Shown: piece after piece, positions 1 to 64,000 of the stretch
Position numbering within the stretch: position 1 is the stretch's first letter
How the letters are laid out: each line of letters opens with the position of its first letter
Assembly: GCA_949710005.1 (NCBI GenBank)
Contig: OX453273.1
Location: 35,784,250 to 35,848,249 of the forward strand
Source of the DNA: Ricordea florida
Lineage: Eukaryota > Cnidaria > Anthozoa > Corallimorpharia > Ricordeidae
Length of the DNA stretch: 64,000 nucleotides
Reading direction: 5' to 3'
The notes under the pieces: model-generated
The model's input: only the letters and a program-made list of their open reading frames with translations
What the model was told of the DNA's origin: nothing
Databases searched by the model: none
Position numbers and translations under genes: made by a program

Positions 1-741
1 TTTTTTCCTTTTCATGCCATCTAAAGTGAAAACTCTACTTTTTCCAAAGGTTTTTAAGAGTGAACTCACCAGGGCAGAGAGCGAAGAAAAGAAAAACGTA
101 CGCGAAATTTATTTCTCAAGGTTATTTATGATCCATAAACCTGAATCGTAACGATCTTCCCCTGGACTTGTTTGGAATTAGCATGAAAATCTCTTCGTTT
201 TAAGCAGTTTTCTTTTAAGTCATTTTGTGATTGTGCTTGAAGTAATTCATGTGAATAGGGTATAAACGGAGGAAGTCGTAAACCAAAATGATGGTTGCAT
301 TTTTTTTTTTAAGTAATGAAATAAAGCGCTGGAAGAATCATGAAGACGCAGATTTTTCCAAACTGGATTTTTGCATTGATCGCGAAAAAAGCAACAAGAT
401 TCCTTTCATGGGTGAAGTTCCAATGCATTGCCAAGTAAAGAAATAGAAATATGTGGCGCTTTTCCCAAACCAATGCACTTTTCTCAGAAGTGCCCTTTCT
501 GGTTTCGGAAACTTTATCGTAAGGCTGCGGGCGGACTCGTTTTAATTGGCTGAGCGTGGGCATGGATCTTTGAATTCACCAATCGAAAGCGACCTTGACT
601 CACAAACGTCATAAAGGACAGTTAGCGCCTGTTGGCATTTAGCTACATTCCGCTCCTCTCTGGAGCTGCGCGCGTGAAATGGAGATAAAATCCTGTGAGT
701 GAGGATGAAAAGCAGATTATCCTAGCACTTTTTCAACTAAA
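1..741. other. 5' flank of the membrane-protein gene
   Basis: No coding exon is seen here. The stretch includes the presumed promoter and 5' UTR of the plus-strand gene whose ATG is at 742; no TATA box stands out. Confidence 0.4.
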
Positions 742-805
742 ATGATTTTGCGAAAGTCGAAAATAGCGTTCTTGATTACGGTGTGTCTGTTGGTTTGTAG
801 ACAAG
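742..805 (+). CDS. membrane-protein gene exon 1 (signal peptide)
   Basis: ATG at 742 opens a 21-residue hydrophobic leader (FLITVCLLVC core). The donor is ACAAG|GTCAG, phase 1. Confidence 0.7.
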
Positions 806-3800
806 GTCAGTTAGTTGACATTACACGTGCGTCGTTCAGTTACCGACAACTGACTATATAGCTACTGAACGTATGCTTGTGATATTTCTCAACATCAGGA
901 TTTACCCAAGAATACTACGATCTTTACACGCCAGGAGAACTGCAAAGGTTGAAGAAAAATTCATTCGTAAATGAAGAACTGAAAGGTAGGCCACTTATCA
1001 GCTTGTTTCCATGTTGAAAGGTGTCATAGATTCTGGGTATCAGCTGTTATAGAATTTCTCAACTCAGTAGCCGATCGTCCAAAAGATATTGACACATGAA
1101 ATCTTGAGCTACATGGTCCATCGTTACATATGAAAGTTTGGGAGATCTTCATCACGAATGTAAATATTAACAGACCAGAGGGGAAGTCAGTTACAGTAAC
1201 GTCGTTAATAGATAACACAAGTAAATAAACCGGCCTTCACGGTCTACTTTCCATTTGAAAACGTCGACAATTTAATAACGGAACATGCGTCTGCGCTCGC
1301 TGTTGCACAGTTTATCAGAAATCGTAACAAACATAAATCTGGATCACAAGTACAGAGGTCTATGGTTAAGCTGACGAATATGACTCTGCATTGGTAGGAA
1401 ATTGATGACTAGATTTCCGCATTAGATTTCAGTACCAAATAGACCTTATTCGCTTGTACATTTTGTTTTCCCAATACAGATCATGTGATGATAATCAGGA
1501 GGCTTTGTCTTGTTTATTAAAAAGAGCGCAGGCAGACATATTCATGCTTGCATGCACTCTTTTTAATGACTCAGGTATATTAAGGTGTGGGTCAGTTGTT
1601 ATTTAGTGTAAAACTTCCAGGGGTGGTCTATCTGGAGAACCATGGGTACAGAAGGCTTCTAATTTAGCTATGCTAAACGACGGCTCAAAACAAATTTAGT
1701 TGATAGTGTTGTTGCCATGGCAACCAATCACGTGACGAAATAACAGCCCACTTCCGGTTCAGATTTTAAGGCCTCTGCAGACAGGGAGAACGGTAGTTAT
1801 TCAGTATTTTATTGTGTAGTCTGACTACTTACCCAAGTACCATACCCAATGTAATTGGAATGCATGTCCAAGTCACGTGACCAAGGAACTGTCACTAATG
1901 TAACTTTATACACACTATTTAAAGAGACTTTCAGCAAGGTTTGACAACCGTTCCAATTACAGTGGGTACGGGTTCTTGGGCAGATAGTAAAATTACAGAA
2001 CAATACGCTGATAAAGAAACGTTTTTCCCTGTCTGCAGAAGCTCTCAAAATTTAACCGGAAGTGGTCTGTTATTTGGTCACGTGACACATTTCAAGTAAC
2101 ACAACAACGTTAAGTTATCTATTAAGTGGAGATGTAACCTGCAGCCAAGATTTGTCCACATTGTATGAACCGTTTCCAAGATTGACCACCCCCTCACTTT
2201 TTGACTAAGGAAAAGATGACCCAGCCCTTAATATACCTGAGGAACAAGACAAAGGATCAAATCTCCTGAGTATCATCACATGATCTGTATTGGGAAAATA
2301 AAATGTACAAGCGAATAAGGTCTATTCACCCAATAAATACACATTTTGCATATTGTAGTCGGACAGTATATTTCCTTAAAACAATGACTGGTTGGTCCGA
2401 CTGGTTTCGCGTGCATTGCCGTAAACAGTACAGTTACAGTATAACAAATTGGTTTAAACGGAAATCTGGCCGACTTTTCGATTCTCAAATATTTGGGATT
2501 GTCAGACGAGATGATTCAGTTGTTCTGACGGAGGGTAATTCTTGAAACGCAACCGTACCTCATTTATAACCTTACGGTAGTATAACTCACTAATCAAATG
2601 CTTTTATAATTCCTAGTATTTTCTTAAAATGGATCCACTCTTCTTTGCAGATGTTCACCCTCCGAGTGGTGATCAAAAGACCACCGATCTTCCAACGAAA
2701 GCCGACAAACTCACTGGATATGCAGCTATAACAAACCCTGCTCTGTTACCAACGTTAACGCTGACTTTATTCGTTGCCATGGCAATAGCCCTTCTGATAA
2801 CAATAGTAGCATATACTGTGCATGTCTTTCGGAGAAGGTAAAAATAACTTTCACGTCAGCTATTGAAGGAAAAATGGTATAATTATGGCACCACATGTTC
2901 ACTGTTTTTACGTTGTCCCTCACAAAATGTATAGTTCATTGTGGTCATTCCCAGAGACATTACCTTGGTTAAGTCTCTATTGTTTCCACAACCAATTGTA
3001 TTGCCGCTCCAGCAAAGTTGCTACATGACCCTTGTGATAATCTAAGAACTGAGTGCGAAACTATTGATAGTTTTAATGAGAGCGAGTTTGGATCTGTCGC
3101 AGCCCACACCAGAATACCTCAAGTTGTTTGATTTCAGCTTTGCAGCAGTTGTTAAGCTACACGTTTCATGCATTATTGGCGCACTTATAATGCATTATTT
3201 CTTTGCGGTCTAGCTTGCTTATCAAGCTTGCATCACTTCTGCAAAAGTGTTACTTTTAGACATTGTCATGCACTGCATTCTTTTCAGCGAACAATAGCTG
3301 AGCTTGTCATGTCTGTGGATTTGACTTGATCTATTGCTGCTAGCCATAGTTTAGCGTGGTAATTATAAGCATTTGGCTAAACGCTTATCATTTTCTTAAG
3401 TTCTTCAACTGCCACTGATCAAGTCGCACTCTATGGCAGCATCAATCTCAGTTGTGAATGTGATGCTTGGCAGTCACACAAAGTAGGGAGCTCAATTATA
3501 AGCAAGTACGACAACGACGCCGAGGACATAAGCAGTCGGAAAAAATGAATTTGTTTCTTCCTTTATCATCGGCGGCAGGCTTATATTGTATTTTTTTTTA
3601 TATTTTTTACTTATTTATTTTTTTTTTTACCATTTTTCTTACAAACTGTAAAATTCTCCAATTTTTACCGTTTGCATTCATTCTGAATGTCTCCAGGAGG
3701 AGGGTGAATAGGGGTATGCAAATCCGTTGATCCGTCATAATTTAATGACCGAATCCGTCGATCCGTTGTAATTTAATGACCAAATCCGTCGATCCGTTAT

Positions 3801-6800
3801 TGAAGGATCCGCAAATCCGTTGAAAAATATGCTCTGAATCCAAAATCCGGGCCAGAAGATTGTCAAAATCCGTCGATCCGTTTTCCTATTCACCCCCCTC
3901 CTCCAGGAAATGTTTTTTTCTGTAAATTAAACGCCCGTCTCCTAGACTGAACGCGAGAAACTATCATTTCACGTCGTTGTTTTGCTTTGCAGACTGTATT
4001 TTTGGGTGCAGTTTCATTGTGTCTTCATTAAAACTTTAGTTTTGTGCCGTTCTAGTCGACGTCGTCGTCGTCGAGTTTTGCTTAAGTTCCGTAGTAATAG
4101 AACTACCACAGATTGGTTTTGCTGGGTTATCACATTACCCCATATTTCAATATTATATTTTGCATTCTGCAACGATACTATTTTATTTTTTCAAAAAAAC
4201 AAACTAAAAAATGTAACCACGTGCACTGTTGTCCTAAAGAACACATGTACATCTACAACCGTTCATAATAAAGTATGGTCGGGTAACACGGGAATCTAAC
4301 CATTGGTTTTTCTCATACTGCAATGTCTGATGATATTGTTACAGTCATATGCAAGCATCACAAACATTTTTGTTTCATTATTAGGAGGCAAAGGACACTA
4401 CAAAAGGATTTTGCGATGACGTCAGATGATGCTGAGCTTTCGTCCTCTGCTTTAGGAAATGATCCACTCAAGAAGTAAATATAACCAGCTATCTTTTTTA
4501 ACTGAATTTACTTGTACAGTTTATCTATCTCAACTTATTATCATAACAAATAAAGACAAGCTTTTTTTGCAAGTTTTCGCTGTTGCGCCAGCTTTGCTAG
4601 TTATAAAAGCATTTTAAAGCCTGTTCCCAATGCCTTTTGTCTGCTCTTGATTTTAGTTTGGTCACCTGTAAAGTCACCTGTAACCAAATGTAAACCTAAA
4701 ATAACGTTTTCCCTCGGCCGATCACCATGCCATGGCAGCCATGTTGGTGACCCCAAACAAAGAAAAAGCGGCTATGTTTTTTATCTCAAACTGATCCCAC
4801 AGGAATTAAATTCTATTCTTATGCAAACATCTTCTTTTGTTTCCGTTAAAAACATGGCTGCTGATCACGTGGGTGAATAGGCTCTATAGTTACCAAATAA
4901 TCGTTATAAAAAAGTTATCCATAATATATCACTCTATGATATGATATGATAATATGCCCTTCTGAATGCTCAACAATAAATTGGTTTTAAAAATCAATCA
5001 GAAATCCTCACTTTTCTGAAAATGCCATAGACTATTTAACAATTAGATTATGAGCTCGAGATTTCTGTAGGGTGATAGTTAATGAGAGCGAATAATCTAA
5101 TTGTTTTAGTAAAAGTCATAATAAACAAATCGTGAGTAGATGAAAAAAAACCCTCAAAATACTAAATCTTCCTGCCAAACTTCGCTAAAGGCGCTCACAC
5201 GTCGCCATTTTGAAAACGATCTTCAACCAAGTGCTGCAGTCTAATGGCTGATAGTCTGCAGTAGCTCAGCCAATCAGATTGCGATATTTGCATTAGTCTA
5301 CAAGAGATTTTTACTAATAAGTGTAATAGATTAATACAAATATCCGTTTCAGCCTTGGCTCGTTTGATATACCGTTACCCGAAGCAGACAGCCGCAGCGC
5401 AAATACTTCACGCTTAAGACCGGAAATTTCATTGACGTCACCGCAAGGAAGTACGACTAATCTTCTTGACAACGAGACAGATTCTCAATTTACTACAGTA
5501 AACCTCAACAGGTAATGAGATACTATGGGGAGAGGGTTAGGGCTGATTGATTTATAATGCTTTTGCCAGTAAAAATAGGGTAGTCTCGGTTTTAACGGAA
5601 CATGACGACTATTCTGAACCCTGTTTATGCGATCCACATTGAATTTTTTGTAGCCACTACAAACTTTCGTGAGCATTGGCCTTTTGTTCTGATGGTGGAA
5701 TAAATGCGGATTCCGAGTCCAAACCGTTCAGACGGAAGGACGGTGTAAGCGGCGTAAGCGGCAGATCCGTTTTCAGAAGCCGAAGCTTTCATTTACTTTC
5801 TATGGCGTTTGAGTCACACCCGAATGAGGCAAGATATTGCGTTCAGAGGCGAAAGCGACAAAAACCAAAATACAACCATGATGAGGTTGAGGGGTAGGGA
5901 TGAGGGGAAGGGATGAGGGGTAGGGATGAGGGGAAGGGATGAGGGGTGGGGATGAGGGGTAGGGGTGGGGAGTGGGGTAGGGAGTGGGGGTAGGGGTGAG
6001 GTGTTACATTAAATTTGCTTGAATTTTGTCTAAAAGGTCATCCAACTGTAAACTGTGATGGTCAAATGCGAATGTTAATTCATATGAATACGTTTGGTTT
6101 CAGTGACAGAGACAAAAGGAAACGTATTCACCGCTAAACCCTTAACAGCACACTCAGTGAGACAGTGGATCATGAGGAACAGCAGACAATGTTACTTTCT
6201 TTTTTTTCCTTCAACAGCACATCTTTCCGTAAACATCCTCAAATAAACTACGTTTTAGCAGCTTCCGGTCTCTTTAATTTACAACATTTATCACACGTAG
6301 TAAATAAAGATTTAATATCAGAATGACTTTCAAGAAATTCGCAAGTTTTACTCAGTTTTATTTTGGTGAAATAACGCAGTCGTCACTCACCTACACGACA
6401 CGTAACGAACGCTGTCCGAGGAGAAAGAAGTATTCATTTTCTCGTATAAAATATACAGTCAATGATATGAAATCTTTTTCAGGGTACCCGTTCTTGACAA
6501 GCCTGTGCCAGTATCATCCTGCGTTAAATTTCTAGTGTTTCATGGTGTTACTTTGGTACTAGTTTACACCAAAAGGATTTAACATCCCCAATTCACCACC
6601 CCTCCCAATAATTGGCTTCCAATCTTTTTTTTTTTCACCTCTGTACAGAGTAAAGGACAACAATCTTCAGGAGCATAAGTATAATGGGCTCCAATCACTT
6701 GCCTGGAAAAAAGTAAAAACCAATTTTTCAAGCAGCATCAGCTTGTTTGCTCACAGAGGCAGGAACATAACACCAACAACAACAAAAATGACAATACATG

Positions 6801-7059
6801 TAATAATAATAGCAATACTACTACTAACAATAATAACTACTTTGCTGTTTGTTTGTTTGCTTTTTTTTGGCAGGTTAAGCATCAGATTGACGATAAAACA
6901 GCAAAAAGCTTAGATGGGCATGTGGGTGCTAACTTGTACTTCACTGATTTAAAAGGCAATTCTAATGAGCAAGAAAACAGTTCTTGTCAAGTTCTCCAAA
7001 CAGCGAACAACGAAAAGCCAAAAGATCGGTCACGTGATCATCTGTACCGTTTGTCGTAG
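742..7059 (+). CDS. unrecognised single-pass type I membrane protein, 7 exons, 278 aa
   Basis: Joining 742-805, 899-985, 2651-2837, 4385-4474, 5353-5511, 6649-6712 and 6874-7059 gives one open frame of 279 codons including TAG. All GT/AG sites agree in phase (1,1,2,2,2,0). The product starts with a signal peptide (MILRKSKIAFLITVCLLV, cleavage near residue 22). An acidic/basic ectodomain of about 60 residues follows, then a membrane segment at about residues 82-108 (core TLFVAMAIALLITIVAYTV), an RRRR stop-transfer cluster, and a hydrophilic tail of about 165 residues rich in Ser, Thr, Asp and Asn. I do not recognise the family; a receptor, adhesion or adaptor role would be a guess. Topology is inferred from the signal peptide and the basic cluster. 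Introns hold a foldback, a nested MITE and a G-rich minisatellite. The gene converges on supervillin. The exon chain is well supported; the last two joins are the least certain. Confidence 0.72.
899..985 (+). CDS. membrane-protein gene exon 2 (ectodomain)
   Basis: Acceptor AACATCAG|GA and donor GAAAG|GTAGG, phase 1 to 1. It encodes FTQEYYDLYTPGELQRLKK and nine further residues, including a Tyr/Asp-rich patch. Confidence 0.7.
1439..2326. repeat. 0.9-kb imperfect foldback (inverted repeat) in intron 2
   Basis: The left arm, about 1439-1860, starting near AGACCTTATTCGCTTGTAC, is repeated in reverse complement at about 1945-2326. Shared blocks run through the arms: AATACAGATCATGTGATGAT, ACTTCCGGTT, CTGCAGACAGGGA and TGTAATTGGAA. 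The arms are diverged but co-linear over about 400 bp, so this is an old foldback transposon or an inverted duplication. Confidence 0.85.
2651..2837 (+). CDS. membrane-protein gene exon 3 (transmembrane segment)
   Basis: Acceptor TTCTTTGCAG and donor AGAAG|GTAAAA, phase 1 to 2. It encodes the juxtamembrane region and the whole membrane span, followed by RRR. Confidence 0.75.
3475..4100. repeat. dispersed repeat, copy 1 (second copy near 33.77-34.15 kb)
   Basis: Shared co-linear blocks with 33770-34150 include ACGACAACGACGCCGAGGAC, AAACTGTA, TCATTTCACGTC, GTGCAGTTT and GTGCCGTTCTAGTCG. This copy is interrupted by the MITE at about 3692-3907. Confidence 0.6.
3692..3907. mobile_element. MITE with GGAGGAGGGTGAATAGG inverted ends and internal tandem units
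   Basis: The left end GGAGGAGGGTGAATAGG is mirrored by CCTATTCACCCCCCTCC, with CTCCA on both flanks as a possible target duplication. The interior is a degenerate tandem of about 31 bp built on AATCCGTCGATCCGTT. It lies within the larger dispersed repeat, so it inserted later. Confidence 0.75.
4385..4474 (+). CDS. membrane-protein gene exon 4 (cytoplasmic tail)
   Basis: Acceptor TTATTAG and donor CAAGAA|GTAAAT, phase 2 to 2. It encodes RQRTLQKDFAMTSDDAELSS and more. Reading through the donor gives an immediate TAA, so an unspliced reading would wrongly end the gene here. Confidence 0.68.
5353..5511 (+). CDS. membrane-protein gene exon 5 (cytoplasmic tail)
   Basis: Acceptor CCGTTTCAG and donor CAACAG|GTAATG, phase 2 to 2. 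It encodes LGSFDIPLPEADSRSANTSR and a Ser/Thr/Asn-rich continuation. Read-through again gives TAA directly after the donor G. Confidence 0.68.
5880..6002 (+). repeat. G-rich minisatellite, about 14-bp unit
   Basis: Degenerate units of GATGAGGGGTAGGG and GATGAGGGGAAGGG. Repeated GGGG/GGG runs make it a candidate G-quadruplex on the coding strand. It lies in intron 5 of the membrane-protein gene. Confidence 0.85.
6649..6712 (+). CDS. membrane-protein gene exon 6
   Basis: A long T-run ending CTGTACAG precedes the exon. The donor is GGAAAAAA|GTAAAA, phase 2 to 0. It encodes VKDNNLQEHKYNGLQSLAWK. It is chosen because it alone connects exon 5 (phase 2) to the phase-0 last exon. Confidence 0.55.
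6874..7059 (+). CDS. membrane-protein gene exon 7 (C-terminus)
   Basis: A strong pyrimidine tract and TTTTTTGGCAG acceptor lead into 61 codons starting VKHQIDDKTAKSLDG and ending HLYRLS, then TAG. An alternative phase-2 join from exon 5 would give only about 12 residues before a stop. Confidence 0.6.
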   Translation, partial: VKHQIDDKTAKSLDGHVGANLYFTDLKGNSNEQENSSCQVLQTANNEKPKDRSRDHLYRLS

Positions 7060-7305
7060 TCAGGAAGCTCAACTTCTCTTTTCTATACACTGCCATGCTG
7101 TCAAAATTTTATAAAAGAAATGGAGAATGTTTGCTCGGAGCTCACCTACGCGTGGAATTTGAGAAAATTTCAAAGTGTTTGTCTTAGCCCGACCCGCGGT
7201 TGAGAGTTCACACCGTAAGTCTTGAAATTTTCTCAAACGATCTCCGAGTTTGTTTGATCATACATTAATATAATTATGCGCCATTGTCTACCTTAAAATG
7301 AAATG

Positions 7306-7467
7306 GAGTGTCCGCTCACGTGACCAGCAGCCATATTGGTTTACTGAAGCAAAAGAAATAATTTGCAGAGTTTAATTCCCCAAAGAATCTTTTTCTCCTC
7401 CAATATGGCCGCCGTGTCTTTGTTTTCTCCTCCAACATGGCTGCCGTGACGTCAAGTGAACACACTC
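7306..7467. mobile_element. MITE-like element with GAGTGT ends
   Basis: The left end GAGTGTCCGCTCACGTGACC and its CAGCCATATTGG block are mirrored by CCAACATGGCTGCCGTGACG and the terminal ACACTC. No clear target duplication is seen, so the class is unassigned. Confidence 0.6.
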
Positions 7468-7799
7468 TATGCACCATCTTCCCTGTACAAGCAGCCTAGC
7501 GGTCAAATGTTTGCGAGATACTCATGAACAAATTGTCGACAAGTGAGCTGAAGAGCACCGACCCAACCTGGCTTCACCTCTGTGGCAGTGCATCGAAGGG
7601 TTTGAGATGGGGGCTAATTTTAACCACACACACAAAAGTACTTCCGGGTTCCTTTCCCAGTCCAGTCCGGCAAATCTTTCTGGGAAGTGCCACGCACCTT
7701 CCACGAAAGAGCGCGCACTATGAGCGTTAATTTTTTTTCCTTGCTCCCAATAATATTGCAACATAGTTCGTTCACAAACGCGCGGAAATACCTTCTCTA

Positions 7800-8013
7800 T
7801 CGGGGGTGGAAGCGGAATCATTTGACCTTCGATATTCGTGATTCCTGCCCTTTTTTACCCAAATGATTCATGATTCATCATTATTTCGTGATTCATGATT
7901 CTTTCACTATTTCTCGTGATTCAAGATTCCCAAGTCTTAAACGCGAAAATTCATGATTCCTACTAATTTTACAGCCATGATTCATGATTCATGGATTCCG
8001 CTTCTACCCCCGA
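7800..8013. mobile_element. MITE with 7-bp target duplication and GATTCATGATTC interior
   Basis: The ends TCGGGGGTGGAAGCGGAAT and ATTCCGCTTCTACCCCCGA are inverted. TTCTCTA occurs directly outside both ends (7793-7799 and 8014-8020). The interior is a degenerate repeat of ATTCATGATTC. Confidence 0.82.
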
Positions 8014-8020
8014 TTCTCTA

Positions 8021-10331
8021 AGGAGACTGGGACGCGCTAGTTTGATTGGCTGACTGACAGACTGAAGTAACTTGTCACTTGCTTCAGCTGGCGGGAGCTT
8101 TTGGAAAATAAAACAGAAAAGTTGAGTTGAGTGTTCAGGGTTCTGATTCGAAAATATTTCAGAAACAACAACGGGTCTCTGGCAGGACGTTTATTCCTTA
8201 AAAGATCTATATCACGCATAATTCACTTTGTACATGGCATTCCATATATTCCATCTCATGAATTTGATCTTAATAATTTCTGCGTAACTTATGTACACCT
8301 GAAAACGTCACACTTACAACACATAAAACTGCTGTTTCAAACCTTTTTTCAAAAGATCTTATTTGTACTGCTACGAAATAAAACGCACATCAAGAAGAAA
8401 CTTTTACAAATCTGATTGAGAAACCGAGTCGCTTTAGTTAAGGCGACTGTCGAATAAGGAAGATAGACACCAGTGAGACAAATATGCAGTATTCTTAAGA
8501 TGTAAAAATCTTAAACCACGAAATTTTGTTCTCCATAAAATCAGTTCACTAAGGGGTCTTTAATGCACTCACTTCCACTACCAGGTCCGTACCCACAGTT
8601 TCAATCTCTCTGAGATGTGAAGAGAAAAAATTTCAAACCAACACTGAGACAATTCGTTCAAGAGCTTTACTGTTTTAGCAATGACTGTTTTACAAAACGG
8701 TCGTTCTATTTTTTGCATCTTACCATGAAACCATGGAATATCACGATTCTTTGGGAAGTTATACTGGGAAGAGATTTTTTATCCATTTTGCGCGCGTGGT
8801 GGTGGAAGTGGAATTGCAAAGGGATCGCCCTGGTAATACTGCTATTTTTTGTTTAGTTAATATTTCCAAATATGTTTTCATCTTTGGTATTGTGCATTTC
8901 AAGGATCACAACATACTCCCTAAGATGCCGATCTGAGGCCTATTCAGCAACCTTGGAATTTTGAGAAATTTCATTGGCTCACCATCTAGGGACACTCAAA
9001 CCTATCCACCTCCTACGATAACGAAGTGAATAGTGCACGGGATTCTGGGAAATCCTTGTGCAAATGAGTTTGAGTCGAAGAGAAAAAATGGCAGTTGTTA
9101 ATTCTCGCTTTACAGCTGTTTTCGAGAGAGGTCACCGAGGTTGCTTCATTGGTATTTTCAATCTCGGTGAATAGTGGCTTTAGAAATACCACTGTCCACC
9201 AAGACTTCAGATAATAATTGTTAACTACATCAATATTCCTAGTTGATTTCAACAAATTACTGATAAAATCTACTGAATCTCAGAACAATGACCAGCTTGT
9301 TCAACTAATTTAGCAACGCCGAATACAAAAAAGAAAAACGTTCAATCAAAAAATGTCAAAGTAATCGAATAATCCGTTAAAATCCGCTCCACGGATTCAA
9401 AACACAATAAAAACATTGTGGATTTTTCGAAGATAACTTACAGCTGGGAATAAATAAGAAGCTGTCGCAATAAATGGTCCTCAGTATGCAACTGGAAAAA
9501 TAAAACTGAAAGTTCCATGAAATAAGAACAACGAACAAGAAACGCCACGTAACTTGATCGACTTCGCTTAAAGAATTTGCAACAAATCTAAAATTTCTTT
9601 CACGTTTATACATTGGTAAAATCATTAAAATCTGATATACCTCTATATACCGACTGCACCAAAAGCATATCAAACGCCACTTTCACAAGACAAGAACCGA
9701 ACAATTTAACTAACTATTTTGAGTGTTTTTTTTACATCACTAACTTCAGCGACTAGTATTTTCTACGCGATTCTATACGATGAATGCGGCGAACTTGAAG
9801 GCCACCAAATTATCTCGCCAAGTCGCCATTTTTCAAGCGATTTTTACGATTCGGCTCAGTTTCAGAGCGCTGTCCAAGTCTATTTTGAAGAAGTGTTCGT
9901 AACATTCCCGTAAAACTATCGCTGAAAAGCGATCAACATGTTACAAACATGTAATCAACAACGCCTGTGTCATGCTCGACATATATGACTTAGATGCAAC
10001 AGCTGCAGTCATCGTAAAGATGTCAAATGGTGATGCTGTCCCTTGTTCCAATTGCCCCTTAACGAGTTTCAAGGGACTGGCATTGCGTTTGGGCATCATT
10101 CTGATCAATGAACACTGAACACTGGAACATTTCTCAACCAATCCAAAAAAGAAAAAAAACGCCAAAACGGCCATTTTCCCGATCTGTGGGCTTTGCCGAA
10201 TGCAGATTGGTTCACGACCTAATAAAACGCGCTGTTAAAATCATCATTTCAACTGTCATTTGAAAACTATTCGTAAAACCACTGAGCAAGTTAAAATATC
10301 TAAAAACCGACACCTCTCAGCTTTCTCTTCA
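8021..10331. other. convergent spacer and supervillin 3' flank
   Basis: No supported coding exon. Open stretches at 8131-8415, 8617-8856, 9377-9673 and 9941-10174 show no family motif or exon signals. The right end must contain the supervillin 3' UTR; no convincing AATAAA on the minus strand was found near the stop. Confidence 0.4.
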
Positions 10332-10418
10332 CTAAAATAATCCCACTGGTTTTTTGAGATCTTGTCGTTTCCATAATGGAAGCTTGTTGAACGCTTCCTT
10401 GTCCATCTTGAAAATTTC
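10332..10418 (-). CDS. SVIL: SVIL exon 23, headpiece C-terminus and stop
   Basis: Encodes [20 protein letters not shown] and then LKKPVGLF with TAG. This is the LPxWKxxxLKKxxGLF signature of actin-binding villin headpieces. Phase-0 acceptor TTAG|GAA. Confidence 0.93.
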   Translation of the reverse strand, partial: EIFKMDKEAFNKLPLWKRQDLKKPVGLF

Positions 10419-13400
10419 CTAAGATCAAAACACAATTACTGTAAATGCTACTGACTTTTCGTTTAGTCAGTTCAAGGAAAATACTGATCAACTTCTGAGT
10501 AGACGATAAACCCTTGTTTTTCCAATGCAAACTGAATTTCAAAGTTTTCATTGTTAAAGGTCAATATCATATTAGAAGGTGATTGTCATGACAATTCATG
10601 TGTAATTATCACTTTTATTACATGAATAAATCGGTCCGAGGACCAGTAACTAAAATCACCCTTTCAGATTGCTTCTTCTGTTTTCCCGTGAGGGTCAATA
10701 TTTTACCAGTATCGGACCGGGTAATGTCCTGAACGATTCCGCGTAATTCAAAGCTATATTTTCGTCATTCAAATTAAGCAGGTGGAAAGTATAGACTCTT
10801 TTTCAATGGATAAGTCCTGAAAGGTCGCTAGAAAAAAAAATCCCCACAGTTCAGACCTTGAAATCCCCACAGTTCAGACCTTGAAATACAGATACATATG
10901 ATCGCACTCGATCGCAGACGATCGCAACCGATCGCAAGAATAGAAAATGGTTCTATTCCTGCGATCGCCAGCGATCGCGATCGCACTCGATCGCAGAGCT
11001 GTTCACATATAATCGCAGAATATCGCTGGCGATCGAGTGTGATCGCCTGCCATGTAAATACAGTATAATTATCATTTAATAACAGTGTGATCATTATTCA
11101 CTAAGAAGGTAATTAATTATTAAACTTCCAATCATCATGCAATAACCGTGTAATCATTACCCACTGGGGTTGTAATTACCATGTAATTAACATGTGGACA
11201 CCAATAATTGATGTTCGCTGACTAGCTCTGTAATTACTGACAAACAGCTAAACCAATGTCGTTCCCCTACCTTGAAATCGCTGTCATTGAGGTAATCCTC
11301 GAGTTTTGACGGATCCACACCTTGCGGAGGAGGTACACGTCTCAGTTCCTCCAAAGTGTAGAATTCCCTAAAGAAAAACAGAACGAAAAAGAAGGTGAAA
11401 ACAACACACTGTTTACATTGTAATGGATAATTAACAACTATTCACCGAAGTGGAGGTGGCTAGTGGTGGATATTTACCGAGCCGCGAAGCGGCGAGGTAA
11501 ATATCCACCACTAGCCACCGACACTGAGGTGAATAGTTGTTTTAGTATATACTAAAACAGTGAGATAAGTGTACACACAAAAAAGAAAAGGGCTTGGAAA
11601 ATAGAGGACTTCTCAAATGACAATCCAACGCAGCGTCGATCACCGTAAGGTATTTTTTGTTGTAATTACTGCCGTACGTCTTGTTTACTCGCTGAGAGAA
11701 AAATTTTGTTTAGTTCTAGTGGCGACATTTCATCAAATGGAGTTGCAAACCCTTTCTGTATTTGAAACCATTCTGTAAAAAATATAATTCAACTTTGGTT
11801 CTCAAGTAAACAAGCGACATCAAATTTGGTTATGCAAGATTAATTTGCATTTGTAAACAATACCTTTCTCGTTGCTTTTTACCGCTAAACTCCGGGTTAA
11901 AAACATAAGCCATTACCTCTGAACACGGCCAAGCCAAATTTAGTCGCTTTCTTGGAGTTTTCAGGGACTGCTTCGTTGTTAATTCGGATGATTTCTTCGC
12001 TTGTCATGCATACAAACCGGGCCGCCATATTCGCGCGGCGGAGCGAAAAATTCGCAAGTTGCTCGGAGGTAAATAGCACAGGATATTCAGAGTTTGACTA
12101 CCCAATCAGCGCGAACCTTCAACGCTATCCACTGTTTTAGTATATACTAAGACAAGATATTAAATTCCAAACGGAATAAATAACACTTTGTAGAGAAGAA
12201 CTTTATTTCTGTGTAGTGGTCAAGCAGCTGTAACATTATTTCACATAGTTACTATCAGATTTGGAAATAAAATCTAAAAACAGTTGTTCGTGCAAAAAAA
12301 AAACCTGAATAAAGAAACTCTGAAGGACGATATTGCGTACTTTAGTTTATGTAACACAAAATTCAAAATATTCACATCTACCATATGAAACAAACTAGAA
12401 TAACGCGTTTACTAAACTAGAATAATTCGCTTGAATTACAACTCAAGATTAGGACTGCGTTCTTTTCAGTGGAACGCAACAAATAAATTGCAATAAATAC
12501 AAGTAAATTACAGGTCTGCGAAGACACTTTAACTCACTTGGTAAAGCTTTCTAAGAGATCGCTGGCAAGGTGCTTTGCATTGATCTGCTTTCCATCCTAA
12601 AAAACAACCGACATTCCGTTAGACTGACAACCACCACCAAAACATGCACTAGGAGAAATTTCTATATAAGATCGAGAATTGCCTCATGGTAGAGGCGCTT
12701 TATCGACTTGCTGGATCAATGGAAGTATCTGGACAACTGTGCACCTACCCCTCCCCTGACCCAAACAAGTTATAATAAGTTACAAAGTTAGCGTTAATGT
12801 TGGGCTAAGGGAGGGGTCGGTGCGCAGTTGCCCAGATACTTACATTGATCCCATTTACTGAGGCCCTGTTGGGGGGGGGGGGAGTGCTCATGTCCCTTGT
12901 CTGAATTTCACAAGCGGCTATGTCGGCATTTCGCAAGGTTCTTTTGTCGCTTGTCGGAATTTACCCCTAACAGGGCCTCGTCTATTTTGACATTGGTGTC
13001 GCTTTCCCTATTTCGCTGGAGTAGTCTGTCGTTTGTTTCAAGGCCATGTCGCTTGTCGGAATTTACCCCTAACAGGCAGTCTTTACTGGACATGAAATAC
13101 CGCGACATAAAACGAGTTTCTTTAGGGGGCGATGCGGGGAGCAAGGGGGAAGGGGTGGGGGTGTTCAGGTCCCTGCGCAACGACTTCAAAAATAAGAGAA
13201 AACGTCATTTGTTTATAACTTTTTATCTCTCACAGCACAACAGTAATACAAAAATAAACCAACATCATACTATAGGAGCAGTTTCACCTTGGGACGTTGA
13301 AAATTAGATCGCTCAGTTTTAAACAGAATTTCAGCTTATCAGTAATATTTGCGTTTTCCACTCTTATCAAGTATCAAATCTAGTTCACTTTATCATGCCT

Positions 13401-14420
13401 TACAACTCCCAAAAACCTTTTCCCCAGTACTATCAGAGAACGTTGTAATTCTAGGGCTGTTTTTTTATTATAACCTAACAGTGTTAATGAAATCCTTTTT
13501 TATTATGACCAAGCTTTGTAGTTCTTAAGTTTTTCTTTTTTTTTTTTATTGATCACTACCATTATTATCTTCTAAAAATTGTCACAGAACTGAAAAATAA
13601 AATATGTATCGTTATCTTTAGATAAATATACATAAAGAAAAAAAATCGCTAAACCTCTTTCGTAAATGCACATCAACTAAAAAAGCGGTTCTTTCAGCTT
13701 TTCTTTTAATGCGTTTTCATATTTTCTAAATCCAATCGAGCCGTTTGCGTCAATTTCCATCTCACCAGTACCTGTTTCTGTATCCTAGTGATATCGTGCG
13801 AGTCGTTCCAGTAAGGAAAGAGGACCTTGAAAGACTGTGGTTCCATTCCCGCGTAAACGACATACACGCGGTGAGACACGCGTTTGCCAACCTCTGGAAA
13901 CAAAACAGACGAGAAACTTATTAAAACAAGTGCAAGTTTAAGTTACATACGCACAGCCTGGATGTAAGGTTCGATAAAAGTATTTATAGCTTTATCAACG
14001 ACTTTTTGTAAAGCGTGCTTCAAAATAGCGACGATTGCCACAATAACACAGTCAAAACGGAATTCTAAACTTCTTCCATAGTCAAACCCGGAGTGTGACC
14101 ATCCTTTTGAAAGCTACTAAACAGTGCTGTACTGTGGCGCTGTTTGTTTTATTGTACACTGCGGTTCTAACATTTTTATATGTGGATTAAACCATGCCGT
14201 ATGACCATCCTTTGGGACGCGGGCTGAACAGTACTGTACCGTGGAACTGTTTGTTTCACTATACAGTGTAGTTCTAACTTCTTAATACGTGGATCAAACC
14301 GTGCAATGTGACTATTCTTTTAACAGTTACTTAAGAAATAGAAAACATGTAGCGTGTTTCTATCGAGTTATAGAAACACGAGTGAAAGTTTGGGAGAACG
14401 AGAAATGTTGTGATAACACG

Positions 14421-14451
<31 letters not shown>

Positions 14452-17400
14452 GAGTTCTCCCAAACTTTCACGAGTGTTTCTATAACTCAATAGAAACACG
14501 AAGAACATGTTTTCTATTTCTTTTAGAAAACACCGCGATGAAAAAAAAGAAAAGCAACTTGTTAGCTTTGATTATCAAAATGTAAATTCTCTTTGCTCGC
14601 GTCATCATTACGTCAACAGCTCGTGCTAGTTCTGTGTTTCTATCGAGTTATAGAAACACGATTTCTAACCAATCAGCGCGCGTACTTTCTTAGGACTGTT
14701 TTCTAATGAACACTGCTGTCCTGCCGTACTATTTGTTTTCCTACTGAAACGGTTTTCCTTTAACTACTCCAATCGTTGATAAGAAAAATTATGTGATAAG
14801 AATATGTGGTCCAAAGAAAGCTACTGAATAGTACGTTTCTTTTTTTTTTTCTTTTACACCGCGTTCCTCGTACCCTTTGCATAGTTCAGCGCCGTCTGCA
14901 TGGCCAGACGCCTGTCTCTGTCCCACCGCTGTCTCCCTGACCCTGTTCGTACATCATCGTCATTTTCCAGCATCCAGCCTTCCCAAACATACACTTCATA
15001 ATATCCATCAACAATAAACAATCCTTAGGAGCCAAACAAGATCGTATTAATGAACACTTTATAAAGAGGTTGGTTTCTAAAGAAACTGGGCCACGTCGAT
15101 AGGTAATTGGAACACTCAACACATGACTTTCCTACATAAAATTGCAAGTTAATAATCAAAGTAGGACTATGGTGAACTCGTGGATATGTTTACAAAACAG
15201 AGAAAAAGGAAATAATTTAAAAATTACGAGGTGTTTTTTCAGAGTTGTGATTGAATGAACTTGAATATAATTTTAATAATCTATAATCACAACGTAAAAG
15301 TGACCAGGGAGCTGAGTAGCTTTTTGAAATAAACATACAGTGAGTACATGACGCCAATCATTTGACTACACTAGGCATCAGTTATAAGGCAGGTGGCAAG
15401 CATACAGTTGTTAAAAAATTTGATAACTTAACATAAGGGTACAGGATTAAATGGCACCGAAACCAAATGTAGTTCTGGTATCCTGCTGCTCACTGTCTGT
15501 GAGTTCAAAGTTTCTAACACATGTAACATGGTCCTTCTGAATAAGGTCTGAATTTTGTTGCCATGACAGTGTCAATTTTATCATCATTATAGTTTTTGTT
15601 GTCTACAAGTCTATTCAATGTATTCAACAGAAATATCCACCTTGATTCTGCAGCTGATAATGAACAAAACCATGTAGGATAGCCCAGCTGACGAATCATA
15701 CCAAACAAGTCTTTCTTGCATTTTTGCAAAGTATGTTAGTGATGATCTTAAAATCCTTAAGACTCTCAATCCTTTATCAAGTTGAATTAGTTTATTTACA
15801 TTACCATCTCATTTTAGGTTATCAGTGGTATATATATTCAGGGTTGCACTTAAAAAAAATCACACTTGCCATCATTAATACAGCAATACATATTTGTTTT
15901 TATCCTTATAACTTCTTGTTTTTACAATGTAAATATGATGAGTCACACAACAGTAAGCAAAACAGGTAAGCCTATTTTTCCAACATGTCTACTTCAACAC
16001 AATCTAGTTCACTTCAAGGTAAATTCGGAAATCAATAGACAGAAAACTTTTCATTGTAACGGCTTGTGGTGTATTGTATATAATATAACGCTTAATACAT
16101 TTTCTACATGACTTACTCTTTTCGAACCCTTTTGACTTTCTTACATTGTAATCTTCATGGTTCTCCGCCATGGCATGCGCCTCCATATTTAATGGTAAGC
16201 GTTGACATACTTCTTGACCGTCCCAATACTTCTCCAACTCCATTCCTGTTCGTACTAACACTTAAATCAGTAGAAAAGTCCTCCATGCGATGTTTCTTAT
16301 CCAGGTTGGCCAAAGAAGTTCTTCCGTTTCACATCATGGATTCGTCAATTTATTCTGTTTTCAGTAGTAGTTTCGTTCAATAACGAGTACTCATTTCCCT
16401 CATATGAGTTCTCATTCAAGTGCTAATTTCGCTCTATGAGTTCTCATCAAAGCTTACTACATTAGCAAGAGATTTTCTCATCTTCAGATCACTTTCGAGC
16501 CAACTGAAATTCATATACTGCTTGTAATCTTGGGGGCGGTCGATGGCGGTCGATGTCGGAAAAGCGAATAGTTATCATCTGTTCACGTTTAGCGCCTGGC
16601 CGAGTAAAAGGCTCATGAAATTCAGTCTCCAAGTTGGTTATTGTCCTAACTGGAAACATTTAAACTCCGTTTGATTTTAGTAAGACCGCTAATGAGGCCC
16701 TGTTAGTGAGGTTCTTTATGTCGCGCGTCTGAGTTTCAAACCTTTTCACGTCGCAATTTCGGAAGGTCGAAGGTCGCTGTCGTAATTTCCCGTGAGCGGC
16801 TCGTCGTTCGTCGCCATTTCAGGTCCTTTATGTCGCCGTTTCAAGGCAATGTCGCTTTTCGAAATTTACCCCTAACGGGGCCTCGCTAATCGTCCTCTTA
16901 AGCTACAAAATCATTACAAACTCTGGCAACGGTACGATACACTTTCAGCGTGAACTTTCATCAACAGACTTCCGTGACTTCGGTCACGACAATTGTCGTC
17001 TTCATATCGGTGCCCCCGAGTTCTATCCGACTAATTACGAAGATGTCTACACTGGAGTGAGTGAGTGAGTGACAATTTGCATATCGGAGTCCCCACAAAA
17101 ACTGGCAAATACGCTTCGCGTATCCACGAGTTAAAAACGATATCACACACGGGCCGGTGCCTACAATTGATACCCGTTCTGTGTGATATAACTGTTGGGG
17201 AAGGTTTTTATTCCTACCACTTGGTGTTCGGTGAACCACTCAATTTTTGTCTTACTATACAGCAACCTCTCATGTGAATATTATTTGCCGGGCGGTCAAG
17301 GCCAAACCACAACACCGGGATCAACTTCCCCTACTCTTCGCGAACAGTGTGTGGGTTCTTTAACGTCCATGAACAAGGGTTGTGAGACGGGACCTACGGT

Positions 17401-20400
17401 TTATCGTCCTTATCCGAGAAAACTAGAAAGTCTAACCACTTACACATGTCAATGAAAAGGCAGCACTTTCTCCTCAGTTTTTTAAAGACCTTGAGTGATG
17501 GTCCGGCCGAGGTTCGAAACCAACGACCTCCCGCACGATAGTCCAGTGCTCAATCAACTGAGCTAACTGGTCATATAATTATTAATAAATTACATGGTCG
17601 CTTGGAGATACGAAAATTTCTCGTGTCGAAAACTATTTCACTCGTTTGCAGCGTTCACTTATAAAATATTTTTCATTGACCACTCGGGCTTAAAAGGTTA
17701 ATATAATGCTACAGAAAGAAAATTTGGTAATGGAGATACAGCAACTATGCTCTTTTATGAAATTTTCTTTTTGCTGTTATTATCATAATACAGTCGAACC
17801 TCGTTATTTCGAACTCCCCGCTATCTCGAACTAAAACCCATTACCCTTAGATTGTTTTTTCAGTAATTTACCATCGGTTATCTCGAACCTCCGTTATCTC
17901 GAACTATTTTTTGTTTCCCTTGAGAGTTTGAGATAGCGAGGTTCGACTGTAATTGTTGTTGTTGCTGTCGTACTAACTGACGTTTTTGGTGTTGCTGTTA
18001 ACATTTCTTTTATATTTTTTTATCACGACTATCAGCCCTTTCTGTACCTGGTTGATTGGCAGAGTAGAGGTCATTCTGGAGAAATGGAAATGGGCATACT
18101 TTTGGTTCTGAACGCGATGGACACAGCACTTCACTTGACGCGAAATTTCCAGTGGCACTGCTCAGTTCAAATAACCGAGGTTGGTAGCGGTGTTTGGCGG
18201 GGTCTAGAAATAATTGTTACATATTACAATAAAATTAAATAATTATAGTATTTACTGCAATTACTACAGTAAACATCGGGTATTAATATCCATTGCAGAT
18301 ACGTATTTTAAGTCTGCCCTCGGGAGAAGATACTACAAGTTGTAAAACGAGATCTACGCCAAGAGGGAGCAGTGAATAGACCCGACAATGACCTTCAGGG
18401 GAAGGTACCGCAATGAGTATCCATCCGATGGAGTCACTGAATAGCCTTGTTTACCATTAACACGGGAAAACCGGTCAGTGGTGGTTTAGGCAAATGGTAA
18501 ACAAAATTCAAAATTGGGAAATTCTGTTAGAAATTGCAGTTGAAAATTTGCAAAACTCACTCCTGTTTGCAGGGAAAATCTACAACTGACAACAAAAGGT
18601 ATTTGAAAAGAAATGGAACACGAAATTTTCCTGTCAGAAAAACAGGACTACCTTTTTAGATGTTCCGTTGCTCCCGTAACGTCCAGGAAACTCGTGTTCC
18701 ATTAACTTTCCTTTCCAAACGGAATTTTTGTTAATGGTAAACCACTCAGTTCTCACTTGCAGTACCATTTGTTTTAAAGCGAGGTTCCACTTTCTATTTG
18801 TGGATCGAACCATGCAATGTGACCATTCTTTGGAATGCTACTGAACAGTAACTTGAATGTAGTATCTGTTTTACTATACAGTGCGGTTCTAACTCTTTCA
18901 TCTGTGGATCAAATCATTCAGTCACCATTCTTTAGAAAGCTACTGAACAGTACTGTACTGTGGCAGTGTTCAGTTGTTTTACTATACAGTGTGGTTCTAA
19001 CTTTTTCATTCGTGGAACAAATCATGCAGTGTGACAATCATGATTCTTTGAAAAGCTACTGAAGAGCACTGCACTGTGGTACTGTTTGTTTTATAGTACG
19101 GGAAAGAGCAACTAAACTGCAGTTTCCTGTGCTACGCTCCAGACCCCGAGCGGCAACTGTGTTGGTTCTGCTTCATCCATATTGTTCGCTTAATCTGAAA
19201 CAAGCGAGTCGGAAAACGTTAGAAAGAACTCGAATCTTACCATTCGCTAGGCTACAGTAATATTTCTTTCCACCAAGTTCCTTCCAGAAATCATCCGGTT
19301 CATTCCCTTCCTCCACTTCAGTGAGGGTGATGGCCGACACTTCCGCGACGTTGCACTCCACACTTTTTCTAAAGATTATATCAACATGCTTACATAAGTC
19401 AGGGAATTAAGCAAATATGCTTGAGGTCTTTAATGGTCAATAACATCATGAACGGGAAATAAATAAGGCCCGGTTCAGACGCCGCACTTTTCATGAGCCG
19501 AACCTATTTCACAGAATTAAGTACATAAAACGTTCGGCGTCTGAATCAATTAGGAACGGCTATTTTAATTTGGAACGGCGCAGGCGTTCTTTTCGCCTGG
19601 CTTTGCCGGAAATTTCCACTTTGGAACGGCCTTGATTCAGACGACGAACTTTTCATGTGCCGAAATAAATGCACAAATTATTATTTGGTACAAATTTTCA
19701 AAACCACTGACAATATTGATTTGTTTTCCTGCAATTGTATTAGCAACGGCTGAGGAAAGGCCAATTAAGTTCGACGTCTGAATCAACAGACGTACTTTGG
19801 TTAATTTGGGTCAGTCCAAATTCGAATTAAGTTCAGCTGATGAAAAGTACGGCGTCTGAATTGGGCCTAATAGTATTTAACCAGGGATGACACAGTCGTG
19901 AGAGGTCTTGCCTTTCTAACGATGTCACCTGGGTATAGGTCCCCGAGTGGGCGTCACACTTGAGTGGGCAATTGAGATGCTTGTTGGATCTCGTCGCTAC
20001 TCAGACGGTTTACCTACGCGCACTGCGGTTCCGCCCCACCCAGTCATTTGTTGATATGAGTGAAGGAATCACACGCAATATAAGGGCGCATCCATCAACC
20101 GGACTGGTCACACTGGAACGAACTAGTTCTGTTCCAGTTAATAGAACAGCGCCAGTTCCGCTCCGCGTTGCCCCATCGTTTGGCGAGGAAACTTCCCGCG
20201 CTTCTTGCACCCACAGGTAGTCCAGTACAAGCAAGGGGTAAACCTTATCCGAACCGGTCAAACCGGATAAATAGCAAGTAACTATCGTCCTTTTACTAAC
20301 CTTTCTTGAATATTCTTGGCAGCTGTTTTGGCCGCTGAACGGGAATCTTCGCTGGACTTGATGCCGTGCCACAGGAAAATGTGTGCTTTACGACAAAGCA

Positions 20401-23400
20401 ACAGCACAAAACTTGTACGAGATCTTAACGAGCTGGAGCTAAAAAAAATTAACGTTTTTAGTGCCCACAGTTACCCATTTCAATACGCAAAGGTGAATAA
20501 CTACAAAACGTCAACTCCAACGCATTCATGTCCAGGGCTGACCTCATTTTCATACAACCTCCTGCTAATCAGAATTCTGTGTGTTCAGCTGAGACATTAA
20601 TGGTGGCTACCGAGGTTTTGCATCAAATTAGAACATTACGCATAGTGTAAAAAGTTAAAATAATAAAAAATCAAAAATCATAATAGCAACAATGGTAATG
20701 AGAATAACACATCAATTTTTCCAAAAACCCCAACGTCGAATGTTCCGCAATTTTAATTAACTGGAGATTCCAGCGCCACTTTCACAGAGTACAATTTTAT
20801 TTTACAATAACTGTGACGAATTCAGTGGTAACTAATGCTTAAGTTTCATGCAATGCATACACAAAACAACACTGGCCTGAAAAAAGCACCGTTCAAAATG
20901 GACACGTTTCGTTTAACACAGTCTGAAGTTGCCGCTGAACTATCTCAGTAAAGAAATAGGTTAGGAAGACAACGATTCTCGCGACTTACTTTGCTTTGAC
21001 TTGATGCAGGCACGCTTCGCCTGGTTCCTCGTTACGGATAACATACAGACGTACAGTTGACGTGTCTGATCAAAGGTAACATTTATAGCATGTTAAAAAA
21101 ACATTGAAAATGAAAAGGGCAAACAATTTTTTTCGCAGTTAAGATCCCCAATCCTAATCCTTATCTTGTAAAATTTAATCGCTTGGAGAAAATCGACCTT
21201 TCAGAGCGAAATTCTGCTTAAGTTGAACTTGGGAATTTTGAGCGTGGATCCAGTTAAAGCCGCTCACGAACCATGAGGTCATTATGCACAAAGCATATTC
21301 GGTTTTTGTTCCATAACGCCCCTTCTTACTCCACTGCAGAGTAACCCCCAGCATTAGATGTATCATAGCTGTTACCCATTTGTACACCTGTGTAAAGTAC
21401 GGTTCCTTGTATAAGGAAACAATACAGTGCTTTTCTTAACACGCTAATCACTTCAATGCAAATACTTTACCACCGCACGTGCGTGGATTCTAGCCGAGTA
21501 ATGTTGGAAACCCGTAAGACTTCAATTGTGTAACGTGCGTTCACAGCTTGTCCAGATTCAATATTTTCCAAGTGCCTTATTTGGAAACAGCTTTCCCCAG
21601 TATTTCAGCTTGTTGGCACTGTCAGGCTTCCATGGCGCGTAGTAAACGGTAGTACATTCATGTCCTACTATACACTAAACATTTCAAACATTGTAACTCT
21701 TCTGCTTTTCAAGTTATCTTGCTAGAAAAATTCATGTAAACAAAGCATCAAGTAAGAAACAACGTGTAGAAGTATAAGATTTTTTGCTGCAAACGTTTTC
21801 GTGTAATTCTCGATTGAAAACTCAAACAAGTCTTGAACAACGGCTCCAGAATATAGGACATGAATGTATTCCCTACTTACACTTGCAACAACGACGTGTC
21901 CGCCATGTTTGGAGCAGAGGCGGGTATTTCCCAGCAAATACGTCACACTACCAAAGCCAGTTTGACTGGCTAATTAGGTTTTTATTGTTTTCGAAATATG
22001 TTAGTTGGTAGATTAAATGTGGACAAGCTGTGGTCTAAGAGAGTCAGAGACAGTTACACGTTTCAAGTGTTATAGGTTTCTAGTTATCCCATAAGACTGT
22101 TCGTACCCATCCAATGTTACTCGCATGACTTCATCACATGAATATCAAAAGACATATCTCACCTGTGAATGACACGGCAGCCTCATCTACTTTCTTCCTG
22201 TAGGGATTAAGTAGAATACCTTGATATAAACAATTTTACTGGTAAAATGCTACTGAATTTGTGCTTCTTAGAGCAGCTCTTCCAAAAAAACACAAACATC
22301 GCCAACGGGGATGAATCACCGAAAACAGCACGGGATTCCGACTGGCACATCAACACTGATTTTTGTTTGTTTGTTTTTCCGTTTGTCTGGTAACCCAAAA
22401 TAATCACCTGATTCAAGTGCAGCCGGGGAATAAAAGACCAGCAAAAGCAGAAGGCTTGAAATATGACAAGAGCAACCCTAAAAAGCATGTAAATGGACAC
22501 AAGACAGCAACTGCATAGGGATGCTACCATTCACTTCTGGGACCAAAAATGTCAATTCTCACAAAAAAAAAACCTCAGCAATAATGCATAAGAGGAAGAC
22601 AAAGGAAATCAAGGATCGTGACGTGTTTGGATATCTGATAAAACACGACTCGTATTTGCATTGTTAATTTCTCATTATAAATAATTTCGTTGGAAAAGCT
22701 ATATCATACACTAAATACATGTGTTTCATCACATATCAAACACATCGCGCGCCGCGCGTCGTATTTCCAACTCCCTTCTCGGTGTTTGATATGTGCTGAA
22801 ACATTGCATCTCGTGTTTGAAATTACGTGGGAGCATAAACGCATGAGACTTGAAACGTGTAGCTACCTTTGCATGTCTTTAACTACGGCTCGTCCACATT
22901 CAACCCACCAAGTACCACATTTAAAAAATCGAGAAAACCAAATACATCGATCAAATTTACTTCGGTAGTATGACGTACTTGGCGGGAAATACTTATTTGC
23001 TCAAAACATGGCAGTTTCCAAATACGGTCTTTGGGAAATATTGAATCTTGAAGAGCTGTGAACGCACGTTACACATTTCAAGTCTCAGTGATGGTTTCTG
23101 GTTATGGCGGGTTTCACAGATGAAGTGCACCGATTATGGTGCTAGTGCGTGTGACGACTGAACTTTTTATCATGAACGAAGGAAGAATGAAAGCAGTGAA
23201 CAAGCATTAGTCTTTAAAAGGTTGTTATATTCAATTACTGTCAGATGTATTATAATGTGTCTATCAGCATTTTTTAATGGCAAATTCAGAGTTTACAGTG
23301 TCTGACAATGTTAATTTGACTTCAGTTCTAAAACGAAGTCGAACTTTCTGGTACTTTTACATTACTGTAAAGAGTCCGATAGCTTTGTGTTACTCGAAGA

Positions 23401-26400
23401 AACAATGCTGCAAAATTGCCAACTTACGTTTCAAGGTCATACCAGGACTTGGCTACACTGTTAATAAGAGAATTGAGGAGAACAACACTTAAAGAAATAA
23501 ATTACTTCACTTCAAAACTGAACTTAGAAGCTCAATTTTAAGGCAAACTGACAGATTACGCCACTTCAGATATTATGCTTTACCTATGTAGTGTTGTCAT
23601 TAGAGATTCAAGACAGGGAGGGATGCAAGTTTAAGAAAAGCGAAAGCGAACCGTCCATGATCCTCTGTCCACTTTAACGACAGAAATGGACCCGTGATTC
23701 ATAACGCGCTTCTACATCGTGATGCCCGCAAACAATGCTTTCGTGAGCGCCTCGAGTCGCGCCAATATTCTTACGTTAATGAAGCGTAATCTACAAAAAC
23801 GTGTCCAGAAACAGTTGTTTTAGTCTTCCATAGGAATACCATGAATAACTTTAGCCACCGTGGTTTGTTAGACAATCCGAAAGATTTTAGTTTAAGAGAT
23901 TATATAAATTTATGTTATTTGTTTTTTAAATTGTAGAAATATCAAAATACACTTTCATATAAGGATACAGTTGAATAACGCCTCCACTACACGGTCTACT
24001 TCTTTCAAAACTCTGACCATATTTATATGTTTAAGTTTACGAAGCTTTGAAGAGCCTTCGATTCTGTTTTTAACATCGTTTTTTTTTCCTTGTTTTATAG
24101 AAGACACAATTTTTTTTGTCTAAAAGTAGATGCTTTCTTCTGATTCTTTTCTTTTTCTGTTTTACTTTGCTCATTTCGAACTGTCAATACGTTACTGTGA
24201 TACAAGTACAGACAGTATCCCATTCATTTTATCAGTTACCGATAATGAAACTCGTGGTTAAAATAAAAAAAAAATAATAGAAAAATAATAAATGCAATTC
24301 GCTTACTCGATTAGTTTTTGGTTTATCTGTACATAAACATTTACATAACTAGAAATACGACTCCCGCAAAAACCTCGCGAAGCTAGTTTTTGAAGAAGTC
24401 ACAATGCTTTTATATTTTATTTCATATTTTTTATATCAGCGTAATCCCCATTATTTTATTTGTTATGCTATGTTTGGTAAAAAATTAGTGACACCTGGTG
24501 AAAATTACATGACCAGTATACCGGTCAACACAGTGCTTAAAAATTGACCTTCATTTAGTTCTTTCACTGCCACTGAGATTGCACCAGAGGGAATAGAAGT
24601 AAAATTATTTATTATCTTCACAGGGAATACAGAGTCGATGAATTACCACAATAATATTCACTTAACACAAATTGAAAATGATTGTAAATCTTTTGCAGGT
24701 GAAATCTTGAAGAGTTGATATGAATGCTTGTGTTTACCATGGTGTAAAAACCTGTTTTTTTTTAGTTTTATTTTCTTAGTCTCTACTGCTTTGTCTCCTT
24801 TGTTGTACATCCCTTTTAAACACAATATGTTCTTACACTGAGGATGAGTTGAATGCTCCAATTATTTTTTTGTTTATGTTTTTTGGTTATAATTGGATGA
24901 GGTTCATTGTAAGAAGAATCTTCTGATTAGATATTTTATTGTCTACTGCAGTCATTATTTCATTCCTAGGTAACCACAATTGACAGCATTATGAATAGTG
25001 CATGTTTTTTGTGCACTCTCTTCAGTTGCAATGGTACTCTCAGTGGTAGATAAGAAAATTCCTCTTCCCTCAAAAGAGATGCCATATCAACAGAAGTGTG
25101 AGATACAATGTCATTACATAAAAAATGGGGATAAAACAATTGGATTCTACAACAACTTTGAATAAAGGTTTGGTAATAGTGAGTGCTGACTGTATAGTAT
25201 GTGGTTGTTCTATTTTTAGGTCATATCATAAAAACAATTCATGAAATAAAGAGTTATTGAAATCTTAATATGTTGAAAAAGATTGCTGCACTACGTACTC
25301 CTGTAAAAAAATAATGTGAAATCGACATCAATCAGTTAAAAGTATATACCACATGAAAGTTTAATTGTGCTGTTACAGAAACAGGCAAAATATCCATACC
25401 CAACAAGAGAAGGTTATATTATTTTGAATATATGCAAATTTCTATTATAAAAACTGCAGAAGAAAGATTTAATATAAGGATGGCATTTCATCGAAAAAGT
25501 CATGGCAGCCAGAGGTATTGAACTGTAACCAATGACATATAGTAATGAGAAGCACTATCATTATATTATTATCATTATTATTATCATTACTATTATTATT
25601 ACTGGTATTGATATTATTATTATTACTATTGTTATATTTTTTACGTTTAACATAATATATTTTTATGGGGTGGGATGCATGCCCTAACCTTTGTAAAGGT
25701 ATTGTTACTCTATTACTGCAAGCAACACAAAAATCTTCTTAATAGGCTTTCCATCAGAGGTGGTAGTAATCAAAACAGCTCCAAACAATACCATTTCTTC
25801 TTAAAGGCTTGAAATCTAGTGCGGTCATTTGTCTATACAGTTTGTGTGGAAAATCATTATTGAAAGGATAGGGCATTTAGAAAACTTGAAACACTTGTTA
25901 CTACATAGAGCACACTTGCAATGAATATATGAGAAAGATCATAAACATTTTGGCATTACAAAATTTATTTTCTTTATATAGTTTTTCCGATGTAAAATGT
26001 TAACTGTATGTTGTGGTTGTTATTAAATATTGATATTTGACATCATAAAAATGAAGTAAACAACAGAAAGTAACAAGGTTAATATGTTAATTAAGGCTTG
26101 AATTAACATTTTATTTGTGGGAAATGGCCAGGTTTCTAGATTGCAATATTATCAGGGGGGGGGGGGGGGTCATTGAACTCTAAGATAAAACTGACCCATT
26201 GTGAAAAGGCTATGAAACTTGTTGTCTATACGTAATATTATTGAAACCTTTCAATCAGAGAATACATACATATATATAGCAAAGAGAAATACTACTCAGA
26301 AGTAAGTTATAACATTTGCTTTATTTTCAAATGATCGCATTGATCACTGATGATATTGCAGAACCAGTACTTTATAGTGACACTGGGTATATATTCTGTT

Positions 26401-29400
26401 GAAAATGCTAAACATAGCTGCTAGATCAAGAAAATTTACAATATTTTCACTGTTGCAATGATATCAGATCACATCGTTGTAAATGATTGTTATAACAACT
26501 GCAACTCTCTGTGTTGGGAATTTCTTCAAAATGGAAACGCTATCGCTTTATTATGAAAAATACCTACTTACATTCTCTTGTAATCTGTTGGTCGTCTTCC
26601 TATTCCGTTTTTAGACTAATATAATTATTTTCCAGAGACATCTCCAATCGTTGTAGTTGTTTCTACTCGGTTTCCCTTCTAAGCCGTTTTGCTAAATTTA
26701 GTACGCTAATATATTTCGTTATGTAATCGTTCACTCCTGTTCTGTATTTCTATCAATAACACATTCAAATTCAAAACTAACTTGGTTGAATTCCTGGTCC
26801 TTTTCCCTGCTGTTTCGTTTGCCTTTTTCTAGAGCGAGCAGTTTTTGTCTTTGCTGCGATGACGGATGTCTGTTGTTATTCGCCCTGCTGTCGTACTCTT
26901 TCCCTGCTTTGAGTCGTGCTTTCCTCGTGTTGATTTTCACGGTGTTCGAACTTACTCGGCGACGATCTCGGGCTACTCTTTCTTGAATATCTCGGAGATC
27001 ATCTTGCTGGGATACACTTCCAGGACGAGTGAAATCCGTTTCCACAAAATTTACATTTCTTTCAAAAAGGCATCACCGCATTCGAAATGGCGGAAATTCA
27101 GGAGTTCTCAAATACGCTACTATTGCCAGGTAACCTGGCCTGCGAACGGACACCTTTAAAATATAGATATATATATATATATATTTATATATATAAAAAG
27201 TTATGATGCTTCGAGCCAACAGGGATGCCACACGCCAGAAGGATCCAAAAGGATTCGTAGTCCAAACCTCGAGTAATGAAATTTGTAGGCAATTGTGGAA
27301 CACGAGGACGGACAACTTCGAGCGAAAAGAAAAAAAAAATATATATATATATACAGTAAAAAATCTAAAAAAAGTTTAAAAATTTAATAAAAATAGACGT
27401 TTCGGTCAATGACCTTCATCAGTTGCAGTGCCTGACCTTCATCAGGCACTGCAACTGATGAAGGTCATTGACCGAAACGTCTATTTTTATTAAATTTTTA
27501 AACTTTTTTTAGATTTTTTACTGTATATATATATATATTTTTTTTTTCTTTTCGCTCGAAGTTGTCCGTCCTCGTGTTCCACAATTGCCTATATATTTAT
27601 ATATATATATATACATATATAAAAACTCTCGGCTCGATTTACTCGGGCTTGCGAGCCACGTGGTCTGACCGGAAGCGACACGATTAGTAACCTCGCTACG
27701 CTCGGCCTTCGGCCTCGCTTCGCGAGGAATTACACCATTCTGCAATCAAGTTCTTTAATTTCCTTTTTTTTGGCTCCTGCAAATGAAATAATGAAGGAGC
27801 CAATATGTCAAAGGAAACACGAATGATTGAGTGAGTGAAGTAGCCAATCAGCGCGTGCCTAGTATTTAGCCAATCACAATACACAATACAATTCGCTTTT
27901 ATATCGATTTATTTTTAAACTCAGAAGAGAATATGTAAAAGTAATGAAATCGAGGAAAGGCGATAGGTATGGCAAAAAGGGCTGAATAAACTTAATAAAT
28001 GCAGTAGCCACATGTATGCAATGCTTGCCTATTTTTATCCTTGTGCAGCAAAAAGAAAACGTTTAGTTCTTGCTCAATCAAAATAAGGGGTTCAGGAATA
28101 GTGATTATTGCTACGAGTAATAATTTATCACGAAAAAAGGAATCTGTGGAAACGGTGCACGTGATACTCTATGCATATGAACGTAATTACAGAGAGAGCC
28201 CGTTCTTAATGATTTCTAAGTCAGTCAAAATTTGTTTCGGAGCCTACATCAAACTATTCTGGAATAGGTAATTGATTTCGCTTCTTTTCTAGATACATGA
28301 TGACACGCTGTCTATCAAGTTTGAAACATCAACTGTTTCAAACTCTAATGGCCGGTAAGTTATAATATTTTTTTTGAGCGCTTATAATTTATAGGTGCAG
28401 TTAGGAGTTACCTCCCCTGGTGTATGATCATTCCTCCTTTGAACAGATTCAGAAATACCGGATTCTCTTTACCCTGGACCACTCGGACCTGGCAGTCAAG
28501 AGACAAACCTAATTTCAGTCATTTTATTGCTACTATCAGCTCTTGTTATATACCTAGACTTTCACTCAACAAAACGAGCACTGTGATTGGTTGATTTTTG
28601 GTCACGTGCTCCTGATCAAATTCAATTGTATCCCGACCGGGATACAATTGCGCAGTTGTTGCCCGCCCGAAAGTTGTACCGTCTTTGTTTGCTTGTTTTT
28701 ACTAAGGGAAAGTCGAAATATACAACAAAGCACTTAATGTATGGTCTCTCGGGAAACTAGTTAGTTTTGTTTTCCCTCGAGTCCTGATGTTTGCGTCTCG
28801 GGAAACATTAGGACTCTCGGGAAAACAAAACTAACTGTTTCCCTCGGTGCCATACATTAAGTGTATAGTGTTACTTGCTCGGGCAGGCCCGGGGCCTGTT
28901 TCTCGAAGGTCTTGATATCGTTCGGGGCACAGAGCCCTATTTTTAAGTCGCAGGCCATCGAATGTTTGTGTAGTTATTGACATATAAACCGGACCAACAT
29001 ACAAGATAACTTAAGATGGTCTGGCTTATTTACAACAAAATTGTAATTTCCGTTTTAAATATTGTTATTACAAAATTTATTTCAGGAAAGTTACGGGGCC
29101 TTTCGAGAAGCGGGCGCCTGAAGGGTTATGACTTGGAAGAATAATAATTATCTTGTTGAGTTCAGTTGAATAAACCTACATTTCAAACCACTAATCATTA
29201 AACAACCAGATATAAAAACGATTAAAGGATAAACAAAAACTATAACTTTGGGGAAATAAAGTCCCCAGCTTTCCAGTGATAGACCAACCTATTTTGAAAC
29301 AAAGTCGTTCCATGTTCGGTTTGCTCGATTAATCGGCATTGTAAGGCAAAACCAAAAGACCAGGCCTTAAAACAGAGGCGGGGTTAGAGGTGACCGTGTT

Positions 29401-32400
29401 TCGTGGCAAACCTTTCCGACTTTCGTGTGAAAATCTCGTTACAAAGGTACACACCGGTTTCGGAGAAAGAATCTTTTTTTTTTTTCTGCTGTTAAATAAA
29501 CTTTTTCATTTGTCTCACGACGTAGTCACGTGGATGTGGATCGCGATGCTTCGACCGCAACAATTAACAAGAACAATAGCAATATCTAAATCCGGCAATC
29601 ACAGCGTACCACCTGACCCACCTAAAAATGCAGCATAACCAGTCGACCCCATCATCTGAACGTCGCGATCCACATCCACGTGACTTCGGCATGACACAAA
29701 TGAGAAACTTTATATAACAGCATCGTCCAAAATGATTGATGTAGTCCATTTGTTTCCAGTGTTTGAGGAACGTTCTAGCAAATATTTTCGTAAAATGAAA
29801 AGAATACAAGTGTTTGAGGATAGTGTGACAGATCACACTATTTTCGCCACGTTTCGTTAATTTTCAAATACAAAACGTTAACAAAGCGAAAAAGGATAAT
29901 TTGAATTGTTATGGAAGCGAAGGAAAAGATGAAAGGAAAAAACAATAACTGACCTGTGGGCCCTTTTCTTCATCAAGTTCTACAGCCATGATTGCTGCAG
30001 CGCCTTTTTCATTTACTGAACAGTCATTTCCTTGCCAGAAAAAGTACGCACAACGAACACGTCCGGCAACAGTAGAGCGGCAACGTGACTTGCGGTCCTT
30101 TACAACTCTGTCGGCGAGTACAAAGTACGCCCACCTTATCACATATCCCTCTCCTACGAATGACCAACGATTTTAGTTGTTAACACACTGTACAACGATG
30201 CTAACAGGAGTTCATTGACACTGCGAGTGTCTGATATCAATATATCAAATATATGATTTATTTAATATGTACTTAATTGTTGCTTTCGGTGCGATGCTCT
30301 ACCAGCTAATGTAAGCTGAACCAGCCCTCTACACTGGGAAATGATATCAATAATTTGAGTATCTATGAAATGAATCATATATTTGCATGCGGTTAGAAAC
30401 GTAATTGAAGACTTCACCCTCGCAGTATTAACGCAATTTTAGAAATTGTGAAAAAAGCTCGTGTATTATATGAGTTATTGACCAAGATCAAGAGAAAATA
30501 AGGAAAGAGAACATAACCCCGTCTGATATGATAAGGGGACTGAATCTATTTTTAGCGCGGAATCTATTAATATCTCGTTCCATGGCTGCGCGGTTTCCCA
30601 ATAACCAGGTCAAACGAAACAAGATCCCATGGCGCATTGAAATTACAACCACGCGACGAGAAGGACATCAGCCACTGGTCAGTTAAAATAGTCTCCGCAT
30701 TTAAAGATAGACTCTGTCCCCTTATCAGAGTAAGAGAACCCAGTGTGGAAGATGCGTTCTCTTACATCACTTTCTCTTGATTCTGTCCTCTTATCATAGT
30801 AAGAGAATCCAGTATGGAAGATGCACTCTCTTACCTCATTTTCTCTGGCCAAGAGTGAGTTCAAGACGGCTGCGTACTAATCGAGTTATATTTTGCGTTT
30901 TTATTGACCAAGACGCAGTCGAGGTCGCTAAAATGGCAATAAAAGCAGGGTGAAAAGAACTCGGCCAAAATGCAGCCAACTTGACCGAACAAACTTGGTC
31001 AATAAAGGATTTATCATAGGGCCATTTTGCATTGTTTTGCTTCGCGGGACAACGCGGGAATCCCAAGCGGGCACGACAAGCCCATCTTGCCCGCTCAGGT
31101 AGCCAATCAGAACTCAGGATTCGCTTCATCTTGCCCGCTCGCGAAACCAGTCATATAATTAATATTATTACCAACAAAATCAACAAATGACAGCCCAAAA
31201 ATTATAACAGTTTCATTTTCGACGTTCAGATTTACCAAAAAAAAAACACTCGTTCGCTGCGTTCACTATTTCTTCGCCTAGTACTACCCAAATCCTAACA
31301 AAAACAACTCTACCGAGTGTTTTATACGTAGCAATCCCGAAATATAAAAAATCTAATAACTCCGCAACACTCAATCTCCTGACCCTAGAAACAAAAAGAC
31401 AAATCTTTTTGCATTTACCTGAATGGAAATGCCCATGGTGGGATGAAGGCAGTTCAAAGTGTCTGTACTCGTTAATATGCCAAACAGTGAGACCAACAGT
31501 AGTAACAAGATTTCCCTCTTTGTAGACATCCCCAACCCACACAGTGGGAACTCCATTCCCTCGACCAACATTCACTCCCTCAAATGTCGGACACTGCAAG
31601 GGACCTGGATCTTGTAACATTTTTTTGACATCACAGGGTCTTAGTTCCACTGGGGGAGACGGCTAGGGAGAAAAAAAAATTTGTTTCAAATTACAATACA
31701 CTTAAAGTTGACTGTTGCAGTGACCCTTGGAACTCAGAGTCAAAATACAGCATGCACCTCGTAGTCCCCAGTTATTAATAATGGCAATAATACGTTTTCG
31801 AGTTCAACTTGTGATTTATTCGTAACGCATAAGTGAGTTTTCCAAAAACCAAATTGCACGAGCCGCTTCGGCAAGTACAGTTGGAGCTTTTTGGGAAAAC
31901 AACAAGCAGTGGCCAACTCGAAAGCTTACAGCTCCTTTGGCCACTGCACACGATACATCAGCAAAGTAATTCATCTCTTTTTTTTTCCTTCTTATATTTT
32001 TCCTTTTGGCTCATTTTAATACCTATATTGTAATTACGTTTTTCTCTTGTAATCGTCGTGTAAAATAAAGAATGAATCCCAAATTAAACGAGAAAACCGT
32101 ACGATTTCTTGTTAATAATTATACATGAAAAATTTGGATTTGTAATTTGCACTGAAGTAACACTTATTAAACTGGTATCACACTTATTAAACTGGTATCA
32201 CACTTACTAAATTGGTGTCACACTTATTAAACTGGTGTCACACTTATTAAACTGGTGTCACACTTATTAAACTGGTGTCGCATTTGAACTGCACTGCCTT
32301 AGCCAATCACAATCGAGTAATTCTTTCACGTATATCATACACTAAAAATGTCAAGACAGTTCGTTGCTTGTGATCATTTCCTCGTACTCTCATTACTCGT

Positions 32401-35400
32401 ATTCATTACTAAGTACTGATAATGATTTTGAGGAGAAATTGGTTGCTCATCATTTATCAGGACAAAAAGGTTGTCCTTTCAACTCCCAAAAGTAATGAAA
32501 AGTAAAAAAGGAATTCTCCCTAACCACAGCCAGCAGGTGCAATAAATCCATTTGTGTGTCACAGTAGCTGAAGAGTTTGGAGTAAGAGCAATTCCGTATT
32601 TTGACTTGATCATTCTCATAAACCTTATTATCTGTTTGTTTGACAATTTAGTAAACGTACATTGTAAAAGGAAGTTAAACAAAGCGTTCTGATGCTTTCT
32701 AAGTTCAAGTGATCCTAAAATGCTCCTTTAGTCAAACAGTAAATATTGTCAATTGACTCACTGGATGAAACGCTTTTGATAAAAATTAATGTTAAGATTA
32801 AGTCCCGCACGAGACGTGCAGGATCTCCAAATGATGGGGCTTTACACCCTACGGATCTCTAATTTTATCATATTTTTCCTTGCTATCGCTTTTTTTCCCA
32901 TTAAACAGTTTATAGAATACAGCAATATCTACCGACTTAACCAGGCTATGCCAATGAAGATAATTATAACGTAAAAAGGAAAACACAAAACATGAGCAGT
33001 GTACCTGAGGTGCCAACTCCAGGCAGCTGGGATGCCCCTTCATTCTAATAATTTTAGTCGGGTCAGGCCAATCAAGGAACTTTTCACGAAACAGAATTGT
33101 TTCTGCCTTTTCATGAAGTCTTGCAAATAACGTCCATCGAGGTCTCTTGGAAGGGTGTTTGTTGTCTACCTCAATGATGCATTGGTCTGATTTACCGTAC
33201 GGATAAATTGGATCGTAAATACCGTAAGGTTTAAAAGGCTGCTCGTAAAGTTGTCTTGCCAAAGCAAATGCAGACTTCCTTTGTCCAGACAGAGACTGTT
33301 GGCCGTTCCATACGTAAAGCTCTGATCCAAAGTCAAATACGAAAACCTGGAGAAACGAGAAAAATTAATGCTCAAGGTAAAGACTTGCAAGATCTTAATT
33401 TGACTGCGGGATCTACGTGCCACTACCACCTTTACTGCAGTCCACTACTTATAATAAACCAAAAATTTTCCAGTTATAACATTCCTCAAAAATCAATAAC
33501 CATAAATTTCATTTCTAAAAGGGGCTATGTTTTAGACCGTTGATGGTAAATTCAATCACTCAATCAATAATCTATCATGACAACCTCGGCATTCAACTTC
33601 TGCACTGTACATCAAACTAGAATCACGGTCAAAAGCGAGTCATGGAATCAGTACCAGTATTTTTTCCCAATTTCACGTGATCCGTTACGTTTTCGCGCAT
33701 GATGCTGCATGCCCGAGTCTTTTCGCTCTATATATGGAGCAGTGACATGCGCCAACGACAATCGTTTAGATAAGAATTGTAGGCTTCTCTTGATTACTGG
33801 CAATTAACAAGCAAACACGACAACAACGCCGAGGACGGCACCAGTGAAAAAATAATTACAGTACTTTCCTTCTGTACTAAAGCAGCCTGCTTGTTTTATT
33901 TTACTTCCATATTTCTTTTAAACTGTAGGATTTTTAATTAGAATTCTAACCGTTTTATGACTATCACAGCTTCGAGAAAACTTGAAAAACAATCATTCCA
34001 CGTCACTATTTTTAAGTAGACGAAAAAAAGGAAACGTACCGGACTGTAATTTGTGCGTGCAGTTTTATTGTTCCGCCGTTCATTGACGTTTTTTCTCTTT
34101 TTTTGGTGCCGTCCTAGTTCGCGACGTATTCGTGTTTTGATGATGCTTCCTACCTCAACGCGGACGACGACTATGTTTTGGTTACATTTCGTGAATCTGC
34201 ACATGAAACCTAACTCAGCGTCATGGTGTTGGTTTTGTATAAGCTTAGGCAATACTTTGGCAACCGTTTTCGTTCTATTGCCTTTTAGACAGGTAAACCA
34301 GAGGATGAATGAATTACATACACCCTTTCTTAACCTTAAGATTAAAACACTAATTATATAGCAGTCAGTTAATCCAGTATTGCCAGCACGGCTATTATCC
34401 TTTAATTTTTCAGAACTGTCCAATTTGGGATTTAATTTGGACAGTTTTCAATATGGAATTTGAGTAAAAATGCAGAAACTGTCCTATTTGGGAAAAAATA
34501 GGTCAGTTTGTTTCAGCCAATGAAATCCAAGAAAAAACAATAGATTGTGAAACCAACCAATCAGCCGTGAAGAAACGTCAGCACTGAAAGCAGGACAGGT
34601 CGCCATTGTTGTTGACAACATGGAGGAATTCAGTGAAGAAAATTTGCCAAATTTTTCCATCTTTAGCAGTTCTAACACAAATGAGAGAATTTCATGGTTG
34701 CAGGAAGAGGAAATTAGTACTCTTAAAAGCAGAAACGAAAACTCAAACACCGCCAAGAGCACAAAAACGTGGCTCAACGTTTTCAACGAGTGGAAACTCC
34801 AGCGTAACGAAGCTAAGTACCCGTAAGCAACGTAAGTTCCCATAGTTTTCCTCGCGAAGCTGTATTTCCTCACTAGCTATATAATTAATAAGTAACAGGA
34901 CCACATGCTTGTCCAATTTGGAAATAATTGGATGAAAAAAATTCCTCTGACAGCCAAATTGGACTCGGCCTACGGCCTCGTCCAATTTTGGCTGTCCTCG
35001 GAATTTTTTTCATCCAATTATTTCCAAATTGGACAGCATGTAGTCCTATTACATATACTAATTTTGGACAATAAGATGATTCAACAGAAAATGGGCCTCT
35101 TGGCTGATTACAACAAAAGCATTAATACCTCTTTTGTATCCAGAATGGAGACTTGCGGAAGGTGTCCACACATGGTCTCCACAGACATAAGTGTAGGCGG
35201 ATCTGTCCAATGGATTTTATACACCATGTTCCCTTTAACAACACCCTTTTCATACTCTTCATCTTTTGGCAAGGCCTCGCCACCTAGAAAACAGATTGAA
35301 AAGAAAGGGAAACAGGCGTGTTGCATTCACAAGAAAGTACTGTACAAATAATTTATTTGAAACCAAATTCACAGTTAACACTTTTACCGCCAACAGTTAA

Positions 35401-38400
35401 CAAAATCTTAATACATTTTCAAATAAACAAGTATGAAAACTAAGACAATTATCAACTCATTGATCTAGCAAATTGATAAAACGTTTATTTCTCCAACCAA
35501 CAGTCACAAAAAAGTACATGACGCACAACAATTAGCACTAAGAGCTTGACAGTTTTACGGTTAAAAGGTTTTAGAGCTTGCCAATTTAAAGGTTAAGAGG
35601 TTTTAGAGCTTAACAGTTTAAAGGTTAAAAGGTTTTAGAGCTTGACAGTTTAAAGGTTGAAAGGTTTTACAGCTTGACAGTTCAAAGGTTCAATGGTTTT
35701 AGAGCTTGACAGTTTAAAGGTTAAATGCTATGAACACCATTTTAACTGGCTTCCTACATAACAAGTTGCCTTGCTCAAAAATGGAGGCGATTTAGAACTT
35801 TTTCTTTTCCCAAAAAAAACGTTTACACTACGGGTTTCAATCGTGCAAATCGATTTTGATGCAATATGACTCCACGATATCGAAAAGTTTGGAAAAAGTT
35901 TGAAATTTACAACAATTTTGTCGCAGCTTTTCAAGGTTCATTTGGAATATTAAAGTTAACATTTCCCGTGTTTATTGGCTTAGGTGTCACGCAGTTTACA
36001 CAAGTGATTCTAAATATGCCAATTTTCCACTCTTACATTTTGCGCCTACTGTTCATTACCTTTCTTCAACCTTCTCCCCTCACCTTTTATTTTGACATCT
36101 GGATCACCATTAAGAATCTTCCAAAATTTATCTAAGGCTGCAATGTTGTCCTCATCTCCCTCTTCGATTGTCACAATTTCTCTTGCTTTACAGTCCAACT
36201 CTGACTTTGTTTTAATCTTGGACACAATTTCAGTCACCTTCACAATAATGAAGACAATTTAAAGTTCACTATTATGTGCTGATACAAAAACAAAGAGAGC
36301 AAAAAAACAACACCAAAACAGAATTTCTGTGGGATAAAACTCAAGTTTTGCAAGTTAATGACTTGATTCACTTTCAACTTTTGAAGCAGTTGAGCTTACA
36401 TCAGCTGTCCTTAATTAACCTCTCCCATCACAGACTGACAGGTGGTTACAAGCCATTTTACCAGCCCAGGTATGTAGCAAGGTCAAAGTGGTATCGCAAA
36501 TTAAATTACAAACTAACATACCTTGAATTGTCTTCAAAACTCAACTTATACAATTTCGCACTTTGTTTTGGTAACTCTTCACTCTACAATACACATTTTT
36601 TTAGAATGGGAAAACATGAAAATGACATGTACGTAGTCTGCGGTATTAAGATTTATTACAAGATCATTACAGTTATGAACGCAACTTCAGCAGTTGTGTA
36701 AAGATAAGACCTAAAAAAATTCAGGCTTGAACGGGATTCGACCCCATGACCTTGTGTGACTGGTGCATTGCTCTAACCGACTGAGCTATCAAGACACTGG
36801 GACCGAGTCAATTGTGAGTTCCTATAAATATACCATTACAGGATAAAGATATCCTAACCTTGGCCTTCTCGTAAGGATTGCAGTCTTTACCAATCCATGC
36901 AAACAGATCTTTTTCAGTCACAAGTGCAAAACAGTCTCCAGAGTTTAATGACTTCTGACATGGTTCAGTGAGCCGCACTTGCAGATGACGGCGACCTGGC
37001 ATAAAAAACGCACAGAATCAGAGACAGTGAAACTTTTACAATATTAAGATACCCACAACAACTATCAACGGCCTGAATACATATGTGCATGAATCAACTA
37101 TGGACCTGTTTCCAGCAGAGGAAGCGGACTATTTTGGCCTTTAGAGCATCCCAACTCTCCTCGCGTGTATCAGCCTTGAATCCCAATCCAGACTATTTTT
37201 AGGCAGCATCAAACATATTAATTAAAATTGCGTAAAGGTCAAATCTTCGAATACCTCACAATAATCCTTCCATTTACTTAAAACTCATTTGTTTGTTTTT
37301 TTTTCTTATTCTTCTTCTGGTTTACAGATAAAAATCTTCACGAGGTAGCAGCTCTGATCATTCTTAGCTCTTCCTATAAGCAACAAGATCACTTTTTCTT
37401 TTAAATATTAATGCAAGGATTACAGTAATAGCACTACGATCGGCAAGGTTCGATCACAGACAACCCAAGCTCTCGACACGTACATTCGACCGTTAAAAAC
37501 ATGGCGGCTGATATTTATATAAATCGTTGTCTAAAGAAAAATATAAAGTTGTTTTGCATGGTGAATTTATGGCAAAATCGTGTCAATATTTCAATGAAAT
37601 GAAACTAATGAAATTATCGGCACGATTTCGTATTAATTCTCTAAGCGAAACTACTTAATATTTTTCTCAATGTAACACCTTATAATTATAAGCCACCATG
37701 TTTTGCAACGGTTGAGTGCACTTGTCGAGAGCTTAGGCTGCCTGTGGTTTGATCGGTTTAGTGCAAAAAGCTCTGAAAAGAACTGTTGTAGATGCTAATT
37801 GACGTGTCAACCATTTGAGCACTTGGGAAGTATAATGTACGCCTGTACAGGATGAACCATTATTTCTTTATCACTTTCATGAAAGTCACCTTTAATGTGA
37901 ATGAGCATGGTGGGTTTGGTGCCTCTGTACTCATCTTTCTCGTTGGGTCCTGCTGTTTTCCTTAACAGTACTTTGGTGAAGTCCTCTGTGCTAGCCAGAC
38001 CAGCTAGAGCTGAAGCAGCGAGATCAAGAGTGTGGCGTCTGTCTGCAAAGACAAAAACATTTTAACAGTATTATACAGTACAACCTCAGGTTGAGGAGTC
38101 TGAATGTAAACAAATACACCTTTACTTTGCGACCACTCGACCGAAGACTACCCAAACAAATTTTCACACAAAATAATTCAATCACGATCGAGTGTCTAAA
38201 CCTGAATAGAATCTCCACAAAATAATGCTTTATGTTTCACTTAAAATGCATGTCACTTGCTCTATAACTGTAAAAACATATCATTTGTAATTTTTATTTT
38301 TGTGTCCCCAATTAGGTGTGAAAACTAAATACATTGACACATTAATAAAGCTTTTACTTTACTTACTTACTAAGATTGAAAAAGAAACTTAGTCGGTAGA

Positions 38401-41400
38401 ATCTCGCCACAAATCTGTTGTTCAGCGTCAAAAACAGACATTCAACATTTGTATGAAAATGCATTTGGGTGGCCTGGGTTCGAGAAGTCGCACTGTAATT
38501 CCTTTTAAAAACTTTCAATCCCAAAAGTGAAGAAAATTAAATGTACAAAAAGATACAACTGGAATTCCCTCTACACCCTTTCACCGCTAAGATTAAGTAT
38601 AAATTCTCCTGAGCAAGCGCTATACAGTTCCTTATGTTCTAGCTCGGAGACTTTGGTGGTTGATCGATTTAGCATCCTTGATGTGATCACGTGTTCAATT
38701 CTTACAATCTGTGCGGTAGTGTATTGGAATTATAGGGAAAATTTATACATGGGTCACCTGTGGCTCTACCACGGCACCCTCCCCAGTGGCTCCTTCATCG
38801 AGTGATGTTCTCACCCAGGCCATGTGAAAGGCTCTCAGTGAATCGCTTCCACAAATCGTCGCCGCTTTTCAAGCCAACATGGCGGGGGGCTTGTCGTCGT
38901 CATATTCTGGGGTCGGCACTCAGCTTAACAGCTCCATCACAGAGTTCCCGCTGGCTAATAGTCACACTCTGATTCCTCAGGTAATCTCGTCGTTCCTTCA
39001 TTTATTTCCACCTACTGCACATTGGGGAATCCAACTGTAGCTCAGCCGGCGAGCCTCTCGTGTTCGGATCCACCATATACTGATCAAGGTTTTCCCGACC
39101 CGCTAGTGGATTGCCTTCAGATCCAGCGGCTCCTCCGGGTCATGAAGCGTCATCAAGGTTCCAGCCAACCAAAGCAACAGCCAATCACAGCAGAGCTCAT
39201 TACTGTGATTCAACAATCCCATGATTTGTCAGACAGGGATCATGTCATGCTGTGGGCAGCATGTTGCGTGTGTTTCTTTGGTTTCTTGCAAGATGGGGAG
39301 TTTACAGTCAATACCAGCTTTGACCCTACCACCCATCTTACCATTCAGGACTTACAAGTGAACTCATCGTTGAACCCATCCAGTATTAGAGTCCATATCA
39401 AGAACTCCAAAACTGATCCATTTAGTCAAGGCTGCTTCATCTACGTAGGACGGGGAAAAGATCCTCTTTGCCCAATCTCTGCTATTGTGGCATATTTACA
39501 TCAGAGAGGCTCAAGAACGGGTCCACTTTGTGTTTACAAGAATGGTGAGCCATTATCTCGCCATCTGCTGTCTTCATTCCTCCAAGAAACCCTGTCTTCA
39601 TTCCTCTAAGAGACGCATGGTGTGGGTGACCATGGGAGGCTGGGATGCAGGGATTTGCCGGCCACAGGGGCGTTTCTCCGTCTAGGGGCTGGCTGCCAAC
39701 AGTGGAAGCCCATGAATATTCAAGGCACCCTACCTCCACTTAGCGATGCGGTTGTTAATCATTCTTACACAAAACAACATTTCTTGCATGTATCTTACAC
39801 ATCGCCAGTGCATACTGAACAAATTGTCAACTTACACAGATTGTCAGGATCCTTGTATTTCTTCTTTTTTCTTTTTATCACTGGGTGCTCACTTGTAACA
39901 GGTTTCTTTTCAATCCTGGGTTTTTCAACCTGTCAACAAAGAAAGGAGCATTCACTGCTGCTACGAGAACAATAAGCACACCTTTTATCTGTCAGGTATC
40001 CTAATTACATGCTGGCTGACAATGATGTCTTCAGATGCACTCGAAAAAGTCTCATCACAGCCCCATGTATTTCTGATCTTATGGTTGAGTATTGCTCGTC
40101 AATCAATGTCCTACTGTTTTTAGAACTTTGACTGAAGAAACAAAAAAGTAATAAAAATAATTACTACTGAGATAAAAAGTTGGAATTTGAATAGTGCTAA
40201 TGAAGACACACTCCCACCACCAAAGACCCATTTACAACATACACAAACATTACCTCAGTGTCAGTTCTAACATCGTCTCTGTTTTGAAGGTTCTTGATGG
40301 GGTTGGACTTAGTTTGGTGATGGCGTCTGGGTCTTATTTTCATCCTGTCCTCAGCCAATGAAGAGGTCAGTTTCCTGTTAGCAAACACAAAACATTATCC
40401 TTATCCCTTTTGCGACAAGGTCCGGGGCTTGATTTTCATGTCCAGCAGCTTTGTTTTTTCCTTTTCAGGCTACATATCTGTAACAATAGCTAAAAAATCT
40501 TCAATTCTACTTTTACCATAGTTATTCAAAGTAATTAAAGACTTGGGATCTGTATAGTACTATAATTATACAATGGATAAATTATATAGTTTTTAATCAC
40601 TTCCTTACATCTGAGTTGATTCATATCTTTCTCAATACAGATTCATATAAAATTATTCATTTAATTCACTAAAATATCTGTAAAACATGTAGTTTTACTC
40701 AAACTGCAAGCAAGACTTCACTAAAACAATAATTTGACTGCCTGAACTCAGTCACTGAGTCCTGTACTTCCTAAAATCATAAAAATATTTAGAATAAAAG
40801 CACATTCACTTTTGTATGATTGTTTAAATTTGTTCTAATAAAAGGCATTTAACAATTTCATTGCATTCTCAAAGCAAGCTCTTCAATTAGTTCATCATAC
40901 AGTATGTTGGTTTAAAGTGTTTGAATAATTTGTCATTATTGTTCCACTGTTTTAAATAATCCTATGTAATCTGAGTTCAGATTTACCTCTTTCAAATCAA
41001 ACTGGTAGAAAGTATGAACAATTTTTTTATTTATTTATTTTTAAATTTTTATTTATTTATTTATATTTTATTTTATTTTTTGGGAGGTAGGGGGAAAGAA
41101 TCAATGCAGAACTCCTGAATGGATACTTAACACAAACATTTCTTGTTTCCATCTGTAAATACAAATGCATGTATTTTTGCCAAGTCTCTAGGATAGCACT
41201 TTCCAGTACTGTCCAGTACTCATTGTCCACGCCTGCTTGGGACCATACTGGGTCAGGAGAATATCAGTCTTTGATCTTTTTTGCTCAGACCTCAGTGCAC
41301 TATGTGAGTACTGTCAAGACGTAGGGCTGATGTTCTCTCATTTCCACTCTTGTGCTTGGTCAATAAGGTACATGCATCTTTACTTTCACCGTACCTGTAT

Positions 41401-44400
41401 GTTTTCTGGCCTGTAAATAGATTGGTTTAATCAGTTTAAACAGTACCTACCCTGCGGTTTGGTTTGAAACTGCATCCAAGTCCTCCAAAGTAATTGTCAC
41501 TTTAGAAGGTTCAGGTTTTTTCAAATCAGCCTCCTGCTTAGCAACCTTCATATCATAAAAGTCTCTCAAGCCTTCTTCAAACACACTAGGCCTTCGTCCT
41601 CTGATAATCGGAGACAACAGTGCTTCCTGAACACTGGGCTTATCGTCAACTTGCTTTTCAACCTGCTCTTTTTCATTCCAGTCCTGTTTTTCCACCTCTT
41701 CATTTTCAAGTGGAATCTCTACTGCTACAAAATCAAACCGCTGAAAAAGATTGGATTCCGACTTTGTCTTCATCATGCTGAATGGCTTGAGTGATTTCCT
41801 CTTTTTGTTTTTGGAAGCTGACAAAAAATCACAGTATTAATTACATGAGTGACATTAATTTTGCCATTGTGGCAAAAAAAAATGGATGCACATGCAGTGC
41901 AATTTATCCACCAAACATGCAGTACTTAAAGTTAGATTACAAGTGATGATTAGATTAGGTATCATTAGAGTTGTACTGAGAGAAGCTGACTAAAAATTAC
42001 TTTACCAGTAAACTGACATCCTGTAATTAACTAAGATGAACTGAATTCGTCCACCTTCATTAATTAAGCTAAATAGTGAATTATTATTATTTTTTTTTGC
42101 TCTTCTACAACCTAGAGTCTCTTGCAAAATTCATGCAATTGTATTAATTTTATTACTTAAACCATGAGGCTACCTTGTGCATTATTGATGCAGGAACCAT
42201 GCAGAGTGACCATTCTTTGAAAGAAAATAAATGTATATATATAGAATCACAGATAAAAAAGTACTGGGTAAAGGCAATAAAATACTGTTTGTGTTTGATT
42301 ATTCCTGCCACATTAAGTTGAATTTGTTTTGACTCCATTACTTACTAGAATGTTCATCAACAATGTGCAAGTGATCGGAAGGAGATGTAATCAAGTAGAT
42401 TGAAATAATTAATATTCACTTTTTATGCAACATATTATGACCTCAAAAACTGAATGAATGTGAAACTAAATATAAAATTATCTTCAACATAAATGTCTTT
42501 AAGCAATCAGTTAAGGCATCCACACTGAAATGTAAGCAAACCACTCATAAACAAATCCTGTTTTATGTCTCCAAATATTTGAGTCTTACGCTAATGATTT
42601 AAACATCATGATGGTTAAATAATCAAGTCACTAACTGAATTATGGTAAATACAAATATATCACACATATATCTCTATGTAAAAATAATCTTTGCTATAAA
42701 GAAAGCTAGTTCAGATTAAATTAGCTCGAAGTATATGCTGAATTATAAAGTAAAACAAAAAATACCAACATCACACAGTAATTGCAATTAACTGAAAACC
42801 TAACACCCAATGAAAGGTGTCCAATCTTTAAAAGACACAGAAACACTAGGATTAAAACTTAGATATTACAAACACAGTATTACAGCCATGACTAAAACAC
42901 TATCATGACAAGTGATGTTTTCAACTCGCTCAAAACCCTAGCAGACGTGAAATTTGCACTCTTAAAACTACCAAATTTTAGTCTTCATTACACGTAAGTT
43001 TACAATAATAATACAAGAATGTATACCAAAAATGCATCCATGATCTAACTCCTGGATATCAATGCCATCAATAAAGATGAAGATTTACTTTAAGCCAAAA
43101 TTGAAGGGGGAGATGAGCAAGGCAGCAACTTGGCTAATTTCAATCTGTTGCTTCTCAGCTTATCTTCCGTTGCCTGATGTATAGAACAGATATCACAATC
43201 TTGCATTTTTCAAAGGGTTAGACAAACAAGTAAACGTTTTAGTTTACAGTGACAGCTTGGCCGGTTCTCAGGTTCTTATCACCTAAATTTTGCCTAGACA
43301 CTATCTTGTTTAGCTAAGGTACAGTAAAAACAAACATAATGACAAGATACCATCTCTTCAAAGCAATGCACTTTGACCCAGAGAATATGAGATGACAACA
43401 TTGTAAAATATGTATAAACATTTTGCTTTTTTTGATAGCAAGCATTAACACATAATTTATACTGCAGGAACAACAATGTTTTTTCAATGGATGATTTAAA
43501 ACACAAACTTGTCAAGGAGATTAGAGAGCTAATAATAAGCCAGATGTCAAAATATGGGAACTGGCAGAGCTAGGATGGTTGAAAACTGCTAAATTTCAAA
43601 CTACTTTTTCAACAATTTTGATACTGCATGTTATGTTAAATTAATGTCTTCCTTCACAGTGTAGTTCAAGACAATGTCTGCCTTCTTACTAACAGAGACT
43701 TTTTCTTAAACACAAACACATGCTATGGAAACAATTATTGTTAATATCAAAACAAACCACTGGAAACAAAATAAATTCATTGACACCATTGAAGATTTGA
43801 TCATTTGAAAAGAAAACAAAATTAAAATTAAATGGTACACTGTACATGTACGTGTACGTGTATAATGCACACAATAACTAATCAAACACTTCCCTAGTAG
43901 CTGTGGTGTCTAGCACCTTTCCACAGAATGGCCATACTTTATGTAGTTAAAACCCATATGACTGTTTAAATATTGTAGAGTATACTACAGGTTCCCTGTA
44001 CTGTTCTGCACGGTTTTCAAAGAATGCTCACACTGTATCAGCTGAGAAAGGATAATTTTGCCAACAAAACTAAAAACATAATACACCAAGGTCAATATTT
44101 ATTATCTATGATTACAAATACGACAATGGCATTTCAGTGTGGTGGGATGAGTAATGCATGTGCAATATACTACAGTGTAAGTCACTTCCAATCTCAAGTG
44201 TGTTTTATAGTTGTCAAGTAAACACAAAACGAAATCAAGAAGTCACCCCCACACGAAAATTATGCAAGGCAAGCTTTCTCATGTAAACATCCCCAAAGCT
44301 ATAGCACAGAGACTTACGTTTCTTGAGTGACTTCCTTTCCTTTGGTGATTTCTGCTCAATTTCTTCAATTGGTTGGAGCTGAATGTCTCTGTCCTTTCCG

Positions 44401-47400
44401 GACAGTATTCTCTCATCTTTTCCAGAAACTTTTCTTTCCATTTCTCTGTCTTTTGCAAGAACTTTTCTTTCCATTTCCTTGTCTTTTGCAAGAACATTTT
44501 TCCCAACTTCCTTGTCTTTCACAGTAAAGTTTATTTCCATATCTCTATCTTTTCCCAGAGCTTTTTGTTCTATGACTTTTCCTTGTACATGAAAGTTGCT
44601 TTCCAGCTGCTCAGCTTTTCCATTATCTTTTACCTCCTGTATCTTCTCCTTCTTTAATTCTTTCTTGCCAACACCCTTTGTCTGCATATCGCCCACTGTT
44701 AAATTTGGAGGAAGATATTCTGGAGATGACTTCTTCCGCTCTCTTTGGTAAGCAACACCTTTTAAAATTTCAGTTCGTCCCTCTGAGCCAATTGTCTTTG
44801 ACCTCTGCTTTCGTGAGATTTTGCTTTTGTCAACTGAACCCCTCCGAGAAAACATTGCTTTGATTGCCGCGGAAACAGCCCCACTCTGTGGCATTTCACC
44901 CTCCTCTTCCACACCCTTTGCCTCTTTATCACCCCCAAATAAAGACTTCTTCCTCTTCTTTTTACTTCCCCGCTTCTTTCTAACCTCACCTTCGGGGCTT
45001 AAATCTCTAGGGTCTTTTTCTAAATCTTTACTTGATGTCTCAATGTGAATACTCTCTTCTCTTGGTGCACTTTGACCACCTCGAGATGACAGAGGATTCT
45101 GCAGACTTGCTCTCTCGCCAATGATGTCCAGCTTTGCAGTAACACCTTCAGGAGAAAGCATCTCGCTACTACTGTCTGAGAATTTCTGTTCATCAATCTT
45201 GCTTGATGAAACTTTCTTTGCCAGTGAAAAATTTATCTCATCAAATTTCCTCATCTCAGTAGGTGACAATGTGTCACCACAAATGCTGTGAGGTCGGTCT
45301 TCAAGCATGATAACAGGGCGTGGTGGAATAACCTTATTATCATCCTTGGAAATCAAGAACTTTGCTCTTAATTCCGCTACAGACGGTATCTTTACTTCTG
45401 CATCTGTGGTTTTCAAGCCTTTTTCTCTAATTAAATCAGCAATGATATCTGCATGCACAGAAGAGGCAATTGTCTGGTAGCGAGGCTTTCCACTTTTCAC
45501 TTTTTCTGTATTTGACATGTCATCAATAGTGTACTTTTTGCCAACTTCACTTAGTTGAGGAGTTTGTCTAACATTTGAACTATTTTTCGAATGAATAAAC
45601 CCATTCTTTTGAATGAATCCATTTTCTCCAAAATGAAGCTTTCCATCCACTGCATCTTGCCTTGCAATGACTGGTGTCTCCTGTGTATCTCTTCCCAGTT
45701 CCTTCCCTCCTTCATCCTTACAACCTTCTTCTTGGTTGCTTTCTTTTGCCAAAGTTGGAACCAATCCAGCAAAGAAACGCTCCCTTTCCTCTTTGCGCCT
45801 TCTTCTTCTTTCCCGCAGCTTTGACACCGTGTCTCTAGTGGAGCTGTCAGTCAAGTTAAATGGTTTGTTCTCTTCCTTCTTAACTTCACCATCTGTGTCT
45901 TGCACTGCAGTATACATAGAAGACCCACTTCCCTTCTCATTAGAATTCACCTTATACTGTGCCCTTCTCTTTGCCCGCAGTTCTGCCAACAAAGGTGACT
46001 CAATGGAACCAACATACTGTTCTTTTGGTTCTTTATCATCCTTCTGTTCCCTGTGACTTGCCCCATCACTGCTTGGAACACTTTCTACTGGCAGAGTCAT
46101 TTGTCCCTTATCCAACAATGGTCGTCCTTGATCAGGTTTGCTTTTGTCAGTTGTAATACTCTTATTTCCTCCTGGTGTTGGCTTTTCCTCAACAGATTTT
46201 GGTTTCACTGTCCGTTCTCTGCTCTTTCGGAGTTGAGAGGATTTTCTTTCAGTTCCATCTGTCACAAAAACCTCATCAACTAGACTTTTGTCAGCAACTG
46301 AACTTGATGCTGGTGATAGGGATCTTGACCTACCATCATCTGATGATGTCGATTTCCTGGAATCTGGTGATTTGTCCTTTTTAGTATGATCCCAAAACTT
46401 CAGCTTGTTTAACATAGTATTCTTTGAAGAGTCAAATGACCTTGCTTTCTTGAAGTTAGTTCTTCTGCTAAGACCTTCTGGATCTACTGACTGTACAGGG
46501 TTTACCTGGGCCCTTTCTGCACTAGAACTCCTATGCAATCCCAGTATTCCTGGCAAGGAAACCCGTCGTTTTACGGGTGGGCATGACAACCTTCCAGATT
46601 CTGAGTCCATGTTATCACTGGAATCGCCCCCTGATTTCGAATCTTTGGAGGGAAAATACTTCCCAGGGACCGAAAACTTTTTCTTGAGCAAATCAGGTGT
46701 GGTTTTTGACTCCCCAGAATTAAAAAACAATCTACTAGGTCCAGAAATTTTTCTTTTTGGAGGTTCCACCACAGGAGAAAAAGTAGGCGATGATGATTCC
46801 ACTTCTTGACATGTGAGTGATTCTTTTTCAGAACTTGATGATCTTCTTCTCTGGAAAAATCCAGAGCCCTTTTGTTGCCCTCTCTCTTCCTCTCCTTCAG
46901 AATCAGTAGAGTCCCGTGACTTCTTACGAGAAAAGAAACCTGTTTTCCTTCCAAAATATTTCTCTCCTTTACCCTTGCCTTCATCTTTTGATGAAGATGA
47001 GCCAACACTTGAGCTCCTCTTGTGAGATTCAATATTAGAATCAGTTCCATGGCTCTTTTCTCTGGACAATTTACGCTCTCTACCAAGTAAACTAGCTTTG
47101 CTGTCATCTTTATCTTTCCTGGATACATCTTTTGAAGATTTTTCAACTTTTTCAAAATTACCAACTGTGACATTTTGTTCCGTTTTCCCTTTTGATGACA
47201 ACAAAGGGTTCTTCCCTTTCCTGGAGTCAGTTCTGCTAAGAGAACCTTCATAAGCACTTGTGATTTCCCTGCTTAACAGTGATATATCTCTGGCTGTAGA
47301 AGCATCCATTCCATTGTCACTTCCACTGCCAATCTTCACATCTTGTATTGCATTACTGTTACTACTACCTCTCCGTGAACTTGCTGCTCTAACGATATCA

Positions 47401-48521
47401 CTCTTTGAGGTTGAAGGCCCTTGCAGTGGCAGACTACTGTGGTAATGAAGAGCAGTTGGTGAAACTGGAGATGTAGATGGTTCCGATTTTAACTGGCTGC
47501 CTTCATAAAACACATTAGATGGTGAAGTGGACCTTTTTGGTGAGGTCTCCATGGGACTGGGTGTTCTTTGGATAGTTGCACTATGAACCTCATCACTGGT
47601 TGAATCTTTCGATGATGAGTACTTTCGCCTACTGCTTGTCAAACCAAACGGGGAGTCTCTCAAAGAACTGCTTGAATGGTGCCTTACTGGGGCAGTATCT
47701 GGTCCCCAAGTAGAGGAGGACTCCTTGAGTGAAGAATTTGAATGCTGCCTCACAGGAGTGGTGCCAGGATCCCAGCTTGACTTACGCCCTGTGGAGTCCC
47801 GGTGTGCAAATGTTGCCACATGCCTCACCGAATATAAATGTGATGTTTCCCGCGTTTTGGTTGGTGATGACGGCAAAGAGCCTCCTTTGTCTCTACCAAG
47901 CGAGCTTTTACGCGAGAAGCTGCTGGTTCCAAGGGAACTTGCAGCACTTGTTCCTGAATGGTGAGATGCAGAAGTCTTAACATCAGAAGAAGAAAATACA
48001 TCTGATGGTGCCCCATATGTTCGGGAGTTGCCATGCCTCCAAGAATAAGTTGATGGTGTTGTAGCTGATGCAGATGAAGTTCTATGTTTAGAAGAATAAG
48101 TTGTATCTTTAACACGGCTGTTTTTGTCCTGAGAATTGTAATCCCTTGGTAGTGAATAGTATCTCCTTGGTAATGATGAAGGTTGTGATCGCCAGTCTTT
48201 GTGTCTGTAGGACATTTTGTCATCTATTCCTTGTGACGCAATGCCACTACCCAAGTTGTCTTCACTAAAACAGTAACTATAACGTCCTTGTAAGCCATCT
48301 AGGTTGTCTTCCAAAGAAATTCCAACACCAAACTTGTGACTTCCGGTAAACTTTCCTCTGTTTAGGTACTCCTAAAAAGTACAAATAACATAGCTATTAT
48401 TATCCAATGGGAATTAAAACACTCAAAATAACTCAATTTCAAAAAACAAATGAACACTATAGTCAAAAAATGGCAGAAACCTAACCTGACTCAATGATAT
48501 ATATAATGATACAGACTTCAT
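10332..48521 (-). CDS. SVIL: supervillin, 23 coding exons, 2,393 aa
   Basis: Exons in transcript order: 48521-48486, 48371-44318, 41817-41451, 40374-40254, 39929-39836, 38042-37890, 36995-36859, 36237-36084, 35283-35129, 33346-33005, 31662-31419, 30153-29954, 28488-28412, 22197-22163, 21065-20990, 20438-20301, 19368-19241, 18203-18048, 15023-14874, 13893-13772, 12596-12538, 11367-11271, 10418-10332. All junctions agree in phase and sum to 7,182 nt. Residues 1 to about 1560 are disordered and Ser/Lys/Arg-rich. About 1610-2315 carry gelsolin-like repeats with hallmark supervillin strings ([33 protein letters not shown]). About 2330-2393 are a villin headpiece ending KKPVGLF. Family knowledge: supervillin is a membrane-associated actin- and myosin-II-binding scaffold active in contractility, podosomes and cytokinesis. 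Vertebrate supervillin is of similar length. An in-frame TGA lies upstream in the probable 5' UTR exon, supporting the ATG at 48521. Confidence 0.92.
10841..11060. repeat. tandem CCCCACAGTTCAGACCTTGAAA plus dense GATCGC cluster
   Basis: A 23-bp unit occurs twice at 10841-10886. About ten GATCGC sites follow, many inverted, around a small stem (GAATAG...CTATTC flanked by GCGATCG). No element ends could be fixed. Confidence 0.7.
11271..11367 (-). CDS. SVIL: SVIL exon 22, headpiece N-terminal half
   Basis: Encodes [20 protein letters not shown] and then [12 protein letters not shown], the headpiece pattern YTxEEL...GVDPxKLExYL. Donor AAG|GTAGGG, phase 2 to 0. Confidence 0.93.
11433..12152 (-). 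mobile_element. hairpin-plus-body element carrying a Crypton-like first exon
   Basis: A near-perfect hairpin (11433-11541; AACAACTATTCACC outer ends, GGTGGATATTTACC inner) abuts a body bounded by inverted copies of TTTAGTATATACTAAAACAG (11541 and about 12150). CCAATCAGCGCG lies at about 12103. A spliced first exon runs away from it on the minus strand (12028-11917). It sits in the last but one SVIL intron. Confidence 0.7.
11917..12028 (-). pseudogene. first coding exon of a Crypton/KIAA1958-like recombinase gene, orphaned
   Basis: ATG at 12028 opens [20 protein letters not shown] and then [12 protein letters not shown], ending at donor AGAG|GTAATG. From memory, the NxKKxTKFGxxVF block resembles the N-terminus of Crypton-derived DUF3504 proteins; I could not align it. 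No downstream exon with the recombinase domain is seen within the element, so it is a stranded 5' fragment. Confidence 0.5.
12538..12596 (-). CDS. SVIL: SVIL exon 21
   Basis: Encodes [19 protein letters not shown], the linker between the last gelsolin-like repeat and the headpiece. Donor ACCAA|GTGAGT, phase 0 to 2. Confidence 0.85.
12860..13081. mobile_element. GAGGCCCTGTTAGGGG MITE, copy A
   Basis: Left end GAGGCCCTGTT; right end a decayed CCCCTAACAGGCAGTC. TTTACT flanks both sides (12854-12859, 13082-13087). Internal units resemble ATGTCGCTTGTCGGAATTT and are partly duplicated; there is a G12 run near the left end. Confidence 0.8.
13772..13893 (-). CDS. SVIL: SVIL exon 20
   Basis: Encodes [20 protein letters not shown] and flanks, matching the supervillin core of Tyr-Ala-Gly-x-Glu-Pro followed by FPxW. 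Acceptor TTTCCAG, donor AAACAG|GTACTG. Confidence 0.93.
14086..14330. repeat. about 120-bp tandem family, array 1
   Basis: Units contain TGTGACCATTCTTTGG, GCTACTGAACAGTACTG and ACTATACAGTG...GGTTCTAAC. The array is broken by the hairpin element at 14333-14707, with remnants after it (14697-14840). Confidence 0.7.
14333..14707. mobile_element. hairpin-plus-body element at 14.3 kb
   Basis: Hairpin 14333-14522 (AGAAATAGAAAACATGT outer arms; TCTATCGAGTTATAGAAACA and CTCCCAAACTTTCAC within). The body runs to 14707, bounded by inverted TTAGAAAACA, with AACCAATCAGCGCGCG at about 14667. A third copy of the TCTATCGAGTTATAGAAACA block sits in the body. Confidence 0.7.
14874..15023 (-). CDS. SVIL: SVIL exon 19
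   Basis: Encodes [20 protein letters not shown] and [20 protein letters not shown], the last gelsolin-like repeat (LVDxxxEVYxWxGW). Phase 1 to 1. Confidence 0.93.
16694..16884. mobile_element. GAGGCCCTGTTAGGGG MITE, copy B
   Basis: Starts GAGGCCCTGTTAG and ends CTAACGGGGCCTC. GCTAAT is duplicated at 16688-16693 and 16885-16890. It lies in the SVIL intron between 15024 and 18047. Confidence 0.88.
17280..17575 (-). mobile_element. tRNA-headed SINE
   Basis: On the minus strand the head (17575 down to about 17500) has an A-box-like TAGCTCAGTTGATTGAG and a B-box-like GTTTCGAACCTC. The body continues to about 17280 with ACGGGACCTACGG on the plus strand. The anticodon region does not make a clean tRNA. 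Confidence 0.65.
17791..17949. mobile_element. pogo/Tigger-like MITE
   Basis: Ends CAGTCGAACCTCGTTATTTC and GATAGCGAGGTTCGACTG, flanked by TA on both sides. Internal CTATCTCGAAC repeats are present. TA duplication and CAGT ends are typical of Tc1/mariner-pogo MITEs. A degenerate relative lies at about 53015-53150. Confidence 0.85.
18048..18203 (-). CDS. SVIL: SVIL exon 18
   Basis: Encodes [18 protein letters not shown] and [14 protein letters not shown], nearly diagnostic of supervillin. Acceptor TTTCTAG, donor CCAG|GTACAG, phase 1 to 1. Confidence 0.95.
18790..19100. repeat. about 120-bp tandem family, array 2
   Basis: Three degenerate units matching array 1 (GGATCAAACCATGCAGTGTG, GCTACTGAACAGTACTG, CTATACAGTG). 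A single fragment occurs at about 42190-42225. Confidence 0.75.
19241..19368 (-). CDS. SVIL: SVIL exon 17
   Basis: Encodes [20 protein letters not shown] and YYCSLAN. The EGxEPxxFWxxLGGK motif marks gelsolin/villin repeats. Donor GAATG|GTAAGA. Confidence 0.94.
19467..19866. mobile_element. Harbinger-like MITE with TAA duplication
   Basis: The 30-bp ends GGCCCGGTTCAGACGCCGCA and its diverged inverse (CGGCGTCTGAATTGGGCC) are flanked by TAA (19464-19466, 19867-19869). It contains inner ACTTTTCATG blocks and several GGAACGGC motifs. Confidence 0.82.
20301..20438 (-). CDS. SVIL: SVIL exon 16
   Basis: Encodes [20 protein letters not shown] and [27 protein letters not shown] and LWHG are supervillin hallmarks. 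Phase 2 to 2. Confidence 0.95.
20990..21065 (-). CDS. SVIL: SVIL exon 15
   Basis: Encodes [20 protein letters not shown] then QVKA. Donor GCAAA|GTAAGT, phase 1 to 2. Confidence 0.88.
22163..22197 (-). CDS. SVIL: SVIL exon 14 (35 bp)
   Basis: A very short exon encoding [11 protein letters not shown]. Acceptor CCCTACAG, donor ACAG|GTGAGA. Phases (2 to 1) fit both neighbours. Confidence 0.83.
22576..22829 (+). repeat. dispersed repeat pair, copy 1
   Basis: Co-linear with 63514-63744: shared ATAATGCATAAGAGGAAGAC, CGTGTTTGGATATCTG, ACATGTGTTT, TCTCGGTGTTT and ATCTCGTGTTT. It lies in SVIL intron 13. Confidence 0.8.
22830..26730 (-). other. AT-rich part of SVIL intron 13
   Basis: No exon, no long open frame with family signal. 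It contains an (ATT)n-type microsatellite near 25560-25640 and a G-run at 26154-26169. Confidence 0.5.
26731..27072 (-). other. hydrophilic antisense open frame of uncertain status
   Basis: A frame open for about 113 codons has no ATG and encodes a Lys/Arg/Asn/Gln-rich sequence (for example [19 protein letters not shown]). No family is recognised. It is divergent from the possible first exon at 27087-27129. It could be an exon of a decayed element or chance. Confidence 0.25.
27087..27129 (+). pseudogene. possible orphan first exon ([14 protein letters not shown])
   Basis: ATG at 27087 opens 14 codons ending at donor CCAG|GTAACC, opposite to SVIL. No downstream exon was found. The pattern resembles other stranded first exons in this window but is short. 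Confidence 0.3.
27286..27591. repeat. perfect 306-bp palindrome with hammerhead-like cores
   Basis: Two 150-bp arms look identical in reverse complement around a 6-nt loop (27436-27441), including the A10 run and the TA microsatellite. Each arm contains CTGATGA...GAAACGTC (plus strand 27455-27481, minus strand mirrored at 27422-27396). The intervening GGTC/GACC forms a stem II-like pair. These match hammerhead ribozyme core positions as found in Penelope-like elements. No reverse transcriptase is present. Confidence 0.88.
28412..28488 (-). CDS. SVIL: SVIL exon 13
   Basis: Encodes [20 protein letters not shown] and IIHQG. This matches the VxQGKExPxFLxLFxGGM motif of gelsolin repeats. The following intron is 6.2 kb, the longest in the gene. 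Confidence 0.94.
28541..28870. mobile_element. hairpin-plus-body element at 28.5 kb
   Basis: The body starts CTTGTTATATACCTAGACTT, mirrored by AAGTCGAAATATACAACAAAG at about 28707-28727. ATTGGTTG (inverse of CCAAT) lies at about 28585. A hairpin at 28726-28870 follows (ACTTAATGTATGG arms, GTTAGTTTTGTTTTCCC inside). Also contains the palindrome ATTGTATCCCGACCGGGATA at 28628-28651. Confidence 0.62.
29489..29720. mobile_element. MITE-like inverted repeat with about 60-bp arms
   Basis: CTGTTAAATAAACTTTTTCAT at the left is mirrored by ATGAGAAACTTTATATAACAG. The arms continue through CACGTGGATGTGGATCGCGA and TCGCGATCCACATCCACGTG. It lies in the SVIL intron before exon 13. Confidence 0.78.
29954..30153 (-). 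CDS. SVIL: SVIL exon 12
   Basis: Encodes [36 protein letters not shown] and [12 protein letters not shown], a gelsolin-like repeat with the FWQGxxxxxxEKG signature. Phase 1 to 0. Confidence 0.95.
30710..30847 (+). repeat. 69-bp direct duplication
   Basis: Two adjacent units start GACTCTGTCCCCTTATCA and GATTCTGTCCTCTTATCA and share GTAAGAGAA, CCAGT and TGGAAGATGC. Confidence 0.85.
31419..31662 (-). CDS. SVIL: SVIL exon 11
   Basis: Encodes [24 protein letters not shown] and [17 protein letters not shown]. Donor TTCAG|GTAAAT, phase 0 to 1. Confidence 0.93.
32161..32280 (+). repeat. 20-bp tandem repeat, six units
   Basis: Unit CACTTATTAAACTGGTGTCA repeated exactly end to end with few substitutions. 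Intron of SVIL. Confidence 0.95.
33005..33346 (-). CDS. SVIL: SVIL exon 10
   Basis: Encodes [20 protein letters not shown] at its start, then [20 protein letters not shown] and EKFLDWPDP. This is the FDFGSExYVWxG plus LFxEKFLDW pair typical of supervillin. Phase 0 to 0. Confidence 0.95.
33770..34150. repeat. dispersed repeat, copy 2 (first copy 3475-4100)
   Basis: Shares CACGACAACAACGCCGAGGA, TTTTAAACTGTA, CATTCCACGTCACT, GTGCAGTTTTATTG and GTGCCGTCCTAGT in the same order as copy 1, without the nested MITE. Confidence 0.6.
34350..35053 (+). mobile_element. hairpin-plus-body element carrying a second Crypton-like first exon
   Basis: The body begins CTAATTATATAGCAGTCAG, mirrored near 34872-34890 (CTAGCTATATAATTAATAAG). 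ACCAATCAGCCGTG lies at about 34556, then a first exon on the plus strand (34620-34822). A strong hairpin follows at 34892-35053 (GTCCAATTTGGAAATAATTG and GAGGACAGCCAAAATTGG arms). This is the mirror image of the 11.4-kb element. Confidence 0.68.
34620..34822 (+). pseudogene. orphan first coding exon, recombinase-like N-terminus
   Basis: ATG after GTTGTTGACAAC opens 67 codons ([20 protein letters not shown] ... [20 protein letters not shown]) and ends at donor TACCC|GTAAGC. The block of small/Lys residues, T, then W/F-x-x-V-F-x-x-W resembles the N-terminal helix region of KIAA1958/Crypton-type proteins. This is family memory, not an alignment. No downstream exon is present. Confidence 0.48.
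35129..35283 (-). CDS. SVIL: SVIL exon 9
   Basis: Encodes [20 protein letters not shown] and VSILDTKE, leading into the FDFGSE motif of the next exon. Phase 1 to 0. Confidence 0.9.
35547..35727 (+). repeat. about 32-bp minisatellite, five to six units
   Basis: Unit GGTTTTAGAGCTTGACAGTT plus TAAAGGTTAAAA, contiguous and without spacers. Confidence 0.92.
36084..36237 (-). CDS. SVIL: SVIL exon 8
   Basis: Encodes [20 protein letters not shown] and FWKILNG. It follows KAK of the previous exon as in other supervillins. Phase 0 to 1. Confidence 0.9.
36721..36797 (-). mobile_element. tRNA-like sequence, probably a SINE head
   Basis: The minus strand shows TAGCTCAGTCGGTTAGAGC (A box) and GGGGTCGAATCCC (B box and T arm), with acceptor-stem-like ends. 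The anticodon arm does not pair, so a functional tRNA is unlikely. Confidence 0.55.
36859..36995 (-). CDS. SVIL: SVIL exon 7, first clear gelsolin-like repeat
   Basis: Encodes [20 protein letters not shown] and [16 protein letters not shown]. LNSGDCFxLxT...WxG is the gelsolin repeat core. Phase 1 to 0. Confidence 0.95.
37447..37757. mobile_element. MITE with GATCACAG...AAGCTCTCGAC ends
   Basis: TTCGATCACAGACAACCCAA and GCTCTCGACACGT at the left are mirrored by ACTTGTCGAGAGCTTAGG and CTGTGGTTTGATCGG at the right. It lies in the SVIL intron between exons 7 and 6. Confidence 0.75.
37890..38042 (-). CDS. SVIL: SVIL exon 6
   Basis: Encodes [20 protein letters not shown] and [10 protein letters not shown], which leads into [16 protein letters not shown]...LLxIKGRRH is a supervillin string. 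Phase 1 to 1. Confidence 0.93.
38700..39750 (+). mobile_element. relic of a tyrosine-recombinase (DIRS/Ngaro- or Crypton-type) element
   Basis: Before the recombinase frame, a plus-strand frame resembling an upstream element protein reads [17 protein letters not shown]; a TGA interrupts it. The recombinase part follows at 39022-39609. It is oriented opposite to SVIL, in the intron between exons 6 and 5, ending about 100 bp from exon 5. Confidence 0.6.
39022..39609 (+). pseudogene. truncated, catalytically altered tyrosine recombinase
   Basis: An open frame of 195 codons contains the helical core [20 protein letters not shown] and the strand region [20 protein letters not shown] with the expected Lys. 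In relatives the box A motif reads FLRxGE; here it is FLQDGE, so the catalytic Arg is absent. The frame stops at 39607-39609 after a short internal duplication (CTGTCTTCATTCCTC type). It lacks the HxxR and Tyr of box B. Family: DIRS/Ngaro-like or Crypton-like; I cannot decide which. Confidence 0.7.
39836..39929 (-). CDS. SVIL: SVIL exon 5 (Lys-rich linker)
   Basis: Encodes [20 protein letters not shown] and [11 protein letters not shown]. The family match is weak, but acceptor TTTGTTGACAG, donor CTGT|GTAAGT and phases 0 to 1 are exactly what neighbouring exons need. It is charged like the surrounding protein. A recombinase relic sits just downstream in the same intron. Confidence 0.82.
40254..40374 (-). 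CDS. SVIL: SVIL exon 4
   Basis: Encodes [20 protein letters not shown] and [17 protein letters not shown], resembling the NPLxxLxxRxDxRxxYTE stretch before the gelsolin region. Phase 2 to 0. Confidence 0.88.
41451..41817 (-). CDS. SVIL: SVIL exon 3
   Basis: Encodes a charged region with [34 protein letters not shown] and [12 protein letters not shown]. Acceptor TTTTGTCAG, donor GCAGG|GTAGGT, phase 1 to 2. Confidence 0.88.
41818..44317 (-). other. SVIL intron 2 (transcript order)
   Basis: AT-rich, no exon recognised. It contains a fragment of the 120-bp tandem family at about 42190-42225. Confidence 0.5.
44318..48371 (-). CDS. SVIL: SVIL exon 2, 4-kb disordered N-terminal exon
   Basis: A 4,054-bp open stretch encodes residues 13-1363. 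It begins [18 protein letters not shown] and ends in KSLKK. The composition is very rich in Ser, Lys, Arg and Glu, with many RxxS-type phosphosite-like sequences, an Arg-rich helix ([17 protein letters not shown]) and repeated AELRAK motifs. A tandem repeat of about 11-12 residues (KDREMERKV type) lies near 44395-44550. No folded domain is recognised. The matching part of vertebrate supervillin is also disordered and binds myosin II and F-actin, but residue-level equivalence cannot be claimed. Acceptor TTTTTAG, donor AAAC|GTAAGT, phase 0 to 1. Confidence 0.93.
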
Positions 48522-48538
48522 GTTTACAGCTATTGATT
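48486..48538 (-). CDS. SVIL: SVIL exon 1 (coding) with start codon
   Basis: The ATG is at 48521-48519 ([12 protein letters not shown]); donor AGTCAG|GTTAGG joins in phase 0 to EYLNRGK. The acceptor TAGTGCAG bounds 48538. Joined to the upstream exon ending at 50554 the same frame meets a TGA before any other Met. Confidence 0.72.
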
Positions 48539-50553
48539 CTGCACTACAATGATAAAGGTATTAAATGCTAGTCTTTCTTGATATAAACAAAACGTGCGTA
48601 CAAAACGCCATTGTTCCCAACCAAAATATTACAAAGAAACAGTGCTGGCATCAGGACTGTGAAGTGATGTATACATGACACACATGAAAGCCATTGTAAA
48701 ATTGGCAAAGTAATGAAATTATAAGCTACATGTTAACATTACACTTTCCACACTCTGACTAGTTTAAAAATGTTTTCTGTCATTTTTTGTTTTATGCTGA
48801 AAGACAACAGTGAAAACTGTGTGATGCCATTGACACAATTGCAAGGTGACAGCTGAGAAACAATATCACACAAACACTTAACCTGCTTCATGTGTTCCTG
48901 TATGCAAATTCCTTGTTAAGTCATTAAATCAAATCCACTTTATAGAGTGCTTCTAAAAGAATTCAGGCAGTTATAAACCCATTGTCCATGATTAACATGT
49001 GCACATGTGCCAAGAGAAAAATTCTTTTTATATGAAGACAACTATGCAAAATAAAATTTTTCTCATTTACAGGTATTGCGGCAGACTTCAGTTCCTCTAC
49101 AGCAAATCGATAGATGTAGTAATGATGGCCAAGCCATCAACAATATTTCTAAAGTTGCTTTTTGACAGGCAAGAATCATAGCCAGAGATCGATTTCAGGT
49201 ACTTTAACTTCACCACCTAAAGCGTCTTTTGCTATAGGGGATGAGAGAGAGAGTTGTTCAGCAATTATGAAAAGCTATTTATCTAATTCGCAAAACTATA
49301 TCAAATTTGCATAAAGGTTTCTCGGTTCATTAAAGATTGATTATTAAAGATTCAAGGCCGTACGGCTCAGTCAAGCAGCGAAATGGTGTTAATCTCTTAA
49401 ACATCTGTTTATAAATCCGATGTTCGAAAGCAATATGACAGGAAACGGTTTGCGTAACAGAGACTTCGGAACGTGACAAGCAATCGCAATTTCAAATTGC
49501 ATGACGACGGTGGATACGTTCGCTTGTTCTTGTGACATTGGTGGTGACCGGGTCACAGCAAAAAGAATTGCAAACGTAAACAATTATAACTCAAGCGACC
49601 GTAGAAAAGACCTTTACATTTCCGTTGATAACCAACTAATCGACACATACAGAAATTGAGCTCACGGAACGCTGCAACGAAATTTAGCTGATCTAAATCT
49701 CCTACAAAAAAATCTCACCGAGAACGACCCCCCGGAGAACTGATAAATAAGCGATCGAGGCACGGTTGCAAACAACTAAATCCTTTACATACAATGGAAT
49801 TTTGTTGTTTTAAAATGTCTCAATTGTTACATCAAAGAGGAACCAGTTTCCTGTCACACATGGAAAACAGTGTTCTCACAGACTTAAATAAAACGATCGT
49901 CCTTCGAACTGACCCGTTCAAAATATTTTACAGCTATGCTTAAGGGAAGAATGAGGAGCTGTTTAACTAGTCGCTACATTCTGCGCGATTAATGGAATCT
50001 TCAATGTACTGTACACGAGAACTTTCTCACGGAGCTAAATTCAAATCCACAGATGTATGTTTTGGCCGTCTTGTTTCACTACTGTTTATTTTTGCAATAA
50101 ACTGAGGAGAAATGTAAACTTTATCACGGCCAAAGCCTTTTTTATAGGAGAACAAAACCGCTGAGGGTCCCTGCAATGGAGTAATTTGTTTTTCCTGTTT
50201 ACACAGTATTCGAGGATGGGTCTTATAATACCTAGCATCCTTTCAGACAAAACTACATCGAGACATAACAGGTTACTCAAATACCACTTTTTCAAATGCC
50301 GTATCTGATGAAATTTTCGTAAATTGCAAGTTTCACAAGATTTGCTCAACCTTGCACTAATTTAATATATAGCTGTCAGAATCCTGAAATAAAAACTTAT
50401 GCTTTAATCGAACTGAAAATACAGCGAAAAAATCTTGCCAGATACGAGGCTAGTCCAGAATAAGAAAGATGGAGTAGTGATAAGAATTATGGCAATTCTT
50501 ATGATTATTCACAAAGACTCAAAGAACATTCGATCACAGTTTAGCGTTCTTAC

Positions 50554-50950
50554 CTCTGTAAACTTCCTTCACTCCTTCTCTAGACGATCACGAATTCCGT
50601 GGAAGCCAAAAAAACTCCTCTTTTGATTAGCTAAAAAGTCCTCAATCCTCACCAGAGACTTCTTGATGCAATAAAATCATTAAATCGAACAACAATCTCT
50701 GGAATCACCTATGTTTCGCCAACAGATGAAACCGGCCGGTATCTTACGAAAACAACGTCACTCCATTAGCTTGGGTTTGCTTCACCTTTGTAAGGACCCT
50801 TCGAAGTTAATATCACGTAACGAATCGCAAAAAAAGCTCCGCTCAACCGTAACAATTAATCATTGGCACGTGAAAGATGTGAGATCTTGGTTCAGTTCCT
50901 CAAGACAACAGCAAAGCCGTACGTTTGAAAGTCAAACCAAACCAAGCGTC
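50554..50950 (-). other. SVIL: probable SVIL 5' UTR exon
   Basis: A strong donor TACAGAG|GTAAGA lies at 50554. All three frames before it contain stops, so it is non-coding. The frame that continues to the ATG at 48521 has an in-frame TGA about 35 nt before the donor. The transcription start, and hence the right border, was not determined. Confidence 0.5.
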
Positions 50951-51813
50951 CATTTTCTCTCGCAATCGGTTCAGCTCTGTTCGAACGGTGGTGTTCCAAC
51001 GGCACACAAGTGAAAGAGGTCCTTTCTACTTTCTCATGTATTTTTTCTAGCCCGTGTCAAATTGTCTTACGACGACGAGGCTGAGTAGAGGAGATCTTAT
51101 TTTCTGCTGTTACACAGAAAATAGCTCCAAGCCGACAGATTAAAAACCGCGAAGGAAAACCTTCGCCACAGACTACTGATAACTTGTGTAGAGATATCAC
51201 ACGATGCATTATTGGTCAGGAAGTTGACAAGAGCAAACATCAATTTTGACATTATACAACAACTGTTTTCATTGGCTCAGTTACTTGTAAGCTCAAGACT
51301 TGACCTTTCCTCTCAAGTGACATCAAGTTCAGTTTGAAAACAAAAACATCGCTGATCTGGAAAACTATTGCACTTCAAAATATATCTTTCTTTGGCAATT
51401 TCTAACTGCAGTTAGTACACTTACTAAATCTTATGCTGCCATGAATAGGTTACTGTAAATTGGCATGGCAGGTCGGGGCATCGGGTTGAACGAACAATAG
51501 TCTATCAAGGAGGGATTAGAGACCGGTCATCATTTATCGGGAGGGAGGGGGGAGAGGCTGGTGCAATGAAAAATATGCCATGCTTTATCATGTTTAAAAA
51601 CAGACCCTCTCCCATACCTTCTTGTCCTCAGGCATGCATGAAAAGTTATTTTTATAAAGGTATTTTAATAGGCTGTATTTGTTGATGGCATCCAAATGCA
51701 GCTTTTAACATTTTTGCTGGCAAAACGTTTGCATATTTTTTTAATGGCCCCCTTAAAGCCATGCATAAAAAAACCCATCCCCTATTTGCCCCGCACCCCC
51801 TTCCGATAAATAA

Positions 51814-52108
51814 GGGACGGACCATTAGAAAAGTGATGGGGGGGGGGGGGGGTGGGGAAAAAAAACAAAAAAAGATTCATGCAAGGGAAAATGCCAAGAA
51901 AAAATATTCATGCAAGGAAGTAGGTAAAAAAAAATTCATGCAGAAGGAAGGTCCAATTGTGACTTTTTCACACGTAGTAAAAAAAATTCGTGCAGAGGGG
52001 TTCACCTGAACAAAAAATTCCTGCACAAGCAGTGAGCGAAAAAAAATATTCGTGCAAGCTGAAAATTCCCCACCCCCCCCCCCCATCACTTTTCTAATGG
52101 TCCGTCCC
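51814..52108. mobile_element. Harbinger-like MITE with TAA duplication and G/C runs
   Basis: Ends GGGACGGACCATTAGAAAAG and CTTTTCTAATGGTCCGTCCC are a perfect match, flanked by TAA (51811-51813, 52109-52111). The interior begins with a long G run and ends in a C run. It repeats A-run plus TTCATGCAAGG units in both directions. Confidence 0.92.
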
Positions 52109-52313
52109 TAATGCCAGTCCCTTAGAACGTGCCGACTATTGTATGAAATCAAGAGAAATTTGGTCTTTATATGGATCAGCGTAATCTTACTAAAATTCTG
52201 TTTTTGAAAATTAAATAATCTGATTTGAGGATATCCGCTAGGCTATTTCATCCGCTTGACTATTTCTGATCTATTGGTGACAGCTAAGCCAATATGAGTA
52301 TTTTAAAATTAAA

Positions 52314-52497
52314 GAGGCCCTGTTAGGGGTAAATTCCGACAAGCGACATGGCCTTGAAACGGCGACATGAAGGAGCTGAAATGACGACGAACGACGAGCC
52401 GCTCACGCGAAATTACGACTGCGACCTTCCCAAACTGCGACGTGAAAAGGCTTGAAACTCAGACGGGCGACATAAAGAACCCCCCTAACCGGGCCTC
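52314..52497. mobile_element. GAGGCCCTGTTAGGGG MITE, copy C (inverted)
   Basis: Same family as 12860 and 16694 but in the opposite orientation. The ends are GAGGCCCTGTTAGGGG and ACCGGGCCTC. ATTAAA is duplicated at 52308-52313 and 52498-52503. Confidence 0.88.
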
Positions 52498-54002
52498 ATT
52501 AAAGACAAATCTAGGAACGCTGAAAAAACCTTGCACACTTTTTTACTATATCGTATAATGAATAAATTCGAGTGAAAAAGGTCCTAGCCCTGGTCGTGTT
52601 TTAATCTAACAACACGGTCTAAAAACTCTCATTGGTTGCACCAGTCTTCGATTGACCCAACGGTCCTCATGCGTCAGGGTGATTCGCTCCTGCACGCGTT
52701 CAGACTCCAGCCAGGTCTACAAACAAAGATCCCTCTTAGTATACCAAAACCCAGGTGGCATAATCATTATCGTATTTTATTAGATCTCTAAAAACGTTTG
52801 ATAACCACTAAATCTTCTTCTGTGTGGATCTCACCACAAGCGATACGTGTGCCGGATTTACGTGTTAAAGCATGAACAACATACTTCCGACTCCTGACGT
52901 CACGTCCGGTTTTGATTGTGCCGGTTAAGTGGATCAAAACTCTTATGACTAACGTCCCCATATGAACATTCAGATGCGCAAAAATTTCATTTTCTGAACT
53001 TTAATTTTACAGTTGGACTTTACTATTTAAGTGATCTCGAACTTCCCATTACCTCGAACTCAAACTCATTTCCTCAAGTCTTGATCTCTTAGTCATCATG
53101 CTCAAACGTCTCGCTATCCTGAACTATTTTTCACCTTTCTTTTTTGTTGGCGATAGCCGTGCAGTGACCCTGATAGCTTAGCACCGACCCTGCCTTTTAG
53201 CCAGAACATGCAATGCCACCCAAGGATTGCAGGAGAACAGTGAGAACGCTTATCAAAAAACTAACTTTCTGTTCTGTATCTACGGTTCCTTCATAAACAC
53301 CAATGAAATACCAGGTGGGGTTGGGCTTTCAGTCGAAAACAGGATAAAGGCTTTACACGTGAAAATATGGTATAGCCGGGAGTAATTTATAGAGCCCCTG
53401 GTACCAAAATGAATCGCGCCTAAGAGCGACAAAAGGCACTTACTTCAAGTGTTGGAAACTAATTTCACTCGTCCACTGCGCTGACCGAGAAATATTTTTG
53501 AACACTCGAACAGACCATGCAATATCCTCTGTTTACGTCTACCGGTGTTGATTTTTTTTTTTCGAGTCAAATGTGAGCAAATGTTTCACTTGGTGACTAA
53601 TTTTCTACGGGTCATCGAATTTGCCTAGCCCTATTGATCCCGGCCCGTACCTATCGTGACAAACTTAAATAAAAGTCAACGGTGAGATTCAGCTTGAAAA
53701 CCACTGCATGCTACTGCACCTGCTTCACGAATGCAAGAGAACTGAACATTAATTCGTTCCCAGTGCCTCAATGCAAAGCCACCTTTATTCAAAATGGCCG
53801 ATCTTTATTTTGGTTCTTAGATGACGGAAAATTACCGAATTGCTAGTGGCATCCGCTGGTTTAAGGATGCACAGACTTGTCAAAGCCTTGCACGTCAGGT
53901 CAATTTCTAATTTAGCTAGCAAGATGGAAGTTTTTCTGTCGCACCGATCTAAAGCAGGTTACGTATAAGATATTCTCCAGTGGTTTGAGGCATCATAAAG
54001 TT

Positions 54003-54143
54003 ATGAACGTCTCTCAGAATACCTCAGCGTTCAAACTAGCAATTTGTAATGGCAACTTAACCGATGTGGAGAGGATCTTATTGTCGGCATTTGAGAATGG
54101 CGAAGCAGTGTCTTTGTTGAGAGCTGTTCATGGACAATACAAG
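54003..54143 (+). CDS. ankyrin gene exon 1
   Basis: ATG at 54003; encodes FKLAICNGNLTDVERILLSA and AVSLLRAVHGQYK, a divergent capping ankyrin repeat. Donor AAG|GTAAAT, phase 0. Confidence 0.8.
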
Positions 54144-57100
54144 GTAAATCGATGAAACCGGAAGTGCCGCGAGTTATAAAGCTTGCGTAGGTACTTCCCA
54201 AAAAGAGTAAAAGGAATGATTTCCGCACAGGTCCCTACTTAATTATGCATGCAGCAGATAAATTGTTTAGGGTAATGCACATTAATTTGTTTTTGGATAC
54301 CAACAATCTAAACTTATTTATATACTGAGAGACCTTGCACTTAAATTAAGATTTAATGAATACAGTTTTGTAGACAGCTATATTGGTCTTACCCTAAAGT
54401 TTCAGGCATTCTTTATTTTACATTATAAAATAACACAGTTACTACGTGCATGCTGATTGGTCGAAAACCCATGGGTTATTTCAACTCATGATTCACAAAC
54501 TCCTCTCGTGTTCTCCCAACATCCTGCGTGGATTATTTAACAATTATTCGCCGAGGGCGAAGTGATTATCGAGGAATATTCACCGAGACGAAGTCGAGGT
54601 GAATATTCACCGAGAATCACTGAGCCTGAGGCGAATAATTGTTTTAGTATAAATACACAGGTGATTATTTCAAAAAAGAAAAGAAAAAGCATTATACAAC
54701 ACGAAAAAGTTTTATTTCATTAAAGACGCGCGAACGACTGGCAGCCATTTTGTTCGTCGAGGTGATTATCGGCTGATAATCCGAGATAGCGAACCAATCA
54801 GAGCGCGCGATTTTGTATAATCACCTGCGTATTTCTACTAATATGCGGATAAACCCATGGAAACTGCAGCTTATTGCTTATTGACCTAATGTGTGATTTA
54901 AGATATAAAATGCATTTCGTTATAGGAGACAGCATTGCACTTGGCAGTTCGACATGGTAAGGAAGAGATTGTGAACCTGCTGCTTAAGAGTCCTGAAGTT
55001 GATGTAAATGCAACTGATAGTGTAAGCCAATGTCTAATTGTGTCTTTGCAGACAGATATTGTTGGAAAGACAGGGAAAGTCATGTTGATTTAAATCTCTA
55101 TTGCAGCATCAGCGTACAGCACTTCATGTTGCTGCAAGTGAACCAGGTGCACAGAATAACAGTGCTGGGATCATTCAGTTACTTCTTTCTCAGAGGAATA
55201 TTACAGTTGACAAAGAAGAAACAGTAAGAACAATCCATACTGGTTGAGGTCCCACTTAGCTTTTTACTCCAGACAAATGTTTCACCGTCGTAAAAGAATT
55301 TAACCCGAAGTTAATTGTGATAAATTCAGATAATTGACTTGGACATAAGCCAGATGACCTTGGCCTTGATGCTTTGGGAATTCTTATGTTCATGCTTAAA
55401 ATTGCTTGTACCACAATAAACTGCACTTTGCTATGGTAAGAAAATACTAGGCCAAGTGTGACCTTAACCACTGTAGCCTTAAAATTCTCAAGAGATTTTT
55501 GGCCAGGGAAATGGATAACTGGTCCTAAAAATATTGAATTGCAAAATACTAGGGGAGTATTCCCTTTTACAATTTATATATAGAATTTATAGGTAAATCA
55601 AGCAGTAGCAAATTGCTAATGATTGGTATCATATTGTTGGGAGTAGCTTCAAATGATTTGCTACCACTCGGTATATATCACTATAAACTCTATATAATGA
55701 AAATAAAATTAGTTGGTTGGTTCAAGATACAAAAATTTCTCTTCTCGTGTTAGAAAATATTTCACTCATTCAATGTCCTCATTCATGGTATATTTTTTAA
55801 TACACAAACAGAAATTTTCAGGGTGAGACGAAAATGAAAAGATCAGGTTGCCCTTCGGGCAAGCTGTTACTTGAGGTTACTAGCCCGAAGCTCTGAGGAG
55901 CTAGCCTGAAATTACATTGTTTATAAAGAATAATCAGATTTAATTATGCAAAACACAAGTACTGATACCAGGCATAGATGTAAACTAATTCTTCGTAGTA
56001 TTTAACATTTTACCCCCGTTGACGGTCAAAAATATTATAAATTTATGGAAATCACAACACAGTTATTTTTGTGAATGTCATGAATATTGCGATCGGTCAA
56101 TTAAACTAGTACTGTAATCTGAAGTCTGTTGACACTCTATGAAGTAAATTCTCTTCAAAGCTCGTCAAGCTGACAAACTCTATTGCGGCAACTGAAATGC
56201 GGCACAAAACGTTGTCATGCTACTATAATTTGGTCTCAAAATGTTATCATTTTCTCTCAGGAGCTTTCTGCTAGACTCTTCTTGGTATTAAGGCTCAATT
56301 TATCGTCAGAAAAGAGGAACCAATGGTGCTTTCCCGTCGGGCAAGCTACGATAACAAAACGCTAGCCCAACAAGTCATTCCACTAGCCCCTGGCTATCGG
56401 ACGGCACTTTCGTCGTACCCTGAATTTTACATCTTTAAGCACAGCCATGCAACATCCTCTATGTAACAAAAATTAATATCAAGATGCTATGTGTGGCAAC
56501 ATGCATTGTTATTTGCATATTACTTTTAATAAAAATGACTTATGTAATAACATTAAGGCTATTTGTCAATTAACAGCAAAGCTCCTCCTTTAGGCTTGAC
56601 TAAATTTATATATGCAGGGTGTGACAAAAGTGCTGTCCAGTAGCCCTGGGCGAGGGAAATAATGTGTCAGTTATTTAACCCTTTAAGCCCCGAGGGGTCT
56701 CCCTGTGACGAGTAAAATCGTCTGGCGTTAGCCAGAGTAAAATCTATTAGTTATTTAACCCTTTAAGCCCCGAGGGGTCTCCCTGTGACGAGTAAAATCG
56801 TCTGGCGTTAGCCAGAGTAAAATCTATTAGTTATTTAACCCTTTAAGCCCCGAGGGGTCTCCCTGTGACGAGTAAAATCGTCTGGCGTTAGCCAGAGTAA
56901 AATCTATTAGTTATTTAACCCTTTAAGCCCCGAGGGGTCTCCCTGTGACGAGTAAGATTGTCTGGCGTTAGCCAGAGTAAAATCTCTTAAGACACTATTG
57001 AGGCTTAGAGGGTTAAGGGGAATTTTCTGCACAAACACTGGTCAGAAAAGCATAATTTAGTGACATAAAACACAAAGTTTGACATTCCATCATAAGATAA

Positions 57101-60100
57101 CAGATTCAGAATCCTTGTAAATTATTAAAACAAGTAGCTTACACTTTGGCTCCTGCAGCATGGAAATACACCCTTAAAGTTGGCTGCTGAGAAGGGGAAC
57201 ATCGCAGCAGTAAAGATGCTTCTTGGTAAAAATGCAGATATTACAAAGGCTGATAAGGTAATTAACTTGAAATTAATTTGATGAATATTGAATTTTCATT
57301 TAGACCTAAGTTTTGAAAGTGACAATGGGAACTAAAACCCTTGGAAAATTTCAAAGTTACTATTTCCCAGTGTCCTTGTGTTTTACTTTGTAGTTTGTTA
57401 CGAAATATCTGTCTATATTCTCATACGAACTTCTACAAAACATGCAATGTAAAGAATTTTGATTATTAACAAAGTGCATTAATTAAGTAATGGGTGGGAA
57501 ATTTTGTTCTCTGCACTGATCTAACTCTACTTCCTTTTATGACCTTTTTGGTTTCAATTTTAGACTGCCTTTTCTGTTCTTTATTTTTTGATGTATTGAT
57601 TTAACAGGCCAGAAACACTGCTGTTCATGTGGCTGCGAAGAAGGGGCATTTTGAAGTCTTGTGGTTGTTGCTTTCATGTTGTAAAAATCTATCTATCATT
57701 GGCCAACAAAATAAGGTGCAGTAGCATTAAAGCATTAATCTTTCTGTTAGTAGGCTTGGAACTCATTCATCAAACTGTGAAGTTCAATTAAAGAAAGTAT
57801 AAACAATGGAGACTAACTACACGGAGGTGCTGAGATATGAAATTTCTCTTCGAGTGTTCAATATCGATTTTCCACAAGCGAGCGCAGCGAACGAATGAGA
57901 TATCGAAGTGAACACAATAATAAAACTAATTAAGTACGTGAAACGTTAGCATGTAGCCATATTTAGATGTAACTTCAATAAGAAATGCATGGTTCTACTG
58001 TTAGCAGTTAATTATTACACCTCTGACGTTACTACTGTCATCATCCAAAACACGAAGCTAGCCGGCAAAACTGCGTAAAATTATCATATTTTTACGTGTG
58101 TTAAGATACGATATTTCTCAGTTTCAGAAATCCCTGGAAAATATAGTTAACAAGTAAGCGCGTTTTAGGTCATGTTCTCATCGTCCGCGAAGTACAGGCG
58201 CATGCACTCCAGCCCTCCCAGACCGACTACCTGACTAGCGCTGGAAGTAATAATGTCAAACACGAGATACGGCCTTTCAGTTCGAACGAGTAACGAGAAT
58301 AGAGTTGAAAATACAAACCGTTATGGCGGAGTATTTTCGGCGGAATTTAAGGTTTTTGATGTGTGATGAAACATATTATGTATCGAGTGTTTGACTTAGC
58401 TTCTCAAAAGTTATCATTTTAAAGGAGAAAATAAAGAAGCCAAAAAAGGTCGTGTTTCAGGACGTTTTTTATTTAAATTCATTTCATTTAATATGATTTG
58501 ATTTGGTTTAATTTGTGCTTGGCAGTGTCCCCAATTAGTACGTCAGTGCTAGATACAGTTGACGTACTATTTGAAAAACGAGTGCGAGGGTTTCATCAGG
58601 TTTCCAAACACGTCATGGTGCTTGATTTCCATTGGTTTTCTCTCATGCATAATTAATAAGTCTGAGAACAGATCTCTTAGCGAGTTTTAAAGACACAAGA
58701 ATTTATAACGAAGACATTTTTGAGTTTGGTCAGTCAGGTGCAGGTCGCTCTGAAAATAACTTTTGTCGTTGATGATGTTGACTGACTTTTCGACGCAAGA
58801 ACTTGACGGGAGGTCAACTTCAGAGTCATTTGTGATTTGACGTTCTTCTTCTAGAAGAGCGACAAATTTTGTACTTCCCTAAAAGAGAACGCCTGCTGAC
58901 CTGTCGAGTATCATCTTTTCACAGTGAGTTAGGGCTGATGTTCGAAACGGCAGTTTTCATTACTCTTATCTTATGGGGCTGGTTGTTCGAAGGCTGATTA
59001 GCGCTAAACCAGGGTTAAATTTTAAAAGCATTTTCTCCGATAACTTTCTACTTTTTTTTCAGAACACACAATCATCAAATTGTATTCAAAAAGAATTGTA
59101 CTGAAGGTGCTTTTTAAGCTCTAAAATCTGCATTGAAATTTCGCTCTAACCATGGGTTACCTTGACCCTGCTCCGAACAACCCGCCCATGGTGGAAAACC
59201 TACGTTCATCGACTTGTTTGATAAACCCACTTTTTGTGTTTCAGTTTCCCACTGACGAGTTCCATTTTCTTTAGAAACAACAGAGATCACATAAGCTAAG
59301 AAATGCGAGGGGTTCGCGGAACTCAAGTTTGTAACTAAAAGAAATTCTTCAAAGGATTTCGAGATGCAAACCGAAACAGCTTTAAAGTAGGGAGTAAGGA
59401 AAATGTCTAAAGCTAACCTAGGTTTATTCATTTTTTGTTACAGAACAAAGACACCCCTCTACACCTAGCGGCAGAGAAGTGCTGTAAACTCACTGTTGCA
59501 GTTCTGCTGTATTATGGGGCCGATATAACAATCACAACAGAGAATGAGGTACGTTACTTTCGAGTGAAAGTATTGTTGCGGCAATCATTTTTGTGATCTA
59601 ACATTATTTACTTATTGCCGACTTAATGAGGGCCAGACGGGAAAATATTTGGCTCGATGTCGTGAGTTACGGACCGAGCGCACCGAGTTCCTTTCTTCAT
59701 AGCTGGGAGCCAAATATTTTTCCGTCTGGCCGAGGCTAACCCAGTCGATATGCATTTTGTCATGTTATCGCCCCTTTTTCAGTTGTATTTTTCTCATTTT
59801 GCAGTGGCTGCGTATCGCGGGGCAATACGCAGCCACGCGTTAGGTCTGTATTTTTTTACACGAAATATAAGGGTTGCGGTTTCATTCTACAGCAAAAACA
59901 AACTCCAGCAGACCTGGCCGTTGCAAGCCAAGAAGTCCTGGCGCTCCTTAGAGATCCTAAAACTGCACGGAAGGTTAGTTTAAATTAATTTATTTTGTAA
60001 AGGAAATAAAGTAACAGCGAACCTCGGTGCTAACTGATGAAAATTGTTCAACAAGTGTGCCAGTTGGGGTGGTTTACAACAGGTTCCATAATTTTTTAGC

Positions 60101-62126
60101 ATTCCATCGTTTGATCGTAATTATCGCTGTGTTTACTGGAAGCATTGAAAATAATCAACAAACATTGGAAAAAGAACAGAAACTTTATTAAGAATCCCAA
60201 CTGGTGAAAGGCAGACCAGTTGGCTGTCTACAAACGTGGAAAAAGATTGAAACTCGGAATGACCTTGTTACAGATCCAGCGAGTGGTTGAGACTCGATTT
60301 GAACCCGGGACGACCAGATTTCATGTCAGCGTCCAAACCACTCGGCCTCGTTACCTCCCTCTTGATGAGTCACAACTACCGCCGGTTAATTTTCATTTAA
60401 CTAATAAGGATACAAAATAGTTCCATAATCATCAGTATCTTCATATCAATACCATTACCTGAACCATGTCTAGCAAGGATTTGCAAACTTGTCCTAGGAA
60501 CAGTTTGAATATACGTTATATGAATAAATCACATGGTTTTTGCATTGCGGTTGGAAACATATACCTCTTATTAATCGAGTTCGAGGTCCGTACTGTAAAA
60601 TACGGACCGAGTTTTTTCCCTTCCCATAAATCGACGGGAAAAAACGAGGATCCGTATTTTACAGTACGGACCGAGAAAACGAGGTTAATAAGATATTTAT
60701 TATATCTCTGGAGTCATTTTGGCGACCAAAACAAACTTTAGCGGGCCGTACAGTGAAGTACGGCCCGCTAAATTGACCAATCACAGCGCGCGTACTAACT
60801 GAGAGATATAATAAAATTGAATATTTGACCCTTGCTGTGTTGTCGCGTTTTTAAACAGTACTAGTTATTATTTGGCCTGAAAAAGATACTACATAGCTAA
60901 GTTGCTGTTGCAAAGGTTGCGCTGATACTGCGAGGTTCAAATCTTCAATTGTCTGCAGAATATGGAAAACAGTGAACTACAATTCGATAAAACCCTAACT
61001 AAATATGAAACTTTTCTTAGCCAAAAACGGATGTTCCTTCGACAATTATAAGCCACTGCGTTCGAGTTTAAAAGTTTAAAATACGGCACTTTCTTGAGAA
61101 CTGGATTTGTCTGATCAAGCAAAATTGATTTTGTAGAAAAAATCAACGCTGGTTTCGACGATTGTTTCACTTGATTCTCAATAAGTGCGTGATTGTCCTT
61201 GTCTTTGGTGGATAAACATTTGAGGATTTTGAGATTAATGTTACAGACAAATAGATCTTACTTTCAGTCCGCCCGAAAAGACAGTCGTACTTTCACTACG
61301 AACTCAACTATTTATTTGTAACTGGCACTTGAAATGTTATAACTTGAGTAGTCTACAAAGGGAGCGATCGCTTAACTTAAATATACGCTAACAAGCTATC
61401 TCTTAACTTCACAACTAAATATTTCAATCACCACTGACACTACAACTCACGAGCTCCTTGAAAATAACCACTTGAGGGCAACAACTCCTGTGTACCCATT
61501 CTGATAGCTTCTCCAGACAACTTCACGACAAACACGATCCCCAGACCACGACTCTAGACGTCTTTAGACTACTTCAGAGCGAAGGACCTAGAGCTGTGTG
61601 GAACTGTTCCTTGTATACATGTAATCATGTGCCAAGGCCTTTTTGCGCGAAGAAAAAACTAAGATTGTCTGGATGGTCGAGATTATATTTATCGCCCGAA
61701 AGCTAACTCAAGAGAATGTTACAAAGATGAAAAGGATAAATTGCAGATGGCTTACAATCGTTGTGAACCTTAAAGCTAGTATAGGCTTATAAGGATAATA
61801 ATAATCATAATCATAATCATAATAATAAGTAATGGTAATAGGACTGAGTAGAGTCCAATTCGGTGTGTAATCATACCAATGATTAACAAAATCGGACGAC
61901 CGCTTAGCGGGAGTCCGATTTGTTTAATCACTAGTATGATTGCAGAACGAATTGGACGACACGAAGTCTTATTACCGATTAATCATAACTTTAACAAAAA
62001 TTTCTGATATATAAACTTCTCTTTTTTTAAATCAAAACACCTGAAATTCCAAGATTTTTTTGCTAGCAGGAAAATAAAAGTCATTTAATCGCGCGCGGAT
62101 GGCGCGTACTGTCAAATTGTTTAGGC

Positions 62127-62165
<39 letters not shown>

Positions 62166-63500
62166 TGTCCTATTTAACTGTCCTATTAAGGCTGAAATCA
62201 GGACAGTTGATAGCCAATCAGATTTGAGAATTTTGTTATGGTTATAATTATAACAATAATTGGAATAATCATAACAATCGGGCACGAAAATAATTTATTA
62301 TAGTATGTCTTGCCCGAAGCAAGTCCTTTCGTCGTGTTCGATGGTCTTTTCCTATCACGATCACAACCGATCAATCACTGCAATGCTACTATAGTTCGCC
62401 TTATCTTTATAAAAAGATATGTGTTTGGCAACTTTGTGCTGTTTATTTCCAAGTGATAATTGTATCGGGCTTGCCGCTTAACCGACAAATAGAGCACGTT
62501 TTGACAACTCTAGCTAGGTGAAAGCTAGGCTAACCGCGTGGAAATTCCTGAGCACATAATATCGTAGTAAAATAGAGTAAATGTTGCTTCAAAAAATGTT
62601 CAAAACACGGTATTTTTGACACTGTCACATTGAGTCACAAAGAAATCTAGAACATTCCGAAAGGCTACAATAATAACTATTTGTTGTAAGATTACTTCAC
62701 TCAGTTACATCATGTTATAGTGTTCTAGAACTCTCCATAACGAATGTTGCGTGACTAAACAAATATCTCCATATTACTAGGTTCTAGAAACTTCTCCTTG
62801 TAACATTAAGCCTGATATTCGCTTTAATTTCAGATTGTTTTTGAGAGCGGAATACCTCAGATGGAGCAGATTTTTGCGGATAGTGGTTGGTAACGTATAT
62901 CAAGTATCAAGGACTTCGTTTTGTTAACATACATCGCTAAGTTGCTCTGACCTCGGAAACTCGTAAAGTTCCATTTGTAAACGTAAGACCAGTAGTCCTG
63001 ATGGTCACTGGGTGAACTTAAAGCTCTCCAAAAGGAGCTGGAAAGCTGGAATCCTTACAAGTGTTTTAGCTCTTCACGCCCACATTACCGCCCCCTCCCC
63101 CTCCCCCCTAAACCCGTCCCTGGCTGAGATAAGAGCGGTTTAAAGCTGGTTTACGTGTAAACAAACAAAGGAAAAAGCACGTTATGTTTGTCATTTTTGC
63201 TGCCGTCGTCTCGGTATCCACCTACGACGCAACGGGGCCAGTATAAGCGTAAACACAAGGGAATATAATGGTCTTCATTCTCGTGTGTTTTGCCAATGTT
63301 TGCGTCGTTGCGTCGTGCAAGTAAACCAGCCTTTGCAGAGTAGTACCCCATCTTAACGTGATTTAAGGTTTGGTTTCAGTTAGAACAAACTTGATTTATA
63401 GGTTACCAAGTTTCTGAGATCAGTCAGGTTGGAGAAAATTCAGTTGTGAGTGTTGGATGTAACGCCCTTGTAGACCGATCAGGACGCTTATCTCTTCCAG
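54003..63500 (+). CDS. ankyrin-repeat protein, 5' part (continues past the window or ends near 62.9 kb)
   Basis: Exons 54003-54143, 54926-55021, 55107-55223, 57159-57257, 57608-57715, 59444-59548, 59893-59973 and 62834-62889 join with all internal borders in phase 0. They give MNVSQNTSAFKLAICNGNLT and five or six ankyrin repeats (consensus TALHLAVRHGKEEIVNLLL, TPLKLAAEKGNIAAVKMLL, TPLHLAAEKCC), then a partial repeat TPADLAVASQEVLALL. Ankyrin repeats are protein-binding scaffolds; nothing here identifies the partner. No signal peptide or membrane segment is seen, so it is probably intracellular. At 62889 the frame either ends (TGG TAA) or splices; a likely further exon is at 63402-63500 but its phase does not fit the obvious donor. 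The ortholog is not recognised. Confidence 0.82.
54539..54842 (-). mobile_element. hairpin-plus-body element at 54.5 kb
   Basis: Hairpin 54539-54642 (AACAATTATTCGCC arms, GTGAATATTCACCG inside). The body is bounded by TTAGTATAAATACACAGG and the inverse CCTGCGTATTTCTACTAA, with GAACCAATCAGAGCGCGCG at about 54790. A short minus-strand frame starts MAASRSRVFNE at 54748. It lies in ankyrin intron 1. Confidence 0.72.
54926..55021 (+). CDS. ankyrin gene exon 2 (one repeat)
   Basis: Encodes ETALHLAVRHGKEEIVNLLL and KSPEVDVNATDS. Acceptor CGTTATAG, donor AGT|GTAAGC. Confidence 0.93.
55107..55223 (+). CDS. ankyrin gene exon 3 (one repeat)
   Basis: Encodes HQRTALHVAASEPGAQNNSA and IIQLLLSQRNITVDKEET, with an insertion in the repeat loop. 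Acceptor CTATTGCAG. Confidence 0.92.
56675..57016. mobile_element. TTAA-ended MITE with 80-bp internal tandem
   Basis: TTAACCCTTTAAGCCCC at the left and GGCTTAGAGGGTTAA at the right are inverted and carry TTAA at both tips, as in piggyBac- or Kolobok-type MITEs. The left part is expanded into four 80-bp units beginning at 56671, 56751, 56831 and 56911. Each unit contains TCTGGCGTTAGCCAGA. Confidence 0.85.
57159..57257 (+). CDS. ankyrin gene exon 4 (one repeat)
   Basis: Encodes HGNTPLKLAAEKGNIAAVKM and LLGKNADITKADK, a canonical 33-residue repeat. Confidence 0.95.
57608..57715 (+). CDS. ankyrin gene exon 5 (one repeat)
   Basis: Encodes ARNTAVHVAAKKGHFEVLWL and LLSCCKNLSIIGQQNK. Acceptor GATTTAACAG. 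Confidence 0.92.
57820..58830. other. repeat-rich part of ankyrin intron 5
   Basis: Contains hairpin-forming relics (GAAATTTCTCTTCGAGTGTT at about 57839 and CGATATTTCTCAG at about 58110) and a fragment of the 22.6-kb repeat. No coding exon seen. Confidence 0.4.
59444..59548 (+). CDS. ankyrin gene exon 6 (one repeat)
   Basis: Encodes NKDTPLHLAAEKCCKLTVAV and LLYYGADITITTENE. Donor GAG|GTACGT. Confidence 0.95.
59631..59735. repeat. hairpin in ankyrin intron 6
   Basis: GGCCAGACGGGAAAATATTTG pairs with CAAATATTTTTCCGTCTGGCC; the loop has GAGCGCACCGAG. Confidence 0.85.
59893..59973 (+). CDS. ankyrin gene exon 7 (C-terminal partial repeat)
   Basis: Encodes QKQTPADLAVASQEVLALLR and DPKTARK. Acceptor CATTCTACAG, donor AAG|GTTAGT. 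Confidence 0.88.
60250..60350 (-). mobile_element. tRNA-Ser/Leu-like SINE head or pseudogene
   Basis: The minus strand has GAGGCCGAGTGGTTTGGAC (A box) and CCGGGTTCAAATCG (B box). The variable and anticodon arms are not convincing. Confidence 0.5.
60567..60815. mobile_element. hairpin-plus-body element at 60.6 kb
   Basis: Hairpin 60567-60692 with GTCCGTACTGTAAAATACGG in both arms. The body is bounded by TTTATTATATCTCT (about 60698) and its inverse AGAGATATAATAAA (60802-60815). TGACCAATCACAGCGCGCG lies at about 60774. It also holds the palindrome CGGGCCGTAC...GTACGGCCCG. Confidence 0.7.
61797..61830. repeat. AAT/CAT microsatellite
   Basis: Runs of AATAATAATAATCATAATCA directly left of the 61.8-kb hairpin. 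Confidence 0.85.
61829..62230. mobile_element. hairpin-plus-body element at 61.8 kb
   Basis: Hairpin 61829-61980 (GGTAATAGGACT, GTCCAATTCG, CAATCATAC, ATCGGAC arms). The body contains three GCGTACTGTCCAATT-type repeats and ends near GATAGCCAATCAG at about 62205. Terminal inverted repeats are less clear than in the other members. Confidence 0.55.
62834..62889 (+). CDS. ankyrin gene exon 8 (terminal or penultimate)
   Basis: Acceptor TTAATTTCAG. Encodes IVFESGIPQMEQIFADSG, then either W and TAA in place or a phase-2 donor GGTTG|GTAACG. Confidence 0.6.
63402..63500 (+). CDS. possible further exon of the ankyrin gene
   Basis: Acceptor TTTATAG and strong donor CTTCCAG|GTGAGC. Open only in the frame YQVSEISQVGENSVVSVG and then RSGRLSLP (phase 1 to 1). 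The preceding exon would need a phase-1 end, for example at the weak donor AGTG|GTTGGT. It may instead belong to another transcript. Confidence 0.4.
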
Positions 63501-63513
63501 GTGAGCTTTCAAA

Positions 63514-63744
63514 CTCATCAATAATGCATAAGAGAAAGACGAAGGAAATCAAGCACTGTGGCGTGTTTGGATATCTGGTGTCCCACGATTTCCCCTTCTA
63601 AGCTAGTTTGCTAGAGAAGCTATACCAAACACTCGATACATGTGTTTTGGTCAGGAATGCTTCGCTGCTCGTCGTATTTTCAACTCTCTTCTCGGTGTTT
63701 TATATGTGATGAAACACTGTATCTCGTGTTTTGTATGTTTCGTT
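63514..63744 (+). repeat. dispersed repeat pair, copy 2
   Basis: Second copy of the 22576-22829 repeat, same orientation. It contains an internal inverted pair around AACACTCGATACATGTGTTT and ACTGTATCTCGTGTTTT. A shorter related fragment lies at about 58368-58398. Confidence 0.8.
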
Positions 63745-64000
63745 AAGCTTTGTGCCTCAGTGAGTGACACCAAAATCCCCCACCCATAAATCCCTGCCTC
63801 CCCCATCCCTCCCCCCTTTCTTTATAAAAAATTTGTTCGGGTCTTGTGTTGGTCAATGCCCTTCATTGTTTAGTGTATCAACTAAAGCTATGGAACGTAA
63901 TTGTGTGGGACATTCTATAATTTACGCACAATGCGATTGGATGGTCAGATAATTCAGCTTGTAGAGCATCTCATTGGTATCAGTGCACAAGATCATGGGC

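Follow-up and report, generated by a model that had tools for sequence, protein, structure and literature searches.

A 720-bp repeat (element A) in the window, by which we mean the whole 64,000-nucleotide stretch of DNA analysed here, appears to be an internally deleted Crypton derivative that is probably mobilised in trans and carries a split palindromic recombination site, a reading to which we assign a probability of about 0.8; the site may be read largely by its fold. How Cryptons recognise their ends has been open, the known animal members being described without terminal repeats, and in the present case many families together display the ends, the target rule and a conserved fold.

Element A and its genomic copies

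A search of the 537.8-Mb genome that contains the window (48 contigs) with the originally predicted interval of element A returned full-length matches for all 40 scored candidates, one being the window copy and the other 39 matching at 96–97%, so that the plan of the element is not a product of chance; as 40 were scored out of 1717 first-look candidates, this copy number is a lower bound. Matches of at least 400 bp in loci L001–L058 (59 rows) were reduced to 53 distinct copies. In 49 of these the match begins at element base 1 and in 43 it reaches base 720; both ends fall exactly at the borders of hairpin and body in 41, and the remaining 12 are truncated or rearranged. Mean divergence among the 41 full copies is 3.2% between copies and 1.8% from their majority sequence. 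That copy ends coincide with the hairpin and body borders agrees with the original prediction, although its interval of 11433..12152 gives way to ends at 11431–12150. The element and its parts are as follows.

11431..12150, minus strand: element A, whole, 720 bp, almost certainly a non-autonomous Crypton (copy ends)
12129..12150, minus strand: 5' end arm of the putative palindrome, earlier named a TIR, TTAGTATATACTAAAACAGTGG (first 32 bases identical in the coding relative on contig C16)
12102..12113, minus strand: CCAAT block, putative promoter, CCAATCAGCGCG on the plus strand (sequence match)
11917..12028, minus strand: exon 1, MAARFVCM... (same exon and donor in the C16 relative, locus L112)
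11773..11916, minus strand: complete intron, GTAATGG ... TTTTTTACAG (aligned to the L112 intron)
11564..11772, minus strand: exon 2 remnant, out of frame (alignment to the M-family recombinase exon)
11542..11563, minus strand: 3' inner arm, inverted copy of the 5' end (pairing and comparison with the C16 relative)
11433..11541, minus strand: 3' terminal hairpin with TC/TC internal loops and a C-TTC-G tip (folding)
11431..11432, minus strand: terminal two bases AA, predicted to bulge at the crossover once the ends are joined (copy ends and joined fold)

The layout first read from the window is borne out. The hairpin lies next to a body with inverted ends, its arms (11433–11485 and 11489–11541; 53 nt) being 89% complementary and the inverted pair (11537–11562 and 12130–12155; 26 nt) matching at 96%. 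The CCAAT block claimed for the interior was located at 12102–12113, where it may act as a promoter, and the proposed first exon does start with an ATG at 12028 and end at 11917 on the minus strand, ahead of the donor GTAATGG. This exon had been taken for an orphan, a reading ruled out by the intron and the start of exon 2 that follow it within A. Within the exon 2 remnant (about 209 bases), a 30-residue stretch aligns with the recombinase exon of a coding family, M, at a score of 64, as against a maximum of 45 in 200 shuffles, the frame having changed upstream of this stretch.

An origin of exon 1 from an unrelated host gene was also considered and ruled out: the exon has at least 150 matches, all of the 150 listed are dispersed, and it belongs to a Crypton-type gene. 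With regard to selection on exon 1, differences among the short copies comprise 27 synonymous and 48 non-synonymous changes (uniform expectation 0.26). Two adjacent A copies in opposite orientation, one of them truncated, occur at L014, and positions 8944–9088 of the window resemble the flanks of A copies L039 and L040 and represent another repeated element.

Coding relatives

Element A retains a 5' end, a putative promoter, exon 1, a whole intron, a broken start of exon 2 and a 3' end, and sequence comparison makes it nearly certain that it is a non-autonomous Crypton derived by internal deletion from a two-exon DUF3504 tyrosine-recombinase element. A full-length relative with a recombinase exon downstream of the same first exon, of the kind that the original prediction envisaged, lies at C16:14430848–14432834 (1,987 bp; L112). 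It shares the putative promoter, exon 1 and intron of A. Its first 32 bases are identical to those of A and the following sequence can be aligned throughout up to the acceptor, with one 11-base gap, so that 379 bases at the 5' side are alignable, exon 1, donor and acceptor included; its 3' arm and hairpin are nearly identical to those of A. Downstream, it holds a 415-aa frame without stops that is 42% identical to M exon 2, according to the match row. It is the single copy above 90% among the 40 scored, the other 39 lying at 87–89% over the shared part, like the A copies. This coding relative with the same ends supports the earlier suggestion that these are non-autonomous elements, or derivatives of Cryptons, in which promoter and first exon are retained. 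Inspection by eye of the coordinates of exon-1, PF12012 and M-exon matches yielded no coding parent of A; L112 was reached by fetching the upstream sequence of five groups from the M exon 2 matches. Genome-wide, M exon 2 gave 108 matches and PF12012 at least 151 (150 of 673 candidates scored).

Seven recombinase-coding families have the same end plan, namely X, Y, M, P, Q404, R426 and W, and full-length coding partners measure about 1.8–2.4 kb and encode tyrosine recombinases. The frames of X, Y, W and M match PF12012 (DUF3504) and Phage_integrase and contain a complete R...HxxR...H...Y motif, read by eye, and P, Q404 and R426 come from rows of matches to the M exon. Groups X and Y are intronless and about 1.85 kb long, with ends defined from several copies, and in both an inverted copy of the 5' end directly precedes a long 3' hairpin. 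M, as seen in L093, has two exons: exon 1, followed by a donor placed as in A, and, beyond an intron, a 393-residue exon 2. The 5' end of M recurs in L096, L097, L099 and L100, and its 3' end is defined from L093 alone. The expected M 3' end was not found at L101 and L102, nor the expected 5' end at L098, where an M hairpin stands instead. A second pair of parent and derivative is formed by a 404-aa family (L105, L108, L109) and element N, located in L093, and a 430-aa family (L111) carries the 5' part of window element E. The plan is thus not confined to short elements and belongs to the recombinase-coding elements themselves. A further DUF3504 group, Z (L059, L060 and L063; 514-aa frame), displayed no such ends on inspection by eye, which indicates that the plan is not universal among DUF3504 carriers in this genome.

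Other elements of the window

The same plan had been proposed for sites at 14.3, 28.5, 34.4, 54.5, 60.6 and 61.8 kb, and each of these proved to be a dispersed multicopy family, with matches that stop at, or a few bases from, the predicted borders. The scatter of borders is greatest at 61.8 kb (element G).

14331..14706, minus strand: element B (40 of 40 scored candidates; 39 others at 97–99%)
28543..28867, plus strand: element C (matches at 89–92% to the window copy)
34351..35058, plus strand: element D, exon 1 from 34620 (genome copies)
54537..54841, minus strand: element E, with a recombinase-coding relative in L111, 5' part only (copies and L111)
60561..60814, minus strand: element F, no tip motif, 3' end uncertain by a few bases (copies)
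61829..62250, minus strand: element G, with DNA kinship to the recombinase-coding W family (copies)

Full-length copies at 99–100%, the window copy among them, make up 33 of the 40 candidates scored for element D, a near-uniformity across the genome which implies very recent multiplication. The description of these recurring elements as unrelated in sequence stands only in part, since A and the 54.5-kb and 14.3-kb elements all begin with TTAG.

Elsewhere in the window, positions 27279–27598 contain a 157-nt hairpin that is 99% perfect, with CTCG tip-like motifs (27692–27717) and a CCAATCAGCGCG block (27844) nearby, and perhaps represent a further element of this class. The longest open frame of the window spans 44235–48371 on the minus strand (1378 codons, stop to stop).

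Target sites and junctions

Across the 41 full copies of A, the base that follows the final AA of the element is variable (T 23, A 9, C 8, G 1), the second target base is always T (41/41), and the third is A in 38 copies and G in 3; the preceding base is A in 29. All 49 intact 5' ends keep T as the element's first base, including cases where the target base is not T (18 of the 41 full copies), which implies that both ends are exchanged at the same bond each time, as is found in 41/41 full copies. A 2-bp TA target duplication was considered separately and ruled out, the left-hand base at the 5' end always being T (49/49) while the matching right-hand base varies.

A clean empty site is available for L010, where the E-type element that A has entered is intact in nine further sequences, including the window copy at 54.6–54.8 kb and the coding relative L111, and L039 has a weaker empty match in L005 (78.8%). 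Neither duplication nor loss of target bases was found at these two empty sites. For the X family, 13 loci examined by eye always have TAATAATATAC at the left end, and A (10 loci) or T (3) as the first right-hand base. Head-to-tail arrangements also occur: A follows an E-type end at L012, L025 and L052 and precedes an E-type start at L021 and L023, and L081 consists of two joined X elements.

Inverted ends and hairpin as probable parts of one palindrome

When the two ends of an element are joined to each other, they form one long predicted stem in 11 of 11 elements (A–G, X, Y, P and M), the 5' end continuing the hairpin. In nine of them (A, B, C, D, E, G, X, Y and P) the joint itself has 2–6 unpaired bases; the joints are less clean in F, of which the end is uncertain, and in M. 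In 14 of 14 families, the 5' end pairs best with its own 3' inner arm, at a mean of −17.8 kcal/mol for own-arm pairings and −5.4 kcal/mol for 180 foreign pairings (A/P excluded; best −11.0), although some of these families are related to one another: A and P form a single lineage, A/E/Q/R share the sequence at the base of the hairpin, and X/Y/D/G/W share GTAAT...ATTAC. Both the joined stems and the pairing control indicate that inverted ends and hairpin make up one site, and we consider it very likely that this is a single palindromic recombination site split off-centre by integration. The TIR and the hairpin of the original prediction are present in the sequence, as parts of one palindrome and not as separate features.

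These palindromes set the families apart from the Cryptons described so far. CryptonA and CryptonI elements are similar in having a single YR (DUF3504) gene and no target duplication (judged here from the empty sites of A), and CryptonI-1N1_RPro and CryptonA-1N1_OL are likewise abundant short derivatives that share both ends with a coding element (PMC3212892). For animal Cryptons, however, Kojima and Jurka 2011 (PMC3212892) report that no terminal repeats were found, whereas the seven coding families here have inverted arms, together with a long 3' hairpin and a shared loop grammar. A literature search at title level, outside Repbase, returned no title on hairpin ends of Cryptons.

Loop grammar and strand

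In sense-strand folds of 13 hairpins, 28 of the 33 2x2 internal loops are TC/TC (25 of 30 when P, of the A lineage, is omitted), 18 of the 28 taking the form CTCG/CTCG; the other 40 internal loops are of other sizes. A C-TNC-G tip is found in nine of the 13 hairpins (the exceptions being C, F, G and P), and also in W. Scanning the window for a CTCG...CTCG tip gave six hits, four of them at the tips of elements A, B, D and E and a further, overlapping pair at 27.69–27.72 kb. By the same measure, the flanks of A, B and E form at least 12 of 20 pairs, those of D form 10, owing to a bulge, and the two overlapping hits are without long arms. One tip hit occurred in 20 shuffled windows, and it lacked such arms; in the window itself, the other 14 mismatch dinucleotides gave no hit flanked in this way, GA representing the same hairpins on the opposite strand.

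Seen from the antisense strand, the TC/TC loops read as tandem GA/GA and the tip as a GNA triloop. The predicted energy of this strand is the more favourable in 10 of the 13 hairpins, by 0.8–5.9 kcal/mol; for C, F and M the sense strand is predicted to be as stable or more so, by 0.2–1.1 kcal/mol. Tandem G·A mismatches in a CGAG context are stable. DNA minihairpins with GNA loops, which contain a sheared G–A pair, are reported to be extraordinarily stable (PMC6479982). Since the conserved loops face each other only in a folded strand and differ between the two strands, the predicted folds suggest that one folded strand is what gets read.

Individual copies also vary within the hairpin. One of the 41 A copies has an inverted hairpin tip and one a paired double change, in single A copies one hairpin arm has turned into the perfect complement of the other, and an inverted tip also distinguishes Y copy L069 from L070. 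The inverted tip and corrected arms of the A copies fit quasi-palindrome correction and are not counted as evidence on transposition.

Proposed mechanism and alternatives

We propose that element A is moved in trans by the recombinase of a C16-like element or a close relative. Element A would leave as a circle, or a circular copy of it would be made, and there the 5' end would meet the hairpin and 3' inner arm to give a single long palindrome that has unpaired bases at the joint. Recognition of this site by the recombinase would depend largely on the shape of the folded antisense strand. Exchange at a single bond would insert the element ahead of a target triplet, NTA in the case of A, with replication completing integration as for integron cassettes. 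Integration would cut the palindrome off-centre and so leave the ‘TIR’ and terminal hairpin seen today.

The folded single-strand exchange in this scheme is drawn by analogy, and we put it slightly short of even odds. Integron attC sites are not conserved in sequence and are recognised in the form of a folded single strand, the choice of strand being made by unpaired bases (PMC2727003). The elements described here are alike in having a tyrosine recombinase, a conserved fold with unconserved sequence, unpaired bases that mark the strand and one fixed exchange point (PMC2727003). Integrons differ: they are bacterial, work with another recombinase and have attI as a fixed platform, whereas insertion here is dispersed and the fold is known by prediction. 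More tentatively, and as a possibility that we would not yet call probable, a large class of tyrosine-recombinase transposons in animal genomes may operate in the manner of integron cassettes, with a long hairpin, folded from one strand, that is read by shape (tandem G·A, GNA triloop), and with insertion of that strand at a three-base target through a single bond. If shape and not sequence is recognised, many sequence-unrelated miniature families could ride on few recombinases; if a strand is read folded, this would amount to a eukaryotic equivalent of the recombination of integron cassettes and would account for the plan common to short elements of unrelated sequence. Recent copies of D and a matched coding partner for A bring excision, the choice of strand and recognition by shape within direct experimental reach.

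Ordinary duplex recombination of the same elements by the same enzyme is the chief alternative to a folded-strand exchange, and we consider it a serious possibility if a doubtful one. The arms would then be plain binding sites, and a double-stranded DNA circle would integrate via two staggered exchanges, as in the scheme proposed for Cryptons (PMC3212892). Tyrosine recombinases usually bind a palindrome around a short core, and the 2–3 bp match between element and target (TTA/NTA; TAA/WAA) would serve as one. A mismatched staggered overlap, however, should leave target bases at the left end of some copies, where the T of the element stands in 49/49, and the conserved mismatched loops are opposed only in a folded strand.

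Far less probable are non-autonomous Helitron2/Helentron (HINE) elements with captured Crypton genes, moved by rolling-circle activity of an HUH Rep. Asymmetric inverted arms with a 3' palindrome are indeed present here, in the end geometry described for Helitron2, Helentron and HINE elements (a terminal 5' arm, and its inverted copy directly before the terminal 3' palindrome), and these elements share with ours tandem or head-to-tail arrays and, for most of them, the lack of a target duplication (PMC3627910, PMC4067079), which we also note at the empty sites of A; Rep genes are, moreover, abundant in the genome (at least 150 Helitron_like_N matches), so that a Rep partner is conceivable. Yet Helitron2 elements encode a Rep-helicase, for which the coding partners found here (about 1.8–2.4 kb) are too short, and what these encode is a tyrosine recombinase, so that seven diverged families would each need to have captured the same gene. 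The hairpins, at 106–192 bases, are also far longer than those of Helitron2 and HINE elements, and the target is A/N before NTA or WAA, as against the T-rich or TT sites described for HINEs. An ordinary TIR transposon or MITE moved by a DDE transposase would account for inverted repeats and high copy number, but can practically be dismissed given an inverted copy that is not at the terminus, empty sites without target duplication, and full-length relatives that carry no transposase among those seen.

Separately from the Crypton-type mobilisation that we favour for element A, DUF3504 and Helitron_like_N matches both recur at a spacing of about 28 kb on contig C14 (20.34–20.50 Mb), as if a large tandem unit contained both genes.
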